Assembly: GCF_001294455.1 (NCBI RefSeq)
Contig: NZ_LIKT01000030.1
Coordinates: forward strand, 1 to 49,245
Source: Phaeobacter sp. 11ANDIMAR09
GTDB lineage: Bacteria > Pseudomonadota > Alphaproteobacteria > Rhodobacterales > Rhodobacteraceae
Length of the DNA stretch: 49,245 nt
Reading direction: 5' to 3'
Made by a program: the position numbers and the translations under genes
The notes under the pieces: model-generated
Told to the model about the DNA's origin: nothing
What the model saw: only the letters and a program-made list of their open reading frames with translations
Databases searched by the model: none
Shown here: positions 1 through 49,245 of the stretch, one piece after another
How the letters are laid out: every line of letters begins with the position of its first letter
Position numbering within the stretch: position 1 is the stretch's first letter

Positions 1-368
1 TTACAGACGCGTCTGGCCGCCCGCTGCGAATGTTTCTGACGGCTGGCCAGCGGAGCGATTACATCGGTGCCCGGGCCCTACTGGACGGCCTTCCTGCCGC
101 CGAACACATGCTGGCGGACCGTGGATACGATGCGGATTGGTATCGAGAAGCCCTTGCAGACAAGGGGATCACACCATGCATCCCGTCCCGAAAGAACCGC
201 AAGGTGCAGATCCCCCATGACGAAGCCCGATACCGCAAGCGCCACAAGATCGAGAACAGCTTCGCCCGGCTCAAGGACTGGCGGCGGGTCGCAACACGCT
301 ACGACAGGTGCCCCAAGGTCTTCCTGTCGGCATGCGCATTGGCTGCCGTCGTCATGTTTTGGTTATGA
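1..368 (+). CDS. IS5-family (IS427-like) transposase, C-terminal part
   Basis: This is the C-terminal part of a DDE transposase; the reading frame is open from base 3, so the true start lies upstream of the window. The visible part carries the second catalytic aspartate in LADRGYDADW and a perfect IS5 signature Y-x2-R-x3-E-x6-K in YRKRHKIENSFARLK, followed by the family's usual KDWRRVATRYDR and a hydrophobic tail. It would act on its own element's ends by cut-and-paste. The frame is intact to its TGA, so the copy could be active, but the N-terminal half and first aspartate cannot be seen. It borders the polyamine-type transporter genes and may mark the edge of a mobilised block. Confidence 0.9.
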   Translation, partial: TDASGRPLRMFLTAGQRSDYIGARALLDGLPAAEHMLADRGYDADWYREALADKGITPCIPSRKNRKVQIPHDEARYRKRHKIENSFARLKDWRRVATRYDRCPKVFLSACALAAVVMFWL

Positions 369-381
369 ATCCTGACCCTAG
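1..381 (+). mobile_element. Right-hand part of an IS5-family insertion sequence
   Basis: The window opens inside a transposase reading frame and the element appears to finish just after its stop codon. The bases after the stop, up to about 381 (tgaatcctgaccctag), resemble terminal inverted repeats I remember for IS427-group IS5 elements. The left end lies outside the window, so neither the paired repeat nor the target duplication can be checked. A decayed relative lies at 21633-21931. Confidence 0.7.
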
Positions 382-454
382 ACCTATGAGTGGATACTAA
401 ATACTTCATGGATTCTTTACTGATCCAGATTCCAGAGAAGAGGGTCGAAAGAGG

Positions 455-494
455 GCTGCCGGGCGGTCACGGGGTTCCATGACTACCCGGCAGC
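455..494 (-). terminator. Hairpin after the potD-like gene
   Basis: A 9-bp perfect stem (GCTGCCGGG at 455-463 with CCCGGCAGC at 486-494) contains an inner GTCA/TGAC pair. It lies directly downstream of the minus-strand solute-binding protein gene. On that strand it is followed by a modest pyrimidine stretch (CCCTCTTTCG), so termination is plausible but not textbook. Confidence 0.5.
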
Positions 495-507
495 TGTGTG
501 TCTAAGG

Positions 508-1536
508 CTACTTTTTCACATTGGTCCAGATCTGATCATAGACCGCCTGGGTGGCCTTGTCGCAGACCTCAATAAAGGCACCGGCTCCGGCTGCTGCGGG
601 CGGGTTGGCTTCCGGCAGGCTGGCCAGTTCCGGGTCCAGGAACTCTGCCGTACCGGACAGGCCAGAGGCATAGCGGGCATAGTTGGACACGGCAGCGATG
701 TTTTCTGGCACCAGCAGGAAATCCATGAACTTGAGCGCGTTTTCCCGGTTCGGCGCGTCTTTCAACAACACGACATTGTCCATCCACACCACGTAGCCCT
801 GCGTTGGGAAGGCGTATTGCAGCGTGTCCTTCTCGGCCCGGGCCTTGGCCGCAAAGCCATCGTAGATCATTCCTGCAGCGGCATCGCCCGAGACCAGAAC
901 CTCTTTGGCGGTATCCGAATTGAAAGACGCCCAATGCGCCTTGGCGCCCATCAGCATCGCATTGAGCGCCTTGAGCTGGTCGCGATCGGTCGAACATTGC
1001 GGAATGCCCATATGCAGGGCCGCCATGGCCAGAACTTCGCCCTGGCTGTCCAGCAGGTTGATCTTGCCCGAGAGTTCAGCTGGTGGGTTGAATAGGATGT
1101 CGGTGGTATTGATGTCGCCGTCATAGACCGTTGTGTCGACCGAAAAGGCGGTCGAGCCCCACTGATAGGGGATCGAATGGGCGCGGCCCGGATCAAAGCT
1201 TGGATCGGCCCATTCGGCGGCGATATTGCCTTTGTTGCTCAGCTCACCCTCGGCGATGGTATCCAACAGGCCTTCGCCGGCCATGATGGCAACCATGTAG
1301 TCCCCCGGCACCGACAGATCATAGGTGCCCAGTCCCCCCGCTTTGAGCGAGGCCAGCATGGCTTCGTTTGAATCATAGGTATCCATGGTGACGGTAATGC
1401 CGGTCTCTGCGGTGAATTTATCCAGCAGGGCCTGCGGCATGTATTCAAACCAGTGATACAGAACCAGATTGCCCTCGGCACTGGCCGCATTTGCCATCAA
1501 GGCCAGAGCCATGGCGGATGTTGTCAGAAATTTCAT
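508..1536 (-). CDS. potD: Polyamine-type ABC transporter, periplasmic solute-binding protein
   Basis: This 342-residue protein starts with a Sec signal peptide (residues about 1-20, ending ASA before EGNLVLYHW). The mature part matches the spermidine/putrescine-binding PotD/PotF family: an early HWFEYMP segment (compare NWTEYVP in PotD), VPGDYMVAIM and PYQWGSTA. It would capture the substrate in the periplasm and deliver it to the membrane subunits encoded by the next two genes. It is the last gene of a four-gene minus-strand operon, 21 bases after the potC-like stop. Many Roseobacter proteins of this family are only nominally polyamine binders. Given the adjacent catabolic genes, the ligand may be an N-methylated cation rather than spermidine; that part is inference. 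Confidence 0.88.
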   Translation of the reverse strand: MKFLTTSAMALALMANAASAEGNLVLYHWFEYMPQALLDKFTAETGITVTMDTYDSNEAMLASLKAGGLGTYDLSVPGDYMVAIMAGEGLLDTIAEGELSNKGNIAAEWADPSFDPGRAHSIPYQWGSTAFSVDTTVYDGDINTTDILFNPPAELSGKINLLDSQGEVLAMAALHMGIPQCSTDRDQLKALNAMLMGAKAHWASFNSDTAKEVLVSGDAAAGMIYDGFAAKARAEKDTLQYAFPTQGYVVWMDNVVLLKDAPNRENALKFMDFLLVPENIAAVSNYARYASGLSGTAEFLDPELASLPEANPPAAAGAGAFIEVCDKATQAVYDQIWTNVKK

Positions 1537-1557
1537 AGTATCGTTCCCCTGTTGTGG

Positions 1558-2364
1558 TTATTTTGTGTTGTCCGATTTTGAGACGAAGTAAGAGATCGTC
1601 ACCATCATGATCGACACAGCCAGCAGCATGGTTGAAATCGCCATGATGTTTGGTTTGAGCCCCTGTTTCACCGAACCAAAGATCGCCGTCGGCAGTGTCT
1701 CAACACCGGCGCCTTTGACAAAATTGGTGATGATGAAATCATCAAGACTGACGATGAAGGCCAGCAGAAAACCCGAGACAATGCCCGGCATCATCAGGGG
1801 CAGCAGCACCCGGCGAAAGGCCTGCGTCTTGGTCGCATACAGATCCATTGCCGCCTGTTCATAGGTGTCCTCGATCCCCTGCATCCGCGCCTGAATGGGC
1901 AGATAGGCAAAGGGAATGCAAAAGGCGGTATGGGCCACCAGGATCGTCAGGAAACCGCGGGTAAAGCCGATCGAATTGAAAAAGATCAGCGTCGCCACTG
2001 CGGTGACGATTTCGGGCACCATCAAAGGCAGGCTGATCAGACCCAGCGAGGCAGTGCGCAGCCGGAATTTGCCCCCCCGCACGATGGCGGTGGCAGCTGC
2101 GGTAGCAATGGCAGTCGAAAGAGTTGCCGCCACGATGGCAATAACAAAGGAGTTCAGCGCCGCCTGTTTGAACTTAGCGCTCTCAGGGCCAACAAAGACA
2201 TCGAGATACCAATGAAACGACAGCCCTTCCCAAACCGTGATCGATTTGGACGCGTTAAAGGAATAGAGGGTGACGACAATCAGCGGCGCATAGAGGATCA
2301 CCAGGCACAACAGGGTTATGCCCTTGAACCCAAAAAAGGTTTTTACATCGGTTTTAGCGCTCAT
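1558..2364 (-). CDS. potC: Polyamine-type ABC transporter permease (PotC-like)
   Basis: This is an inner-membrane permease of 268 residues. I chose the ATG at 2364 ([13 protein letters not shown]) over an upstream in-frame start at 2463, because the ATG overlaps the upstream permease stop in an ATGA arrangement and gives the family's normal length. There are about six hydrophobic segments; the first is around residues 15-35. The cytoplasmic EAA loop, which contacts the ATPase, is recognisable as [20 protein letters not shown]. It pairs with the PotB-like permease and the ATPase at 3287-4378 to form the importer. Translational coupling to the upstream gene supports equal stoichiometry. Confidence 0.88.
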
Positions 2365-3287
2365 GACAGATCCTCCGCCTGGCGTTGTTGGCGCGCATAG
2401 ATCAGCAGAATGGTCAGGACCATGGTCAGCAGGATCATCGAAATCGCCGCTCCAAAGGGCCAATTACCAGCGTTGCCTTTGAATTGCTCTTCGATCAGCG
2501 AGCCGATCATGAAGTTCTTGGCACCGCCCAACAGATCGGGCGCAAGGAAGGCGCCGAGGCTGGGCACAAAGACCAGAATGCAGCCCGCGATCACGCCGGG
2601 TTTCACCGCTGGCAGCAGAATGCGCCGCAGGGTCACCCATTTGGTTGCATAGAGATCTGCCGCCGCTTCGCTGAGCGCGAAGTTGTAGCGCTCAACCGAG
2701 GCATAGATCGGCAGCACCATAAAGGGCAGATAGCTGTAAAACAGGCCCAACTGTACCGCCAGATTGGTATTGATGATGTGCAGGGGGGTGTCGATCAGCC
2801 CGATATTGACCAGAAAATCATTTAGCGGCCCCTGATCGCGCAGCAGAAACTTCATCGAGACCGTGCGGATCAACAGATTGACCCAATAGGGAATGGTGAT
2901 CAGAAACACCCAGATAGCGCGATTTTTTTCAGGCCGTGTCGCAATGAAATAGGCTGTCGGAAAACCGATCAGCAGCGACAGGATCGTGGCCGCACCGGCC
3001 TGCCAGATCGAGCGCCAGAAAATTGCGATATAGGTCCAGTCAATCTTGGCGGGTTCATCCCCAAAAAGCCCGCGATCAAAAAAGAACTGATCATAGGCAG
3101 AGAGCGAGAACTCCCAGATGACACCGCCCCGGAATTCTTTGGTCAAAAAGGAATAGACCATCATCATCAAAACTGGTGCCAGGACAAAGATTCCGACCAC
3201 CACCCAGCTGGGCAACAACAGCCAATGCCGGGCTTTGGCATAGGTGTCGGATGCGGCCGAACCGCCGCTTGCTGCGCCCCCCGCCAT
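2361..3287 (-). CDS. potB: Polyamine-type ABC transporter permease (PotB-like)
   Basis: This is the second inner-membrane permease, 308 residues. An alanine/glycine/serine-rich cytoplasmic N-terminus precedes the first transmembrane segment (about residues 25-45). The EAA loop reads [21 protein letters not shown], and a family-typical [14 protein letters not shown] segment follows. Its ATG at 3287 overlaps the TGA of the ATPase gene by one base (TGATG), and its own stop overlaps the next permease start by four bases, so the three genes are translationally coupled. It should form a heterodimeric channel with the PotC-like protein. Confidence 0.88.
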
Positions 3288-4378
3288 CAGTCAACCAACA
3301 GGCGCGCCGCGCCATGCTCCATGTTGACATAGGCCTGAGCGCCCGGTTCAAAGATCCGCTTGGTGCCTCGATCGGAATTCGAGGTCCGAACAGTAAAATT
3401 TGGCCCCTCCGCCAAGTCAATGATGGTGGTGATATCGGTGCCGATAAAGATATTCTCGACGATGGTCCCTTTCAGGCTCTCGCTCTCGGTGGGGTGTTCG
3501 GATAAAAACAGACGTTCGGGGCGGATCGACATATGCACGCGCGCGCCCCGTTTTACCTCATCCACCGCGTTGCAGGTCAGCTCATGGCCACCGCCCAGAT
3601 GGCAGGTGGCGCGGCCTGCCTCGATGGCATCCACCGAAACCTCGAGCAGATTGGTCTCGCCGATGAAATCCGCGACAAACATATTGCGCGGCGCCTCATA
3701 GATGTCCTGGGGCGCACCCAATTGCTGCATCCGCCCAGCCGACATGACGGCAATGCGGTCCGACATGGTCAGGGCTTCTTCCTGATCATGGGTCACAAAA
3801 ATAAAGGTGATCCCGGTTTCGCGCTGGATATGTTTCAGCTCGATCTGCATCGCCTTGCGCAGCTTGAGATCCAGCGCCGAAAGCGGTTCGTCCAGCAGCA
3901 GAACCTTGGGCGAGGGCGCAAGCGCGCGGGCCAGGGCAACACGTTGTTGCTGCCCGCCTGACAGCTGCGCGGGTTTGCGGCTGGCGAACTGGGACAGCTG
4001 CACAAGATCCAGCATTTCTCCGGCGCGGCGGCGCGCTTCGGATTTGGAGGCTCCGCGCATTTCCAACCCAAAGCCCACATTGTCCAGGATCGTCATATGC
4101 GGAAACAGCGCGTAGTTCTGAAACACCGTGTTCACCGGGCGCTGATGCGGCGGCAGGTTCTCGATTTCTTCGCCATAGAGGAAGATGCCCCCTTCCGAGA
4201 CGTCCTCGAACCCGGCAATCATCCGCAACAGCGTGGTCTTGCCACAGCCTGACGGTCCAAGCAGGGTGAAAAACTCATTGTCGCGGATGCTCAAAGAGAT
4301 CTTTTGCAAGGCGGTGAAATCACCGTAGCGTTTAACGGCATCGCGGACGTCGACCGCAATCTGGCTGGCATCTGTCAT
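3287..4378 (-). CDS. potA: Polyamine-type ABC transporter ATP-binding protein (PotA-like)
   Basis: This 363-residue ATPase powers the importer. It has Walker A GPSGCGKTT, the ABC signature LSGGQQQRVALARAL, Walker B VLLLDEPLSALD and the switch histidine in FVTHDQEEAL. A C-terminal TOBE-type domain (about residues 280-363, containing SIRPERLFL) is typical of PotA/MalK proteins. I chose the ATG at 4378 (MTDASQ) because the reading frame further upstream to 4507 encodes no family-like sequence. It is the first gene of the minus-strand operon and diverges from the flavoprotein gene at 4705; the 326-bp gap carries shared control elements. Confidence 0.9.
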   Translation of the reverse strand: MTDASQIAVDVRDAVKRYGDFTALQKISLSIRDNEFFTLLGPSGCGKTTLLRMIAGFEDVSEGGIFLYGEEIENLPPHQRPVNTVFQNYALFPHMTILDNVGFGLEMRGASKSEARRRAGEMLDLVQLSQFASRKPAQLSGGQQQRVALARALAPSPKVLLLDEPLSALDLKLRKAMQIELKHIQRETGITFIFVTHDQEEALTMSDRIAVMSAGRMQQLGAPQDIYEAPRNMFVADFIGETNLLEVSVDAIEAGRATCHLGGGHELTCNAVDEVKRGARVHMSIRPERLFLSEHPTESESLKGTIVENIFIGTDITTIIDLAEGPNFTVRTSNSDRGTKRIFEPGAQAYVNMEHGAARLLVD

Positions 4379-4704
4379 AGCGAAGATCCCATGGTTTGAA
4401 GGAATCCTAGCCTTGGGAAAGAGCTGCTGTCGTGTCCCCCCGAAGGGGGATAGGGATATATGCGCATGGTGACCTCCGAGTCTGCGTTTAAAGAGTACGC
4501 GCGACACATCTTTGTAAAAATTCGTATCTGGCGAATGTTGGATTAGGCTAAGGCTTTGCGATGCCGAAACTGGTTAGCCCCACCCTAATCAACGCTGATG
4601 CATATCGTTCTTTTCTGGTTCTCACCGCGTGTCACACTGCCCAAAGCGGGAGGTGTCGGCAGAAGCGATAGGCGGCTCCCGGTCAGATTGAGAGGACAGA
4701 CATT
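4379..4704. promoter_or_regulatory. Divergent control region with several LysR-type inverted repeats
   Basis: This 326-bp gap holds no gene. It must contain the promoters for the transporter operon (leftward) and the catabolic operon (rightward). Three symmetrical elements sit close together. ATTCG-N7-CGAAT at 4520-4536 is a perfect T-N11-A type LysR box. TTGGATTAGGCTAA at 4538-4551 recurs, inverted and with one mismatch, at 10895-10908. GGTTAG-N7-CTAATC at 4572-4590 also fits T-N11-A spacing. I infer that the LysR protein encoded at 9909-10838 binds here. Confidence 0.55.
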
Positions 4705-5985
4705 ATGGCCGTTGAAAAGGTAGATACGCTTGTTGTGGGGGGTGGTCAGGCGGGCATCGCGCTCAGTGAACACCTGGGAGACCGCGGCGTGCCTCATCTG
4801 GTGCTGGAGAAAAACCGGATTGCCGAAGCCTGGCGGTCACGGCGCTGGGATACTTTGGTGACCAATGGTCCGGTCTGGCATGATCGGTTTCCCAACCTGG
4901 AGTTCCCAAACAGCCAGCCGGATGAATTTGTCGGCAAAGATGCTGTTGCTGACTACCTGGAATCCTATGCAGAAATGGTCCAAGCCCCCATTCGCACCGG
5001 TGTCGAAGTGATCAAGGCCAAACGCCTTGCGGGCCAGGCCGGGTTTCTGGTTGAAACCTCCGAAGGGCAGATCGAAGCCAAACGGCTGGTTGCGGCCACC
5101 GGCGCCTTTCAACAGCCTGTGATCCCGCCGATTGTCCCCGACACTGCCAATCTAACTCAATTGCATTCCTTCCACTACAAGAACCCAAACCAACTGGCTG
5201 AGGGCGCGGTTCTGGTGGTCGGCGCCGGCTCTTCGGGCGCGCAGATCGCGGATGAGCTGCAGCGCGCTGGGCGCAAGGTCTTTTTGTCGGTGGGCCCCCA
5301 TGATCGCCCGCCCCGCCGCTACCGGGGCCGCGATTTTGTCTGGTGGCTTGGGGTTCTGGGCCTTTGGGATATTGCCGCCCAGGCTCCGGGCACCGAGCAT
5401 GTCACCATCTCGGTCAGCGGTGCCTATGGCGGTCGCACCATGGATTTCCGCCGCCTTGCGAGCGAAGGCGTGACCCTGTTGGGCCTGACGGATACATTTG
5501 CCGATGGCAGGCTGAGCTTTCGCGATGATCTGCAAAAGAACATTGCCGGTGGCGACGCAAATTACAAAGAAATGCTGGATGCGGCAGATGCCTATCTCGA
5601 GCGCAACGGGCTGGATCTTCCCGCCGAGCCGGAGGCGCGCAATGTCTGGCCTGACCCCGACTGCCTGACCAACCCTATCACCTCGCTTGATCTGGCGCAG
5701 GAAGGCATCACCACGATCATCTGGGCCACCGGTTTTCGGCAGGATTTCAGCTGGATGGATTTGGATGCCTTTGATGACAAAGGGGCGCCAGTGCATCAGC
5801 GCGGTGTGTCCATCGAGCCCGATGTCTATTTCCTGGGCCTACCCTGGCAATCCCGACGCGGATCCACGTTTTTGTGGGGTGTCTGGCATGATGCGAAACA
5901 CATCGCGGACCAGATTGCCACGCAACGCGCCTATCTCGACTATGATGGCGCCGCCGCCATCGTTGCCTCTGCAGCAGCTGAATGA
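4705..5985 (+). CDS. FAD-dependent monooxygenase-like NAD(P)-binding protein
   Basis: This 426-residue two-dinucleotide-domain flavoprotein resembles the CzcO/flavin-monooxygenase family. The FAD Rossmann motif VVGGGQAGIALS is at residues about 10-21, and a second GxGxxG (VVGAGSSGAQIADEL, about residues 171-185) would bind NADPH. A late IIWATGF motif, usual in this family, is also present. It is probably a soluble enzyme oxygenating a nitrogen or carbon atom, or reducing a partner. It opens a rightward operon and is followed after 20 bases by the Rieske oxygenase gene. No dedicated Rieske reductase is visible nearby, so an accessory electron-transfer role is conceivable but unproven. The substrate is unknown. 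Confidence 0.8.
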   Translation: MAVEKVDTLVVGGGQAGIALSEHLGDRGVPHLVLEKNRIAEAWRSRRWDTLVTNGPVWHDRFPNLEFPNSQPDEFVGKDAVADYLESYAEMVQAPIRTGVEVIKAKRLAGQAGFLVETSEGQIEAKRLVAATGAFQQPVIPPIVPDTANLTQLHSFHYKNPNQLAEGAVLVVGAGSSGAQIADELQRAGRKVFLSVGPHDRPPRRYRGRDFVWWLGVLGLWDIAAQAPGTEHVTISVSGAYGGRTMDFRRLASEGVTLLGLTDTFADGRLSFRDDLQKNIAGGDANYKEMLDAADAYLERNGLDLPAEPEARNVWPDPDCLTNPITSLDLAQEGITTIIWATGFRQDFSWMDLDAFDDKGAPVHQRGVSIEPDVYFLGLPWQSRRGSTFLWGVWHDAKHIADQIATQRAYLDYDGAAAIVASAAAE

Positions 5986-6005
5986 CCCGACAAGAGAGAG
6001 AACCC

Positions 6006-7148
6006 ATGGCCAAAGATCATCTGGACCCCGTCGACGCATTGCGCCAGAACACTGCCCAGCCCTTTGAGCGGGCGCAGGCCATGCCCCCATCGGTCTATAC
6101 CTCCGAAGCCTTTCTGGCGCAGGAGCTGGAACATATTTTCTCCAAGGATTGGTTCTGTGTTGGCCGCGCTGATGCCCTGGCAAATCCTGGGGACTACACC
6201 ACCTGCGAACTGGCTGGTCAGCCCATCGCAGTGATCCGGGATCGCGATGGCAATCTGCGGGCCCTGTCCAATGTGTGCCTGCACCGTATGTCCACCCTAC
6301 TAGAAGGCAGCGGCAACACCCGGGCCATTGTCTGCCCCTATCACGCCTGGACCTATAATCTGGACGGTTCCCTGCGCGGCGCCCCGGCGATGACCCTGAA
6401 CGAGGGGTTTTGCAAGGATCAGTACAAACTGCCCCAGGTCAAATGCCAGGAGTGGCTGGGCTGGGTCTTTGTCACGCTAAACATGGATGCCCCTGATGTG
6501 GCAGAACAGCTCAAGCAGGTCGAAGAAATGGTCTCCGGCTATGGCATGACCAACTACACCGAGACCTTCTTTGAAGAGCATGTCTGGGACACAAATTGGA
6601 AAGTCCTGGCCGAGAATTTTATGGAGAGCTACCACCTGCCGGTCTGCCATGCCGGCACGATTGGCGGCTTGTCAAAGCTGGAAGATATGATCTGCCCGCC
6701 GGGCCTGCCTGCCTTCAACTATCACACCATCCTCAAGGAGGAGTCGCTGCGCATCGCCATGGCGCATCCCGACAATGACCGCTTAACCGGAGAAGAGCGC
6801 CGCACCACCTATCTGCTGGCGATCTATCCCAGCCTGTTGATCACGCTAACCCCCGGCTATTTCTGGTATCTTTCGCTGCACCCAAAGGGGCCCGGCCAGG
6901 TCCACATTCGCTTTGGCGGTGGCATGTCCAATGATTTTGCCAATGACCCCGATATCGAGCAGAATTTTTCCGATCTGAAGGCCCTGTTGGATGAGGTCAA
7001 CATTGAGGACCGGGGCTGCACCGAAAAGGTATTCGTAGGCCTCAGCTCGGAGCGCGCCGTTGCTGGTCACCTGAGCCATCTGGAGCGGCCAAACTATGAT
7101 TTTGCGCAATATCTCATGGCCAAAATCGAAGCCGGGCAAGCGGGTTGA
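6006..7148 (+). CDS. Rieske non-heme iron oxygenase, alpha subunit (quaternary-amine type)
   Basis: This is the 380-residue oxygenase component of an aromatic-ring-hydroxylating or N-demethylating system. The Rieske [2Fe-2S] ligands are Cys91, His93, Cys110 and His113 (NVCLHR and VCPYHAW). The mononuclear iron site has His210 and His215 in MESYHLPVCH. A glutamate (Glu207) sits at the bridging position, E-x2-H-x4-H, as I recall for carnitine/betaine-type enzymes such as CntA, where most ring hydroxylases have aspartate. I chose ATG 6006, preceded by gagagag, over an in-frame ATG at 5982 that overlaps the upstream gene. The substrate is probably an N-methylated cation or heterocycle (inference). 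No ferredoxin or reductase gene is adjacent. Confidence 0.88.
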   Translation: MAKDHLDPVDALRQNTAQPFERAQAMPPSVYTSEAFLAQELEHIFSKDWFCVGRADALANPGDYTTCELAGQPIAVIRDRDGNLRALSNVCLHRMSTLLEGSGNTRAIVCPYHAWTYNLDGSLRGAPAMTLNEGFCKDQYKLPQVKCQEWLGWVFVTLNMDAPDVAEQLKQVEEMVSGYGMTNYTETFFEEHVWDTNWKVLAENFMESYHLPVCHAGTIGGLSKLEDMICPPGLPAFNYHTILKEESLRIAMAHPDNDRLTGEERRTTYLLAIYPSLLITLTPGYFWYLSLHPKGPGQVHIRFGGGMSNDFANDPDIEQNFSDLKALLDEVNIEDRGCTEKVFVGLSSERAVAGHLSHLERPNYDFAQYLMAKIEAGQAG

Positions 7149-7184
7149 CCCCCGCCCGGCCAGACCACAGCGACAGGAACCAAA

Positions 7185-7601
7185 ATGGCACATACACGCA
7201 TTCGCAAATTCAACACCTCGGATACCTATCCCGAGCAGAACCTCGACAATGATCTCTGTCAGGCCGTCGTCACCCAGGGTGGTAAAACCGTCTGGCTGCG
7301 GGGACAATGCCCGCAAAACCTGGATGACGCGGTCAATATCGACAGTCATGACCCGGTAGAGCAAACCCATAAGGTGATGCAGAACATCAAGCAGCTGATC
7401 GAAGAGGCCGGCGGCGAGATGAAACATCTGGTCAAGGTGGTGGTCTATATCACCGATGTGCGTCACCGCGAGGATGTCTACCGCACCATGGGCGAATACA
7501 TCAAAGGGGTGCATCCGGTGTCGACGGGCCTGGTTGTCCAGGCCCTGGCGCGCCCAGATTGGCTGGTCGAAATCGACGGCACTGCAGTCATTCCCGACTG
7601 A
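7185..7601 (+). CDS. RidA-family enamine/imine deaminase
   Basis: This 138-residue protein is of normal length for the YjgF/RidA family. The C-terminal ARPDWLVEIDGTAVI block carries the conserved arginine and glutamate of active RidA proteins, and VKVVVYITDVRHREDV is also family-typical. RidA proteins are small cytosolic trimers that hydrolyse reactive enamine/imine intermediates to ketones plus ammonia or amine. Position inside a catabolic operon, between an oxygenase and a hydrolase, suggests a specific pathway step after ring or side-chain oxidation rather than general damage control; this is inference. Confidence 0.9.
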   Translation: MAHTRIRKFNTSDTYPEQNLDNDLCQAVVTQGGKTVWLRGQCPQNLDDAVNIDSHDPVEQTHKVMQNIKQLIEEAGGEMKHLVKVVVYITDVRHREDVYRTMGEYIKGVHPVSTGLVVQALARPDWLVEIDGTAVIPD

Positions 7602-7620
7602 GGTCGTAAATGGCAAGGAT

Positions 7621-7680
7621 GAGGGGGCTCTCTGCCCCCTCACACTCCCCCGAGGATATTTGTGGCCAAATGAAGATTGG
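7621..7680. repeat. Hairpin plus CCCCGAGGATATTT intergenic element
   Basis: An 8-bp stem (GAGGGGGC 7621-7628, loop TCTCT, GCCCCCTC 7634-7641) is followed by CCCCCGAGGATATTT and GGCCAAATGAAGA. From memory, this arrangement recurs between genes of many Rhodobacteraceae. I see only this copy in the window. It lies between the RidA and DUF1028 genes and could modulate read-through. Confidence 0.45.
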
Positions 7681-7692
7681 AAGGAAGAAGGG

Positions 7693-8367
7693 ATGACATT
7701 TTCCTTGGTGGCGCGCTGCGCTGAGACGGGCATGTTTGGAGTGGCGATTTCTTCGTCCTCACCGGCAGTGGCAGCGCGCTGCTCCTATGCGCGCGCAGGC
7801 GTCGGGGCTGTGGCATCTCAGAACATCACTGACCCCAGCCTGGGGCCGCTGACCCTGGATCTGATGCAGGGCGGAATGGCGGCGGATGAAGCCATCGCCG
7901 AGATCCGCAGGCGGGGGGAATTTGTCGACTACCGCCAGGTTCTCGCTGTTGACGCAAGCGGCACCACCGCCATTCACTCCGGCCCCAATAGCCTAGGTAT
8001 ATGGAGCCAGGCGCAGGGGATGAATGTGGCTTCTGGCGGTAATCTCTTGGCCAATGAGGGTATTCCGCAGGCCATTGTAGATGGATTTATGTCCAGCTCG
8101 GGCCATCTGGGGGACCGGTTGATCGCAGCCATGCGCGCAGGGCTGGCAGCGGGTGGCGAAGCAGGGCCGGTGCATTCGGCGGGTATGATGTTGGTTGATC
8201 AGGTCGCCTGGCCGGTGGCGGATCTGCGCTGCGACTGGACCGAAGATTGCCCGATTGAAAACATCGCAACCGCCTGGAATGTCTATAAACCACAGCTCGA
8301 CGCCTATGTTCAGCGTGCATTGGATCCGCGCGAAGCGCCCTCCTATGGCGTTCCAGGCGACGAATAA
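7693..8367 (+). CDS. DUF1028 family protein (Ntn-hydrolase-like)
   Basis: This 224-residue protein starts at ATG 7693 after a strong ribosome-binding stretch (aaggaagaaggg). The N-terminus MTFSLVARCAETGMFGVAIS and the following SSSPAVAARCSYARAGVGAV are typical of DUF1028, a family predicted to have an Ntn-hydrolase fold but without an assigned general reaction. Cysteine, serine and threonine residues near the N-terminus could serve as nucleophile, but no self-processing site can be identified by eye. It is the fourth gene of the catabolic operon, directly before the aldehyde dehydrogenase, so amide or lactam hydrolysis of a pathway intermediate is a reasonable guess. Confidence 0.82.
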   Translation: MTFSLVARCAETGMFGVAISSSSPAVAARCSYARAGVGAVASQNITDPSLGPLTLDLMQGGMAADEAIAEIRRRGEFVDYRQVLAVDASGTTAIHSGPNSLGIWSQAQGMNVASGGNLLANEGIPQAIVDGFMSSSGHLGDRLIAAMRAGLAAGGEAGPVHSAGMMLVDQVAWPVADLRCDWTEDCPIENIATAWNVYKPQLDAYVQRALDPREAPSYGVPGDE

Positions 8368-8381
8368 ACAGGAAGATCATC

Positions 8382-9878
8382 ATGTTGGACTATAGCCACG
8401 CAGATTGGAAATCGCGGGCCAAAGCGCTGCAGTTTCACAGTCAGGCCTTTATCGGCGGCAAGTTTGTCGATGCCCTATCAGGCCGCACCTTTGACAGCAT
8501 CAACCCCGCCACTGGCGAGACCTTGAGCGCCGTTGCCGAATGTGATGCCGCTGACGTGGATCTGGCTGTTGTTGCGGCCCGTCGCGCTTACGACTCCGGA
8601 TCCTGGTCACGCATGGCACCCGGCGATCGTAAGGTGGTCTTGCTGAAACTGGCCGATTTGATCCGGGCGAACCTCGCAGAGATGGCGCTGCTCGACAGTC
8701 TTGATATGGGCAAGCTGGTCACGGACGCGGCGACAATCGACGCCCCCGGTGCCGCGCATTTCTTTCAATGGCATGCCGAGGCCATAGATAAGCTTTACGA
8801 CGAGGTCGCCCCCACTGGCCCCGGCGATCTCGCGCTGGTGTCACGGGTGCCGCTAGGGGTTGTCGGGGCCGTGACGCCCTGGAACTTTCCGCTTGATATG
8901 GCGACCTGGAAATCAGCTGCAGCCCTTGCCGCAGGCAACTCTGTCGTACTGAAACCTGCCGAGCAATCCCCGCTGTCTGCGCTGCGTCTGGCCGAGCTGG
9001 CGGCAGAGGCGGGCATTCCCGAAGGCGTCTTCAACGTGATCCCCGGCTTTGGACATACTGCCGGGCAAGCCCTGGGCCGCCATATGGATGTGGATTGCCT
9101 TGCCTTTACCGGCTCCACTCAGATCGGCAAGAAATTCATGGAATACTCCGGCCAGTCCAACCTGAAACAGGTCTGGCCCGAGACCGGTGGCAAAAGCCCC
9201 AATCTGATCTTTGCCGATTGCGAAGATCTGGAGACCGCCGCCGACATGGCCGCCTTTGGTATCTTCTTTAATCAGGGCGAAGTCTGTTCGGCCAATTCCC
9301 GGCTCTATGTCGAACGCTCGATCAAAGGCGCCTTTGTTGAAAAAATGATCGCCCGCGCCGAAGCTACCCAACCGGGAGATCCCCTGGATCCGGCGTCCAA
9401 AATGGGGGCCATTGTCGATGCCAGGCAGACAGAGGGCATCATGGCCGCGGTTGAAGCTGGCAAAGAGACCGCCAGGCTCGTCACCGGAGGAGCGCGCGCC
9501 TTTGTCGATGGCAAGGGCTGCTTTGTACAGCCGACGATCTTTGATGATGTGGATCACAACGACCCCTTGGCGCGGGAGGAGATCTTTGGCCCGGTGCTCT
9601 CGATCATCCCCTTTGACAGCGAAGAACAGGCGATCAATATGGCCAATGACAGCATCTACGGATTGGCGGCCTCAGTCTGGACGGATAATCTGAGCCGCGC
9701 CCTGCGGGTGTCGGATCAACTGGTCGCCGGGACTGTTTCGGTCAATACGGTTGATGCGCTCTCAGCCCAGACCCCGTTTGGCGGGATGAAGCAGTCAGGC
9801 TTTGGCCGTGATCTGTCACTGCACAGTTTTGACAAATACACTGCGCTGAAAACAACCTGGATCAAGTACAAGGCTTGA
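8382..9878 (+). CDS. NAD(P)-dependent aldehyde dehydrogenase (PuuC/betaine-aldehyde type)
   Basis: This 498-residue protein is full length for the ALDH superfamily. The general-base glutamate lies in PETGGKSPN and the catalytic cysteine in GEVCSANSR. VTPWNFPLD and EEIFGPVLSI are standard ALDH segments. The sequence resembles gamma-glutamyl-gamma-aminobutyraldehyde dehydrogenases, which act on amino-aldehydes. It starts 15 bases after the DUF1028 stop with an AGGA ribosome-binding site, so it belongs to the same operon. In this pathway it would oxidise a semialdehyde to an acid, for example toward a glutamate-like product; the actual substrate is not evident. Confidence 0.9.
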   Translation: MLDYSHADWKSRAKALQFHSQAFIGGKFVDALSGRTFDSINPATGETLSAVAECDAADVDLAVVAARRAYDSGSWSRMAPGDRKVVLLKLADLIRANLAEMALLDSLDMGKLVTDAATIDAPGAAHFFQWHAEAIDKLYDEVAPTGPGDLALVSRVPLGVVGAVTPWNFPLDMATWKSAAALAAGNSVVLKPAEQSPLSALRLAELAAEAGIPEGVFNVIPGFGHTAGQALGRHMDVDCLAFTGSTQIGKKFMEYSGQSNLKQVWPETGGKSPNLIFADCEDLETAADMAAFGIFFNQGEVCSANSRLYVERSIKGAFVEKMIARAEATQPGDPLDPASKMGAIVDARQTEGIMAAVEAGKETARLVTGGARAFVDGKGCFVQPTIFDDVDHNDPLAREEIFGPVLSIIPFDSEEQAINMANDSIYGLAASVWTDNLSRALRVSDQLVAGTVSVNTVDALSAQTPFGGMKQSGFGRDLSLHSFDKYTALKTTWIKYKA

Positions 9879-9908
9879 ACCGGGTCACTCACAGGGCATA
9901 ATGACACT

Positions 9909-10838
9909 ATGGCATTGCGGTTCACTCTTCGGCAGTTGGAATATTTTGTCGCCGTTGGCGAGGCCGGCTCGATTGCGCAGGCCAGCGAAAGGGTGAATGT
10001 CTCTTCACCCTCTATTTCGGCGGCGATCTCTCAGCTTGAGGACGAGTTTGGCCTGCCGCTGTTTGTCCGCAAACATGCACATGGGCTCAGCCTGACACAG
10101 GCTGGGCGGCAATTCATGTCACAGGCCAATCAGGTGCTAAGCGAGGCCGAAGCTCTGAACCGCCTCGCCGGTGATATCTCTGGCAACGTTCAGGGGCCAC
10201 TGAATATCGGCTGCCTGCTGAGTTTCGCCCAGGTTCTGCTGCCCGCGATCCGCCGCCAATTCGAGCTGAAGTATCCAGATACCCGCGTCAGCCAGGTGGA
10301 AACCGATCAGTCCCGCATCATTGAACTGCTGCGCCGTGCCGAAATCGACGTTGCCTTGTCCTATGATCTGGAGATCCCGCCGGATCTGGAATTTGTGCCG
10401 CTGCGCAGTCTGCCCCCCTATGCCATGGTGCCCGAAGGCCATCCCTTGGCGCGGCAAAATGAGGTCGGTGTCGAAGAGCTGCTCGACTATCCGATGGTGC
10501 TGTTGGATCTGCCGCTCAGCAGTGACTATTTCCTTAGCTTCTTTGATGCCACGGGGCGCAAGCCACGTGTTGTGGAGCGCACCCGTGACATGGCCGTCAT
10601 GCGGTCTTTGGTGGCCAATGGCTTTGGCTATGCCATCGCCAATATCCGCCCCTATTCCGATCTCTCCCCGGATGGGCGACGGTTGGTGTTCATTCCGATC
10701 AAAGGGGAGCAACGGCCGATGCAACTGGGGCTTATCATTCCAGAGGGTGCGCGCAACGTATTGACTGTAAATGCCTTTATAGATCATGCCAGCGAAGTCA
10801 TTCAGAATTGGAACTATCCGGGGCAGATAATTAGCTAA
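9909..10838 (+). CDS. LysR-family transcriptional regulator of the catabolic island
   Basis: This 309-residue regulator has an N-terminal winged helix-turn-helix (FTLRQLEYFVAVGEAGSIAQ and onward, about residues 5-65) and a C-terminal periplasmic-binding-protein-like effector domain (about 90-300). It is co-directional with the catabolic genes, lying between the ALDH gene (30 bases upstream) and the TMADH-like gene (122 bases downstream). A ribosome-binding site is not obvious. I infer that it senses the pathway substrate or an intermediate and controls the promoters at 4379-4704 and 10839-10959, which share TTGGATTAGSCTAA and T-N11-A inverted repeats. Confidence 0.88.
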   Translation: MALRFTLRQLEYFVAVGEAGSIAQASERVNVSSPSISAAISQLEDEFGLPLFVRKHAHGLSLTQAGRQFMSQANQVLSEAEALNRLAGDISGNVQGPLNIGCLLSFAQVLLPAIRRQFELKYPDTRVSQVETDQSRIIELLRRAEIDVALSYDLEIPPDLEFVPLRSLPPYAMVPEGHPLARQNEVGVEELLDYPMVLLDLPLSSDYFLSFFDATGRKPRVVERTRDMAVMRSLVANGFGYAIANIRPYSDLSPDGRRLVFIPIKGEQRPMQLGLIIPEGARNVLTVNAFIDHASEVIQNWNYPGQIIS

Positions 10839-10855
10839 ACCTGGCAGGCCCATCG

Positions 10856-10908
10856 CTTAAGCTTTGCCTAAGCCACGCTTTCGCAACCTTGTCTTTAGGC
10901 TAATCCAA
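10856..10908. promoter_or_regulatory. Putative LysR operators before the TMADH-like gene
   Basis: CTTA-N9-TAAG at 10856-10872 is an inverted repeat with T-N11-A spacing. TTAGGCTAATCCAA at 10895-10908 is the reverse complement, with one mismatch, of the element at 4538-4551. The region directly precedes the GTG start at 10960 and follows the LysR gene, which fits positive control by that regulator. Confidence 0.5.
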
Positions 10909-10959
10909 TCTTCTGTCACCTTCGTCTGAAACTGTGATCCCGACAGGAGCAAGAGAGAC

Positions 10960-13029
10960 GTGCGCGACCAACGGTATGATGTCCTATTTGACCCAATGAA
11001 AATTGGCCCGGTGACGGCCAAGAACCGCTTTTACCAGGTGCCACATTGCAATGGTGGCGGGTATCGTGACCCCTCTGCGGCAGCCGAAATGCGCCGTTCC
11101 AAAGCGGAGGGCGGCTGGGGGGTGATCTTTACCGAACAATGCGAAATGCATCACACCTCGGAAATCACCCCCTTCATCGAGCTGCGCCTCTGGGAAGACA
11201 AGGACATCCCGATGCTGCGCAGGATGTCAGACCGGATGAAGGAACATGGTGCTCTGGCGGGTATCCAGCTGGCCTACTCGGGCGTCAATGGTCCGAACCT
11301 CTATTCCAAAGAGGTGCCCCTGGCCGTTTCGGCGCAGCCAATCCGCACCTTTACCAATGATCCGGTTCAGGCTCGCGCCTTGGACAAAAGCGATATCCGC
11401 GATCTGCGCCGCTGGTTTGTCAATGCCGCGCTGCGTTCCAAAGAAGCCGGCTTTGACCTGATCTGTCTGTATGGGGCGCATGGGTTTGGCATTTTCCAAC
11501 ATTTCCTGAGTCGCGCCACCAATCACCGCAGCGATGAATATGGCGGCAGTCTGGAAAACCGGTCGCGCTTTGTGAATGAGGTGATCTCGGACATCAAAGA
11601 TGCTGTGGGCGACACAATGGGCATTACCCTGCGGGTGTCATTGGATGAAACCATTGGCGATCTTGGGTTTTCCAATGCCGAGGTGCGCGATTTTGTCGAA
11701 ATGAACCGCAATCTACCGGATCTTTGGGATTTGGCTCAGGGCACCTGGGAAGATTGTTCCGGCCCCTCCCGCTTTAAGGAAGAGGCGGCGCAAGAGGCGC
11801 TGGTCAGGGGTATCCATGAGCTGACAGACAAACCGATTGTTGGCGTTGGACGTTTCACCAGCCCGGATGTGATGGCCAAGATGGTGCGCAATGGCACGCT
11901 TGATTTCATTGGCTGCGCCCGCCCGTCCATTGCGGACCCTTTCCTGCCCAAAAAGGTCGAAGAGGGCCGGATCGAAGACATTCGTGAATGTATCGGCTGC
12001 AATATCTGCATCACTGGCGATATGACCATGTCGATCAGCCGCTGCACCCAGAACCCCACTTTTATGGAGGAATGGCGCAAGGGCTGGCATCCCGAGCGGA
12101 TGAACACCAAAGGTGACAGCTCTAGCGTGCTGGTGCTTGGCGCCGGCCCTGCAGGACTGGAAGCCACCCGGGCCCTGGCCGAGCGGGGCTACGACGTGGC
12201 CTTGGCCGAAGCGGGCAGAGCCATTGGCGGCCGCGTTGCACGGGAACGCCTGTTGCCCGGCCTGTCGGCTTGGGGACGGGTCGTGGATTACCGCGACTAT
12301 CAGATCAGCCAGAAGCCCAATGTAGAGACATATTTTGACAGTGCCCTGGACGCCGACAGCATCCTGGAGTTCGGCTTTGAAAACGTCTGTATCGCCACTG
12401 GCGCCAAATGGCGCCGCGATGGGGTGGCCCGCCAGCATGTGGTGCCCTTTCCAACGGATGATCATATGTCGCTGTTTACACCGGATGACCTGATGGATGG
12501 CGCAAGCCCCACGGGGCATGTCGTGATCTATGACGATGATCACTACTATATGGGCGGTGTCATGGCTGAACTGTTGGTGCAAAAGGGCTGCACAGTCACG
12601 CTGGTAACTCCCGCAGCCTATGTCAGCGAATGGACCCTCAACACGCTGGAACAGCATGAAATTCATCGCCGCCTGGCACGTTTGGGCGTAATGATTGAAC
12701 TCAACCGTGGCGTTTCCGGCATTGGCAAAGACCATGTAATCACCAATTGCATGTTCACCGATCAAAGCCGCCCCATACAATGTGACGCTGTGCTCTTGGT
12801 GTCTTCCCGCCAGGAGAACAACGGCGTTTACGCTGATCTGGTGGCCCGGCAGGAGGAATGGGCCGATGCCGGGATCAAATCGGTGAAGCTGATCGGAGAT
12901 GCCAATGCACCGGGCCCGATTGCCTGGGCCACCTATGCCGGGCACCGCTATGCGCGGGAACTGGACGCAGAGGACATTGGCGATGCCCTGCCGTTTCGCC
13001 GCGAAATCACTGAGCTGGCTGCCGAATAA
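10960..13029 (+). CDS. Trimethylamine dehydrogenase-type iron-sulfur flavoprotein
   Basis: This 689-residue protein is a close relative of trimethylamine/dimethylamine dehydrogenase. It has an N-terminal FMN TIM barrel (about 1-340), a [4Fe-4S] site (Cys344, Cys347, Cys350, Cys362) and C-terminal nucleotide-binding domains starting at VLVLGAGPAGLEA. Cys30, in RFYQVPHCNGGG, lines up in both motif and number with the TMADH cysteine that carries covalent 6-S-cysteinyl-FMN. The TMADH substrate-bowl tyrosine near residue 60 appears to be glutamine here (FTEQCEM), which argues for a different amine. I used the GTG at 10960 with AGGAG 10 bases upstream. It probably demethylates a secondary or tertiary amine, passing electrons to ETF or a quinone-linked carrier. 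Confidence 0.88.
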   Translation: MRDQRYDVLFDPMKIGPVTAKNRFYQVPHCNGGGYRDPSAAAEMRRSKAEGGWGVIFTEQCEMHHTSEITPFIELRLWEDKDIPMLRRMSDRMKEHGALAGIQLAYSGVNGPNLYSKEVPLAVSAQPIRTFTNDPVQARALDKSDIRDLRRWFVNAALRSKEAGFDLICLYGAHGFGIFQHFLSRATNHRSDEYGGSLENRSRFVNEVISDIKDAVGDTMGITLRVSLDETIGDLGFSNAEVRDFVEMNRNLPDLWDLAQGTWEDCSGPSRFKEEAAQEALVRGIHELTDKPIVGVGRFTSPDVMAKMVRNGTLDFIGCARPSIADPFLPKKVEEGRIEDIRECIGCNICITGDMTMSISRCTQNPTFMEEWRKGWHPERMNTKGDSSSVLVLGAGPAGLEATRALAERGYDVALAEAGRAIGGRVARERLLPGLSAWGRVVDYRDYQISQKPNVETYFDSALDADSILEFGFENVCIATGAKWRRDGVARQHVVPFPTDDHMSLFTPDDLMDGASPTGHVVIYDDDHYYMGGVMAELLVQKGCTVTLVTPAAYVSEWTLNTLEQHEIHRRLARLGVMIELNRGVSGIGKDHVITNCMFTDQSRPIQCDAVLLVSSRQENNGVYADLVARQEEWADAGIKSVKLIGDANAPGPIAWATYAGHRYARELDAEDIGDALPFRREITELAAE

Positions 13030-13038
13030 GGAGCCTTT

Positions 13039-14178
13039 ATGACTCGCACCCTAGAGATATTGGATCGGTTGATCGCCTTTCCCACGATCAGCGCTGACAG
13101 CAATTTGGCGCTGATCGACTATGTACAGGGTCTGTTGCAGGCCGCCGGGGCCGAGACGGTCCGTCTTTTGTCGCCCTGTGGCCAGAAGGCGGGACTCTTT
13201 GCGCGGATAGGCGCGGGCAGCGGTGGGGTCTGCCTGTCTGCCCATACCGATGTCGTGCCCGTGGCGGGCCAGAAGTGGAGCACGGCCCCCTTCAAGCTCA
13301 CCGCGCGTGGCGATCGGCTATTGGGGCGCGGCACCACGGATATGAAGGGATTTCTGGCCTCGGCTCTGGCCTGTGTCGAACGGGCTGCACAGCTGCAATT
13401 GGCCGAACCTTTGACCCTGGTGATTTCCTATGACGAAGAGATCGGCTGCGTCGGCATTCGTCAGATGATGCCTCAGCTGGAACCGCTCTTGGGAGATCCA
13501 CGCGCCGTGATTGTGGGTGAGCCGACCTCGATGCAGGTCGCCATCGGACACAAGGGCAAGGTGGCTTTGCGCGTCACCTGCCAGGGGGAATCCGGGCATA
13601 GCGCTCTGGCACCAGAGTTTCGCAATGCCATCCACCTGGCTGCAGACTTTGTCACCGCGATGCGCGAACTGCAGGATGATCTGGCACAGGGCGCCTGTGA
13701 CAGCGCCTATAGCATTCCCTATTCCACGATCCATATTGGCAAAATTGCAGGGGGAACAGCGCTGAACATTGTTCCAGATCTGGCGCAGATCGACATGGAG
13801 TTTCGCCATTTGGGACAGGTCGACCCTGCGGCGTTACGCTCCCTGATCGAAACCAAAGCCCGCCAGATCAGCCAAAGGTACAACGCCCCCAATGCAATTC
13901 AGGTGGCCGAGGTGAACGCTTATTTCGGGCTGGGCACTTTGCCTGAAGCGCCAGTGGTCACTTGGGCGCAACAGTTAACCGGCGGCACAGCAATAACCAA
14001 AGTTGCCTTTGGAACCGAGGCTGGTTTTTTTGCCAATCTCGGCCTGCCCGTTGTTGTGATCGGCCCCGGCGACATGGCCGCAGATGGGCATCAGCCGGAT
14101 GAGGGGCTCAACCAGGCAGAGCTTTTCCGCTGCGATGCCTTTATGGACCGGCTGCTTTTGGACCTGAAAGCTCCCTGA
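13039..14178 (+). CDS. M20-family amidohydrolase (ArgE/DapE-type deacylase)
   Basis: This 379-residue zinc peptidase-family protein matches ArgE-type acetylornithine deacetylases in length. The first metal histidine lies in SAHTDVVPV, the bridging aspartate in GRGTTDMKG, the catalytic glutamate pair in DEEIGCVG, and later ligands in GEPTSMQVAIGHKGK and the C-terminal ADGHQPDE. It follows the TMADH-like gene by nine bases and is surely co-transcribed. Automatic annotation would call it argE. Its place in a catabolic operon suggests instead removal of an N-formyl or N-acyl group from a pathway intermediate, such as an N-acyl amino acid formed by ring opening (inference). Confidence 0.85.
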   Translation: MTRTLEILDRLIAFPTISADSNLALIDYVQGLLQAAGAETVRLLSPCGQKAGLFARIGAGSGGVCLSAHTDVVPVAGQKWSTAPFKLTARGDRLLGRGTTDMKGFLASALACVERAAQLQLAEPLTLVISYDEEIGCVGIRQMMPQLEPLLGDPRAVIVGEPTSMQVAIGHKGKVALRVTCQGESGHSALAPEFRNAIHLAADFVTAMRELQDDLAQGACDSAYSIPYSTIHIGKIAGGTALNIVPDLAQIDMEFRHLGQVDPAALRSLIETKARQISQRYNAPNAIQVAEVNAYFGLGTLPEAPVVTWAQQLTGGTAITKVAFGTEAGFFANLGLPVVVIGPGDMAADGHQPDEGLNQAELFRCDAFMDRLLLDLKAP

Positions 14179-14262
14179 CAGGGGGCCAAATTTTCCTGTC
14201 TCGCCCTCAGCAAAGCCCGTATTGCCAGACGCGTCGACCGGATCGCGGGTCACGACACCGGT

Positions 14263-14916
14263 CTAAACTGACAAGAGCCGTTTTGCCTCACGTGCCAGGG
14301 TGGTGATCTCATCCCAGGCCTGCGCCGAGACCAACGCATCCGGAGCCACCCAACTGCCGCCCGCACAGAGCACATTGGACAGGCCAAGGTAGTCCCGGGC
14401 ATTTGACAGGCTGATCCCTCCGGTTGGGCAAAAACGGATCTGCGGCAAAGGCGCGCCAATTGCCTTGAGCGCAGGCGCGCCTCCTGAGGCCTCTGCCGGG
14501 AAAAACTTCTGCGTGGTGTAGCCGCGTTCCAGCAGGCGCATGGCTTCGCTTGCAGTGGCAGCGCCAGGAAGCAGGGGCAGATCTTCTTCAAGGCAGGCCT
14601 CAGTCAGCGCATCCGTGGCGCCAGGCGAGACACCAAACTCCGCACCGGCGGCCTTGGCTGCGCGCACATCCTGCGGCGTGACCAGGGTACCCGCCCCGAC
14701 GACCCCCCCGGGGATCTCGGCCATTGCGGCAATCACATCCAGCGCGGCAGGCGTGCGCAAAGTCACCTCCAGCGCGGGCAACCCACCAGCTATCAGGGCC
14801 TTGGCCAGCGGTGCCGCGTCAGCAGCCTCCCGGACCACAAGAACCGGCATGATAGGGGCCAATTGGCAAACTTCGCGGGTTTTCTGTTGCGCCGCTTCTG
14901 AGTTCTCTCTCGTCAC
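14263..14916 (-). CDS. eda: 2-dehydro-3-deoxy-phosphogluconate (KDPG) aldolase
   Basis: This 217-residue class I aldolase of the KDPG/KHG family cleaves KDPG to pyruvate and glyceraldehyde 3-phosphate in the Entner-Doudoroff pathway. The Schiff-base lysine is in TTQKFFPAEASGG, the conserved glutamate in EVTLRTPAAL, and the phosphate loop in FCPTGGISL. It starts with GTG at 14916; an ATG at 14927 in another frame is not usable. No dehydratase (edd) gene is adjacent. It is transcribed leftward toward the M20 gene and lies downstream of the CMD-family gene, possibly as a separate unit. Confidence 0.92.
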   Translation of the reverse strand: MTRENSEAAQQKTREVCQLAPIMPVLVVREAADAAPLAKALIAGGLPALEVTLRTPAALDVIAAMAEIPGGVVGAGTLVTPQDVRAAKAAGAEFGVSPGATDALTEACLEEDLPLLPGAATASEAMRLLERGYTTQKFFPAEASGGAPALKAIGAPLPQIRFCPTGGISLSNARDYLGLSNVLCAGGSWVAPDALVSAQAWDEITTLAREAKRLLSV

Positions 14917-15069
14917 ATCTCACCCATTTTGCAAACAGCTGATGTCATCGCACCCTAAGGAAACGAGCCCAGCCCCCATTCTGACGGGTCCACCCTAATG
15001 GCACTGCGGACCAAATGCCAAGAGCGCTGGGCGAGGAGAGGAAAGCGGATGTCCCACCGCTCCGAACTG

Positions 15070-15447
15070 TCAGCTTTCCTCGATGATCCTACGGGCAACG
15101 CGGAAGCATTCCACCGCCTGCGGAACACCACAATAGATTCCAATAACATGGATGATGGCCCGGATTTCGTCCTGGCTGACGCCATTTCTGATCGCGCCGC
15201 GGCAGTGGAGCTCCCATTCGGTCATCTTTCCCAAAGCGCCAATCATTGAAAGATTCATCATCGACCGCGTCTTGGCATCGATCACATCGTCTCCCCAGCC
15301 AAAGCCCCAGCACCAAGCTGTCATGGCTTCTTGGAAGGGCCGGGTAAAATCATCGGCTGCAGCGAGGTTCTTTTCAACATACTCCGCGCCCAATGTCGCT
15401 TTTCGTTGCTCCAACCCTTTCAAAAACAGGTCTTCGTCAAAGCTCAT
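15070..15447 (-). CDS. Carboxymuconolactone decarboxylase (CMD) family protein
   Basis: This 125-residue protein starts at ATG 15447 behind an AGGGGA ribosome-binding site; a longer frame to 15498 has no supporting start. It has the alpha-helical CMD fold pattern, with KTRSMMNLSMIGALG, WELHCRGAIRNGVSQDEI and IYCGVPQAVECFR. The ELHCRGA segment lacks the CxxC pair of AhpD-type peroxidase members, so it is more like gamma-carboxymuconolactone decarboxylases, though the true substrate is unknown. It lies downstream of a LysR gene on the same strand, with a 216-bp gap. Confidence 0.85.
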   Translation of the reverse strand: MSFDEDLFLKGLEQRKATLGAEYVEKNLAAADDFTRPFQEAMTAWCWGFGWGDDVIDAKTRSMMNLSMIGALGKMTEWELHCRGAIRNGVSQDEIRAIIHVIGIYCGVPQAVECFRVARRIIEES

Positions 15448-15663
15448 GATCGTCCCCTTATCTCTCCGGCGGCATCCGTCGTTTGCAGAGTATTGCACAG
15501 CACCGCCGGATCTTTGGCGCGACCCTAGCTGGAATTGTCATGGCTGCCAAATGGGGTTTCAAGCTTTTCCCCAGAACCCGCGCGGATACGAGATCAAACG
15601 CCTCAGATCTATCGTCCTGATCTTAGGTATGTCGCGACTGGATTGCATGATATCTCGTCTGCG

Positions 15664-16587
15664 TTAGCTTCCATCTCTTGGGGTTGTATTGGCCACATGT
15701 GCCCGCCCCAAATGATCGATCAGAAAATCCATGAACACGCGGACCTTGGCTGAAACGACATTGCTTTTGGGGTAGATCAGCCAAAGGGCGGGTTTGTTTG
15801 CCAACTCATACTCTGGCAACACCGGCGTCAGCGTTCCCTCGGCAATCTCCTTTTGCACCGCCCAGAGCGAGTTGATCGAAATGCCGGCTCCGTTGAGCGT
15901 CGTTAGTTTTTGGGTCAGCCCATCGTTCAGGATCAGACAATGGGCAGCGGTCTTGGGGTCGAACATCGCCTGCGTCCCGTCGCGAGAGATCAGCGCCTTT
16001 GGGTCGGTATCCTTGAATGAAATCAACCGATGTTTCGCCAGATCTTTTGGAACAGCCGGAGTGCCATACCGTTCTAAATAGGCGGGCGCGGCGCAAAGGA
16101 TCCGGGTATCATCTGCCAGCTTGCGTGCGGTGAGGCTGCTGTCGGCCAGAACCGCGTTGCGCAGCGCCAAGTCAAAACTGCCCTCGATTAGATCAAACTG
16201 CGAATCCGACAGATGCAGGTCAAGCCGAAGGTCAGGGTATTTGTCCATAAAGATCGGCAACAGCGGCGCTATGTAGAGCTGAGCAAAGGTGCTGGGCGCC
16301 GCAAAGCGCAGGGTCCCGCTGACCTTTGTCTGGCCCTTACCCAAGGCAGCAAGGGCCGCCTCTTCCTGGGCGATCATCTCGCGCGCATAGGGCAGAAAAT
16401 CTTGGCCCTCTAGGGACAGCGACACCTTGCGGGTTGAACGATGTAGCAAGTCCGCGCCGACAAGTCGCTCCAGTTTTGCGATACGCGTGCTGGCAACCGC
16501 AGGGGCCATGCCCAGCGTACGACCTGCAGCGCTGATGTTCAGCGTCTCGCAGGCAAGAACAAAAAGGCGCAGGGTTTGAGTGTCCAT
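15664..16587 (-). CDS. LysR-family regulator, divergent from the CmcJ-type oxygenase
   Basis: This is a 307-residue LysR protein of the CrgA/DmlR-like type, with the winged helix in the first 60 residues (MDTQTLRLFVLACETLNISA and onward) and an effector domain from about residue 90. It diverges from the oxygenase gene at 16686 across 98 bp. This is the classical arrangement in which the regulator represses itself and activates the neighbour. It is the obvious candidate controller of the 16.7-21.5 kb cluster. Confidence 0.9.
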   Translation of the reverse strand: MDTQTLRLFVLACETLNISAAGRTLGMAPAVASTRIAKLERLVGADLLHRSTRKVSLSLEGQDFLPYAREMIAQEEAALAALGKGQTKVSGTLRFAAPSTFAQLYIAPLLPIFMDKYPDLRLDLHLSDSQFDLIEGSFDLALRNAVLADSSLTARKLADDTRILCAAPAYLERYGTPAVPKDLAKHRLISFKDTDPKALISRDGTQAMFDPKTAAHCLILNDGLTQKLTTLNGAGISINSLWAVQKEIAEGTLTPVLPEYELANKPALWLIYPKSNVVSAKVRVFMDFLIDHLGRAHVANTTPRDGS

Positions 16588-16685
16588 ATCATATACTTTT
16601 TCGGAACAGTGAAATCAAATATAACTTCTTTATATAGCATGTGAAAGTGATAAATCTGTTTGCGAGACGTGCACAGGAGCAGCCA
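16588..16685. promoter_or_regulatory. AT-rich divergent promoter region
   Basis: These 98 bp between two divergent starts are clearly AT-rich compared with the surrounding genes (for example aaatataacttctttatata). They end with an AGGAG ribosome-binding site for the plus-strand gene. I could not define a single operator by eye. Confidence 0.4.
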
Positions 16686-17471
16686 ATGACCCAGATCGCG
16701 ACCGTAAACTATCATGTCCACAAACAAGAACGGCAATCCTTTGAGCTGGATGCTGGCGGGATCATCGGCAACCTTGTTTCACCCGAGCTCGCACCAAAGC
16801 AGATGGCGGTGCGGGATGTGCGCAGCTTTGATGCGGGTCTATCGTTTCAGGAGCATTCTGTTGGCTTCGCAACTCTCCCAACCAATGTGCAGTGCTTTGA
16901 CGCTGGAAGTGATTGGCAAGACACCTACGAAAAGGAACTCTCCAAACTGCTGAGGACTGAAACTGGAGCGCAGGAGATCCTAATTTTTGACCATACAGTC
17001 CGCGCCGATGATCCTGATGCGGATCGCAAACCGGCGCGCAATGTTCATAGCGATTACAGCGCAGATGGGGCCAACAAACGACTGATCGACATTCTGGGCG
17101 AAGGCAAAGCCGCCGAATGGTCAAAAGGGCACTATGCCTTTATCAACTTCTGGCGCCCTGTCAGCGCGGCAATCAACTCGGCTCCGCTGGGGTTTATCCG
17201 CCCGTCCAGTGTCGCCGATAACGATTGGATCCTGCTTGATCTGATCTATCCGGATCGCAGGGGCCAGATCATGGGGGTTGCAGCAAACCCTGACCATGAT
17301 TGGTTCTATATGTCCAATATGACACCTGATGAGGTGGCATTCTTCAATATCTTTGACAATCGCGGCCAGCCTTCAGTGGCCCACAGTGCCTTGGGCATGG
17401 TTGAGGACCCAAAGATCCAGACCGTCCGGCGCAGCATTGAGAGCCGAACTTTGGTTCGTTACGCGGCCTAA
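16686..17471 (+). CDS. CmcJ/NvfI-family non-heme iron oxygenase
   Basis: This 261-residue protein belongs to the family of CmcJ (cephamycin 7-methoxylase partner), NvfI and AsaB-type fungal enzymes. Putative iron ligands are His121 and Asp123 (RNVHSDYS) and His233 (VAHSALG). The C-terminal RRSIESRTLVRY carries the conserved arginines. INFWRPVSAAI and the DEVAFFNIFDN segment are also family-typical. ATG 16686 follows ACAGGAG; an upstream in-frame ATG at 16641 lacks one. Related enzymes catalyse hydroxylation, desaturation or endoperoxidation, mostly in fungi. Here it heads a cluster with SDR, crotonase-fold, 2OG-oxygenase and reductase genes. The product is unknown. Confidence 0.8.
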   Translation: MTQIATVNYHVHKQERQSFELDAGGIIGNLVSPELAPKQMAVRDVRSFDAGLSFQEHSVGFATLPTNVQCFDAGSDWQDTYEKELSKLLRTETGAQEILIFDHTVRADDPDADRKPARNVHSDYSADGANKRLIDILGEGKAAEWSKGHYAFINFWRPVSAAINSAPLGFIRPSSVADNDWILLDLIYPDRRGQIMGVAANPDHDWFYMSNMTPDEVAFFNIFDNRGQPSVAHSALGMVEDPKIQTVRRSIESRTLVRYAA

Positions 17472-17507
17472 CTCCCAAACAGGGATCAACAAGAGAAAGA
17501 TCATGCA

Positions 17508-18296
17508 ATGACCAAGACAATTCTCATCACCGGCGCCACCGATGGCATCGGCCTTTTGACCGCGCAAACCCTTGCGGCGGAAGGACACAGAATCCTCCTG
17601 CATGGTCGCAACGCGGCCAAACTGGAGGCGGCGGCAAAAACTGTCGGCGGCACCACAGAGCAATACATAGCGGACCTGTCGAAGAGGGCTGACGTAGATG
17701 CATTGGCTGCGGCCCTCCGCAAAAACCACAGTCAGATCGATGTGGTTATCAATAACGCGGGCATCCTGAAGGCGCCAAATCCCGTGACCAAAGAGGGCTC
17801 TGATATCAGGTTTGAGGTCAATACCTTTGCCCCCTATGCGCTGACGCGCGATCTGCTGCCGATCCTCGCAAAAGACGGTCGTGTCGTGAACCTGTCTTCG
17901 GCTGCGCAGGCCCCGGTTGACCTGGAGGCGCTGCTTGGGCGTAAAACGCTGGACGATATGGGCGCCTATGCCCAAAGCAAACTGGCCCTCACAATCTGGT
18001 CCCGCGAGATGGCAAAAGAATTGCCTGAAGGCCCAGTGATTGTCGCGGTGAACCCAGGCTCTTTGCTGGCGTCAAAAATGGTCAAAGAGGGCTTTGGCAT
18101 TGCAGGCAATGATCTGAGCATTGGCGTAAACATTCTGCGCGAAGCCGCACTCGGGTCTTCCTTTGCTGATGCCAGCGGCAAGTATTTTGACAACGACAGC
18201 GGGCAGTTTGCGCAGCCACATTCTGCTGCGCTGGATGCGGCGCATAGCGCCGATGTGATGCAGGCCATCCAGGATGTGCTGACCCCACAGCCCTAA
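17508..18296 (+). CDS. Short-chain dehydrogenase/reductase
   Basis: This is a 262-residue classical-type SDR. The NAD(P)-binding glycine motif TGATDGIGLLTAQ is at the N-terminus and NNAG at about residues 82-85. The catalytic serine is in NLSSAAQ and the YxxxK pair in GAYAQSKLALTIW. It resembles retinol-dehydrogenase-like SDRs. It starts 36 bases after the CmcJ-type gene and is probably co-transcribed, so it may oxidise or reduce the product of that oxygenase. A small hairpin with a T-run follows its stop. Confidence 0.88.
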   Translation: MTKTILITGATDGIGLLTAQTLAAEGHRILLHGRNAAKLEAAAKTVGGTTEQYIADLSKRADVDALAAALRKNHSQIDVVINNAGILKAPNPVTKEGSDIRFEVNTFAPYALTRDLLPILAKDGRVVNLSSAAQAPVDLEALLGRKTLDDMGAYAQSKLALTIWSREMAKELPEGPVIVAVNPGSLLASKMVKEGFGIAGNDLSIGVNILREAALGSSFADASGKYFDNDSGQFAQPHSAALDAAHSADVMQAIQDVLTPQP

Positions 18297-18305
18297 ACAG
18301 CTTCG

Positions 18306-18327
18306 GCCCGGCTGAAACCGGGCTTTT
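18306..18327 (+). terminator. Short intrinsic terminator or attenuator
   Basis: GCCCGG (18306-18311), a six-base loop and CCGGGC (18318-18323) are followed by TTTT. It sits between the SDR and crotonase genes of an apparent operon, so it may only partly stop transcription. Confidence 0.55.
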
Positions 18328-18397
18328 GCCCCGCTCCCCCATCAAAACCAAAGCAATCCGCCAGATAATTCTGCGCGGCCCCAAGAAAGGCAACCTC

Positions 18398-19243
18398 ATG
18401 AAATATGAGAACTTCACCACGTTTGACGTCACAGTCGAAAACGCAATTGCCACTGTCACCTTTGATTTTGGGACTGTGAATGTGCAGGGCCAGGAAATGC
18501 TGGCCGATCTCAACAGTCTTGCCATGCGGTTGGAACGTGACCGCGACACAAAGGTGGTCATCTTCCAATCGGCCAACCCGGAAATTTGGGTCTGCCACTA
18601 TGACACCGAACTGCTAAAGGACATGTCCACCACCCCCGTGTCGCGCGAGGAGGCGGAGCTGCTTGATCTGCAATCGGTCTGTGAGCGCATTAGCAGGGTC
18701 CCCCAGGCCACGATCGCCAAGCTGGAAGGCTTTGCGCGCGGCGGCGGGCACGAGTTGGCGCTGGCGCTGGACATGCGCTTTGCCGTGCGGGGCAAATACA
18801 AATTCATGCAGATGGAAGTCGGCATGGGCATTCTGCCCTGTGGCGGCGGTGCCTCCCGCATGGCGCGTCAGACAGGTCTGGGACGTGCGCTGGAGATCAT
18901 CCTGAGCGCAAGGGATTTCAGCGCTGATGAGGCCGAAGCCATGGGGACCATCAACAAGGTTTTTGAGGCGGATGAGATTGGTGAATACGTCAACACGCTT
19001 GCTAATCGCATTGCCAGGTTCCCGGCGGACTCGATCAATGCTTGCAAGCAGATGGTCTATGAATCGATCGACAAACCGATTGAGGACGCCCTGAAGGCCG
19101 AGGCCTATTGGCTGTATCAGGCAACCAGCAAAACCCCTGCCGTGAAACGCTTTACCATCGCGGATGAGCAAGGGCTGGAGCATGACATCGACAACCAGCG
19201 CAATTGGAACAACCTGGTCATGGATGTCCAGGACATCCAATAG
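18398..19243 (+). CDS. Enoyl-CoA hydratase/isomerase (crotonase) family protein
   Basis: This is a 281-residue crotonase-fold protein. The ATG at 18398 with AAGAAAGG upstream was preferred to a frame opening at 18326. Oxyanion-hole glycines lie in EGFARGGGHELALALDMRF, and the second active-site segment is MEVGMGILPCGGGASRMAR. The usual first CoA-binding segment (ANPEIWVCHYD) differs from housekeeping hydratases, suggesting a divergent substrate. Members can hydrate, isomerise, hydrolyse or decarboxylate acyl-CoAs; which applies here is not clear. No CoA ligase is visible in the cluster, so a non-CoA substrate should be kept in mind. Confidence 0.82.
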   Translation: MKYENFTTFDVTVENAIATVTFDFGTVNVQGQEMLADLNSLAMRLERDRDTKVVIFQSANPEIWVCHYDTELLKDMSTTPVSREEAELLDLQSVCERISRVPQATIAKLEGFARGGGHELALALDMRFAVRGKYKFMQMEVGMGILPCGGGASRMARQTGLGRALEIILSARDFSADEAEAMGTINKVFEADEIGEYVNTLANRIARFPADSINACKQMVYESIDKPIEDALKAEAYWLYQATSKTPAVKRFTIADEQGLEHDIDNQRNWNNLVMDVQDIQ

Positions 19244-19267
19244 CAGCCCCTGCCGGACAGGGCATCC

Positions 19268-19301
19268 CAGGTGATCCTTGGGGTGCCCAATGGATCACCT
19301 G
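19268..19301. other. Strong intercistronic hairpin
   Basis: AGGTGATCC-TTGGG pairs with CCCAA-T-GGATCACCT across a GTG loop, giving a 15-bp stem with one bulged T. No T-run follows on either side, so it looks more like an mRNA-stabilising or processing structure than a terminator. Confidence 0.55.
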
Positions 19302-19396
19302 CCCCCAAACCTTAAACCAGCCCTATGGGTTCGGTTTCTTTCAGCAAAAAGCGCCGTGCACAGAGGCTGCGCGACGGTCACAAGGAGTGACATGAG

Positions 19397-20305
19397 ATGA
19401 GACAGACTTCACTACAACACGCGCGGTCGCTGAAACGGCCCACTCGTGAAGAAATGCTTCACCGCGCGCCTGCAGTCCAACAGTTTTGGACCCAAAACAA
19501 AGACCTGTTTGAGGGCGCCTGGAAGGAGTGGGAGGGCGGAGATGCGCCGAATTCCGTTTTGGACAGCAGCCTCTATGACCCAAAACTGCGTGCGGCCGTC
19601 GAGAGGGCTTGGCAAGATCCAAGCACAGAAATTGCGGTCAAAGATCTGTGGGAAGAGGTCTTTCCAGGGGTTTACGCGGCGCAGTTCTTTGATCCCGCAC
19701 GGCTCGCGAGCTTGCGCGAATATCTTGAAAGCGCCGCCGCTGCGGATATCCCCCTGCGGCCACCCTACGGGATTTCGCTGAACCGCGGGGGCGCGATGCT
19801 GGACAGCCGTTCACCAGGCTACCTTGCTGCGCCGGGTTTCCAGAGTTTTTACCGTGACCTCATGGAGGCCTACATGCGGCCTATTTCGCGGCTGCTGTTC
19901 CCGGATATTGTTGGCTATGATACCCAGACCTTTGGGTTTTCGATCCAATGGCAGGCGGATGCGGATACCTCCTTGCGGGCCCATACTGATGCCTCCTCTG
20001 TCACGTTGAACCTCAATTTGAACCTGCCCGGAGAGGAATTCTCCGGATCCGGTGTGCGGTTCTTTGATCGGGAAACCCGGCAGGTAGCGGAACTGAACTT
20101 TGCCCCTGGGAAGGCGCTGATCCATCACGGCAGCGTGCCCCATGAATCCATGCCGATCACCAAGGGTGAGCGATCGAACCTGGTGCTTTGGCTCTATGGA
20201 GATCAGGGTGAGGTGCCCCGTTTTGGTGGGGCTCAGACAGAGCTAGACGCGCGGCAGCGCTGGAGTGTGCCGACAACACCCGACGACGGGTTTGTCCCAT
20301 TCTAA
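19397..20305 (+). CDS. 2-oxoglutarate/Fe(II)-dependent oxygenase-like protein
   Basis: This 302-residue protein has an N-terminal helical extension (about 1-95) and a double-stranded beta-helix core. Predicted iron ligands are His196 and Asp198 (RAHTDASSVTLNLNLN) and His249. Arg259, ten residues later (HESMPITKGERSNLV), would bind the 2-oxoglutarate carboxylate. This spacing matches prolyl-4-hydroxylase-like proteins. ATG 19397 has AAGGAG nine bases upstream. It is the second non-heme iron oxygenase gene in the cluster. A strong terminator follows it, so the first transcription unit probably ends here. Confidence 0.8.
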   Translation: MRQTSLQHARSLKRPTREEMLHRAPAVQQFWTQNKDLFEGAWKEWEGGDAPNSVLDSSLYDPKLRAAVERAWQDPSTEIAVKDLWEEVFPGVYAAQFFDPARLASLREYLESAAAADIPLRPPYGISLNRGGAMLDSRSPGYLAAPGFQSFYRDLMEAYMRPISRLLFPDIVGYDTQTFGFSIQWQADADTSLRAHTDASSVTLNLNLNLPGEEFSGSGVRFFDRETRQVAELNFAPGKALIHHGSVPHESMPITKGERSNLVLWLYGDQGEVPRFGGAQTELDARQRWSVPTTPDDGFVPF

Positions 20306-20334
20306 GGTCCGCCACGCGCCATCTATGAAAGTTT

Positions 20335-20367
20335 ACGAGGGTCGCCAAAACTGGTGGCCCTCGTTTT
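20335..20367 (+). terminator. Rho-independent terminator after the oxygenase operon
   Basis: ACGAGGGTCGCCA (20335-20347) pairs over all 13 positions (two G-T wobbles) with TGGTGGCCCTCGT (20352-20364) around an AAAC loop, then runs into TTTT. Confidence 0.8.
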
Positions 20368-20492
20368 ACCGTTTGTGACAGTCGTATCCAATTATATGCG
20401 CAATCGAAAAACTGAACTTATTTTTTGGCCAATTTACTGCAATACGGAATACTATATCTCCTGCACATCACTTACTCTTTAGGATGTGCACA

Positions 20493-21479
20493 ATGAAAGC
20501 CATGACCCTCACCGCTTACGGTGAAACCGCAAAATTCGAAGCTGCCGAGCTGCCCAAGCCAGAGCCGACCTCCGGCCATGTTGTGGTTCGCGTTGCAGCC
20601 AGCAGCGTGAACACAGTCGACACAATGATCCGCGCAATGGGCAGTGATTTGCCGCTCTCCCCGGCTCTCCCAGCGGTATTGGGCATGGACTTTGCCGGGG
20701 TCATTGAGGCCGTTGGCGAAGGCGTGAGCGCCTTTGCCATTGGTGATGAAGTCTATGGCTGCGCCGGCGGACTGGCCGATCTACAGGGCGCATTGGCTGA
20801 ATTCATGCTCGCCGATGCGCGCTTGATCGCCCACAAACCCAAATCCATCTCGATGCGCGAAGCCGCGGCCATGCCCCTGGTTGGCATCACCGCCTTTGAG
20901 GGGCTTGAACGTGCAGGCATCACAGCTGGCCAAAAGGTTTTGGTGCAGGGTGGTGCTGGTGGTGTGGGCCACCTGGCAGTGCAACTGGCCAAACACTTTG
21001 GCGCTGAAGTCTATGCCACTGGCACGGGCGACACCCAGATGGATGTGATCCAGGGATATGGCGCGACGCCAATTGATTTTGCTGCCGAAAAGATCGTCGA
21101 TTATGTCGCGAAATACACCGACGGAGCAGGTTTTGATCTGGTCTTTGATACCGTTGGCGGCGCCAATATGACCAACTCCTTTGAGGCCGCAGCGCTCAAC
21201 GCCAATATCGCCTCAACTGTCGGACTGCTGGAAATTGACCTGTCGCCGGCTCATTTCAAAGGCCTGTCGCTGCACATCATCTTTATGCTGCTGCCCATGT
21301 TGAGCAACCAAAGCCGTGAAAAGCACGGTGCGATCCTGGGAGAGCTTGCAAAGATTGTAGACACAGGCGCATTGACTCCTTTGCTGGATGACGCGGTTTT
21401 TGGTCTCGACAATGTCGCTGAAGCCTATGACCGCCTGACAAGCGGAAAGGCCATCGGCAAAGTTGTGATTGACATCTAA
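20493..21479 (+). CDS. Quinone oxidoreductase-like MDR-family reductase
   Basis: This is a 328-residue zinc-independent medium-chain dehydrogenase/reductase. I chose ATG 20493 (MKAMTLTAYG) because TTAGGA lies at proper spacing, which it does not for the in-frame ATG at 20484. The NADPH site is VLVQGGAGGVGHLAVQLA. The structural-zinc cysteine lobe of alcohol dehydrogenases is absent, as in quinone reductases and enoyl/alkenal reductases. It has its own AT-rich upstream region (20368-20492) after the terminator, so it may be a separate unit. It may still work with the oxygenase cluster, for example reducing an alpha,beta-unsaturated carbonyl. Confidence 0.85.
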   Translation: MKAMTLTAYGETAKFEAAELPKPEPTSGHVVVRVAASSVNTVDTMIRAMGSDLPLSPALPAVLGMDFAGVIEAVGEGVSAFAIGDEVYGCAGGLADLQGALAEFMLADARLIAHKPKSISMREAAAMPLVGITAFEGLERAGITAGQKVLVQGGAGGVGHLAVQLAKHFGAEVYATGTGDTQMDVIQGYGATPIDFAAEKIVDYVAKYTDGAGFDLVFDTVGGANMTNSFEAAALNANIASTVGLLEIDLSPAHFKGLSLHIIFMLLPMLSNQSREKHGAILGELAKIVDTGALTPLLDDAVFGLDNVAEAYDRLTSGKAIGKVVIDI

Positions 21480-21500
21480 CCAAACGGGATACTTGCGAGT

Positions 21501-21533
21501 GCGGCTGCCAGACAAAGGCGCGATGGCAGCCGC
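21501..21533 (+). terminator. Hairpin after the MDR gene
   Basis: A 10-bp perfect stem, GCGGCTGCCA (21501-21510) with TGGCAGCCGC (21524-21533), stands 21 bases past the stop. The T-run is missing, so termination is likely but not certain. Confidence 0.5.
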
Positions 21534-21632
21534 TCCATCCAAGCGGCAAAGCCCGCCTGTTTCATCTAGGCTCAGGACCCTTTGATATCCGCCCTCTGGT
21601 GTGATTCACGTTTCGAAAACCGAGCGGTGAAC

Positions 21633-21931
21633 ATGTCTGATCTTTTCTGGCTGGGCGAGGCGCAGATGGCGCGCCCTGAGCCCTTGTCCCGAAGTCCCTT
21701 GGCAAGCCGCGTGTTGATGATCGACGCAAGCTATCTCAAGGCTCATCGAACAGCATGGGTGCCAAAAAGGCGGGCGTGGACGCCTGATCGGTCGGAGTTT
21801 GATGGATCAGAATTCGATCCGGGGGACCAAAATCCCTGAAGAGGGGCGGCAGGCACACCAAGCTTCACGCAATCGGTGACAACCAATGCCGCCCCAGCAA
21901 CTTGTTGTCTCCGCCGGGCACTGCGCAAAAT
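21633..21931 (+). pseudogene. Decayed IS5-family transposase
   Basis: Three scraps of an IS5/IS427-type transposase occur in the right order. First is MSDLFWLGEAQMAR and, one base out of frame, KSLGKPRVDDRR. Second is IDASYLKAHRTA, with the first DDE aspartate, running into another shifted piece (SMGAKKAG). Third, after unrelated bases, is GGRHTKLHAIGDNQCRP around 21845-21890. The first and second scraps are fused at gatcgacgc, which reads as the end of one and the start of the other, so the middle (roughly 80-90 residues) was lost by deletion. Frameshifts and a stop make it non-functional. The 486-bp gap between the genes at 21479 and 21966 otherwise holds only the hairpin at 21501-21533. 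Confidence 0.8.
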
Positions 21932-21965
21932 AGCTGCTAAAACCAGCTTGGATCGCCTGCGCAGC

Positions 21966-22724
21966 TTAGACGGCTTGCAAGGGCACGACGTTTAATCTGC
22001 CCCCCTGAACATGGGTGATCTCGGCCTGAATGCGATACATGTGGCGCAGGTTCTCGGACGTCAAAACCTGCGCTGGGCTGCCGACACTGATGGTCCTGCC
22101 CTCGCTGAGACCTATCATACGGTCGGCGTAATGGGCTGCGAGGTTCAGATCATGCATGGCCAGGCCAACAATTGTGTCCCCCTGGCCGACAATGTGGCGC
22201 AGTTTTTCAAGCACGATCAGTTGATGCCGCAGGTCAAGCGCCGCAGTGGGCTCGTCCAGGAGCAAGACTCGCGGCTGGCGAAACAGGGCCTGTGTCAGGA
22301 ACACCAACTGCCGTTGCCCGCCACTGATTTCATCCAGCTGACAGGTATGCAGATCTGTCAGGCTGAAGGCCTCCAGCGCCTCTAGGGCTTCCTCGACGAT
22401 ATCGGATGGCAGTCGCATGCCCAAGCGGTTCAAACGCCCCAGCAGGACCACCTCCAGAACGGTCAACGAAGAATGAGCGCTGGTGTCCTGGGGCAGATAG
22501 GCGATCTGACTGCGCTGCGCGCCCTGGGTCAGCGGCTTGCCGTCCAGGGTCAGATCGCCTTGGGCTGGCAGCAACCCGGCCAGCGCCTGTAAAAAGGTAG
22601 ATTTTCCCGCCCCGTTGCAGCCGATTAAGACGGTGACCTCCCCTTTTTGCCACAGATCGCTCACCTCTCGGATGACAGGCTTGTCCGCATAAGAGACCGA
22701 TAGCTTTTTAATTTGTAGACTCAC
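21966..22724 (-). CDS. Iron-siderophore/cofactor ABC transporter ATP-binding protein (FecE/BtuD-like)
   Basis: This is a 252-residue ATPase of the FecE/FhuC/BtuD group. It has Walker A GCNGAGKST, signature EISGGQRQLVFLTQAL, Walker B VLLLDEPTAALD and the switch histidine in LAMHDLNLAAHYADR. It starts with GTG overlapping the permease stop (GTGA), so translation is coupled. It energises import of a metal chelate, heme or corrinoid through the FecCD-type permease. It is the last gene of the minus-strand operon. Confidence 0.9.
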   Translation of the reverse strand: MSLQIKKLSVSYADKPVIREVSDLWQKGEVTVLIGCNGAGKSTFLQALAGLLPAQGDLTLDGKPLTQGAQRSQIAYLPQDTSAHSSLTVLEVVLLGRLNRLGMRLPSDIVEEALEALEAFSLTDLHTCQLDEISGGQRQLVFLTQALFRQPRVLLLDEPTAALDLRHQLIVLEKLRHIVGQGDTIVGLAMHDLNLAAHYADRMIGLSEGRTISVGSPAQVLTSENLRHMYRIQAEITHVQGGRLNVVPLQAV

Positions 22725-23728
22725 CAGTGTCTCCTTTGTCCACGCAGGATGAGAAAAAACAGGAAGGGCACACCGATCAGAGCGGTGACGATGCCGATGG
22801 GGATGACGCCGCCGGGCGATACCAGCTTGGACAGCACCGAGGCGCCAGTCATGGTGATCGCTCCCATTATGGCTGACATCGGCAAGAGCAGCCTCTGATC
22901 CTCGCCCACCAGCATGCGAGCGATATGTGGGGCCACCAATCCGACAAATCCAATGGTGCCGACAAAGGCAACGGCGGCAGCGGTCAACAAGGCCACGATG
23001 GTAAACAGCTTGACCCGCAGTCCGCGCACATCAACACCAATGGCAGCAGCACGGGCATCCCCCAATCGCAACGCGGTCAATTGCCAGAGGTTTGGCAGCA
23101 CCGACAGGCTGGCAAAACAGAAGACAACGGCAACAATTGGCACATTGTTCCAGCTTGCTTTCAACAAGGAACCAAACAGCCAGAAAACAATCGACTGCAA
23201 GACTTCCGGCGCCGCCATGTATTGTACCAGCGATTGGGCCGACTGAAACATGAACAGTGTGGCGATGCCGGCCAGCACCATGATTTCGGGGCGCATGCCC
23301 CGGATGCGCGAAAAGGCAAATACCAGACCGGCGGCCAGGACACACATGGCAAAGGCCGCCAGAGGGATGGTGAGCCAGGGCAGCAGGGGAAGCGAGACCC
23401 CGGTCAGGATGGCCAGCGCCGCGCCAAAGCCCGCAGCGGCCGAGAACCCCAGAGTATAGGGGCTGGCGAGCGGGTTGCCCAGAATGGTCTGCATATGCAC
23501 CCCAGCAGAGCCCAGCGACATGCCCACCAGCAGGGCCATCAGGGTCATCGGCAAGCGGATGTCCTGAACGATGACACGGATCATTGGCTCTGCCTGTGCC
23601 GGGGTGATCAGCCCGACAAACACATCCCCGAGTGCCAACATGGCGGGACCTGTGACGATGTCCGCCACGATCAGAGCCACAAGCAGCAGGAGGCCAGCTG
23701 CCAGGCGCGCCAAGCGCCCAAGCATCAT
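22721..23728 (-). CDS. FecCD-family ABC transporter permease
   Basis: This 335-residue polytopic membrane protein is of usual FecCD/BtuC length with about ten hydrophobic segments. Family landmarks include GSAGVHMQTILGNPLASPYTL (start of the conserved core, about residues 73-93) and GFVGLVAPHIARMLVGEDQR near residue 265. It probably works as a homodimer, since only one permease gene is present. The start could be either of two adjacent ATG codons; the ribosome-binding site is weak. Confidence 0.9.
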   Translation of the reverse strand: MMLGRLARLAAGLLLLVALIVADIVTGPAMLALGDVFVGLITPAQAEPMIRVIVQDIRLPMTLMALLVGMSLGSAGVHMQTILGNPLASPYTLGFSAAAGFGAALAILTGVSLPLLPWLTIPLAAFAMCVLAAGLVFAFSRIRGMRPEIMVLAGIATLFMFQSAQSLVQYMAAPEVLQSIVFWLFGSLLKASWNNVPIVAVVFCFASLSVLPNLWQLTALRLGDARAAAIGVDVRGLRVKLFTIVALLTAAAVAFVGTIGFVGLVAPHIARMLVGEDQRLLLPMSAIMGAITMTGASVLSKLVSPGGVIPIGIVTALIGVPFLFFLILRGQRRHW

Positions 23729-23772
23729 TCTGCGGTATCTGATGGGGCGGGCGGGGTCCGAGCCGGCCCTTT

Positions 23773-23799
23773 AGGGGGCGACCCGCTGGGCCGCCCCCT
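23773..23799 (-). other. Hairpin between binding-protein and permease genes
   Basis: AGGGGGCG (23773-23780) and CGCCCCCT (23792-23799) enclose a loop with further CCC/GGG pairing. It may stop part of the transcripts or protect the upstream message, giving more binding protein than permease. Confidence 0.5.
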
Positions 23800-23835
23800 T
23801 CTGCTGTGCTGGATAGATCCGATCTACGGATGCCA

Positions 23836-24954
23836 TTAGTTGCCGCTTTCCGGCAGAACCGTCATATAGGTTCCCTCAAAGGCAACCGGCATATAGGTCG
23901 CAAAAAACCGGTTCAGCGTGGCCTGTGGATCGACGTCGGCAAACTGCTCTGGATAGATGGCCTTGGCCAGAAACTGCAGGAAGGCGTAGTCATAGAGGGT
24001 GCGATTGCCGCCGTGGTAGATGCCGATGATCTTACCCTCTTTCACCGCATCCAGACCGTCCCAGCCCGGGCGCCCCAAATAGGCCTGCATGCGCTCATGC
24101 GTCAGGGTGCTGTCTACACCGGGTCCCATGACCACCGCCTGATCGCGTCCGGCCCAGCCTGAGCCCGCCAGCATCACCACCTGCGGGTTCTGTGCCAGCA
24201 CATATTCTGGACTTAGCTTGCCCCAGTTGCTGATCTGGCCATTGGCGATATTGATGGCTTTCAGCTGATCAATGACGCTGCCCCATTGGGTGCCGGAATA
24301 GGAGTTGTCGACGGTGTCTTTCCCCTTCCGCGCCAATTCGACATAGACCTTGGGTGCCGCGCCTTCAGGCAGGGTGGCCAGTCGTGCTTGGACTTCGGCG
24401 ACGGCAGCCGCATATTCATCCGCTAGGGTCTGCGCACGCTCTTCCGCCCCCATGAGCTGGCCCAGCAGCTGGGTGGATTTGACGTGCATTTCCACCGTCT
24501 GCGCATTGTAGTCCAGAACCACGATTGGAATGCCTGCGGCCTCCATGCGATCGGCGACATCCCCCAGTGTTTTATACTGCCAAGCCGCCAAAACCGCCAC
24601 ATCCGGTTGGGCAGCAATGGCGGCTTCCAAAGAGAAAGTTCCGGCATCAACCTCACCAACATCCGCCAGCTCGTCCAGGCGTGGAATGGCGGCGGCATAG
24701 GTCTGCCATTGCAGCGTGCGCCAGCCCGCCCAGGTGTCTTTTGAAATCGCGACAACACGGTCATAGGCTTCGGGGCCGGCCACGGCCATGAAGTCCTCGA
24801 AATAGAAACCAAGCAGGATGCGCTGTGGATCTTCGGGCACTTCGACTGTGCGCCCCATCGTGTCGGTCAGGGTGATGTTGTCTGCCCATGCAGGCATGGC
24901 AAAAGAGACCGCCAAAGCGGCTGCGGCCAGGCCGCGTGTAAAAATCTTGAACAT
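23836..24954 (-). CDS. Periplasmic substrate-binding protein, FepB/BtuF-type
   Basis: This 372-residue protein has a Sec signal peptide (MFKIFTRGLAAAALAVSFA through AWA, cleavage near residue 24). The mature protein begins with ITLTDTMGRTVEVPEDPQRI, the standard opening of class III metal-chelate binding proteins. At over 340 mature residues it is longer than BtuF and closer to siderophore/heme-type members. The ligand cannot be fixed from sequence, and no TonB-dependent receptor lies in the window. The message leader contains a palindrome beside the ribosome-binding site. Confidence 0.88.
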   Translation of the reverse strand: MFKIFTRGLAAAALAVSFAMPAWADNITLTDTMGRTVEVPEDPQRILLGFYFEDFMAVAGPEAYDRVVAISKDTWAGWRTLQWQTYAAAIPRLDELADVGEVDAGTFSLEAAIAAQPDVAVLAAWQYKTLGDVADRMEAAGIPIVVLDYNAQTVEMHVKSTQLLGQLMGAEERAQTLADEYAAAVAEVQARLATLPEGAAPKVYVELARKGKDTVDNSYSGTQWGSVIDQLKAINIANGQISNWGKLSPEYVLAQNPQVVMLAGSGWAGRDQAVVMGPGVDSTLTHERMQAYLGRPGWDGLDAVKEGKIIGIYHGGNRTLYDYAFLQFLAKAIYPEQFADVDPQATLNRFFATYMPVAFEGTYMTVLPESGN

Positions 24955-24964
24955 GGTTTTTCCT

Positions 24965-24977
24965 TTGAGTCACTCAA
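24965..24977. promoter_or_regulatory. Palindrome TTGAGTCACTCAA in the leader of the binding-protein gene
   Basis: This is a perfect 13-bp palindrome centred on one base, directly next to the AAAGGA ribosome-binding site of the gene starting at 24954. It could be a protein-binding site or a small hairpin limiting translation. It does not match the TGA-N9-TCA iron-responsive box I looked for. Confidence 0.35.
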
Positions 24978-25035
24978 GACGCCGGAAGCCAAATTCGAGG
25001 CCGCCGGAGGTGTTTTGATCAATTGTTGAGAGGGC

Positions 25036-25416
25036 TCAAAGAATGGGCGGTGCGCGGCTGTGATAGTCGGCAGAGAGACGCAGGGGCTTATGAAGCGGCG
25101 CGGTTACGGGCAGTCTGAGTTGGAAGTCCCGCGCCAGCACAGTCCAGGCGACATCTCCCCGCGCAGCGGTATCAGCGATCACCCCAAAGGACTGGCACCA
25201 TTCACAGCCTTGCCCGTCAACGACAGGTTCGATCGGCTCTCCTGTCTCCGGGTCGATAGTGATCTGCTGAATTCCAAAGGGCGAACAGATCTCGATCTGC
25301 ATGGCATTGGCGGGCGAGCCGAGCATGATCCCGGACATCGCAAACTGTATGAACAGCCACGCCATTGCAGGCAGCAGTATTCCAAGTTTATGAGCCGGTG
25401 ATGGGGGCACAGTCAT
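25036..25416 (-). CDS. Small membrane/secreted cysteine protein, possibly DUF2946
   Basis: This 126-residue protein has an N-terminal hydrophobic segment (KLGILLPAMAWLFIQFAM, about residues 10-27) followed by a periplasmic part with a CEWC motif. Size, topology and position beside a metal-type transporter suggest the DUF2946 group, often found near TonB or copper/cobalt genes; its function is unknown. ATG 25416 is the first good start. A longer frame from TTG 25467 or further upstream stays open and cannot be excluded. It precedes the binding-protein gene by 81 bp and may be the first gene of that operon. Confidence 0.6.
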   Translation of the reverse strand: MTVPPSPAHKLGILLPAMAWLFIQFAMSGIMLGSPANAMQIEICSPFGIQQITIDPETGEPIEPVVDGQGCEWCQSFGVIADTAARGDVAWTVLARDFQLRLPVTAPLHKPLRLSADYHSRAPPIL

Positions 25417-25577
25417 TCCGTCAGCTGAATCCGTGCCCTTGATTGCAGGTTCCCCCAGTTTGCGCAACGGGCAAAAACAGAATGGCCGCAGCGTTTCTCG
25501 GGGATTGGGCTCCTGTCTGTTGGGGGCTGCCAGGAACCGCAGACCTAGAGGGCAATTGTGCGCATCTACTGCGAAGA

Positions 25578-26087
25578 TCAGGCCGAGGTCGTCTTGAGGG
25601 GAAGGTGCATGAAAACGCTGAGCGGGTCTTCAGAGTAGCCTTCGAAAGGAGCGCAATAGCGATAGCCGAGGCGCTCATAGAGGGCGCGAGCCGCGTCATA
25701 TCCGGGGCAAAGCGCTGATCCAGTTTCCAGAACAAGCGCATGAAAGCCCTGATTTCTGGCTTCGCTGGCGAGGTGATCCATCACCCGACGCGCAAGGCCC
25801 TGGCCGCGTGCGGCTTCGCTGACAAATACGGATTTTACTTCGGCGGTACCGTCGCTCAGGGTTTTGATTGCACCGCAGCCCAAAGGGGACTCCTGCACGG
25901 AAGTCCCCGTTTGGTAGGCTGCATAAAAGCGCACATCCTTGCGGGAGAGTTCAGCAGCGCCAAAGGTATGGTCGCTTTGCGCCACTGTTTCGGCCGCACC
26001 GTGGCTCTGGTTGCCTTCGATCAGCGGAGCGACTGAAGGGCAGGTGGGATCAGCGCGGCGGATCTCTATCTCAGGGGGTTGGCTCAA
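25578..26087 (-). CDS. GNAT-family N-acetyltransferase
   Basis: This is a 169-residue GCN5-related acetyltransferase. The acetyl-CoA loop is [18 protein letters not shown], preceded by the AEVKSVFV strand and followed by [13 protein letters not shown]. No ATG is available. I favour TTG at 26087, because it overlaps the stop of the upstream gene in a TTGA arrangement typical of coupled genes; TTG 26096 is the alternative. The substrate is unknown. It is probably co-transcribed with the NDUFS4-like gene. Confidence 0.82.
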
Positions 26088-26395
26088 TGGGTCCAAGGTA
26101 CGCGGCGGTTGGTGGCGAAGTTCTCACCATAGCCACCATTGCGGATATTGGCTTTGCGGGCCTTTGGCTCGACCACTTCGGCCTCGATGCCATGATCCTG
26201 GGCATATTCCAGCGCCGCCTCTTTGGTGTCAAACCGCAGGCGCACCTGGCTTTGCGTATCAGAGGAGGAAGTCCAGCCCATCAGCGGATCAACCTCACGG
26301 GCGCTCGCCTGAGCGTAGTCCAGAACCCATTTGCGGGTCTTGGCCATTCCGGATGTCATGGCGTTTCTGGCTGGCCGGTAAATCCGCGCTCGCAT
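26084..26395 (-). CDS. NDUFS4-like 'ETC complex I subunit' protein
   Basis: This 103-residue protein starts at ATG 26395 with AGGAG upstream. [16 protein letters not shown] and KKWV-like TRKWVLDY, then [15 protein letters not shown] and [17 protein letters not shown], match the alphaproteobacterial homologue of the 18-kDa (NDUFS4) accessory subunit of mitochondrial complex I. It should bind the hydrophilic arm of NADH:quinone oxidoreductase and help assembly or stability. It lies alone, away from a nuo operon, divergent from uvrB, with a GNAT gene coupled behind it. Confidence 0.88.
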
Positions 26396-26539
26396 GGGGG
26401 CTCTCCTGGTGACTCGACTTCGCCCATTTATGCGCCGAATAGCCCTGTGCCACAAGGTGACAAATCCTGCGCATTCAACAGGTTTTGCAGGGCTGCAACA
26501 GGTCGACGCCCTGAATTGCGTCGAATGCCCCTTGAACAA

Positions 26540-26554
26540 GAACAAAAACAGATC
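26540..26554 (+). promoter_or_regulatory. Possible degenerate LexA box before uvrB
   Basis: GAAC-N7-GATC differs by one base from the alphaproteobacterial SOS box GAAC-N7-GAAC (GTTC-N7-GTTC on the other strand). It lies 30 bases before the uvrB start, in the 188-bp gap shared with the divergent NDUFS4-like gene. Confidence 0.3.
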
Positions 26555-26583
26555 AAAATCAGCACGACTCACAGGAGAGCCGG

Positions 26584-28805
<2,222 letters not shown>

Positions 28806-28809
<4 letters not shown>

Positions 28810-29300
28810 GCGTTGCTGTTGTGCTGGGAGCTGCTGTCTGGCCTGGGGGTCAACCCTCTCCGACCTTGCGGCGGCGTAGCCTGCATGCAGCAAAACTGTT
28901 TCGCCGGGGCAGGGTCAGCCATGTGATCTGTTGCGGTGGGCTGGGTAAACATCCCCCCAGCGAGGCAGAGGTTATGCAGAAAATTTGTCGGGAGGCCGGG
29001 GTGCCTGACAGTGCAATCCTGCTGGAGGATCAGTCAAGGACGACCCTTGAAAACCTAGCCAATATCCGCGCGCTCCTAGCGAGGCTGGACCAACCTTCTA
29101 TCGTTATCGTGACGGATGGCTACCACAAATGGCGCGCGCTGATGGTGGCGCGCCATTTTGGCTTTCAAGCCCAGGCCTCCTGCCCACTCCAAAGCGGCAC
29201 CTCAGGGCTCAAGGTGGTGAAATTCTGGCTGCGAGAGGTGCCTGCGCTGATCTACTATTGGTGGCGCCTCAGACGCCTTGGCCAAAAGTCTAGCGGGTGA
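28806..29300 (+). CDS. YdcF-family (DUF218) protein
   Basis: This is a 164-residue DUF218/YdcF-like protein starting with GTG that overlaps the uvrB stop (GTGA), so it is translationally coupled to uvr[21 protein letters not shown], the CCGGLG strand, [15 protein letters not shown] and [19 protein letters not shown] are characteristic. Family members include SanA/ElyC-like proteins linked with envelope maintenance and the SAM-binding E. coli YdcF; the activity here is unknown. It lacks the N-terminal membrane helices of ElyC. Its 3' end overlaps the convergent gene at 29290 by 11 bases. Confidence 0.85.
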
Positions 29301-29679
29301 CGGTGACACGCACATAGTCGCGGCTGCCGTTGTCATAGACTTTGACCCGCACCATGACTCCGCCTTGTACGATACCGCGTCCGGCGGATCCTTCGATGTT
29401 CCCGTGTTGCACCATACGCTCCATAATGGCGCGGTTGCTCTTATCCTTGAAAATCGGGTCCCATTCATCGCCGGGCTGTGAAATGCCAAAGCGGTGATAG
29501 TTAGCCCGATCCTGGCGCAGGATCTGCCATGGCTCGCTGAGCCGCGCGCCTTTGGAATTGTACAGATCATCGCGCCCGATAAAGGCCACGTAGTCGGCCA
29601 GCAACTCATCGGCTACAGCCACGGGGGTGGAAAGGGCCAGCGCCGTAAGGGCTCCAACCAGCGTTTTTGCCAGGTTCAT
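29290..29679 (-). CDS. Secreted hypothetical protein
   Basis: This 129-residue protein has a clear Sec signal peptide (MNLAKTLVGALTALALSTPV, cleavage near AVA-DE). The mature domain of about 105 residues has no cysteine and no motif I recognise. ATG 29679 is preceded by an excellent AGGAGG. The real signal peptide and ribosome-binding site support a genuine gene even though it converges with and overlaps the ydcF-like gene by 11 bases. Confidence 0.75.
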   Translation of the reverse strand: MNLAKTLVGALTALALSTPVAVADELLADYVAFIGRDDLYNSKGARLSEPWQILRQDRANYHRFGISQPGDEWDPIFKDKSNRAIMERMVQHGNIEGSAGRGIVQGGVMVRVKVYDNGSRDYVRVTVTR

Positions 29680-29785
29680 CTAAAAATCCTCCTGAAAAAT
29701 ATGGGGTGATTTTTGAGGAATCTCAGGGTGAGAACAAGCGGAACTTGATGCCAAAGGGTGCGACACGCGCGCCTGCCCTTCAAAG

Positions 29786-29816
29786 GCTGGGCGGAAAACA
29801 GGTTCCAGCGCCCAGC
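29786..29816 (-). terminator. Hairpin downstream of the SDR gene
   Basis: GCTGGGCG (29786-29793) and CGCCCAGC (29809-29816) form an 8-bp stem with a 15-base loop, lying 41 bases beyond the SDR stop on the minus strand and followed there by CTTTG. Weak terminator. Confidence 0.4.
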
Positions 29817-29856
29817 TTGTTGATGGATCCAATCTCTGCAGCGGTTGCCTGAGACA

Positions 29857-30561
29857 TCAGACCGCGCGGGTCAATCCGCCATCTACCCGCAGGTTTTGGG
29901 CGGTCATATAGCCGCCCTGCTCCGAGGCCAGCCAGGAGATCAACGAGGAGACCTCTTCGGTGCGGCCATAGCGGCCCATAGGTATGCGCGACTTGCGGTC
30001 TGCAGTCTCGGGTAGGCTGTCGATAAAACCAGGCAGGATGTTGTTCATGCGCAGGTTCTCGGGCCCGTATTTGTCAGCAAACAGTTTGGTGAAGCCGGCC
30101 AGCCCGGCGCGGAAGATCGCAGAGGTCGGGAACAGGGGGTCGGGCTCAAAGGCGGCAAAGGTGGAGATGTTGAGGATCGTGCCACCCCTCTGAGCCTGCA
30201 TGATCGGCGTCACCAGGCGGGTCGGGCGTATCACATTCATCAGGTAGACCTCCATGCCCATGTGCCAGTCTTCGTCCGAGATCTCCAGAACCGGACCTTT
30301 GGGGCCGTGACCGGCGGAATTCACCAAAACATCGACGCGCCCCCAGCGGGACATAGCGCCATCAACGAGCTCCTGTAGGGGCGCAGGCGCGAGGTTGGAA
30401 CCAGTGACGCCAAAGCCGCCCAGTTCTTCGCCCAGAGCTTTGCCCTTGCCCGACGAGGACAAAATACCTACCCGAAAGCCATCCGCCGCAAGGCGGCGGG
30501 CAGCATCGGCACCCATTCCGCTGCCACCGGCGGTAACGAGGGCTACTTTTTCTACTGACAT
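29857..30561 (-). CDS. Short-chain dehydrogenase/reductase
   Basis: This is a 234-residue SDR. ATG 30561 follows TTGGAG; an upstream in-frame ATG at 30573 is less well placed. The cofactor motif TAGGSGMGADAARRL differs from the common TGxxxGxG by alanine in the second position. VNSAGHG replaces the usual NNAG. In the catalytic region ISTFAAF is followed by FPTSAIFRAGLAGF, where the usual tyrosine of YxxxK is not evident, so it may be atypical or catalytically altered. It diverges from a LysR gene across 97 bp, a common regulator-target pairing. Confidence 0.82.
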   Translation of the reverse strand: MSVEKVALVTAGGSGMGADAARRLAADGFRVGILSSSGKGKALGEELGGFGVTGSNLAPAPLQELVDGAMSRWGRVDVLVNSAGHGPKGPVLEISDEDWHMGMEVYLMNVIRPTRLVTPIMQAQRGGTILNISTFAAFEPDPLFPTSAIFRAGLAGFTKLFADKYGPENLRMNNILPGFIDSLPETADRKSRIPMGRYGRTEEVSSLISWLASEQGGYMTAQNLRVDGGLTRAV

Positions 30562-30658
30562 TGCGATCTCCAATTTTGATTATGCTTAGTCTATTCGCTT
30601 CTGTTTTGGGTTCCGATTCAGAATTGATCTTTCATAACAGTAGAAATACTACTGCCAT

Positions 30659-31549
30659 ATGGATCCACTTCCCCCGCTGAATGCGCTGCGCGCTTTTGAA
30701 GTTGCCGGGCGCTATTTGAATTTCCGTCTGGCCGCTCAGGAGATGGGGCTGACACAGGGCGCCGTGGCGCAACAGGTGCGCTTGCTGGAGGCGCATTTGG
30801 GTCTTCCGCTGTTTGAACGCCATTCCAAGGGGCTTGCCTTTACCTCTGCAGGGCGCGGCTACCATGCGGCAGTCACCGCGAGCTTTGATGGATTGCGATC
30901 GGCCACGAGGGTGCTGAGGCCGGAACCCGACAAGGTGCTGGTCAGCGTTACTCCGGCCTTTGCGGCCAAGTGGCTGATCCCCAACCTGCCTGCCTTTGCC
31001 GAGATCCACCCGGGGATTGATCTGCGGATCATGGCTACAGAAAAACTGTCAAGCTTTCACAGTGAGGGGATCAACCTGGCGATCCGGCAGGGGGCCCCAC
31101 CCTTTGGAGCCGCTCTGGAGGCCGTCTGCCTGTTTCGGCAAGAGGTGATTGCTGTTGCCTCGCCGCATTTGCTGGGAGCTGAGGCCCTGCCGCTCTCGGC
31201 GCGGGCCTTGGCAAAGCTTCCAAAACTTCACGATGGTCATGATCTTTGGCCACAGTTCCTGGCGGAGCTTGGCGTTAAAGACCAAAGCGATCGGGGGCTG
31301 CGGCTTAACCAGGTTGCGCTGGCCATTGATGCGGCCATTTCAGGTCAGGGCGTCGCATTGGTGCCCCGTTTTCTGGTCGCCCGCGATCTTGCCGCAGGCA
31401 CCCTGTTGCAGGTCTCTGCGGGGGCGTGGGAGGGGGACAAGAGGTTCTATTTGCTGGCAGAGCCGCACAAGAAGCGCAGCAAAGCCACGGAACAGGTCCG
31501 GCAATGGCTGGTCGATATGTCGGACCAGCCAGACAGCGGCCATGGATAG
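30659..31549 (+). CDS. LysR-family regulator (GcvA-like)
   Basis: This 296-residue LysR protein is of the GcvA/AmpR type, recognised by MDPLPPLNALRAFEVAGRYL, then FRLAAQEMGLTQGAVAQQVR and LFERHSKGLAFTSAGRGY in the winged helix. It is divergently arranged with the SDR gene, which is its likely target. The intergenic 30562-30658 segment is AT-rich, but I did not find a clear perfect operator. Confidence 0.9.
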   Translation: MDPLPPLNALRAFEVAGRYLNFRLAAQEMGLTQGAVAQQVRLLEAHLGLPLFERHSKGLAFTSAGRGYHAAVTASFDGLRSATRVLRPEPDKVLVSVTPAFAAKWLIPNLPAFAEIHPGIDLRIMATEKLSSFHSEGINLAIRQGAPPFGAALEAVCLFRQEVIAVASPHLLGAEALPLSARALAKLPKLHDGHDLWPQFLAELGVKDQSDRGLRLNQVALAIDAAISGQGVALVPRFLVARDLAAGTLLQVSAGAWEGDKRFYLLAEPHKKRSKATEQVRQWLVDMSDQPDSGHG

Positions 31550-31598
31550 GCGCGCCAAACCGTAGCAGCGCGCCGCAAAGGCTTGAAGGCGGCGGAGA

Positions 31599-32258
31599 TC
31601 AGGCCTGACGCATCTTGGCCAGCTGCCCTAGAATGCTGGTGAAATTCTCAATCCCCTGGGCACCGCTGACCAGGTGTTTTTGGTCAAAGATCACTGCTGG
31701 CACTCCCTGAATGCCCTGGCTCCGCCAGAAGTTCTGTACCTCGCGCACGGCCTCCGCAAAGCGCTGATCCGACAGCACAGCGAGGGCTTCGCCGCGATCC
31801 AGTCCAATCTCAGCGGCGATATTGGCCAGTTCCGCAGTATTCGACAGATCACGGTGGTGGGTGAAATGCGCCGTGAACAGCGCTTGTTTCAGATCATGCT
31901 TGCGGTCTTGGGTCTCGGCCCAGTGCAGCAGCTGGTGCGCATCAAAGGTGTTGTGCATCCGCATGTCAGGGGTGAATCGGAAGTCAATCTCCAGATCCTT
32001 GCCCAGCTTGGTCATCTGCGCGCGGTTCTGCTCAGATTGCTCTGGGGTGACGCCATATTTCTCTACCAGATGTTCCCGCAGGTTCTGCCCTTCGGCAGGC
32101 ATATTAGGGTTCAGCTCAAAAGGATGCCAGTGCAGCTCATACTCTGTGTCGGTGGCCTCCAGGGCAGAGGCAAGCTGACGGTAGCCGATGATACACCAGG
32201 GACACATCACGTCCGAAACCACATCAATGCGCAGGGGGGCAGGGGCCTGGGTGCTCAT
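31599..32258 (-). CDS. DsbA-family oxidoreductase (FrnE-like)
   Basis: This is a 219-residue thioredoxin-fold protein with a DsbA helical insertion. The CPWC redox pair is near residues 19-22 (VSDVMCPWCIIGYRQ), and the C-terminal GVPAVIFD carries the cis-proline. There is no signal peptide, so it is cytosolic like FrnE rather than a periplasmic Dsb protein. Proposed roles for FrnE-like proteins include oxidative-stress tolerance and isomerase-type reactions. It converges with the LysR gene ending at 31549. Confidence 0.9.
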   Translation of the reverse strand: MSTQAPAPLRIDVVSDVMCPWCIIGYRQLASALEATDTEYELHWHPFELNPNMPAEGQNLREHLVEKYGVTPEQSEQNRAQMTKLGKDLEIDFRFTPDMRMHNTFDAHQLLHWAETQDRKHDLKQALFTAHFTHHRDLSNTAELANIAAEIGLDRGEALAVLSDQRFAEAVREVQNFWRSQGIQGVPAVIFDQKHLVSGAQGIENFTSILGQLAKMRQA

Positions 32259-32451
32259 GCAGAGAGATCCTTTATCATGGGCTCGCCGGGACAGCTCCGG
32301 GAACCGCTATTTCATATGCCATCTGAGGTCCGAGGAAGACTGCAGCGGGTTGGACGGGGACAAGATAAGGGCAGGGCAAGGCAGTTTCCATAGGGGCGCC
32401 GCCGGGTCACTTTAAGGTGAAGTCCATTTTGCGACGACATCAAGCACAAAG

Positions 32452-32485
32452 CCAAACCGCGCCAGCCGGGGCCAGCGCGGTTTGG
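32452..32485 (-). terminator. Hairpin after the chemoreceptor gene
   Basis: CCAAACCGCGC (32452-32462) and GCGCGGTTTGG (32475-32485) form a perfect 11-bp stem with an inner GC-rich loop, 23 bases beyond the stop on the minus strand and followed there by CTTTGTGCTT. Confidence 0.65.
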
Positions 32486-32508
32486 TCGTCTTGTTGGTGC
32501 GGTTCGGG

Positions 32509-34356
32509 TTAGAAGTCGTCCCAGCCTGCTGCTTTTGGCAGGGTCGATGGGACGGACTCCTCGGCAAAGAAATCATCTTCGGGTTCGAGGAACTCGCTAT
32601 GAGCCGTTGGGGCGGGTGCTGGCGTCGGGCTCGCGCTGGCAGCGCGTGTCGGCAGCTCCTCACCGGTCTTGAAGACCGCGACCTGATTGGCCAATTCACC
32701 CGCATCATTGCGCAGAACCTGGCTGGCGGCAGTGCTTTCCTCGACCATGGCTGCATTGTGCTGGGTCACATGATCCAGCTGCGACACGCCAGTATTGATC
32801 TCAAGCAGGGTGGTGGATTGTTCGCTGGCACCCTGAGCAATCTCGGCCACATGGTTGGAGATGTTGCCAACACGGCCGATGATGTTTTCCAACTCAGTGC
32901 CGGCCTTGCCGACCAGATCCACACCCTTGGCCACATGTTGCGAACTCTCGGAGATCAGCTGTTTGATCTCCTGCGCCGCATCCGAAGAGCGCTGGGCCAG
33001 AGCCCGGACTTCGGAGGCGACAACCGCAAAGCCTCGCCCTGCCTCGCCTGCTCGGGCAGCCTCTACCCCAGCGTTGAGCGCCAGAAGGTTGGTCTGGAAG
33101 GAGATGTCATCAATCACGCTGATGATCTGCGAGATCTGGTTCGAGGAGGTCTCGATCTCGGACATGGCGTTGACCGCATCGGTGACAACCTGGCCACTTT
33201 GCTTGGCGCCGCTCTGGGCCTGTTCCACGATGACTTCCACCTGCTTGGCACCTTCGGCTGCGGATTTCACGCTCACGGTAAGCTGCTCCATTGCGGCCGC
33301 AGTTTCTTCCAGTGTCGCCGCCTGGCTTTCGGTGCGCTGCGACAGGTCGCTGGAGGATTGGCTGATTTCCTCGGCGTTTTCACGGATCCGGGTGGTGCTG
33401 TCGACGACCGAATTCATGATCCCAACCAAAGTGGATAGGGTGGAATTATAGTTGGTGCGCAGGCTTTCGTATTCGCCCTTGAAGGGGGTGCTGATGCTCT
33501 GTGTCAGATCACCTTCGGACAGGCTCTTCAGAGCGCCATTCAACCGGTCGACAACCAGTTTCTGGGCCTCTTGCGCAGCCTGACGTTCCTCTTCAACGGC
33601 CTGTGCTGCTGTCAGCTGCTCTTTCAGGTGCTCGACATTGCGGGCAATGCCGCCCATTTCGTCCCGGCGATCCAGATAGGGAACAGCTTGGCCATAGTCA
33701 CCATCCGCAATCACATTGATGGAGTCGCCAACGGCTTTGAGAGGGCGCGACATGATTCTGCGCAGAGCCAAAGCCGACAGCAGGCACATTATGACAAAGG
33801 CAGCGCCTGCAATGACATGGGTGATCATCTCGTCCTTGGCGCCTTCGGCCAGGGCAATTTCCGGCGACCAGATCATTGCGATGGATCCGACGACAAGGTC
33901 ACCACTTGCACCGGCCAGGGCAGGGGCGGCAACAAAAAAGCCATCCGCACTGGTTTCCAGCTCCCCTGACTCGGCAGAGGCCGTGCCCAACAATGCCAAA
34001 ACGTCATGATCTGCGGCTGGGGCTTCACCTGCGGTGGCAACCACCTTGCCTTTGGAATTTACGGCGATGCCATAGAGCGCGCGACCATCTGACAGTTCGA
34101 GGATCTTGTTAATGTCCGTTGCCAGGCGATCCGCATCGCCAAAGCGAATGGATCCACCACTGCGTGCTGCGACGGTAATGGTGACGCCGTTGCCCAGGGT
34201 TTGAACGCCTTTTCCAACGGCCGCCTTATAGGAGAGATCGCTTCTCACTGTTAGAACACTGGCAACAACCAGAGTGGTTGCAGCAATGAGCAGGCAGCAC
34301 TTCATGAAGACTGACATGCCTTTGAATTTGAGGATCGAGGGTATGCGAGCTTTCAT
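32509..34356 (-). CDS. Methyl-accepting chemotaxis protein
   Basis: This is a 615-residue transmembrane chemoreceptor. A first membrane segment (about residues 18-36), a periplasmic sensor of roughly 150 residues and a second segment (about 193-213) are followed by a HAMP domain (RRIMSRPLKAVGDSINVIAD). The cytoplasmic signalling coiled-coil has its hairpin tip at EAARAGEAGRGFAVVASEVR, which contacts CheA/CheW. A flexible Ala/Pro-rich linker leads to a terminal GWDDF, which resembles the xWxxF pentapeptide that tethers CheR/CheB in enteric receptors. The attractant is unknown. No other chemotaxis genes are nearby, so it is an orphan receptor in this window. Confidence 0.93.
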   Translation of the reverse strand: MKARIPSILKFKGMSVFMKCCLLIAATTLVVASVLTVRSDLSYKAAVGKGVQTLGNGVTITVAARSGGSIRFGDADRLATDINKILELSDGRALYGIAVNSKGKVVATAGEAPAADHDVLALLGTASAESGELETSADGFFVAAPALAGASGDLVVGSIAMIWSPEIALAEGAKDEMITHVIAGAAFVIMCLLSALALRRIMSRPLKAVGDSINVIADGDYGQAVPYLDRRDEMGGIARNVEHLKEQLTAAQAVEEERQAAQEAQKLVVDRLNGALKSLSEGDLTQSISTPFKGEYESLRTNYNSTLSTLVGIMNSVVDSTTRIRENAEEISQSSSDLSQRTESQAATLEETAAAMEQLTVSVKSAAEGAKQVEVIVEQAQSGAKQSGQVVTDAVNAMSEIETSSNQISQIISVIDDISFQTNLLALNAGVEAARAGEAGRGFAVVASEVRALAQRSSDAAQEIKQLISESSQHVAKGVDLVGKAGTELENIIGRVGNISNHVAEIAQGASEQSTTLLEINTGVSQLDHVTQHNAAMVEESTAASQVLRNDAGELANQVAVFKTGEELPTRAASASPTPAPAPTAHSEFLEPEDDFFAEESVPSTLPKAAGWDDF

Positions 34357-35036
34357 CTTTGTACTTTCTTCATTTGGAGCACAGGGCTACTTGCAAGAGC
34401 GGCTTTACGTTCGGGTTCTGTTGCCATCGCCAATTGGCCATGACCGATTGAAAAAACGACCCAGAAACACGCGCGATATTGGGCTTGATGCGCAATTGAA
34501 GACGTTTGGATCTACTCGTCAAAAACAGGTCCCAAAGACTATAGATAGAAGTTTTACCGAGATCTTAACTGGCCAGGGGCATGGACATCTCCCAGGAGCA
34601 GGAAGGGGTGATTAGCTGTTGGCATGTCGCATTTTGACAGCCTCAGTTCCAACTGCATCCGCTTTGGAATTTTCTTTCAAGCGTTTGATTATTTTTCTTT
34701 TTTTCACATTGTTCTGGAGTTTCCCTTGGCCTGCCTCTTTCGCCTTTAGTGCGTTTTTCGAACGGAAATATGGACATTTGTTCATAGTTTTTACGGCGTT
34801 TTCTTCATGGAGTAACCGGTAAGAGATCGCCACGCACACTCTGGGGTTGTGTTTTGTCAGCATTGCGCGCGAGGCCAGGACAGAATCACTCAAAAGAATC
34901 GCGGCGCTCTTCGGCCACTGTGGATTGCTTTTACAATGGTGTGACCGGCAATGCGCTGGCCTGGGGGCTCCGACCTGACCTCCTTTGTTGCAAGCTTTGA
35001 TTGCACCTCATGCGGTCTCGCCCCTATTGTCGCCGG
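34357..35036. other. 680-bp gap without a supported gene
   Basis: This lies between the divergent chemoreceptor and LysR genes. It is noticeably AT-rich in the middle (about 34660-34810, with T-runs such as atttttctttttttc). Short overlapping frames exist on both strands (34612-34893 minus and 34619-34822 plus), but they have no recognisable domain or convincing ribosome-binding site. It must hold the chemoreceptor promoter; I cannot locate it with confidence. Confidence 0.5.
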
Positions 35037-35936
35037 ATGATAGAACTCAGAGATCTCCAATTGCTGACAGCCCTGGCTCGGCATCAGCACTTTGCAAAGG
35101 CTGCCAAGGATTGCGGTATGTCACAGCCTGCCTTCTCCATGCGCATTCGAAACCTAGAGGAAAAGCTGGGCGTTTCCATCGTGCGGCGGGGCAATCGGTT
35201 TCAGGGTTTGACTGGCGAGGGCGAGATGATCGTGCGCCGTGCCCGCGGGATTCTGGATGATGCCAAGGCATTGGATCAGGAAATTGCCGCGTCCCGAGGA
35301 GAGGTCACGGGAAGGCTGATGCTGGGGGTGGTGCCTACGGCCACAGCCTTTGCAGCGCAGGTGGTCAATCGCCTGCACGAGGTGCACCCGCGGGTTCTGG
35401 TGCATATTGATGTCACCACTTCGATGGCCATTCAGCAGCGTATCCTCGACGGCACAATCGACGTTGGCGTCACCTATAGCGACAGCGTCCCACCTGGATT
35501 GGTGACGATTACGGACCTCTATGAGGAAAGCTATGTGCTGCTTGCCCCCGAGGCCATGCTGGACCAGCAAGATGAAAGCATCACTTGGCAGGCCGCGGCG
35601 GATCTGCCGCTCAGCCTGCTGGAACCGGGAATGCAGAACCGCCGCATTCTGGATCGGATTTTTGCCAGCCTCGAGCTCAAACCCGAGGTGATGTCAGAAT
35701 CCAGCGGCTTTATGTCTGCGATCATCATGGCGCGTGAAGGGGCAGTTGCCACCATTCTGCCGCGCGCTCTGGCTGATGCGCTGGGCCCGGTGGATGGCAC
35801 CCGAGCTCTGGCTTTGAAGAGCGTAGAAGAATCAACTGCGCAGTCTCGCCCGATTTGTCTGGCCAGCCTGCAGCGGACTCCGGAATTGACCACGGTTGCT
35901 TCTTTGCGTCGCGTGGTTGCCGCCTTTGTGCGATAA
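35037..35936 (+). CDS. LysR-family regulator next to formate dehydrogenase genes
   Basis: This 299-residue LysR protein starts at ATG 35037 (MIELRDLQLLTALARHQHFA). The winged helix includes SQPAFSMRIRNLEEKLGVSI, and a standard effector domain follows. It lies 97 bp upstream of and parallel to the formate dehydrogenase genes, an arrangement known for fds loci of Rhodobacteraceae relatives, so it probably regulates them. The gap contains inverted TTTTCGTTATTGCGCA-like sequence, but no operator could be defined. Confidence 0.9.
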   Translation: MIELRDLQLLTALARHQHFAKAAKDCGMSQPAFSMRIRNLEEKLGVSIVRRGNRFQGLTGEGEMIVRRARGILDDAKALDQEIAASRGEVTGRLMLGVVPTATAFAAQVVNRLHEVHPRVLVHIDVTTSMAIQQRILDGTIDVGVTYSDSVPPGLVTITDLYEESYVLLAPEAMLDQQDESITWQAAADLPLSLLEPGMQNRRILDRIFASLELKPEVMSESSGFMSAIIMAREGAVATILPRALADALGPVDGTRALALKSVEESTAQSRPICLASLQRTPELTTVASLRRVVAAFVR

Positions 35937-36033
35937 GTTTTCGTTATTGCGCATTCCGCACATTGGATTTGACGATATGATTTCCTGATGGCATTGCGCC
36001 GTAAAACGCACAGGCGAATTTTTGGAGGTCAGC

Positions 36034-37722
36034 GTGGCACCATTGGACAATAGCAAGGGCGTCTGGAAATCCGGCAAAGGCAAGGGGCGCAAAACCCCCA
36101 AGGGCCGTCAGCTGGACGATCAGGCGCATAGCGAGGTTCTGGAACTTCTGGGCGATCAGCCTCGTAGCCGGGATATGCTGATCGAATTTCTGCATTTGAT
36201 TCAGGATGCCTATGGCCATCTGAGTGCGGCGCATATCCGTGCCTTGGCCGAAGAGATGCGCACGGGCCAGGCCGAGATCTACGAGGTGGCCTCCTTCTAT
36301 GCCCATTTCGATGTGGTGAAGGAGGGCGAAACACCGCCGCCTGCGCTGACCATCCGGGTCTGTGATTCCCTGTCCTGTGAATTGGCCGGGGCCGAGCAGC
36401 TGCAAAAGGCACTGGAAGACGGGCTAGACGCTTCACAAGTGCGTGTGTTGCGGGCACCCTGCATGGGACGTTGCGACACCGCGCCGGTGCTGGAGATCGG
36501 CCACAATCACATCGACCACGCGACGCTTGAAAAGGTCGAAGCGGCGATTGCAGGTGATGACACCCATGCGCATGTGCCCGAGTATGAGGCGCTGGCAGCC
36601 TATGAGGCCGACGGGGGCTATGCGGTTTTGAAAGACCTGCGTGCCGATGGCGACTGGGAAGCGGTACAGGCCAAAATCAAAGAGGCCGGTCTGCGCGGTC
36701 TGGGCGGCGCGGGTTTCCCTTCGGGCACCAAATGGGGCTTTGTGCGCGCCAATGAAGGCACGCGTTATCTCGCTGTCAACGGCGATGAGGGCGAGCCTGG
36801 CACCTTCAAGGACCGCTACTATCTTGAACGCACGCCGCATGTCTTCCTTGAGGGCATGTTGATGGCGGCCTGGGCGGTAGAAGCTGAAAAGTGCTTTATC
36901 TACATGCGCGACGAATATCCTGCGGTGCTGGAGATCCTGCGCTGCGAGATCAAGGCGCTGGAAGCGGCAGGCATTGTCGAACCTGGCTACATCGACCTGC
37001 GCCGCGGGGCGGGTGCTTATATCTGCGGTGAAGAAAGCGCCATGATCGAGTCCATCGAGGGCAAGCGGGGCGAGCCGCGTCACCGTCCGCCCTTTGTGGC
37101 GCAGGTGGGCATCTTTGGCCGCCCGACCTTGGTGCATAACGTCGAGACGCTGTATTGGGTCTGCAAGATCAACCGCGAAGGCCCCGAATGCCTGAATTCG
37201 GTTGAGAAAAACGGCCGCAAGGGGCTGCGCAGCTATTCCGTGTCCGGTCGGGTCAAGAACCCGGGCGTACATCTGCTGCCCGCCGGCTCCACCATCACCG
37301 ACATCATAGAGGCCTGCGGTGGCATGCTTGAAGGGCATGCCTTCAAGGCCTATCAGCCGGGCGGTCCTTCTTCGGGTCTGCTGCCTGCCTCGATGGACGA
37401 TGTGCCGCTCGATTTTGACACGCTGCAGCCGCATGGCACTTTCATCGGTTCTGCTGCTGTGGTGGTTCTGTCGGATCAGGACTCGGCCCGCGATGCGGCG
37501 TTGAACATGCTGCGCTTCTTTGAGGATGAGAGCTGTGGCCAGTGCACTCCCTGCCGGGTGGGTTGCGAAAAGGCCGTCAAACTGATGAGCGAAAAGAAGT
37601 GGGATCAGGATCTCTTGGAAGAGCTGAGCGCTGCCATGGTCGATACCTCGATCTGTGGTTTGGGTCAGGCCGCGCCAAACCCGATCCGTCTGACCATCAA
37701 ACACTTCCCCGAGGAGGTCTGA
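36034..37722 (+). CDS. fdsB: NAD-dependent formate dehydrogenase, fused gamma-beta subunit
   Basis: This 562-residue protein combines two normally separate subunits. Residues about 30-175 form a NuoE/FdsG-type [2Fe-2S] thioredoxin domain (CDSLSC and CMGRC supply the four cysteines). Residues about 180-560 form a NuoF/FdsB domain with an NADH/FMN site (GLRGLGGAGFPSGTKWGF and NGDEGEPGTFKDR) and a [4Fe-4S] site (CGQCTPCRVGC plus a later cysteine in TSICGLG). It passes electrons from the molybdenum subunit to NAD+. I chose GTG 36034 because GGAGG is well placed; TTG 36022 is an alternative. It is three bases upstream of fdsA. Confidence 0.93.
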   Translation: MAPLDNSKGVWKSGKGKGRKTPKGRQLDDQAHSEVLELLGDQPRSRDMLIEFLHLIQDAYGHLSAAHIRALAEEMRTGQAEIYEVASFYAHFDVVKEGETPPPALTIRVCDSLSCELAGAEQLQKALEDGLDASQVRVLRAPCMGRCDTAPVLEIGHNHIDHATLEKVEAAIAGDDTHAHVPEYEALAAYEADGGYAVLKDLRADGDWEAVQAKIKEAGLRGLGGAGFPSGTKWGFVRANEGTRYLAVNGDEGEPGTFKDRYYLERTPHVFLEGMLMAAWAVEAEKCFIYMRDEYPAVLEILRCEIKALEAAGIVEPGYIDLRRGAGAYICGEESAMIESIEGKRGEPRHRPPFVAQVGIFGRPTLVHNVETLYWVCKINREGPECLNSVEKNGRKGLRSYSVSGRVKNPGVHLLPAGSTITDIIEACGGMLEGHAFKAYQPGGPSSGLLPASMDDVPLDFDTLQPHGTFIGSAAVVVLSDQDSARDAALNMLRFFEDESCGQCTPCRVGCEKAVKLMSEKKWDQDLLEELSAAMVDTSICGLGQAAPNPIRLTIKHFPEEV

Positions 37723-37725
37723 GAC

Positions 37726-40500
37726 ATGAGCGATAAAATCACATTCATACTCGATGGCGAACAGGTTACCGCAGATGCGGGCCTCACCATCTGGGAAGTC
37801 GCAAATGGCCGCGGCCTGAAAATTCCGCACCTGTGCCACAAGCCGCAGCCCGGTTATCGCCCCGATGGCAACTGTCGCGCCTGTATGGTCGAGATCGAAG
37901 GCGAGCGCACTCTGGCGGCCTCCTGTATTCGCGAACCCTCCGAGGGCATGGTGGTTGTCACCAATAACGCCCGCGCCGAAGGCGCCCGCAAAATGGTGAT
38001 GGAGCTGCTTGTTGCAGACCAGCCCAAGCAGGAAGAGGCGCATGACAAATCCTCGCACCTGTGGGACATGGCCGAGCTGAACGGCGTATCAGATTCGCGT
38101 TTCCCCAAACTGGAAGAGGGCCGCATTCCGCTGCTGGACGACAGCCATGTGGCGATGTCCGTCAACCTGGATGCCTGTATCTCTTGCGGTCTCTGCGTGC
38201 GCGCCTGCCGTGAAGTGCAGGTCAATGACGTGATTGGTATGGCCGGTCGTGGCCATGATGCCTATCCAGTGTTTGATATCGCTGACGACATGGGGGCTTC
38301 CTCCTGTGTGGCCTGTGGCGAATGCGTGCAGGCCTGCCCCACCGGTGCGCTGATGCCAGCTGCTGTGCTGGATGACGCCGGTCAGGGGGATCTCAAAGAC
38401 TATGATTCCGAGACCGAAAGCGTCTGCCCCTTCTGCGGCGTTGGCTGCAAGGTCAGCCTCAAGGTCAAGGACGGCAAGGTCAAACATGTGGAGGGCATCA
38501 ATGGCCCCGCCAATGAGGGCCGTCTTTGCGTCAAAGGCCGCTTTGGCTTTGACTACATCCACCACCCCCACCGCTTGACCAAACCGCTGATCCGCCGTGA
38601 TGATGCGCCTGCCAAGGGGCTGAATGTCGATCCCGGCGATCTCACGACCCATTTCCGCGAAGCCAGCTGGGAAGAGGCGATGGAGCTGGCGGGAACCCGT
38701 CTGAAAGCCTTGCGCGACGAAGACCCCAAATTGGTGGCTGGTTTTGGCTCGGCCAAATGCACCAACGAAGAGGCCTATCTCTTCCAGAAGTTCATTCGCC
38801 AGGGCTTCAAGCACAACAACGTCGACCACTGTACGCGTCTGTGCCACGCCTCCTCTGTGGCGGCGCTGATCGAAAACGTCGGCTCCGGCGCGGTGACCGC
38901 GACCTTTAACGAGATCGAAAACGCCGATGTGGCGATCATCATCGGCTCCAACCCGATCGAGAACCACCCCGTCGCGGCGACCTATTTCAAGCAGTTCACC
39001 AAACGCGGTGGCAAGCTGATCGTGATGGATCCGCGCGGTGTCGGCATGCGCCGCTTTGCCACCGAAATGCTGCAGTTCCGTCCAGGCGCCGATGTCTCGA
39101 TGCTGAACGCTCTGATGCATGTGATTGTCGAAGAAGAGCTATACGACCAGTCTTACATCGAAAAGTTCACCGAGAACTGGGAGGCCGAGAAGCAGCATCT
39201 GGCGCAGTTCACGCCAGAAGCAATGTCAGAGATCTGTGGTATCTCGCCCGAACAACTGCGCCGCACCGCACGGACCTTTGCCAAGGGCAAGGCGGGCCTG
39301 ATCTTCTGGGGCATGGGTATCTCTCAGCACATCCATGGCACCGACAATTCACGCTGCCTGATCAGCCTGGCGCTGATGACCGGCAATGTCGGCAAACCCG
39401 GCGCTGGTCTGCATCCGCTGCGCGGGCAGAACAACGTGCAGGGCGCATCTGATGCGGGGCTTATTCCGATGTTCTTGCCCGACTATCAGTCGGTGATGGA
39501 TGATGGCATCCGCAAGAGCTTTACCGATGTCTGGGGCGGGGGAGACTTCTCGAACGAGAAAGGCCTCACCGTGACCGAGATCGTCGATCAGGCCTATGCG
39601 GGCAATATCAAGGGTATGTATATCCAGGGTGAAAACCCGGCGATGTCGGACCCAGACGCAGATCACGCCCGCGAAGCCTTTGCCAAACTGGATCTGATGA
39701 TCGTGCAGGATATCTTCCTGACCGAAACGGCCAACTTTGCCGATATCATCCTGCCCGCTTCGGCGCTGTATGAAAAGAACGGCACCGTCTCTAACACCAA
39801 CCGTCAGGTGCAGCGGGTGCGTCCCGCTGTGGCGCCTCCGGGTGAAGCGCGCGAGGATTGGAAGGTGACGGTTGAGCTGGCGCAACGCATTGGCCTGCCC
39901 TGGGACTATTCTGATGTCTCCGAGGTTTTTGCCGAGATGAAGCTCAATATGAAGTCGCTCGACAATATCACCTGGGAACGTTTGGAAACCGAGACCATCA
40001 CCTACCCGTCGCTGCACGAGACCGATCCCGGTCAGGCGATCGTGTTTGGCGATGGTTTCCCGCGGGCTGAAGGCCGCGCCCGCTTTACGCCGGCCAGCGT
40101 CATCGCGCCGGACGAGGCCCCGGATGCGGAATACCCGATGATCATGACCACCGGCCGTCAGCTGGAGCATTGGCATACGGGATCAATGACCCGTCGTTCG
40201 CTGGTGCTGGATGCGGTGGAGCCTGAAGCCAACTGCTCCCTCAACCCCAAGACGCTGCGCGCTATGGGGGTTGAGCCTGGAGATATGGTCCGCCTGTCGA
40301 CACGGCGTGGCTCAATCGAGATCATGGCTCGCGCCGATCGCGCCATAGCCGAAGACATGGTCTTTGTGCCCTTCGCCTATGTCGAGGCAGCGGCCAATAT
40401 TCTCACCAACCCGGCGATTGACCCTTACGGCAAGATCCCCGAGTTTAAGTTTTCGGCGGTGCGCGTCGAAAAAGCCGAAGGCCAGATTGCGGCCGAATAA
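37726..40500 (+). CDS. fdsA: NAD-dependent formate dehydrogenase, catalytic alpha subunit
   Basis: This is a 924-residue molybdenum enzyme oxidising formate to CO2. An N-terminal [2Fe-2S] domain (CHKPQPGYRPDGNCRAC) is followed by two ferredoxin-type [4Fe-4S] motifs (CISCGLCVRAC and CVACGECVQAC). The catalytic region begins with a further [4Fe-4S] site (CPFCGVGC). Cys373 in CTRLCHASS is the expected molybdenum ligand (cysteine, not selenocysteine), and the adjacent His374 is catalytic in this family. The C-terminal molybdopterin-dinucleotide domain ends near VEAAANILTNPAIDP. The chaperone and small-subunit genes (fdsC, fdsD) that often follow are not present here; a terminator does. Confidence 0.96.
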   Translation: MSDKITFILDGEQVTADAGLTIWEVANGRGLKIPHLCHKPQPGYRPDGNCRACMVEIEGERTLAASCIREPSEGMVVVTNNARAEGARKMVMELLVADQPKQEEAHDKSSHLWDMAELNGVSDSRFPKLEEGRIPLLDDSHVAMSVNLDACISCGLCVRACREVQVNDVIGMAGRGHDAYPVFDIADDMGASSCVACGECVQACPTGALMPAAVLDDAGQGDLKDYDSETESVCPFCGVGCKVSLKVKDGKVKHVEGINGPANEGRLCVKGRFGFDYIHHPHRLTKPLIRRDDAPAKGLNVDPGDLTTHFREASWEEAMELAGTRLKALRDEDPKLVAGFGSAKCTNEEAYLFQKFIRQGFKHNNVDHCTRLCHASSVAALIENVGSGAVTATFNEIENADVAIIIGSNPIENHPVAATYFKQFTKRGGKLIVMDPRGVGMRRFATEMLQFRPGADVSMLNALMHVIVEEELYDQSYIEKFTENWEAEKQHLAQFTPEAMSEICGISPEQLRRTARTFAKGKAGLIFWGMGISQHIHGTDNSRCLISLALMTGNVGKPGAGLHPLRGQNNVQGASDAGLIPMFLPDYQSVMDDGIRKSFTDVWGGGDFSNEKGLTVTEIVDQAYAGNIKGMYIQGENPAMSDPDADHAREAFAKLDLMIVQDIFLTETANFADIILPASALYEKNGTVSNTNRQVQRVRPAVAPPGEAREDWKVTVELAQRIGLPWDYSDVSEVFAEMKLNMKSLDNITWERLETETITYPSLHETDPGQAIVFGDGFPRAEGRARFTPASVIAPDEAPDAEYPMIMTTGRQLEHWHTGSMTRRSLVLDAVEPEANCSLNPKTLRAMGVEPGDMVRLSTRRGSIEIMARADRAIAEDMVFVPFAYVEAAANILTNPAIDPYGKIPEFKFSAVRVEKAEGQIAAE

Positions 40501-40531
40501 TCGGACTGTCCATTTCGGACCTTTCACAGCA

Positions 40532-40567
40532 AGCGCGGCATCTCGGATGTCGCGCTTTTCTTTTTTT
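40532..40567 (+). terminator. Strong rho-independent terminator after fdsA
   Basis: AGCGCGGCATC (40532-40542), a TCG loop and GATGTCGCGCT (40546-40556) form an 11-bp stem (one G-T) followed by TTTC and seven T residues. Confidence 0.9.
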
Positions 40568-40727
40568 GAAGAGCTGCGGTCAAGGAGCCCGTCAGGGCCC
40601 GCGCATCGCGCGGCCTGTCCTTGAGGGCAGCTCTTCGGAGATCAGACTTGATCTGGCGTCTTGAGGGGCAGACCTGCCCCTCAATCGCTTCTCAGCAGGC
40701 CCTGTTGCGCCGGGCGTAGCCCGGCGC
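40568..40727. repeat. Cluster of consecutive hairpins
   Basis: Four structures follow the fds terminator without a gene. First is a long stem of GAAGAGCTGC (40568-40577) with GCAGCTCTTC (40627-40636), continued inside by TCAAGGA with TCCTTGA. Second is AGATCA-GACT-TGATCT (40639-40654). Third is TTGAGGGGCA-GACC-TGCCCCTCAA (40661-40684). Fourth is GCGCCGGGC-GTA-GCCCGGCGC (40707-40727). Up to 40794 the sequence stays GC-rich with smaller repeats. Parts of the last section resemble repeated extragenic sequence I remember from other Rhodobacteraceae. Confidence 0.6.
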
Positions 40728-40794
40728 TGGGCCCAACGGGAGGGGGCGGGGCTTTGCCCCTGCGCCTGACGGGCGGGAGCCCCCCCCTTTGTTC

Positions 40795-41076
40795 TTAAGC
40801 GAGCAGAGTGATGGCCGAGCGGCCAGCGCTGCGGCGCAGGGCATGGGTCTCTTGCAGCTCTGGATCGGTGATCCAGGCTTTGGCTGCTGCGACATCGGGG
40901 AATTCAAGAATGACGCCAATACCGGTTTCGTCCCGGCTGCCTTCGATCACAGTCTGACTAGGGGTCGAGATCAGAGGTTTGGCGCCGTGCTTTTTCAGGG
41001 CTGCCCCGGCCTTTGTTCGGTAGGCCGCCATCTTGTCAGCGTCTTCCAGCACCAGGTTCACATATACATAAGCCAT
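40795..41076 (-). CDS. DUF1330 family protein
   Basis: This is a 93-residue protein of the DUF1330 ferredoxin-like-fold family. It starts at ATG 41076 (MAYVYVNLVLEDADKMAAYR) after AAAGGA. GIGVILEFPDVAAAKAWITD and the final EFPD-type segment are typical. The function of the family is not established. It diverges from a LysR gene across 86 bp, so that regulator is its likely controller. Confidence 0.85.
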   Translation of the reverse strand: MAYVYVNLVLEDADKMAAYRTKAGAALKKHGAKPLISTPSQTVIEGSRDETGIGVILEFPDVAAAKAWITDPELQETHALRRSAGRSAITLLA

Positions 41077-41150
41077 AAGTTGTCCTTTCTTTGCGATGGG
41101 ACAGAGATGGGTTGGGGGTGTCCGCAAGAAAACACATGCTTTCGCGTTCC

Positions 41151-41168
41151 ATGCATGCAAAAATGCAT
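41151..41168. promoter_or_regulatory. Tandem ATGCAT palindromes at the LysR start
   Basis: Two self-complementary ATGCAT units (41151-41156 and 41163-41168) lie 12 bp apart, about one helical turn, with GCATGC overlapping the first and TGCATG overlapping both. They cover the likely start codon of the LysR gene and may be its autoregulatory site. Confidence 0.35.
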
Positions 41169-42080
41169 GTCATGCAGATCAACTGGGATGACATGCGCAC
41201 AATCTTGGCCTTGGTCCGGGCCGGAACGCTGGCCGGCGCCGCCGAGGCGCTATTTGTCAGTTACACCACCGTGGCACGCCGGGTGCAGCGGGCAGAGGAA
41301 ATGTTGGGGCGACCTTTGTTTGAACGGCGACCCGAAGGCTATCTGCCCAGCCCCGAGGCGCAAGAGCTGGCCAGAGCCGCGGCGCTTATGGAGCAGCAGG
41401 AGCAAGAAGCGCTGCGCAGGTTGTCTGGGCGGGATCAGGCGCTTTCGGGGCCACTCACACTGACAGCACCACAGCTTTTAATTCAAAGCCATCTGGCCTC
41501 TTTTCTGGCCGCGTTCTGTCGGCAAAACCCCGAGATAGAATTGAGCGTCAGGGCCACAAATGATGTGTTGGACCTGGCTCGGCGCGAGGCCGATCTGGCC
41601 ATCCGGATCAGCAAATCCCCAGGGGATAGCTTGGTTGGCCTGCATCTCGCGGATCAGAAAACCACCTGCGTTGCCCTGCCCGAAATCGTCGCACGGGCAA
41701 AGGCTGAGCCTCAGGCGGCTCTGGATTGGGTGCTCTACAGCGGTCACGAGGCCCCGCCCAGAGTGGCATTGGCTCTTTATCCTAACGCCCGTATCACAGC
41801 GCGTTTTGACGATATGACTTCGCTTATTGCAGCAGCTAAGGCAGGCATGGGCGTTGTGCGCATGCCGCTTTACCTGGCGCAGGATGAGCCTGATCTACGC
41901 CCGCTGCCGTGTCTCGCCCCGCAGGACTACGCGCCGATCTGGGTGCTCAGTCACCCTGATCTGCAGACCTCAGCCAAGGTGCGCCAATGCAAGGCTGCTT
42001 TGAAGGGGTATTTTCGCAGTCGCCAGGAGGATTTTAGCGCAGAACGGCCGGGTTTCCGCCAGGCAGGTGACGGGCCATGA
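41163..42080 (+). CDS. LysR-family regulator
   Basis: This is a LysR protein of about 305 residues. The winged helix reads WDDMRTILALVRAGTLAGAA, with SYTTVARRVQRAEEMLGRP following. The exact start is uncertain: ATG 41163 and ATG 41172 (MQINWDDM) are both possible, and neither has a good ribosome-binding site. It is divergent from the DUF1330 gene. Its 3' end overlaps the convergent TetR gene by 47 bases. Confidence 0.85.
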   Translation: MHVMQINWDDMRTILALVRAGTLAGAAEALFVSYTTVARRVQRAEEMLGRPLFERRPEGYLPSPEAQELARAAALMEQQEQEALRRLSGRDQALSGPLTLTAPQLLIQSHLASFLAAFCRQNPEIELSVRATNDVLDLARREADLAIRISKSPGDSLVGLHLADQKTTCVALPEIVARAKAEPQAALDWVLYSGHEAPPRVALALYPNARITARFDDMTSLIAAAKAGMGVVRMPLYLAQDEPDLRPLPCLAPQDYAPIWVLSHPDLQTSAKVRQCKAALKGYFRSRQEDFSAERPGFRQAGDGP

Positions 42081-42675
42081 AGCGGTCTGTATCCGCCTTG
42101 CTTGGGCTCTGGCCAGTAAAGACCTCAACGTAATCCGGCATCAGGGCCAGCCGTCTGTCTTCTTCCTCGCGCACCTGCATCGAGATATAGCCGATCTGGG
42201 TGTAGATCATGGTGCGCGCCCGCACCAAAGCGTTTTCGGTGCCATAGCCAAAGCGCTCCAACATGGCGGCCATTGCTGCCTCGCGGCGGGCATCGGCCTG
42301 ATCGAGGCGTTGCTGAAGGTCGGCGTCATTGCGGGCCCAATTGCGGATCGCCAGATCAAGTCGAGAATCAAAAAGATCCGCATCCAGCCAACAATCAAAC
42401 AGGTTGAAGACCGCCTCGCAGATAGTGGCGGCATAGGCCTCGGTTTGGGCGACCAGATTGCCGGTGTTCTTGTCTTCCCAGCGACGGACCATCGCTTCGA
42501 GAAGAGCCTCGCGATCCTTGAAATGCCAGTAAAAACTGGTGCGCGAAACTCCCAGCTTCTTGGCCAGGGGCATGATGCGCACCGATTCGACGCCATTTGC
42601 TGTCAACTCTTCGTAGGCGGCGATCAGCCAGGCCTCTTCCGAGGTCGGCAGGCGGGTTTGATCCTGGATAGTCAT
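42034..42675 (-). CDS. TetR-family regulator of the MttB cluster
   Basis: This is a 213-residue TetR repressor. The N-terminal helix-turn-helix is SVRIMPLAKKLGVSRTSFYW and HFKDREALLEAMV (about residues 30-62), followed by a helical ligand domain. It diverges from the MttB-family gene across 104 bp that contain TTGACA/TGTCA-type inverted repeats, so it most likely represses that operon until the substrate or a derivative binds. Confidence 0.9.
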   Translation of the reverse strand: MTIQDQTRLPTSEEAWLIAAYEELTANGVESVRIMPLAKKLGVSRTSFYWHFKDREALLEAMVRRWEDKNTGNLVAQTEAYAATICEAVFNLFDCWLDADLFDSRLDLAIRNWARNDADLQQRLDQADARREAAMAAMLERFGYGTENALVRARTMIYTQIGYISMQVREEEDRRLALMPDYVEVFTGQSPSKADTDRFMARHLPGGNPAVLR

Positions 42676-42737
42676 GCAAATGTCCTAACACCGACACGCA
42701 GAAGTCGCAACGGAGTTGACAGGTATGATTGTTTTAT

Positions 42738-42758
42738 TGACACATATGTCAGGAGACA
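42738..42758. promoter_or_regulatory. Overlapping inverted repeats, probable TetR operator
   Basis: TGACA-CATA-TGTCA (42738-42751) and TGTC-AGGA-GACA (42747-42758) overlap, between the TetR start (42675) and the MttB-type start (42780). TTGACA hexamers at 42716 and 42737 could be -35 elements. Binding here would block the plus-strand promoter. Confidence 0.5.
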
Positions 42759-42779
42759 TATTTCCAGGAGGGCTTGAGG

Positions 42780-44342
42780 ATGGGCGAAGCGCAGGTGAAA
42801 TCTCGGGGCAGGCGGTCGCGGCGCAGCGAGGGGCGAACGGCGGAACCGGGGCAAAATACCCATCTCAAAGTGCCCTTCATCACCCGACAGATACCAACCT
42901 ACGACATCCTTTCCGAAGAGAGCCTGGATAGGATTGAAGCCACCGCCGAGCGCATCATGGCGGAAATCGGCATCGAGTTTCGCGAAGACCCAGAGGTGGT
43001 CGAGTTGTTCCGTGCTGCCGGTGCAAAGGTGACGAATCTGACGGCTGACAGCTGGAACCTCAAGTTTGAGCCCGGCATGATTCGCAAGATCCTGTCGACA
43101 GCCCCGGAACGTTTTACCCAACACGCGCGCAACCCCGCCAATACGGTCGAGATCGGTGGCGATGCCATGGTGCTGGCGCCCTCCTATGGCTCTCCCTTTG
43201 TGATGGATCTGGATAAGGGGCGCCGCTATGGCACCATTGAGGACTTCCAGAACTTCGTAAAGCTGGCACAGATGAGCCCCAACCTGCATCATTCCGGCGG
43301 CACCATTTGCGAGCCCACGGATATTGCGGTGAACAAGCGGCACCTGGATATGGTCTATGCCCATATGCGCTATTCTGACCGCGCCTTTCTGGGGTCGATC
43401 ACCGCACCGGAGCGCGCCGAAGACTCTATCGAAATGTGCCGCATCTTGTTTGGCGCTGATTTTGTCGATCAGAATTGCGTCATCATGGGCAATTTCAACA
43501 CCACCTCGCCGCTGACCATGGATGGTGTCACCACCCGGGGCATTCGCGCCTATGCCGCGGCGGGCCAAGGCTCGATTCATTTGCCCTTCCTGTTGGGCGG
43601 AGCGGTGTCGCCGCTGACCATCGCCGGATCTGTTGCGCAGTGTCTGGCGGAAAGCATGGTCTCTTGTGCCATTACCCAGCTGGTACGCCCCGGATCCCCT
43701 ACGGTTCTGGCCTCCTTTATCAGCTCTATGTCGCTGCGCTCTGGTTCACCCACCTTTGGCACGCCCGAGCCCGCATTGGGATCACTGGCGATGGGGCAGC
43801 TGGCGCGTCGGTTGAAGCTGCCGCTGCGCTGCGCGGGGAATTTCTCAACCTCAAAATTGCCAGACGGCCAGGCGATGCAGCAGTCGATGATGTCGATGAT
43901 GTCGGCGGTGCAATGCGGCGCGAACTATATTCTGCACTCTGCGGGGTTTCTGGATGGGCTGCTGTCGATGTCCTACGAGAAATTCATCCTCGACACCGAT
44001 CTCTGTGGTGCTTTGCATTCCTACCTCAAAGGATTTGAGGTGACCGAAGACACCCTGGGCTTTGACGCTCTGGCCGAGGGTGGTCCAGGCCAACATCTTT
44101 TTGCCACTCAGCACACCCTGCGCCATTACCAGACGGCCTATTGGGACAGTGCAACAGACGATCATCAGCCCTGGGAAAGCTGGGACGAGCAAGGCGGCAT
44201 TGATGCCGCCACCCGCGCCAATGCCCGCTGGAAGGCACAGCTGGCGAGCTATGAAGCGCCGCCAATGGATCCCGGCACCGATGAGGCGCTGCAAGAGTTC
44301 ATCACCAAAACCAAAACTGCGATGCCAGATGCCTGGTATTGA
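42780..44342 (+). CDS. MttB-family (non-pyrrolysine) methyltransferase
   Basis: This is a 520-residue member of the trimethylamine methyltransferase superfamily. ATG 42780 has AGGAGG eight bases upstream. The frame has no internal UAG, so unlike archaeal/clostridial TMA enzymes it needs no pyrrolysine. This fits the large non-Pyl MttB group, which includes enzymes that demethylate glycine betaine, proline betaine and carnitine by methylating a corrinoid protein. Recognisable stretches include EESLDRIEATAERIMAEIG and, in the barrel, GGTICEPTDIAVNKRHLD. No corrinoid protein gene lies next to it. It begins an operon with two TMADH-like flavoproteins and a ProC-like reductase. Confidence 0.88.
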   Translation: MGEAQVKSRGRRSRRSEGRTAEPGQNTHLKVPFITRQIPTYDILSEESLDRIEATAERIMAEIGIEFREDPEVVELFRAAGAKVTNLTADSWNLKFEPGMIRKILSTAPERFTQHARNPANTVEIGGDAMVLAPSYGSPFVMDLDKGRRYGTIEDFQNFVKLAQMSPNLHHSGGTICEPTDIAVNKRHLDMVYAHMRYSDRAFLGSITAPERAEDSIEMCRILFGADFVDQNCVIMGNFNTTSPLTMDGVTTRGIRAYAAAGQGSIHLPFLLGGAVSPLTIAGSVAQCLAESMVSCAITQLVRPGSPTVLASFISSMSLRSGSPTFGTPEPALGSLAMGQLARRLKLPLRCAGNFSTSKLPDGQAMQQSMMSMMSAVQCGANYILHSAGFLDGLLSMSYEKFILDTDLCGALHSYLKGFEVTEDTLGFDALAEGGPGQHLFATQHTLRHYQTAYWDSATDDHQPWESWDEQGGIDAATRANARWKAQLASYEAPPMDPGTDEALQEFITKTKTAMPDAWY

Positions 44343-44356
44343 TCCGCCTCCCTGTG

Positions 44357-44385
44357 CGGCAGGGGCTGTACATGCGCCCCTGCCG
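44357..44385 (+). other. Intercistronic hairpin after the MttB-type gene
   Basis: CGGCAGGGGC (44357-44366) and GCCCCTGCCG (44376-44385) form a perfect 10-bp stem around a 9-base loop, followed by GGGTTTC. Possibly a partial terminator or an mRNA-stability element within the operon. Confidence 0.5.
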
Positions 44386-44447
44386 GGGTTTCAATCCAAA
44401 CCACCCCAGATCTAGGCCCGTTTCACGCGCCGCCCAGGAGAAGACCA

Positions 44448-46493
44448 ATGTCCAACGACCCGCTGTTGCAACCCTACACCCTGAAACATCTGACCCTGCG
44501 CAATCGGATCATGACCACCAGCCATGAACCCGCCTATCCCGAGGAGGGCATGCCCAAGCAGCGCTATGCCGCCTATCATGCGGAGCGGGCCAAAGCAGGC
44601 GTGGCCCTGACCATGACGGCAGGATCTGCTGCGGTGTCTCGCAACAGCCCACCGGTGTTCAACAATATCCTCGCCTATAAGGACGAGGTGGTGCCCTGGA
44701 TCCGCAACATGACCGACCAGGTGCATGAGCATGGCGCGGCGATCATGATCCAGCTCACCCATCTGGGTCGGCGCACCCATTGGAACAAAGGCGATTGGCT
44801 ACCTGCTATCTCAGCCACCCGGCATCGCGAACCGGCGCATCACGCCTTTCCAAAACTGGCCGAAGACTGGGACATTACCCGCGTTATATCGGATTTCGCC
44901 GATGCGGCGGAACGGATGAAAGAGGGTGGCATGGACGGGGTCGAGATCATGACCCATGGCCATTTGCTGGATCAGTTCATCTCGCCATTGACCAATGATC
45001 TGGATGGACCCTATGGGCGGGAACATCTGGAAAGCCGGATGCGGCTCACCACTGATATTCTGGCGGCGGTGCGCGACCGTGTGGGCGATGAATTTGTCGT
45101 CGGCGTGCGCTTTGCCCCGGATGAAGCGCAAGAGGGCGGCATCACGGCAGAGATGGGCGTGGAGATTGCGCAGATCCTGAAGGACAGCGGTCATGTGGAC
45201 TACCTCAACATCAACCGCGGGCGCATCCATACCGATCCGGCGATGACCGATATGATCCCGGTTCAGGGCATGAAGAACGCGCCGCATCTGGATTTTGCCG
45301 GAACCGTGCGCGCCAAGACGGGCATGCCGACCTTCCATGCCTCTAAAATTCCTGATGTGGCCACGGCCCGCCATGCGGTCTCGTCCGGATTGTTGGATAT
45401 GGTCGGGATGACGCGGGCGCATATGGCCGACCCCCATGTGGTGCGCAAGATCATCGAGGGTCGAGAGGATGACATTCGCCCCTGCGTTGGCGCCACCTAT
45501 TGTCTTGATCGGATCTATCAGGCGGGAGAAGCCCTCTGCATTCACAACCCGGCCACGGGGCGCGAGCTGACCATGCCGCATGAGATCATGCCTGCCGAGC
45601 AGACAAAGAAAGTGGTTGTCGTTGGGGCTGGGCCTGCTGGTCTGGAAGCCGCGCGGGTGGCGGCCGAGCGCGGCCATGAGGTCATCGTGTTTGAAGCGCA
45701 GCCCGATCCCGGCGGCCAGATCCGCCTGACTGTGCAGAACCCGCGTCGGGCCGAGATGATCTCGATCATCGATTGGCGCATGGCGCAATGCGCGGCGCGC
45801 GATGTGGAGTTCCGCTTTAACACCTGGGCCGAGGCCGAGGATGTGACTGCGCTGAACCCGGATGTCGTGATCGTTGCCACTGGCGGCATGCCCAATACCA
45901 TGCTGCATGAAACCCGCGATGAAGCGACCAATGTGGTGACCAGCTGGGATATCATCTCGGGAGATGTGAAGCCGGGGTCCAACGTGCTGATCTATGACGA
46001 AAGCGGCGACCATCCCGGGGTCATGGCCGCCGAAGTGGCGGCCAATGCCGGCGCCAAGGTTGAGGTGATGACACCGGACCGCACCTTTGCCCCGGACATC
46101 ATGGCGATGAATCTGGTGCCCTATATGCGGGCACTGCAGGATAAGGATGTGACCTTCACCGTCACCCGGCGTCTGCTGTCGGTTGCTCCCGATGGCAACC
46201 AGCTGACGGCCACTATTGGTACCGACTACAGCAGCCATACATCTGAGGCGCAATATGATCAGGTGGTAGTGAACTACGGCACCCTACCACTGGATGAGCT
46301 TTATTTTGACCTCAAGGAACGATCCTCAAACCGAGGCGAGGTGGATCAAAGCGCCTTGATCGAGGGCCGGGCCCAGGCCATTGCCAGCAACCGCGAAGGA
46401 CAGTTCCAGCTGTTCCGCATTGGCGATGCGGTCGCGGCCCGCAATACCCATGCGGCGATCTATGATGCCCTGCGCCTGCTAAAGGATATCTGA
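44448..46493 (+). CDS. TMADH/StcD-like flavin oxidoreductase (probable N-demethylase)
   Basis: This 681-residue protein has an OYE-type FMN barrel (about 1-345), an iron-sulfur segment and FAD/NAD-type domains starting at VVVVGAGPAGLEA. Opening sequence LRNRIMTTSHEPAYPE lacks the flavin-linking cysteine of TMADH. The iron-sulfur ligands are Cys346, Cys352 and Cys364; the second cysteine of the usual set is alanine (Ala349, CVGATYC). From memory, this pattern belongs to the group containing N-methylproline demethylase (StcD) of stachydrine catabolism. An ATG with AGGAG upstream lies at 44448, 105 bases after the MttB-type stop. Oxidative removal of an N-methyl group is the likely reaction. Confidence 0.85.
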   Translation: MSNDPLLQPYTLKHLTLRNRIMTTSHEPAYPEEGMPKQRYAAYHAERAKAGVALTMTAGSAAVSRNSPPVFNNILAYKDEVVPWIRNMTDQVHEHGAAIMIQLTHLGRRTHWNKGDWLPAISATRHREPAHHAFPKLAEDWDITRVISDFADAAERMKEGGMDGVEIMTHGHLLDQFISPLTNDLDGPYGREHLESRMRLTTDILAAVRDRVGDEFVVGVRFAPDEAQEGGITAEMGVEIAQILKDSGHVDYLNINRGRIHTDPAMTDMIPVQGMKNAPHLDFAGTVRAKTGMPTFHASKIPDVATARHAVSSGLLDMVGMTRAHMADPHVVRKIIEGREDDIRPCVGATYCLDRIYQAGEALCIHNPATGRELTMPHEIMPAEQTKKVVVVGAGPAGLEAARVAAERGHEVIVFEAQPDPGGQIRLTVQNPRRAEMISIIDWRMAQCAARDVEFRFNTWAEAEDVTALNPDVVIVATGGMPNTMLHETRDEATNVVTSWDIISGDVKPGSNVLIYDESGDHPGVMAAEVAANAGAKVEVMTPDRTFAPDIMAMNLVPYMRALQDKDVTFTVTRRLLSVAPDGNQLTATIGTDYSSHTSEAQYDQVVVNYGTLPLDELYFDLKERSSNRGEVDQSALIEGRAQAIASNREGQFQLFRIGDAVAARNTHAAIYDALRLLKDI

Positions 46494-46494
46494 G

Positions 46495-47220
46495 GTGCGG
46501 CTGGGTTTCATCGGCACCGGGGTGATTGCCTCGGCAGTGGTGCGCGGATTGGCGGGGCAGGGGCATGAGATCCGGGTGAGTGCTCGATCCAAAGCACGCT
46601 CAGCGGCCCTTGCGGCGGAAATCGCAGAGGTGCAGATCGCCCCGCTGCAAGAGATTCTGGATCACAGTGAGATCGTGTTTCTGGGCCTCATGGCTGAAGC
46701 TGCGCCGCAGATCCTGGAAGAGCTGAGCTTCCCGGCAGGAGTGCGGATTGTCTCCCTGATGGCGGGGCCAGACCTGGAACAGGTCGCGAGCTTGGTTGCG
46801 CCTGCACAGGCCACGGCGGTGATGATGCCTTTCCCAGGTATCGCCCAGGGTGGGTCCGCCATCATGGCGCTGGGCGATACCACTCTGCTGGAACAGATCT
46901 TTGCCCCACGCAATACCGTCTTTGCGCTGCGCGACGCTGCTGAGCTGGAGGCCTTTCTCTGCGCTCAGGCGGTGATGTCCCCTGTGGCGCAACTGACCTC
47001 GGCTGCATCAACCTGGCTTGGGGGTCGGGTCGCGGATCCAGATCAGGCCGAGGCTTTCCTGCGGATGTTGATTTCCTCCAGTCTGGCCGCTGGTCCGGCA
47101 GAGGATCTGATTGAGGCCTTGAATACCCCTGGCGGCTACAACCAGCGCCTGCGCTTGCACATGGAAGAGGCCGGGATGGTGCAGCAGCTCACGGCGGGGC
47201 TCGACAAGTTGGAGAGTTAA
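46495..47220 (+). CDS. Pyrroline-5-carboxylate reductase-like oxidoreductase
   Basis: This is a 241-residue NAD(P)-dependent protein. The N-terminal Rossmann motif is MRLGFIGTGVIASAVVRGL, and the ProC-type C-terminal domain ends with ALNTPGGYNQRLRL, where classical P5C reductases have a SPGGTT-like helix start. GTG 46495 lies one base after the upstream stop, with AAGGA in front. Its neighbours suggest it reduces a cyclic imine or a related product formed during demethylation of a proline-like or other amine; a housekeeping proline-biosynthesis role is less likely (inference). Confidence 0.82.
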   Translation: MRLGFIGTGVIASAVVRGLAGQGHEIRVSARSKARSAALAAEIAEVQIAPLQEILDHSEIVFLGLMAEAAPQILEELSFPAGVRIVSLMAGPDLEQVASLVAPAQATAVMMPFPGIAQGGSAIMALGDTTLLEQIFAPRNTVFALRDAAELEAFLCAQAVMSPVAQLTSAASTWLGGRVADPDQAEAFLRMLISSSLAAGPAEDLIEALNTPGGYNQRLRLHMEEAGMVQQLTAGLDKLES

Positions 47221-47222
47221 TC

Positions 47223-49205
47223 ATGGCACCCTATCCACATCTCTTTAAGCCACAGAAGCTGCGCCACAAGACGCTGCGCAACCGAGTGGTCTTTGGCGCC
47301 CATACCACAAATATGGCCCAGGATGGCCTGCCGGGGGCTGCCCATGCCGCCTATTACCTGGAGCGCGCCCTGGGCGGAGCGGCGATGATCGTGGTGGAGC
47401 CGATGCCGGTGCATGCTGCCGCTGTGCTGACCCGCGGCAATTTTCTGCACTCATCCGATGCGGTGATCCCGCATTTTCGCAAACTGGTGGAACCCTGCCA
47501 AGCAGCGGGCGCGGTGATGATACAGCAGCTCTATCACGTGGGCGCCCATGGCGATCAGGACAATTCCTGGCACGCGGCCTGGTCGCCCTCGGGCGGGCCC
47601 AGCTACCATGACAGCGACGGCAGCCACGCCATGTCTGAAGCCGAGATCGAAGAAACCATTGAAGGCTTTGTGCAAGCTGCCATCCGCTGTCAGAGAGCGG
47701 GCTTTGATGGGGTCGAGGTCTGGGCTGCCTATCACTGTTTGCTGGACCAGTTCTGGACACCATTCTCCAATAGTCGCGACGACAAATGGGGCGGCTCGTT
47801 GGAGAACCGCACCCGGTTCTCGCGCGAGATCCTGTCCCGCATCCGCAGGGCCTGCGGCGAGGACTTCATCATCGGCCTTGCGGTGAATGATGAGCCCGGT
47901 GTTGAGGTGGCGCTAAGCCGCGAAAGCATGGCCGAGATCGTCGCGCTGCATGATAGCGAGGAGCTAATGGACTATGTCACCATCGGCTCCGGATCCTATT
48001 TCGACTTCGCCCGCCTCATTCCCAGCTTCCAAGAGGGGCAGATGCTGGGGGTGGACCTGTCTCAGAGCCTCAAACAGGTGGTGCGCAACGCGCTGGTCAC
48101 TGCCGAAAGCCATATCCGCACGCCGGAGAATGCCAATACGCTGCTGGGGGCTGGGCAGGCCGATATGGTCTCAATCGTGCGGGGGCAAATTGCCGATCCG
48201 CATCTGGTCGCCAAGGCTTCAGAGGATCGCGCAGCGGATATTCGCGGCTGCCTCTCCTGTAACCAGCAATGCTGGGGGCGGCGCGGACGCGACTATTGGA
48301 TCTCTTGCCTGATCAACCCATCGGTTGGCCGCGAGGCCGACTGGGGCGGTGATCGGTTTTCCCGGGCCGTGCAGCGCAAATCGGTTCTGGTGGTGGGCGG
48401 TGGCCCGGCTGGGCTGGAGGCCGCACGAGTGGCGGCCGAACGTGGCCATCGCGTGACCCTGGCCGAAGCCAGTCCGGAATTGGGCGGGCAATTCCGCCTG
48501 GCAGGGCTGCAGCCACGCCGCGCCCAGATCACCGACTTGATCCAATGGTATGCGCGACAGCTTGACCAGCTCGGGGTCGAGGTCTGTTTTAACCGTTATA
48601 TGGATGCTGAGGATGTTCAAAGGCATGGGGCCGATGAAGTGGTGCTTGCCACCGGATCATTGCCGCAAGAAACTGGATTCCAAAAGGCGCTCCCCCATCT
48701 GGCTGAGCTCCCCGGCCTGCCGCGGGGCCGCGTCTGGTCCGCAGAGGACGTATTGTCGAACCGTGCCCGTCTGGGAGACCATGTTGTGGTTCTGGATGAA
48801 GGCGGCAATTGGCGCGGCTGCGGGACCGCCTGGCATTTGACTGAACAGGGGTATCGCGTCACCCTGGTGACACCGGATGGCTTGGTGGGCAAAGAACTGC
48901 AGCGCTCCTCGACGGATTTGGCGCTGCGCCGAGCGCTGGCCAGCGATGGGGTGCGTTTTATCACGGATGCCGCCATAGGCAGCTGGGGGCCAAAGGGAGC
49001 AGAGGTGCTGTCGCTTTTGACGGGCGCCACAGAATGGCTCGCGGCAACGGACCTGGTGATGGCTACGGTGAATGTCAGCGATATGTCCCTCAGGGATGAG
49101 TTGCATGCTCTGGGTGTCACCTCAACTTTGATCGGCGATGCAAATGCCCCGCGTTTGGCGGCTCAGGCCATCTATGAAGGTCGCGCCTGGGCCCTGACAC
49201 TGTGA
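47223..49205 (+). CDS. TMADH-family iron-sulfur flavoprotein (NADH:flavin oxidoreductase type)
   Basis: This is a 660-residue protein, the third TMADH-family member in the window. FMN barrel about 1-340 (LRNRVVFGAHTTNMAQDG, no flavin-linking cysteine), a complete [4Fe-4S] set Cys343, Cys346, Cys350 and Cys362 with C-x2-C-x3-C-x11-C spacing as in dienoyl-CoA reductases, then SVLVVGGGPAGLEAARVAA and a second nucleotide-binding region. It starts two bases after the ProC-like stop and so belongs to the MttB operon. The substrate is unknown. The last 40 bases of the window after its stop hold nothing recognisable. Confidence 0.87.
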   Translation: MAPYPHLFKPQKLRHKTLRNRVVFGAHTTNMAQDGLPGAAHAAYYLERALGGAAMIVVEPMPVHAAAVLTRGNFLHSSDAVIPHFRKLVEPCQAAGAVMIQQLYHVGAHGDQDNSWHAAWSPSGGPSYHDSDGSHAMSEAEIEETIEGFVQAAIRCQRAGFDGVEVWAAYHCLLDQFWTPFSNSRDDKWGGSLENRTRFSREILSRIRRACGEDFIIGLAVNDEPGVEVALSRESMAEIVALHDSEELMDYVTIGSGSYFDFARLIPSFQEGQMLGVDLSQSLKQVVRNALVTAESHIRTPENANTLLGAGQADMVSIVRGQIADPHLVAKASEDRAADIRGCLSCNQQCWGRRGRDYWISCLINPSVGREADWGGDRFSRAVQRKSVLVVGGGPAGLEAARVAAERGHRVTLAEASPELGGQFRLAGLQPRRAQITDLIQWYARQLDQLGVEVCFNRYMDAEDVQRHGADEVVLATGSLPQETGFQKALPHLAELPGLPRGRVWSAEDVLSNRARLGDHVVVLDEGGNWRGCGTAWHLTEQGYRVTLVTPDGLVGKELQRSSTDLALRRALASDGVRFITDAAIGSWGPKGAEVLSLLTGATEWLAATDLVMATVNVSDMSLRDELHALGVTSTLIGDANAPRLAAQAIYEGRAWALTL

Positions 49206-49245
49206 CAGAGACGGATTCGCTTTTGGAATCGCCCCATTGTTGGCT

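Follow-up and report, generated by a model that had tools for sequence, protein, structure and literature searches.

Which compound is consumed by a bacterial catabolic gene block that lies next to its own importer? Within the window, by which we mean the whole stretch of 49,245 nucleotides analysed from Phaeobacter sp. 11ANDIMAR09, eight genes on the plus strand (4705-14178) diverge from a set of PotDCBA-type genes (508-4378). A first-pass annotation had seen here a complete-looking catabolic island for an N-heterocycle, with its own importer, oxygenase, aldehyde oxidation and amide cleavage. This description was borne out, and all gene families that it named are present in the block. The layout is not a matter of chance, as Mesorhizobium and numerous genomes of the same family contain sister clusters with much of the gene set. 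In the plasmid records examined, the cluster genes carry generic names (FAD-dependent oxidoreductase, RidA family, DUF1028, argE, SRPBCC family). The features of the locus are as follows.

508-1536, minus strand: PotD-type substrate-binding protein (Pfam SBP_bac_8; the PotD model is the best one, yet far under its cut-off)
1558-2364, minus strand: PotC-type permease (profile matches; start chosen among alternatives)
2361-3287, minus strand: PotB-type permease (profile matches)
3287-4378, minus strand: PotA-type ATPase (TIGR01187 potA subfamily above cut-off; start chosen among alternatives)
4574-4588, plus strand: TTAG-N7-CTAA box, putative LysR-type operator in the divergent promoter region
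4705-5985, plus strand: putative HinF orthologue, FAD monooxygenase (FMO-like), predicted imidazoleacetate monooxygenase, EC 1.14.13.5
5982-7148, plus strand: Rieske oxygenase (Pfam Rieske and Ring_hydroxyl_A)
7185-7601, plus strand: putative HinL orthologue, RidA-type imine/enamine deaminase (55% over 130 aa to PA7)
7693-8367, plus strand: putative HinH orthologue, DUF1028, predicted amidase (54% over 224 aa to PA7)
8382-9878, plus strand: ALDH (PF00171), predicted imidazoleacetaldehyde dehydrogenase (HinD role)
9909-10838, plus strand: LysR-type regulator, predicted HinK role (Pfam HTH_1 and LysR_substrate; position recurs in sister clusters)
10960-13029, plus strand: predicted histamine dehydrogenase (HADH; FMN/4Fe-4S-type amine dehydrogenase; 1258.6 bits to 6de6 over 686 aa)
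13039-14178, plus strand: putative HinG orthologue, M20 deacylase, predicted N-formylaspartate deformylase, EC 3.5.1.8 (42% over 372 aa to PA7)

The FMO gene overlaps the Rieske gene by ATGA at 5982-5985, and an inner start at 6006 is possible for the latter. For DUF1028, whose match is the sole one in the genome, we placed the start at 7693 and not at 7456 as in the mechanical ORF list, because the longer version would overlap RidA. The nearest solved chains to the PotD-type protein are named spermidine/putrescine-binding, and the M20 protein exceeds the cut-offs of the ArgE-type NCBIfam models PRK07522 and TIGR01892. An Rfam scan of the window at gathering scores gave no matches.

The amine dehydrogenase is the most telling member of the block. 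It had been annotated as a TMADH-like enzyme, a family call that stands; its closest relative, however, is histamine dehydrogenase. The protein gave near full-length matches to the Rhizobium sp. (1258.6 bits, 6DE6) and Nocardioides simplex (822 bits, 3K30) histamine dehydrogenases, versus 523 bits for TMADH. Tyr60 and Trp355 belong to the substrate bowl of TMADH. Neither residue is found in the block enzyme: phmmer aligns Tyr60 with Gln60, and Trp355 is an inserted residue without counterpart, adjoining Asp354. The available part of PMC10180351 enumerates the active-site residues of the Rhizobium enzyme (Rsp HADH), and Q60, F72, E74, Y171, H174, R225, W263 and D265 (Rsp numbering) were all found in the block protein, as were C30 and D354. 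Positions 60, 69, 74, 110, 171, 174, 176, 225, 263 and 354 are invariant in 41/41 HADH rows (at least 62% identity), while eight more distant paralogue rows vary at positions 60, 69, 72, 74, 110, 176 and 263. Two observations weigh against the histamine reading. D354 is retained in the eight paralogue rows too, and residue 265, part of the catalytic triad proposed in the same portion of PMC10180351, is Asp in only 30 of the 41 HADH rows. Based on the bit scores and the alignment, we dropped the idea that this enzyme is an N-methyl demethylase, and with it the N-demethylation step of the first-pass annotation. Judged by its sequence and substrate-site residues, the amine dehydrogenase of the block is a histamine dehydrogenase. 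While PMC10180351, as far as its available part goes, treats this as a single enzyme, here it stands alongside downstream pathway genes.

In Pseudomonas aeruginosa PA7, four genes in a row match the FMO (69% identity over 415 aa), RidA (55%), DUF1028 (54%) and M20 (42%) proteins, and their order is the same as in the block apart from inserted genes. These PA7 genes, which we took as hin genes by family, order and place rather than by record label, are read as hinF-hinL-hinH-hinG, probably the half of the published histamine pathway that leads from imidazoleacetate to aspartate. Roles for HinF, HinL, HinH and HinG are given in Table 3 of PMC6467879, and PMC8231116 names PA5393-PA5390 as hinF, hinL, hinH and hinG and reports that HinK responds to imidazoleacetate (each source seen in part). 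The block and the hin pathway of Pseudomonas putida U and P. aeruginosa thus have the HinF, HinL, HinH, HinG order, an ALDH and a LysR regulator in common, as well as the predicted intermediates imidazoleacetate and N-formylaspartate. Some Pseudomonas and Paraburkholderia carry 63-66% relatives of the ALDH within their hin loci, and the block LysR is only 26-36% identical to the LysR proteins it matches in Pseudomonas hin loci. Other features differ. In place of the HinC aminotransferase the block has histamine dehydrogenase, a different kind of deaminating enzyme, and none of its 12 genes (508-14178) encodes a HinA-type permease, the Pot-type ABC importer being there instead. All genes are moreover held in one island, plus an extra Rieske oxygenase.

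With histamine dehydrogenase and the hinFLHG match taken together, the island most likely imports histamine and degrades it to aspartate, and not to the N-methylglutamate that had been suggested earlier; the hinFLHG-type order points to imidazoleacetate and aspartate. We consider it highly probable that the block is a histamine-catabolism cluster covering import, oxidation to imidazoleacetate, ring opening and an end at aspartate, most likely as a variant of the known hin route; the identities of HADH, HinF, HinL, HinH and HinG rest on homology. In the proposed pathway, the Pot-type transporter, which could carry another amine, would take up histamine as a small cationic amine. Histamine dehydrogenase would oxidatively deaminate it to imidazoleacetaldehyde, which the ALDH would convert to imidazole-4-acetate, and the HinF flavin monooxygenase would then oxygenate the imidazole ring. 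By a division of labour that we infer, DUF1028 (HinH) and RidA (HinL) would open the ring and remove the imino nitrogen, and M20 (HinG) would deformylate N-formylaspartate to aspartate and formate. Amide cleavage would thus probably proceed via an N-formyl intermediate, as had been proposed. The LysR protein would act at the TTAG-N7-CTAA box to control the hin operon and the importer, probably sensing imidazoleacetate like HinK.

To view this arrangement across relatives, loci were sampled by HinF (best 80 of 585), by the Rieske protein and by HADH, some clusters being cut by contig ends, and gene maps were drawn with simple ORF callers and blast thresholds. HinF was found in 28/35 and RidA in 29/35 loci fetched for HADH (at least 66% identity), as opposed to 0/5 loci for paralogues (at most 56%); since the relatives were drawn mainly from one family, such locus counts are not phylogenetically independent. 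Against the histamine reading count the seven of 35 HADH-selected loci without HinF in the fetched stretch, and the HADH-positive, Rieske-negative hin loci that miss an ALDH-family gene (19/52) or M20 (11/52). Locus L172, the same contig stretch as L050, is included in the tally of hin loci, and was omitted from the tree and box counts. In a RidA/DUF1028 tree of 129 loci, those with Rieske and HinF genes were interspersed among the HADH loci (FMO/RO 11 changes, FMO/OYE 22), so that no separate RidA/DUF1028 specificity is visible; these mixed branches led us to reject a RidA/DUF1028 kind proper to Rieske-linked clusters. Loci L283 and L085 stand apart in this tree, with a long-branch warning. 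The PLP decarboxylase of sister cluster L126 was considered as a histidine decarboxylase and rejected, no such model having matched.

The putative operator box is shared among HinF, HADH and PotA genes. The pattern TTAGN6CCTAA has one match in the window, where shuffles average 0.04, and the box could be aligned in 10 sister intergenic regions. Across relatives, for which expectations were taken from single-base shuffles, the exact box lies upstream of HinF in 60/127 cases, HADH in 33/70, potA in 28/41 and Rieske in 12/53; as a point against the histamine reading, it is absent upstream of Pseudomonas HinF genes. For six of the 12 Rieske genes with an exact box, a divergent HinF gene shares the intergenic region, and the box may belong to HinF in these cases.

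Histamine alone does not explain the Rieske gene, and it is this oxygenase in a histamine cluster that is new here. The gene is missing from 31 of the 35 loci fetched for HADH, and HinF is present in 53/60 Rieske-positive genomes versus 23/232 Rieske-negative ones. The oxygenase is thus an extra enzyme tied to the histamine pathway by co-occurrence and partly by the shared operator, and it possibly shares a regulon with the hin genes. Its nearest solved chain is carnitine monooxygenase CntA, with which it shares the Rieske and catalytic domains; the phmmer match covers residues 5-218 alone (137 bits). Its NFMESYH motif aligns with NYMECYH of CntA, which places a Glu, presumably the bridging residue, at the CntA Glu position, as the first-pass annotation had noted. 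Unlike CntA and betaine-type Rieske oxygenases, the block protein is linked to imidazole catabolism. A dedicated Rieske reductase gene was not found among the 12 genes of the block. A flavin-reductase-like gene adjoins the Rieske gene in L085, and in L058 such a gene and a LysR ligand domain occupy a single ORF. A Rieske-containing cluster is also present in the marine strain Phaeobacter marinintestinus UB-M7 (L173). Many sister clusters hold a second Rieske protein of 366 residues.

The substrate of the Rieske enzyme may nevertheless be an N-methylated compound. Most likely, although this is a guess, it converts a substituted (N-methylated) imidazole into a substrate of the hin enzymes. Only tentatively do we suggest its specific form, in which this enzyme (with the 366-residue second Rieske protein) is an N-demethylase feeding tele-methylhistamine or tele-methylimidazoleacetate, or dimethylimidazolium betaines such as zooanemonin, into the histamine regulon. 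The first two are animal histamine breakdown products and zooanemonin is a marine betaine; we know of no bacterial route for such N-methylated imidazoles, and the Rieske N-demethylase, if true, would be one. Among the literature matches listed, no title concerned bacterial breakdown of zooanemonin or methylimidazoleacetate, and none, in matches that mostly leave subscription journals outside, connected either roseobacters or a Rieske enzyme with histamine dehydrogenase or with hin genes.

Rather than being an N-demethylase, the oxygenase could serve the same core as an alternative ring oxygenase or deaminase, which we hold to be a real possibility, if short of probable. Six of 27 Rieske-positive, HADH-negative hin loci have RidA and DUF1028 without HinF in the fetched stretch (some of these genomes have HinF elsewhere), and G626 pairs an HpaB with a 40% identical Rieske protein. 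An ALDH-family gene is lacking in 26 of the same 27 loci, versus 33/52 with one among HADH-positive, Rieske-negative loci, so an aldehyde does not seem to lie on the Rieske route. Against this stand the 53/60 Rieske-positive genomes that also have HinF, and the solved relatives, which include carnitine monooxygenase and the demethylase-named 4qup.

For the block as a whole, catabolism of homarine (N-methylpicolinate) would have the Rieske protein and FMO open the pyridinium, RidA, DUF1028 and M20 finish the degradation and N-methylglutamate appear as product. An operon for this compound is reportedly named homABCDER. G626 (L283) does hold a cluster of five genes, HpaB-RidA-Rieske(40%)-DUF1028-M20, and a divergent LysR regulator; it shares RidA, DUF1028, M20, Rieske and LysR with the block, so that neither HinF nor HADH need be close by for such a module to exist. 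This stretch, however, has no HADH, ALDH or HinF, its RidA and DUF1028 fall on a deep branch separate from those of the block (subject to the long-branch warning), and homarine breakdown has no apparent need for the HADH and HinF of the window. As cited in the available part of PMC13390433, N-methylglutamate dehydrogenase Mgd reportedly takes part in homarine catabolism; the portions seen of PMC12817926 and PMC9723723 make no mention of an operon. We regard this reading as very unlikely. Equally improbable is a broad biogenic-amine cluster with agmatine or a diamine as main substrate and imidazole chemistry secondary: the Pot-type importer, the PLP decarboxylase in L126 and the side activities of Rsp HADH (agmatine 10% and 1,3-diaminopropane 13% of the histamine rate, in the part seen of PMC10180351) would suit it, but the hinFLHG orthologues fit an imidazole ring, and the substrate-site residues of the histamine enzyme are for the most part invariant.

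Under the histamine reading, this island and its many sisters in Rhodobacterales and Mesorhizobium cease to be an unknown catabolic cluster and become a histamine pathway that can be tested, and the DUF1028 family gains a concrete, testable role. The analysis further points to a single unexplained Rieske oxygenase, whose candidate substrates include animal and marine histamine derivatives.

The block reported by the first-pass annotation (4379-14178) and its divergent transporter were both present as claimed. The plus strand of the block holds eight genes with small gaps between them, and the window is one entire contig of a 4.7-Mb genome. The relevant features are:

508-4378, divergent from the block: Pot-type transporter genes (PotDCBA)
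4574-4588: TTAG-N7-CTAA palindrome
4705-14178, plus strand: FMO (HinF), Rieske, RidA (HinL), DUF1028 (HinH), ALDH, LysR, dehydrogenase and M20 (HinG) genes
5982-5985, plus strand: ATGA overlap of FMO stop and Rieske start
10960-13029, plus strand: the dehydrogenase
15664-20305: LysR gene divergent from CmcJ/NvfI-family oxygenase, SDR, enoyl-CoA hydratase-like and weak 2OG-oxygenase-like genes
42870-49205, contig end: MTTB-family methyltransferase, then an OYE-type flavoprotein, an F420-type oxidoreductase and another OYE-type flavoprotein; resembles a methylamine or betaine locus distinct from the block

The dehydrogenase, previously called trimethylamine dehydrogenase-like, scored 1258.6 bits over 686 residues against the Rhizobium histamine dehydrogenase 6de6, compared with 822 bits for 3k30 from Nocardioides and 523 bits for trimethylamine dehydrogenase. 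At the active-site and tunnel positions of histamine dehydrogenase listed in PMC10180351, it carries C30, Q60, I69, F72, E74, N110, F131, Y171, H174, F176, R225, W263, D265 and D354. Across 41 aligned sequences of at least 62% identity, 10 of 12 tallied sites were invariant, position 72 being F in 40 and position 265 being D in just 30. Among eight distant paralogues, positions 60, 69, 72, 74, 110, 176, 263 and 265 varied, while Y171, H174, R225 and D354 were kept there too. A full-length relative of at least 66% identity was found in 52 of 390 genomes of the order (the window's genome counted in, two partial matches set aside); below this group, the next best full-length identity was 56%. Beyond the window's family, relatives at 77-78% lie on Rhizobium gallicum and Shinella plasmids.

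We compared 35 loci fetched for dehydrogenases of at least 66% identity with five fetched for paralogues of at most 56%. The fetched stretches of the former contained HinF (28/35), RidA (29/35), DUF1028 (27/35), LysR (26/35), PotA (26/35), M20 (19/35), an ALDH-family gene (17/35) and a Rieske gene (4/35); HinF, RidA and DUF1028 were each absent from all five paralogue loci, one of which had an ALDH-family gene. In one sister cluster (L126), a gene for a PLP-dependent decarboxylase (11689-13023) separates those for histamine dehydrogenase and M20. At another locus (L058, 8265-9440) a single ORF joins a flavin reductase domain to a LysR ligand-binding domain (Pfam), and an ORF at L059 (10587-11768) clusters with it.

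PMC6467879 describes P. putida HinF as an FAD-monooxygenase (EC 1.14.13.5), HinL as an enamine deaminase, HinH as an amidase, HinG as an amidase (EC 3.5.1.8) and HinD as an aldehyde dehydrogenase. PMC8231116 gives PA5393-PA5390 of P. aeruginosa as hinF, hinL, hinH and hinG, within a pathway that takes histamine to aspartate in six steps and whose LysR regulator, HinK, responds to imidazole-4-acetate and not to histamine. An FMO-alignment scan confirmed 585 places, of which the best 80 were retained; among these, P. aeruginosa PA7 has FMO, RidA, DUF1028 and M20 genes consecutively; pairwise, the window's proteins match these at 69% over 415, 55% over 130, 54% over 224 and 42% over 372 amino acids, respectively. 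The genes are unlabelled in the PA7 record, and we infer from family, order and place that they are hinFLHG. Within the same 80 places, top named matches to the window FMO came from uncultured Pelagimonas, Ruegeria, Sulfitobacter and other roseobacters, which points to a Rhodobacterales genome, and hin-type clusters with the dehydrogenase occurred outside the window's family in Mesorhizobium. Homology and gene context together argue strongly for the block being one of histamine catabolism.

The TTAG-N7-CTAA palindrome, a putative operator, was conserved in an alignment of ten potA-hinF intergenic regions. Exact copies at most 350 bases upstream preceded 60/127 HinF, 33/70 dehydrogenase, 28/41 PotA, 12/53 Rieske and 6/128 RidA genes, where single-base shuffles predicted at most 0.40 for each and a single box may count for both genes of a diverging pair. 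All 12 box-bearing Rieske genes were among the 34 without a recognised same-strand gene just upstream (0.04 expected); of the other 22, four had a one-mismatch box. Six of the 12 share their gap with a diverging HinF, and six (at loci L064, L065, L076, L082, L084 and L144) do not; at L064 and L065, HinF and RidA are both missing from the stretch that was fetched. Since the box was not found in the listed upstream regions of Pseudomonas or Burkholderiales HinF genes, it belongs to the alphaproteobacterial version of the system.

The Rieske gene is the sole block member not needed for histamine breakdown. Its tie to the hin pathway is nevertheless real: among 292 genomes of the order, HinF occurred in 53/60 with the Rieske gene (at least 58% identity; three genomes with best matches of 41-43% left out) and in 23/232 without it. 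In the window and many sister clusters it lies between HinF and RidA, and in Caballeronia and Paraburkholderia beside a Pot-type transporter, divergent from hinFLH(G). The seven Rieske-positive genomes without HinF, together with 13/54 Rieske loci whose fetched stretch lacks both HinF and RidA, argue against strict dependence. An ALDH-family gene accompanied 33/52 clusters that had the dehydrogenase but lacked the Rieske gene, 4/14 with both (one of the 14 a duplicate), and 1/27 with the Rieske gene and no dehydrogenase; because of this last rarity, the Rieske route probably bypasses an aldehyde. The nearest solved relative was carnitine monooxygenase CntA, with a match of 137 bits confined to the N-terminal part. 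A Parasedimentitalea marina plasmid (L240, 9001-18091) carries two adjacent Rieske genes; after them come TetR, a pair of FAD oxidoreductases, a GcvT-like protein and an aminotransferase. At five loci (L086, L298-L301), a gene of the sarcosine-oxidase-alpha family and related neighbours precede a 41-42% Rieske relative, and the opposite end carries an M24 peptidase gene (families tested on L300 only).

The first-pass annotation had favoured a homarine- or trigonelline-type N-methylated pyridinium or a betaine as substrate. The homarine operon is reportedly named homABCDER and said to occur in SAR116. A cluster of five genes plus regulator in another genome, G626 (L283, 7937-14010, on a contig of 2,753,527 bases), reads HpaB-RidA-Rieske(40%)-DUF1028-M20 with a divergent LysR, and may be a better candidate for that operon than the window, as a lead only. 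In a RidA and DUF1028 tree its proteins grouped with those of locus L085, separated from the window's by a deep branch, a placement that long-branch effects may have influenced.

Compared with the published Pseudomonas hin system, with which it has the hin core in common, the window differs in entry enzyme, importer and an added accessory oxygenase; what is new here is this different equipment around an already-known core.
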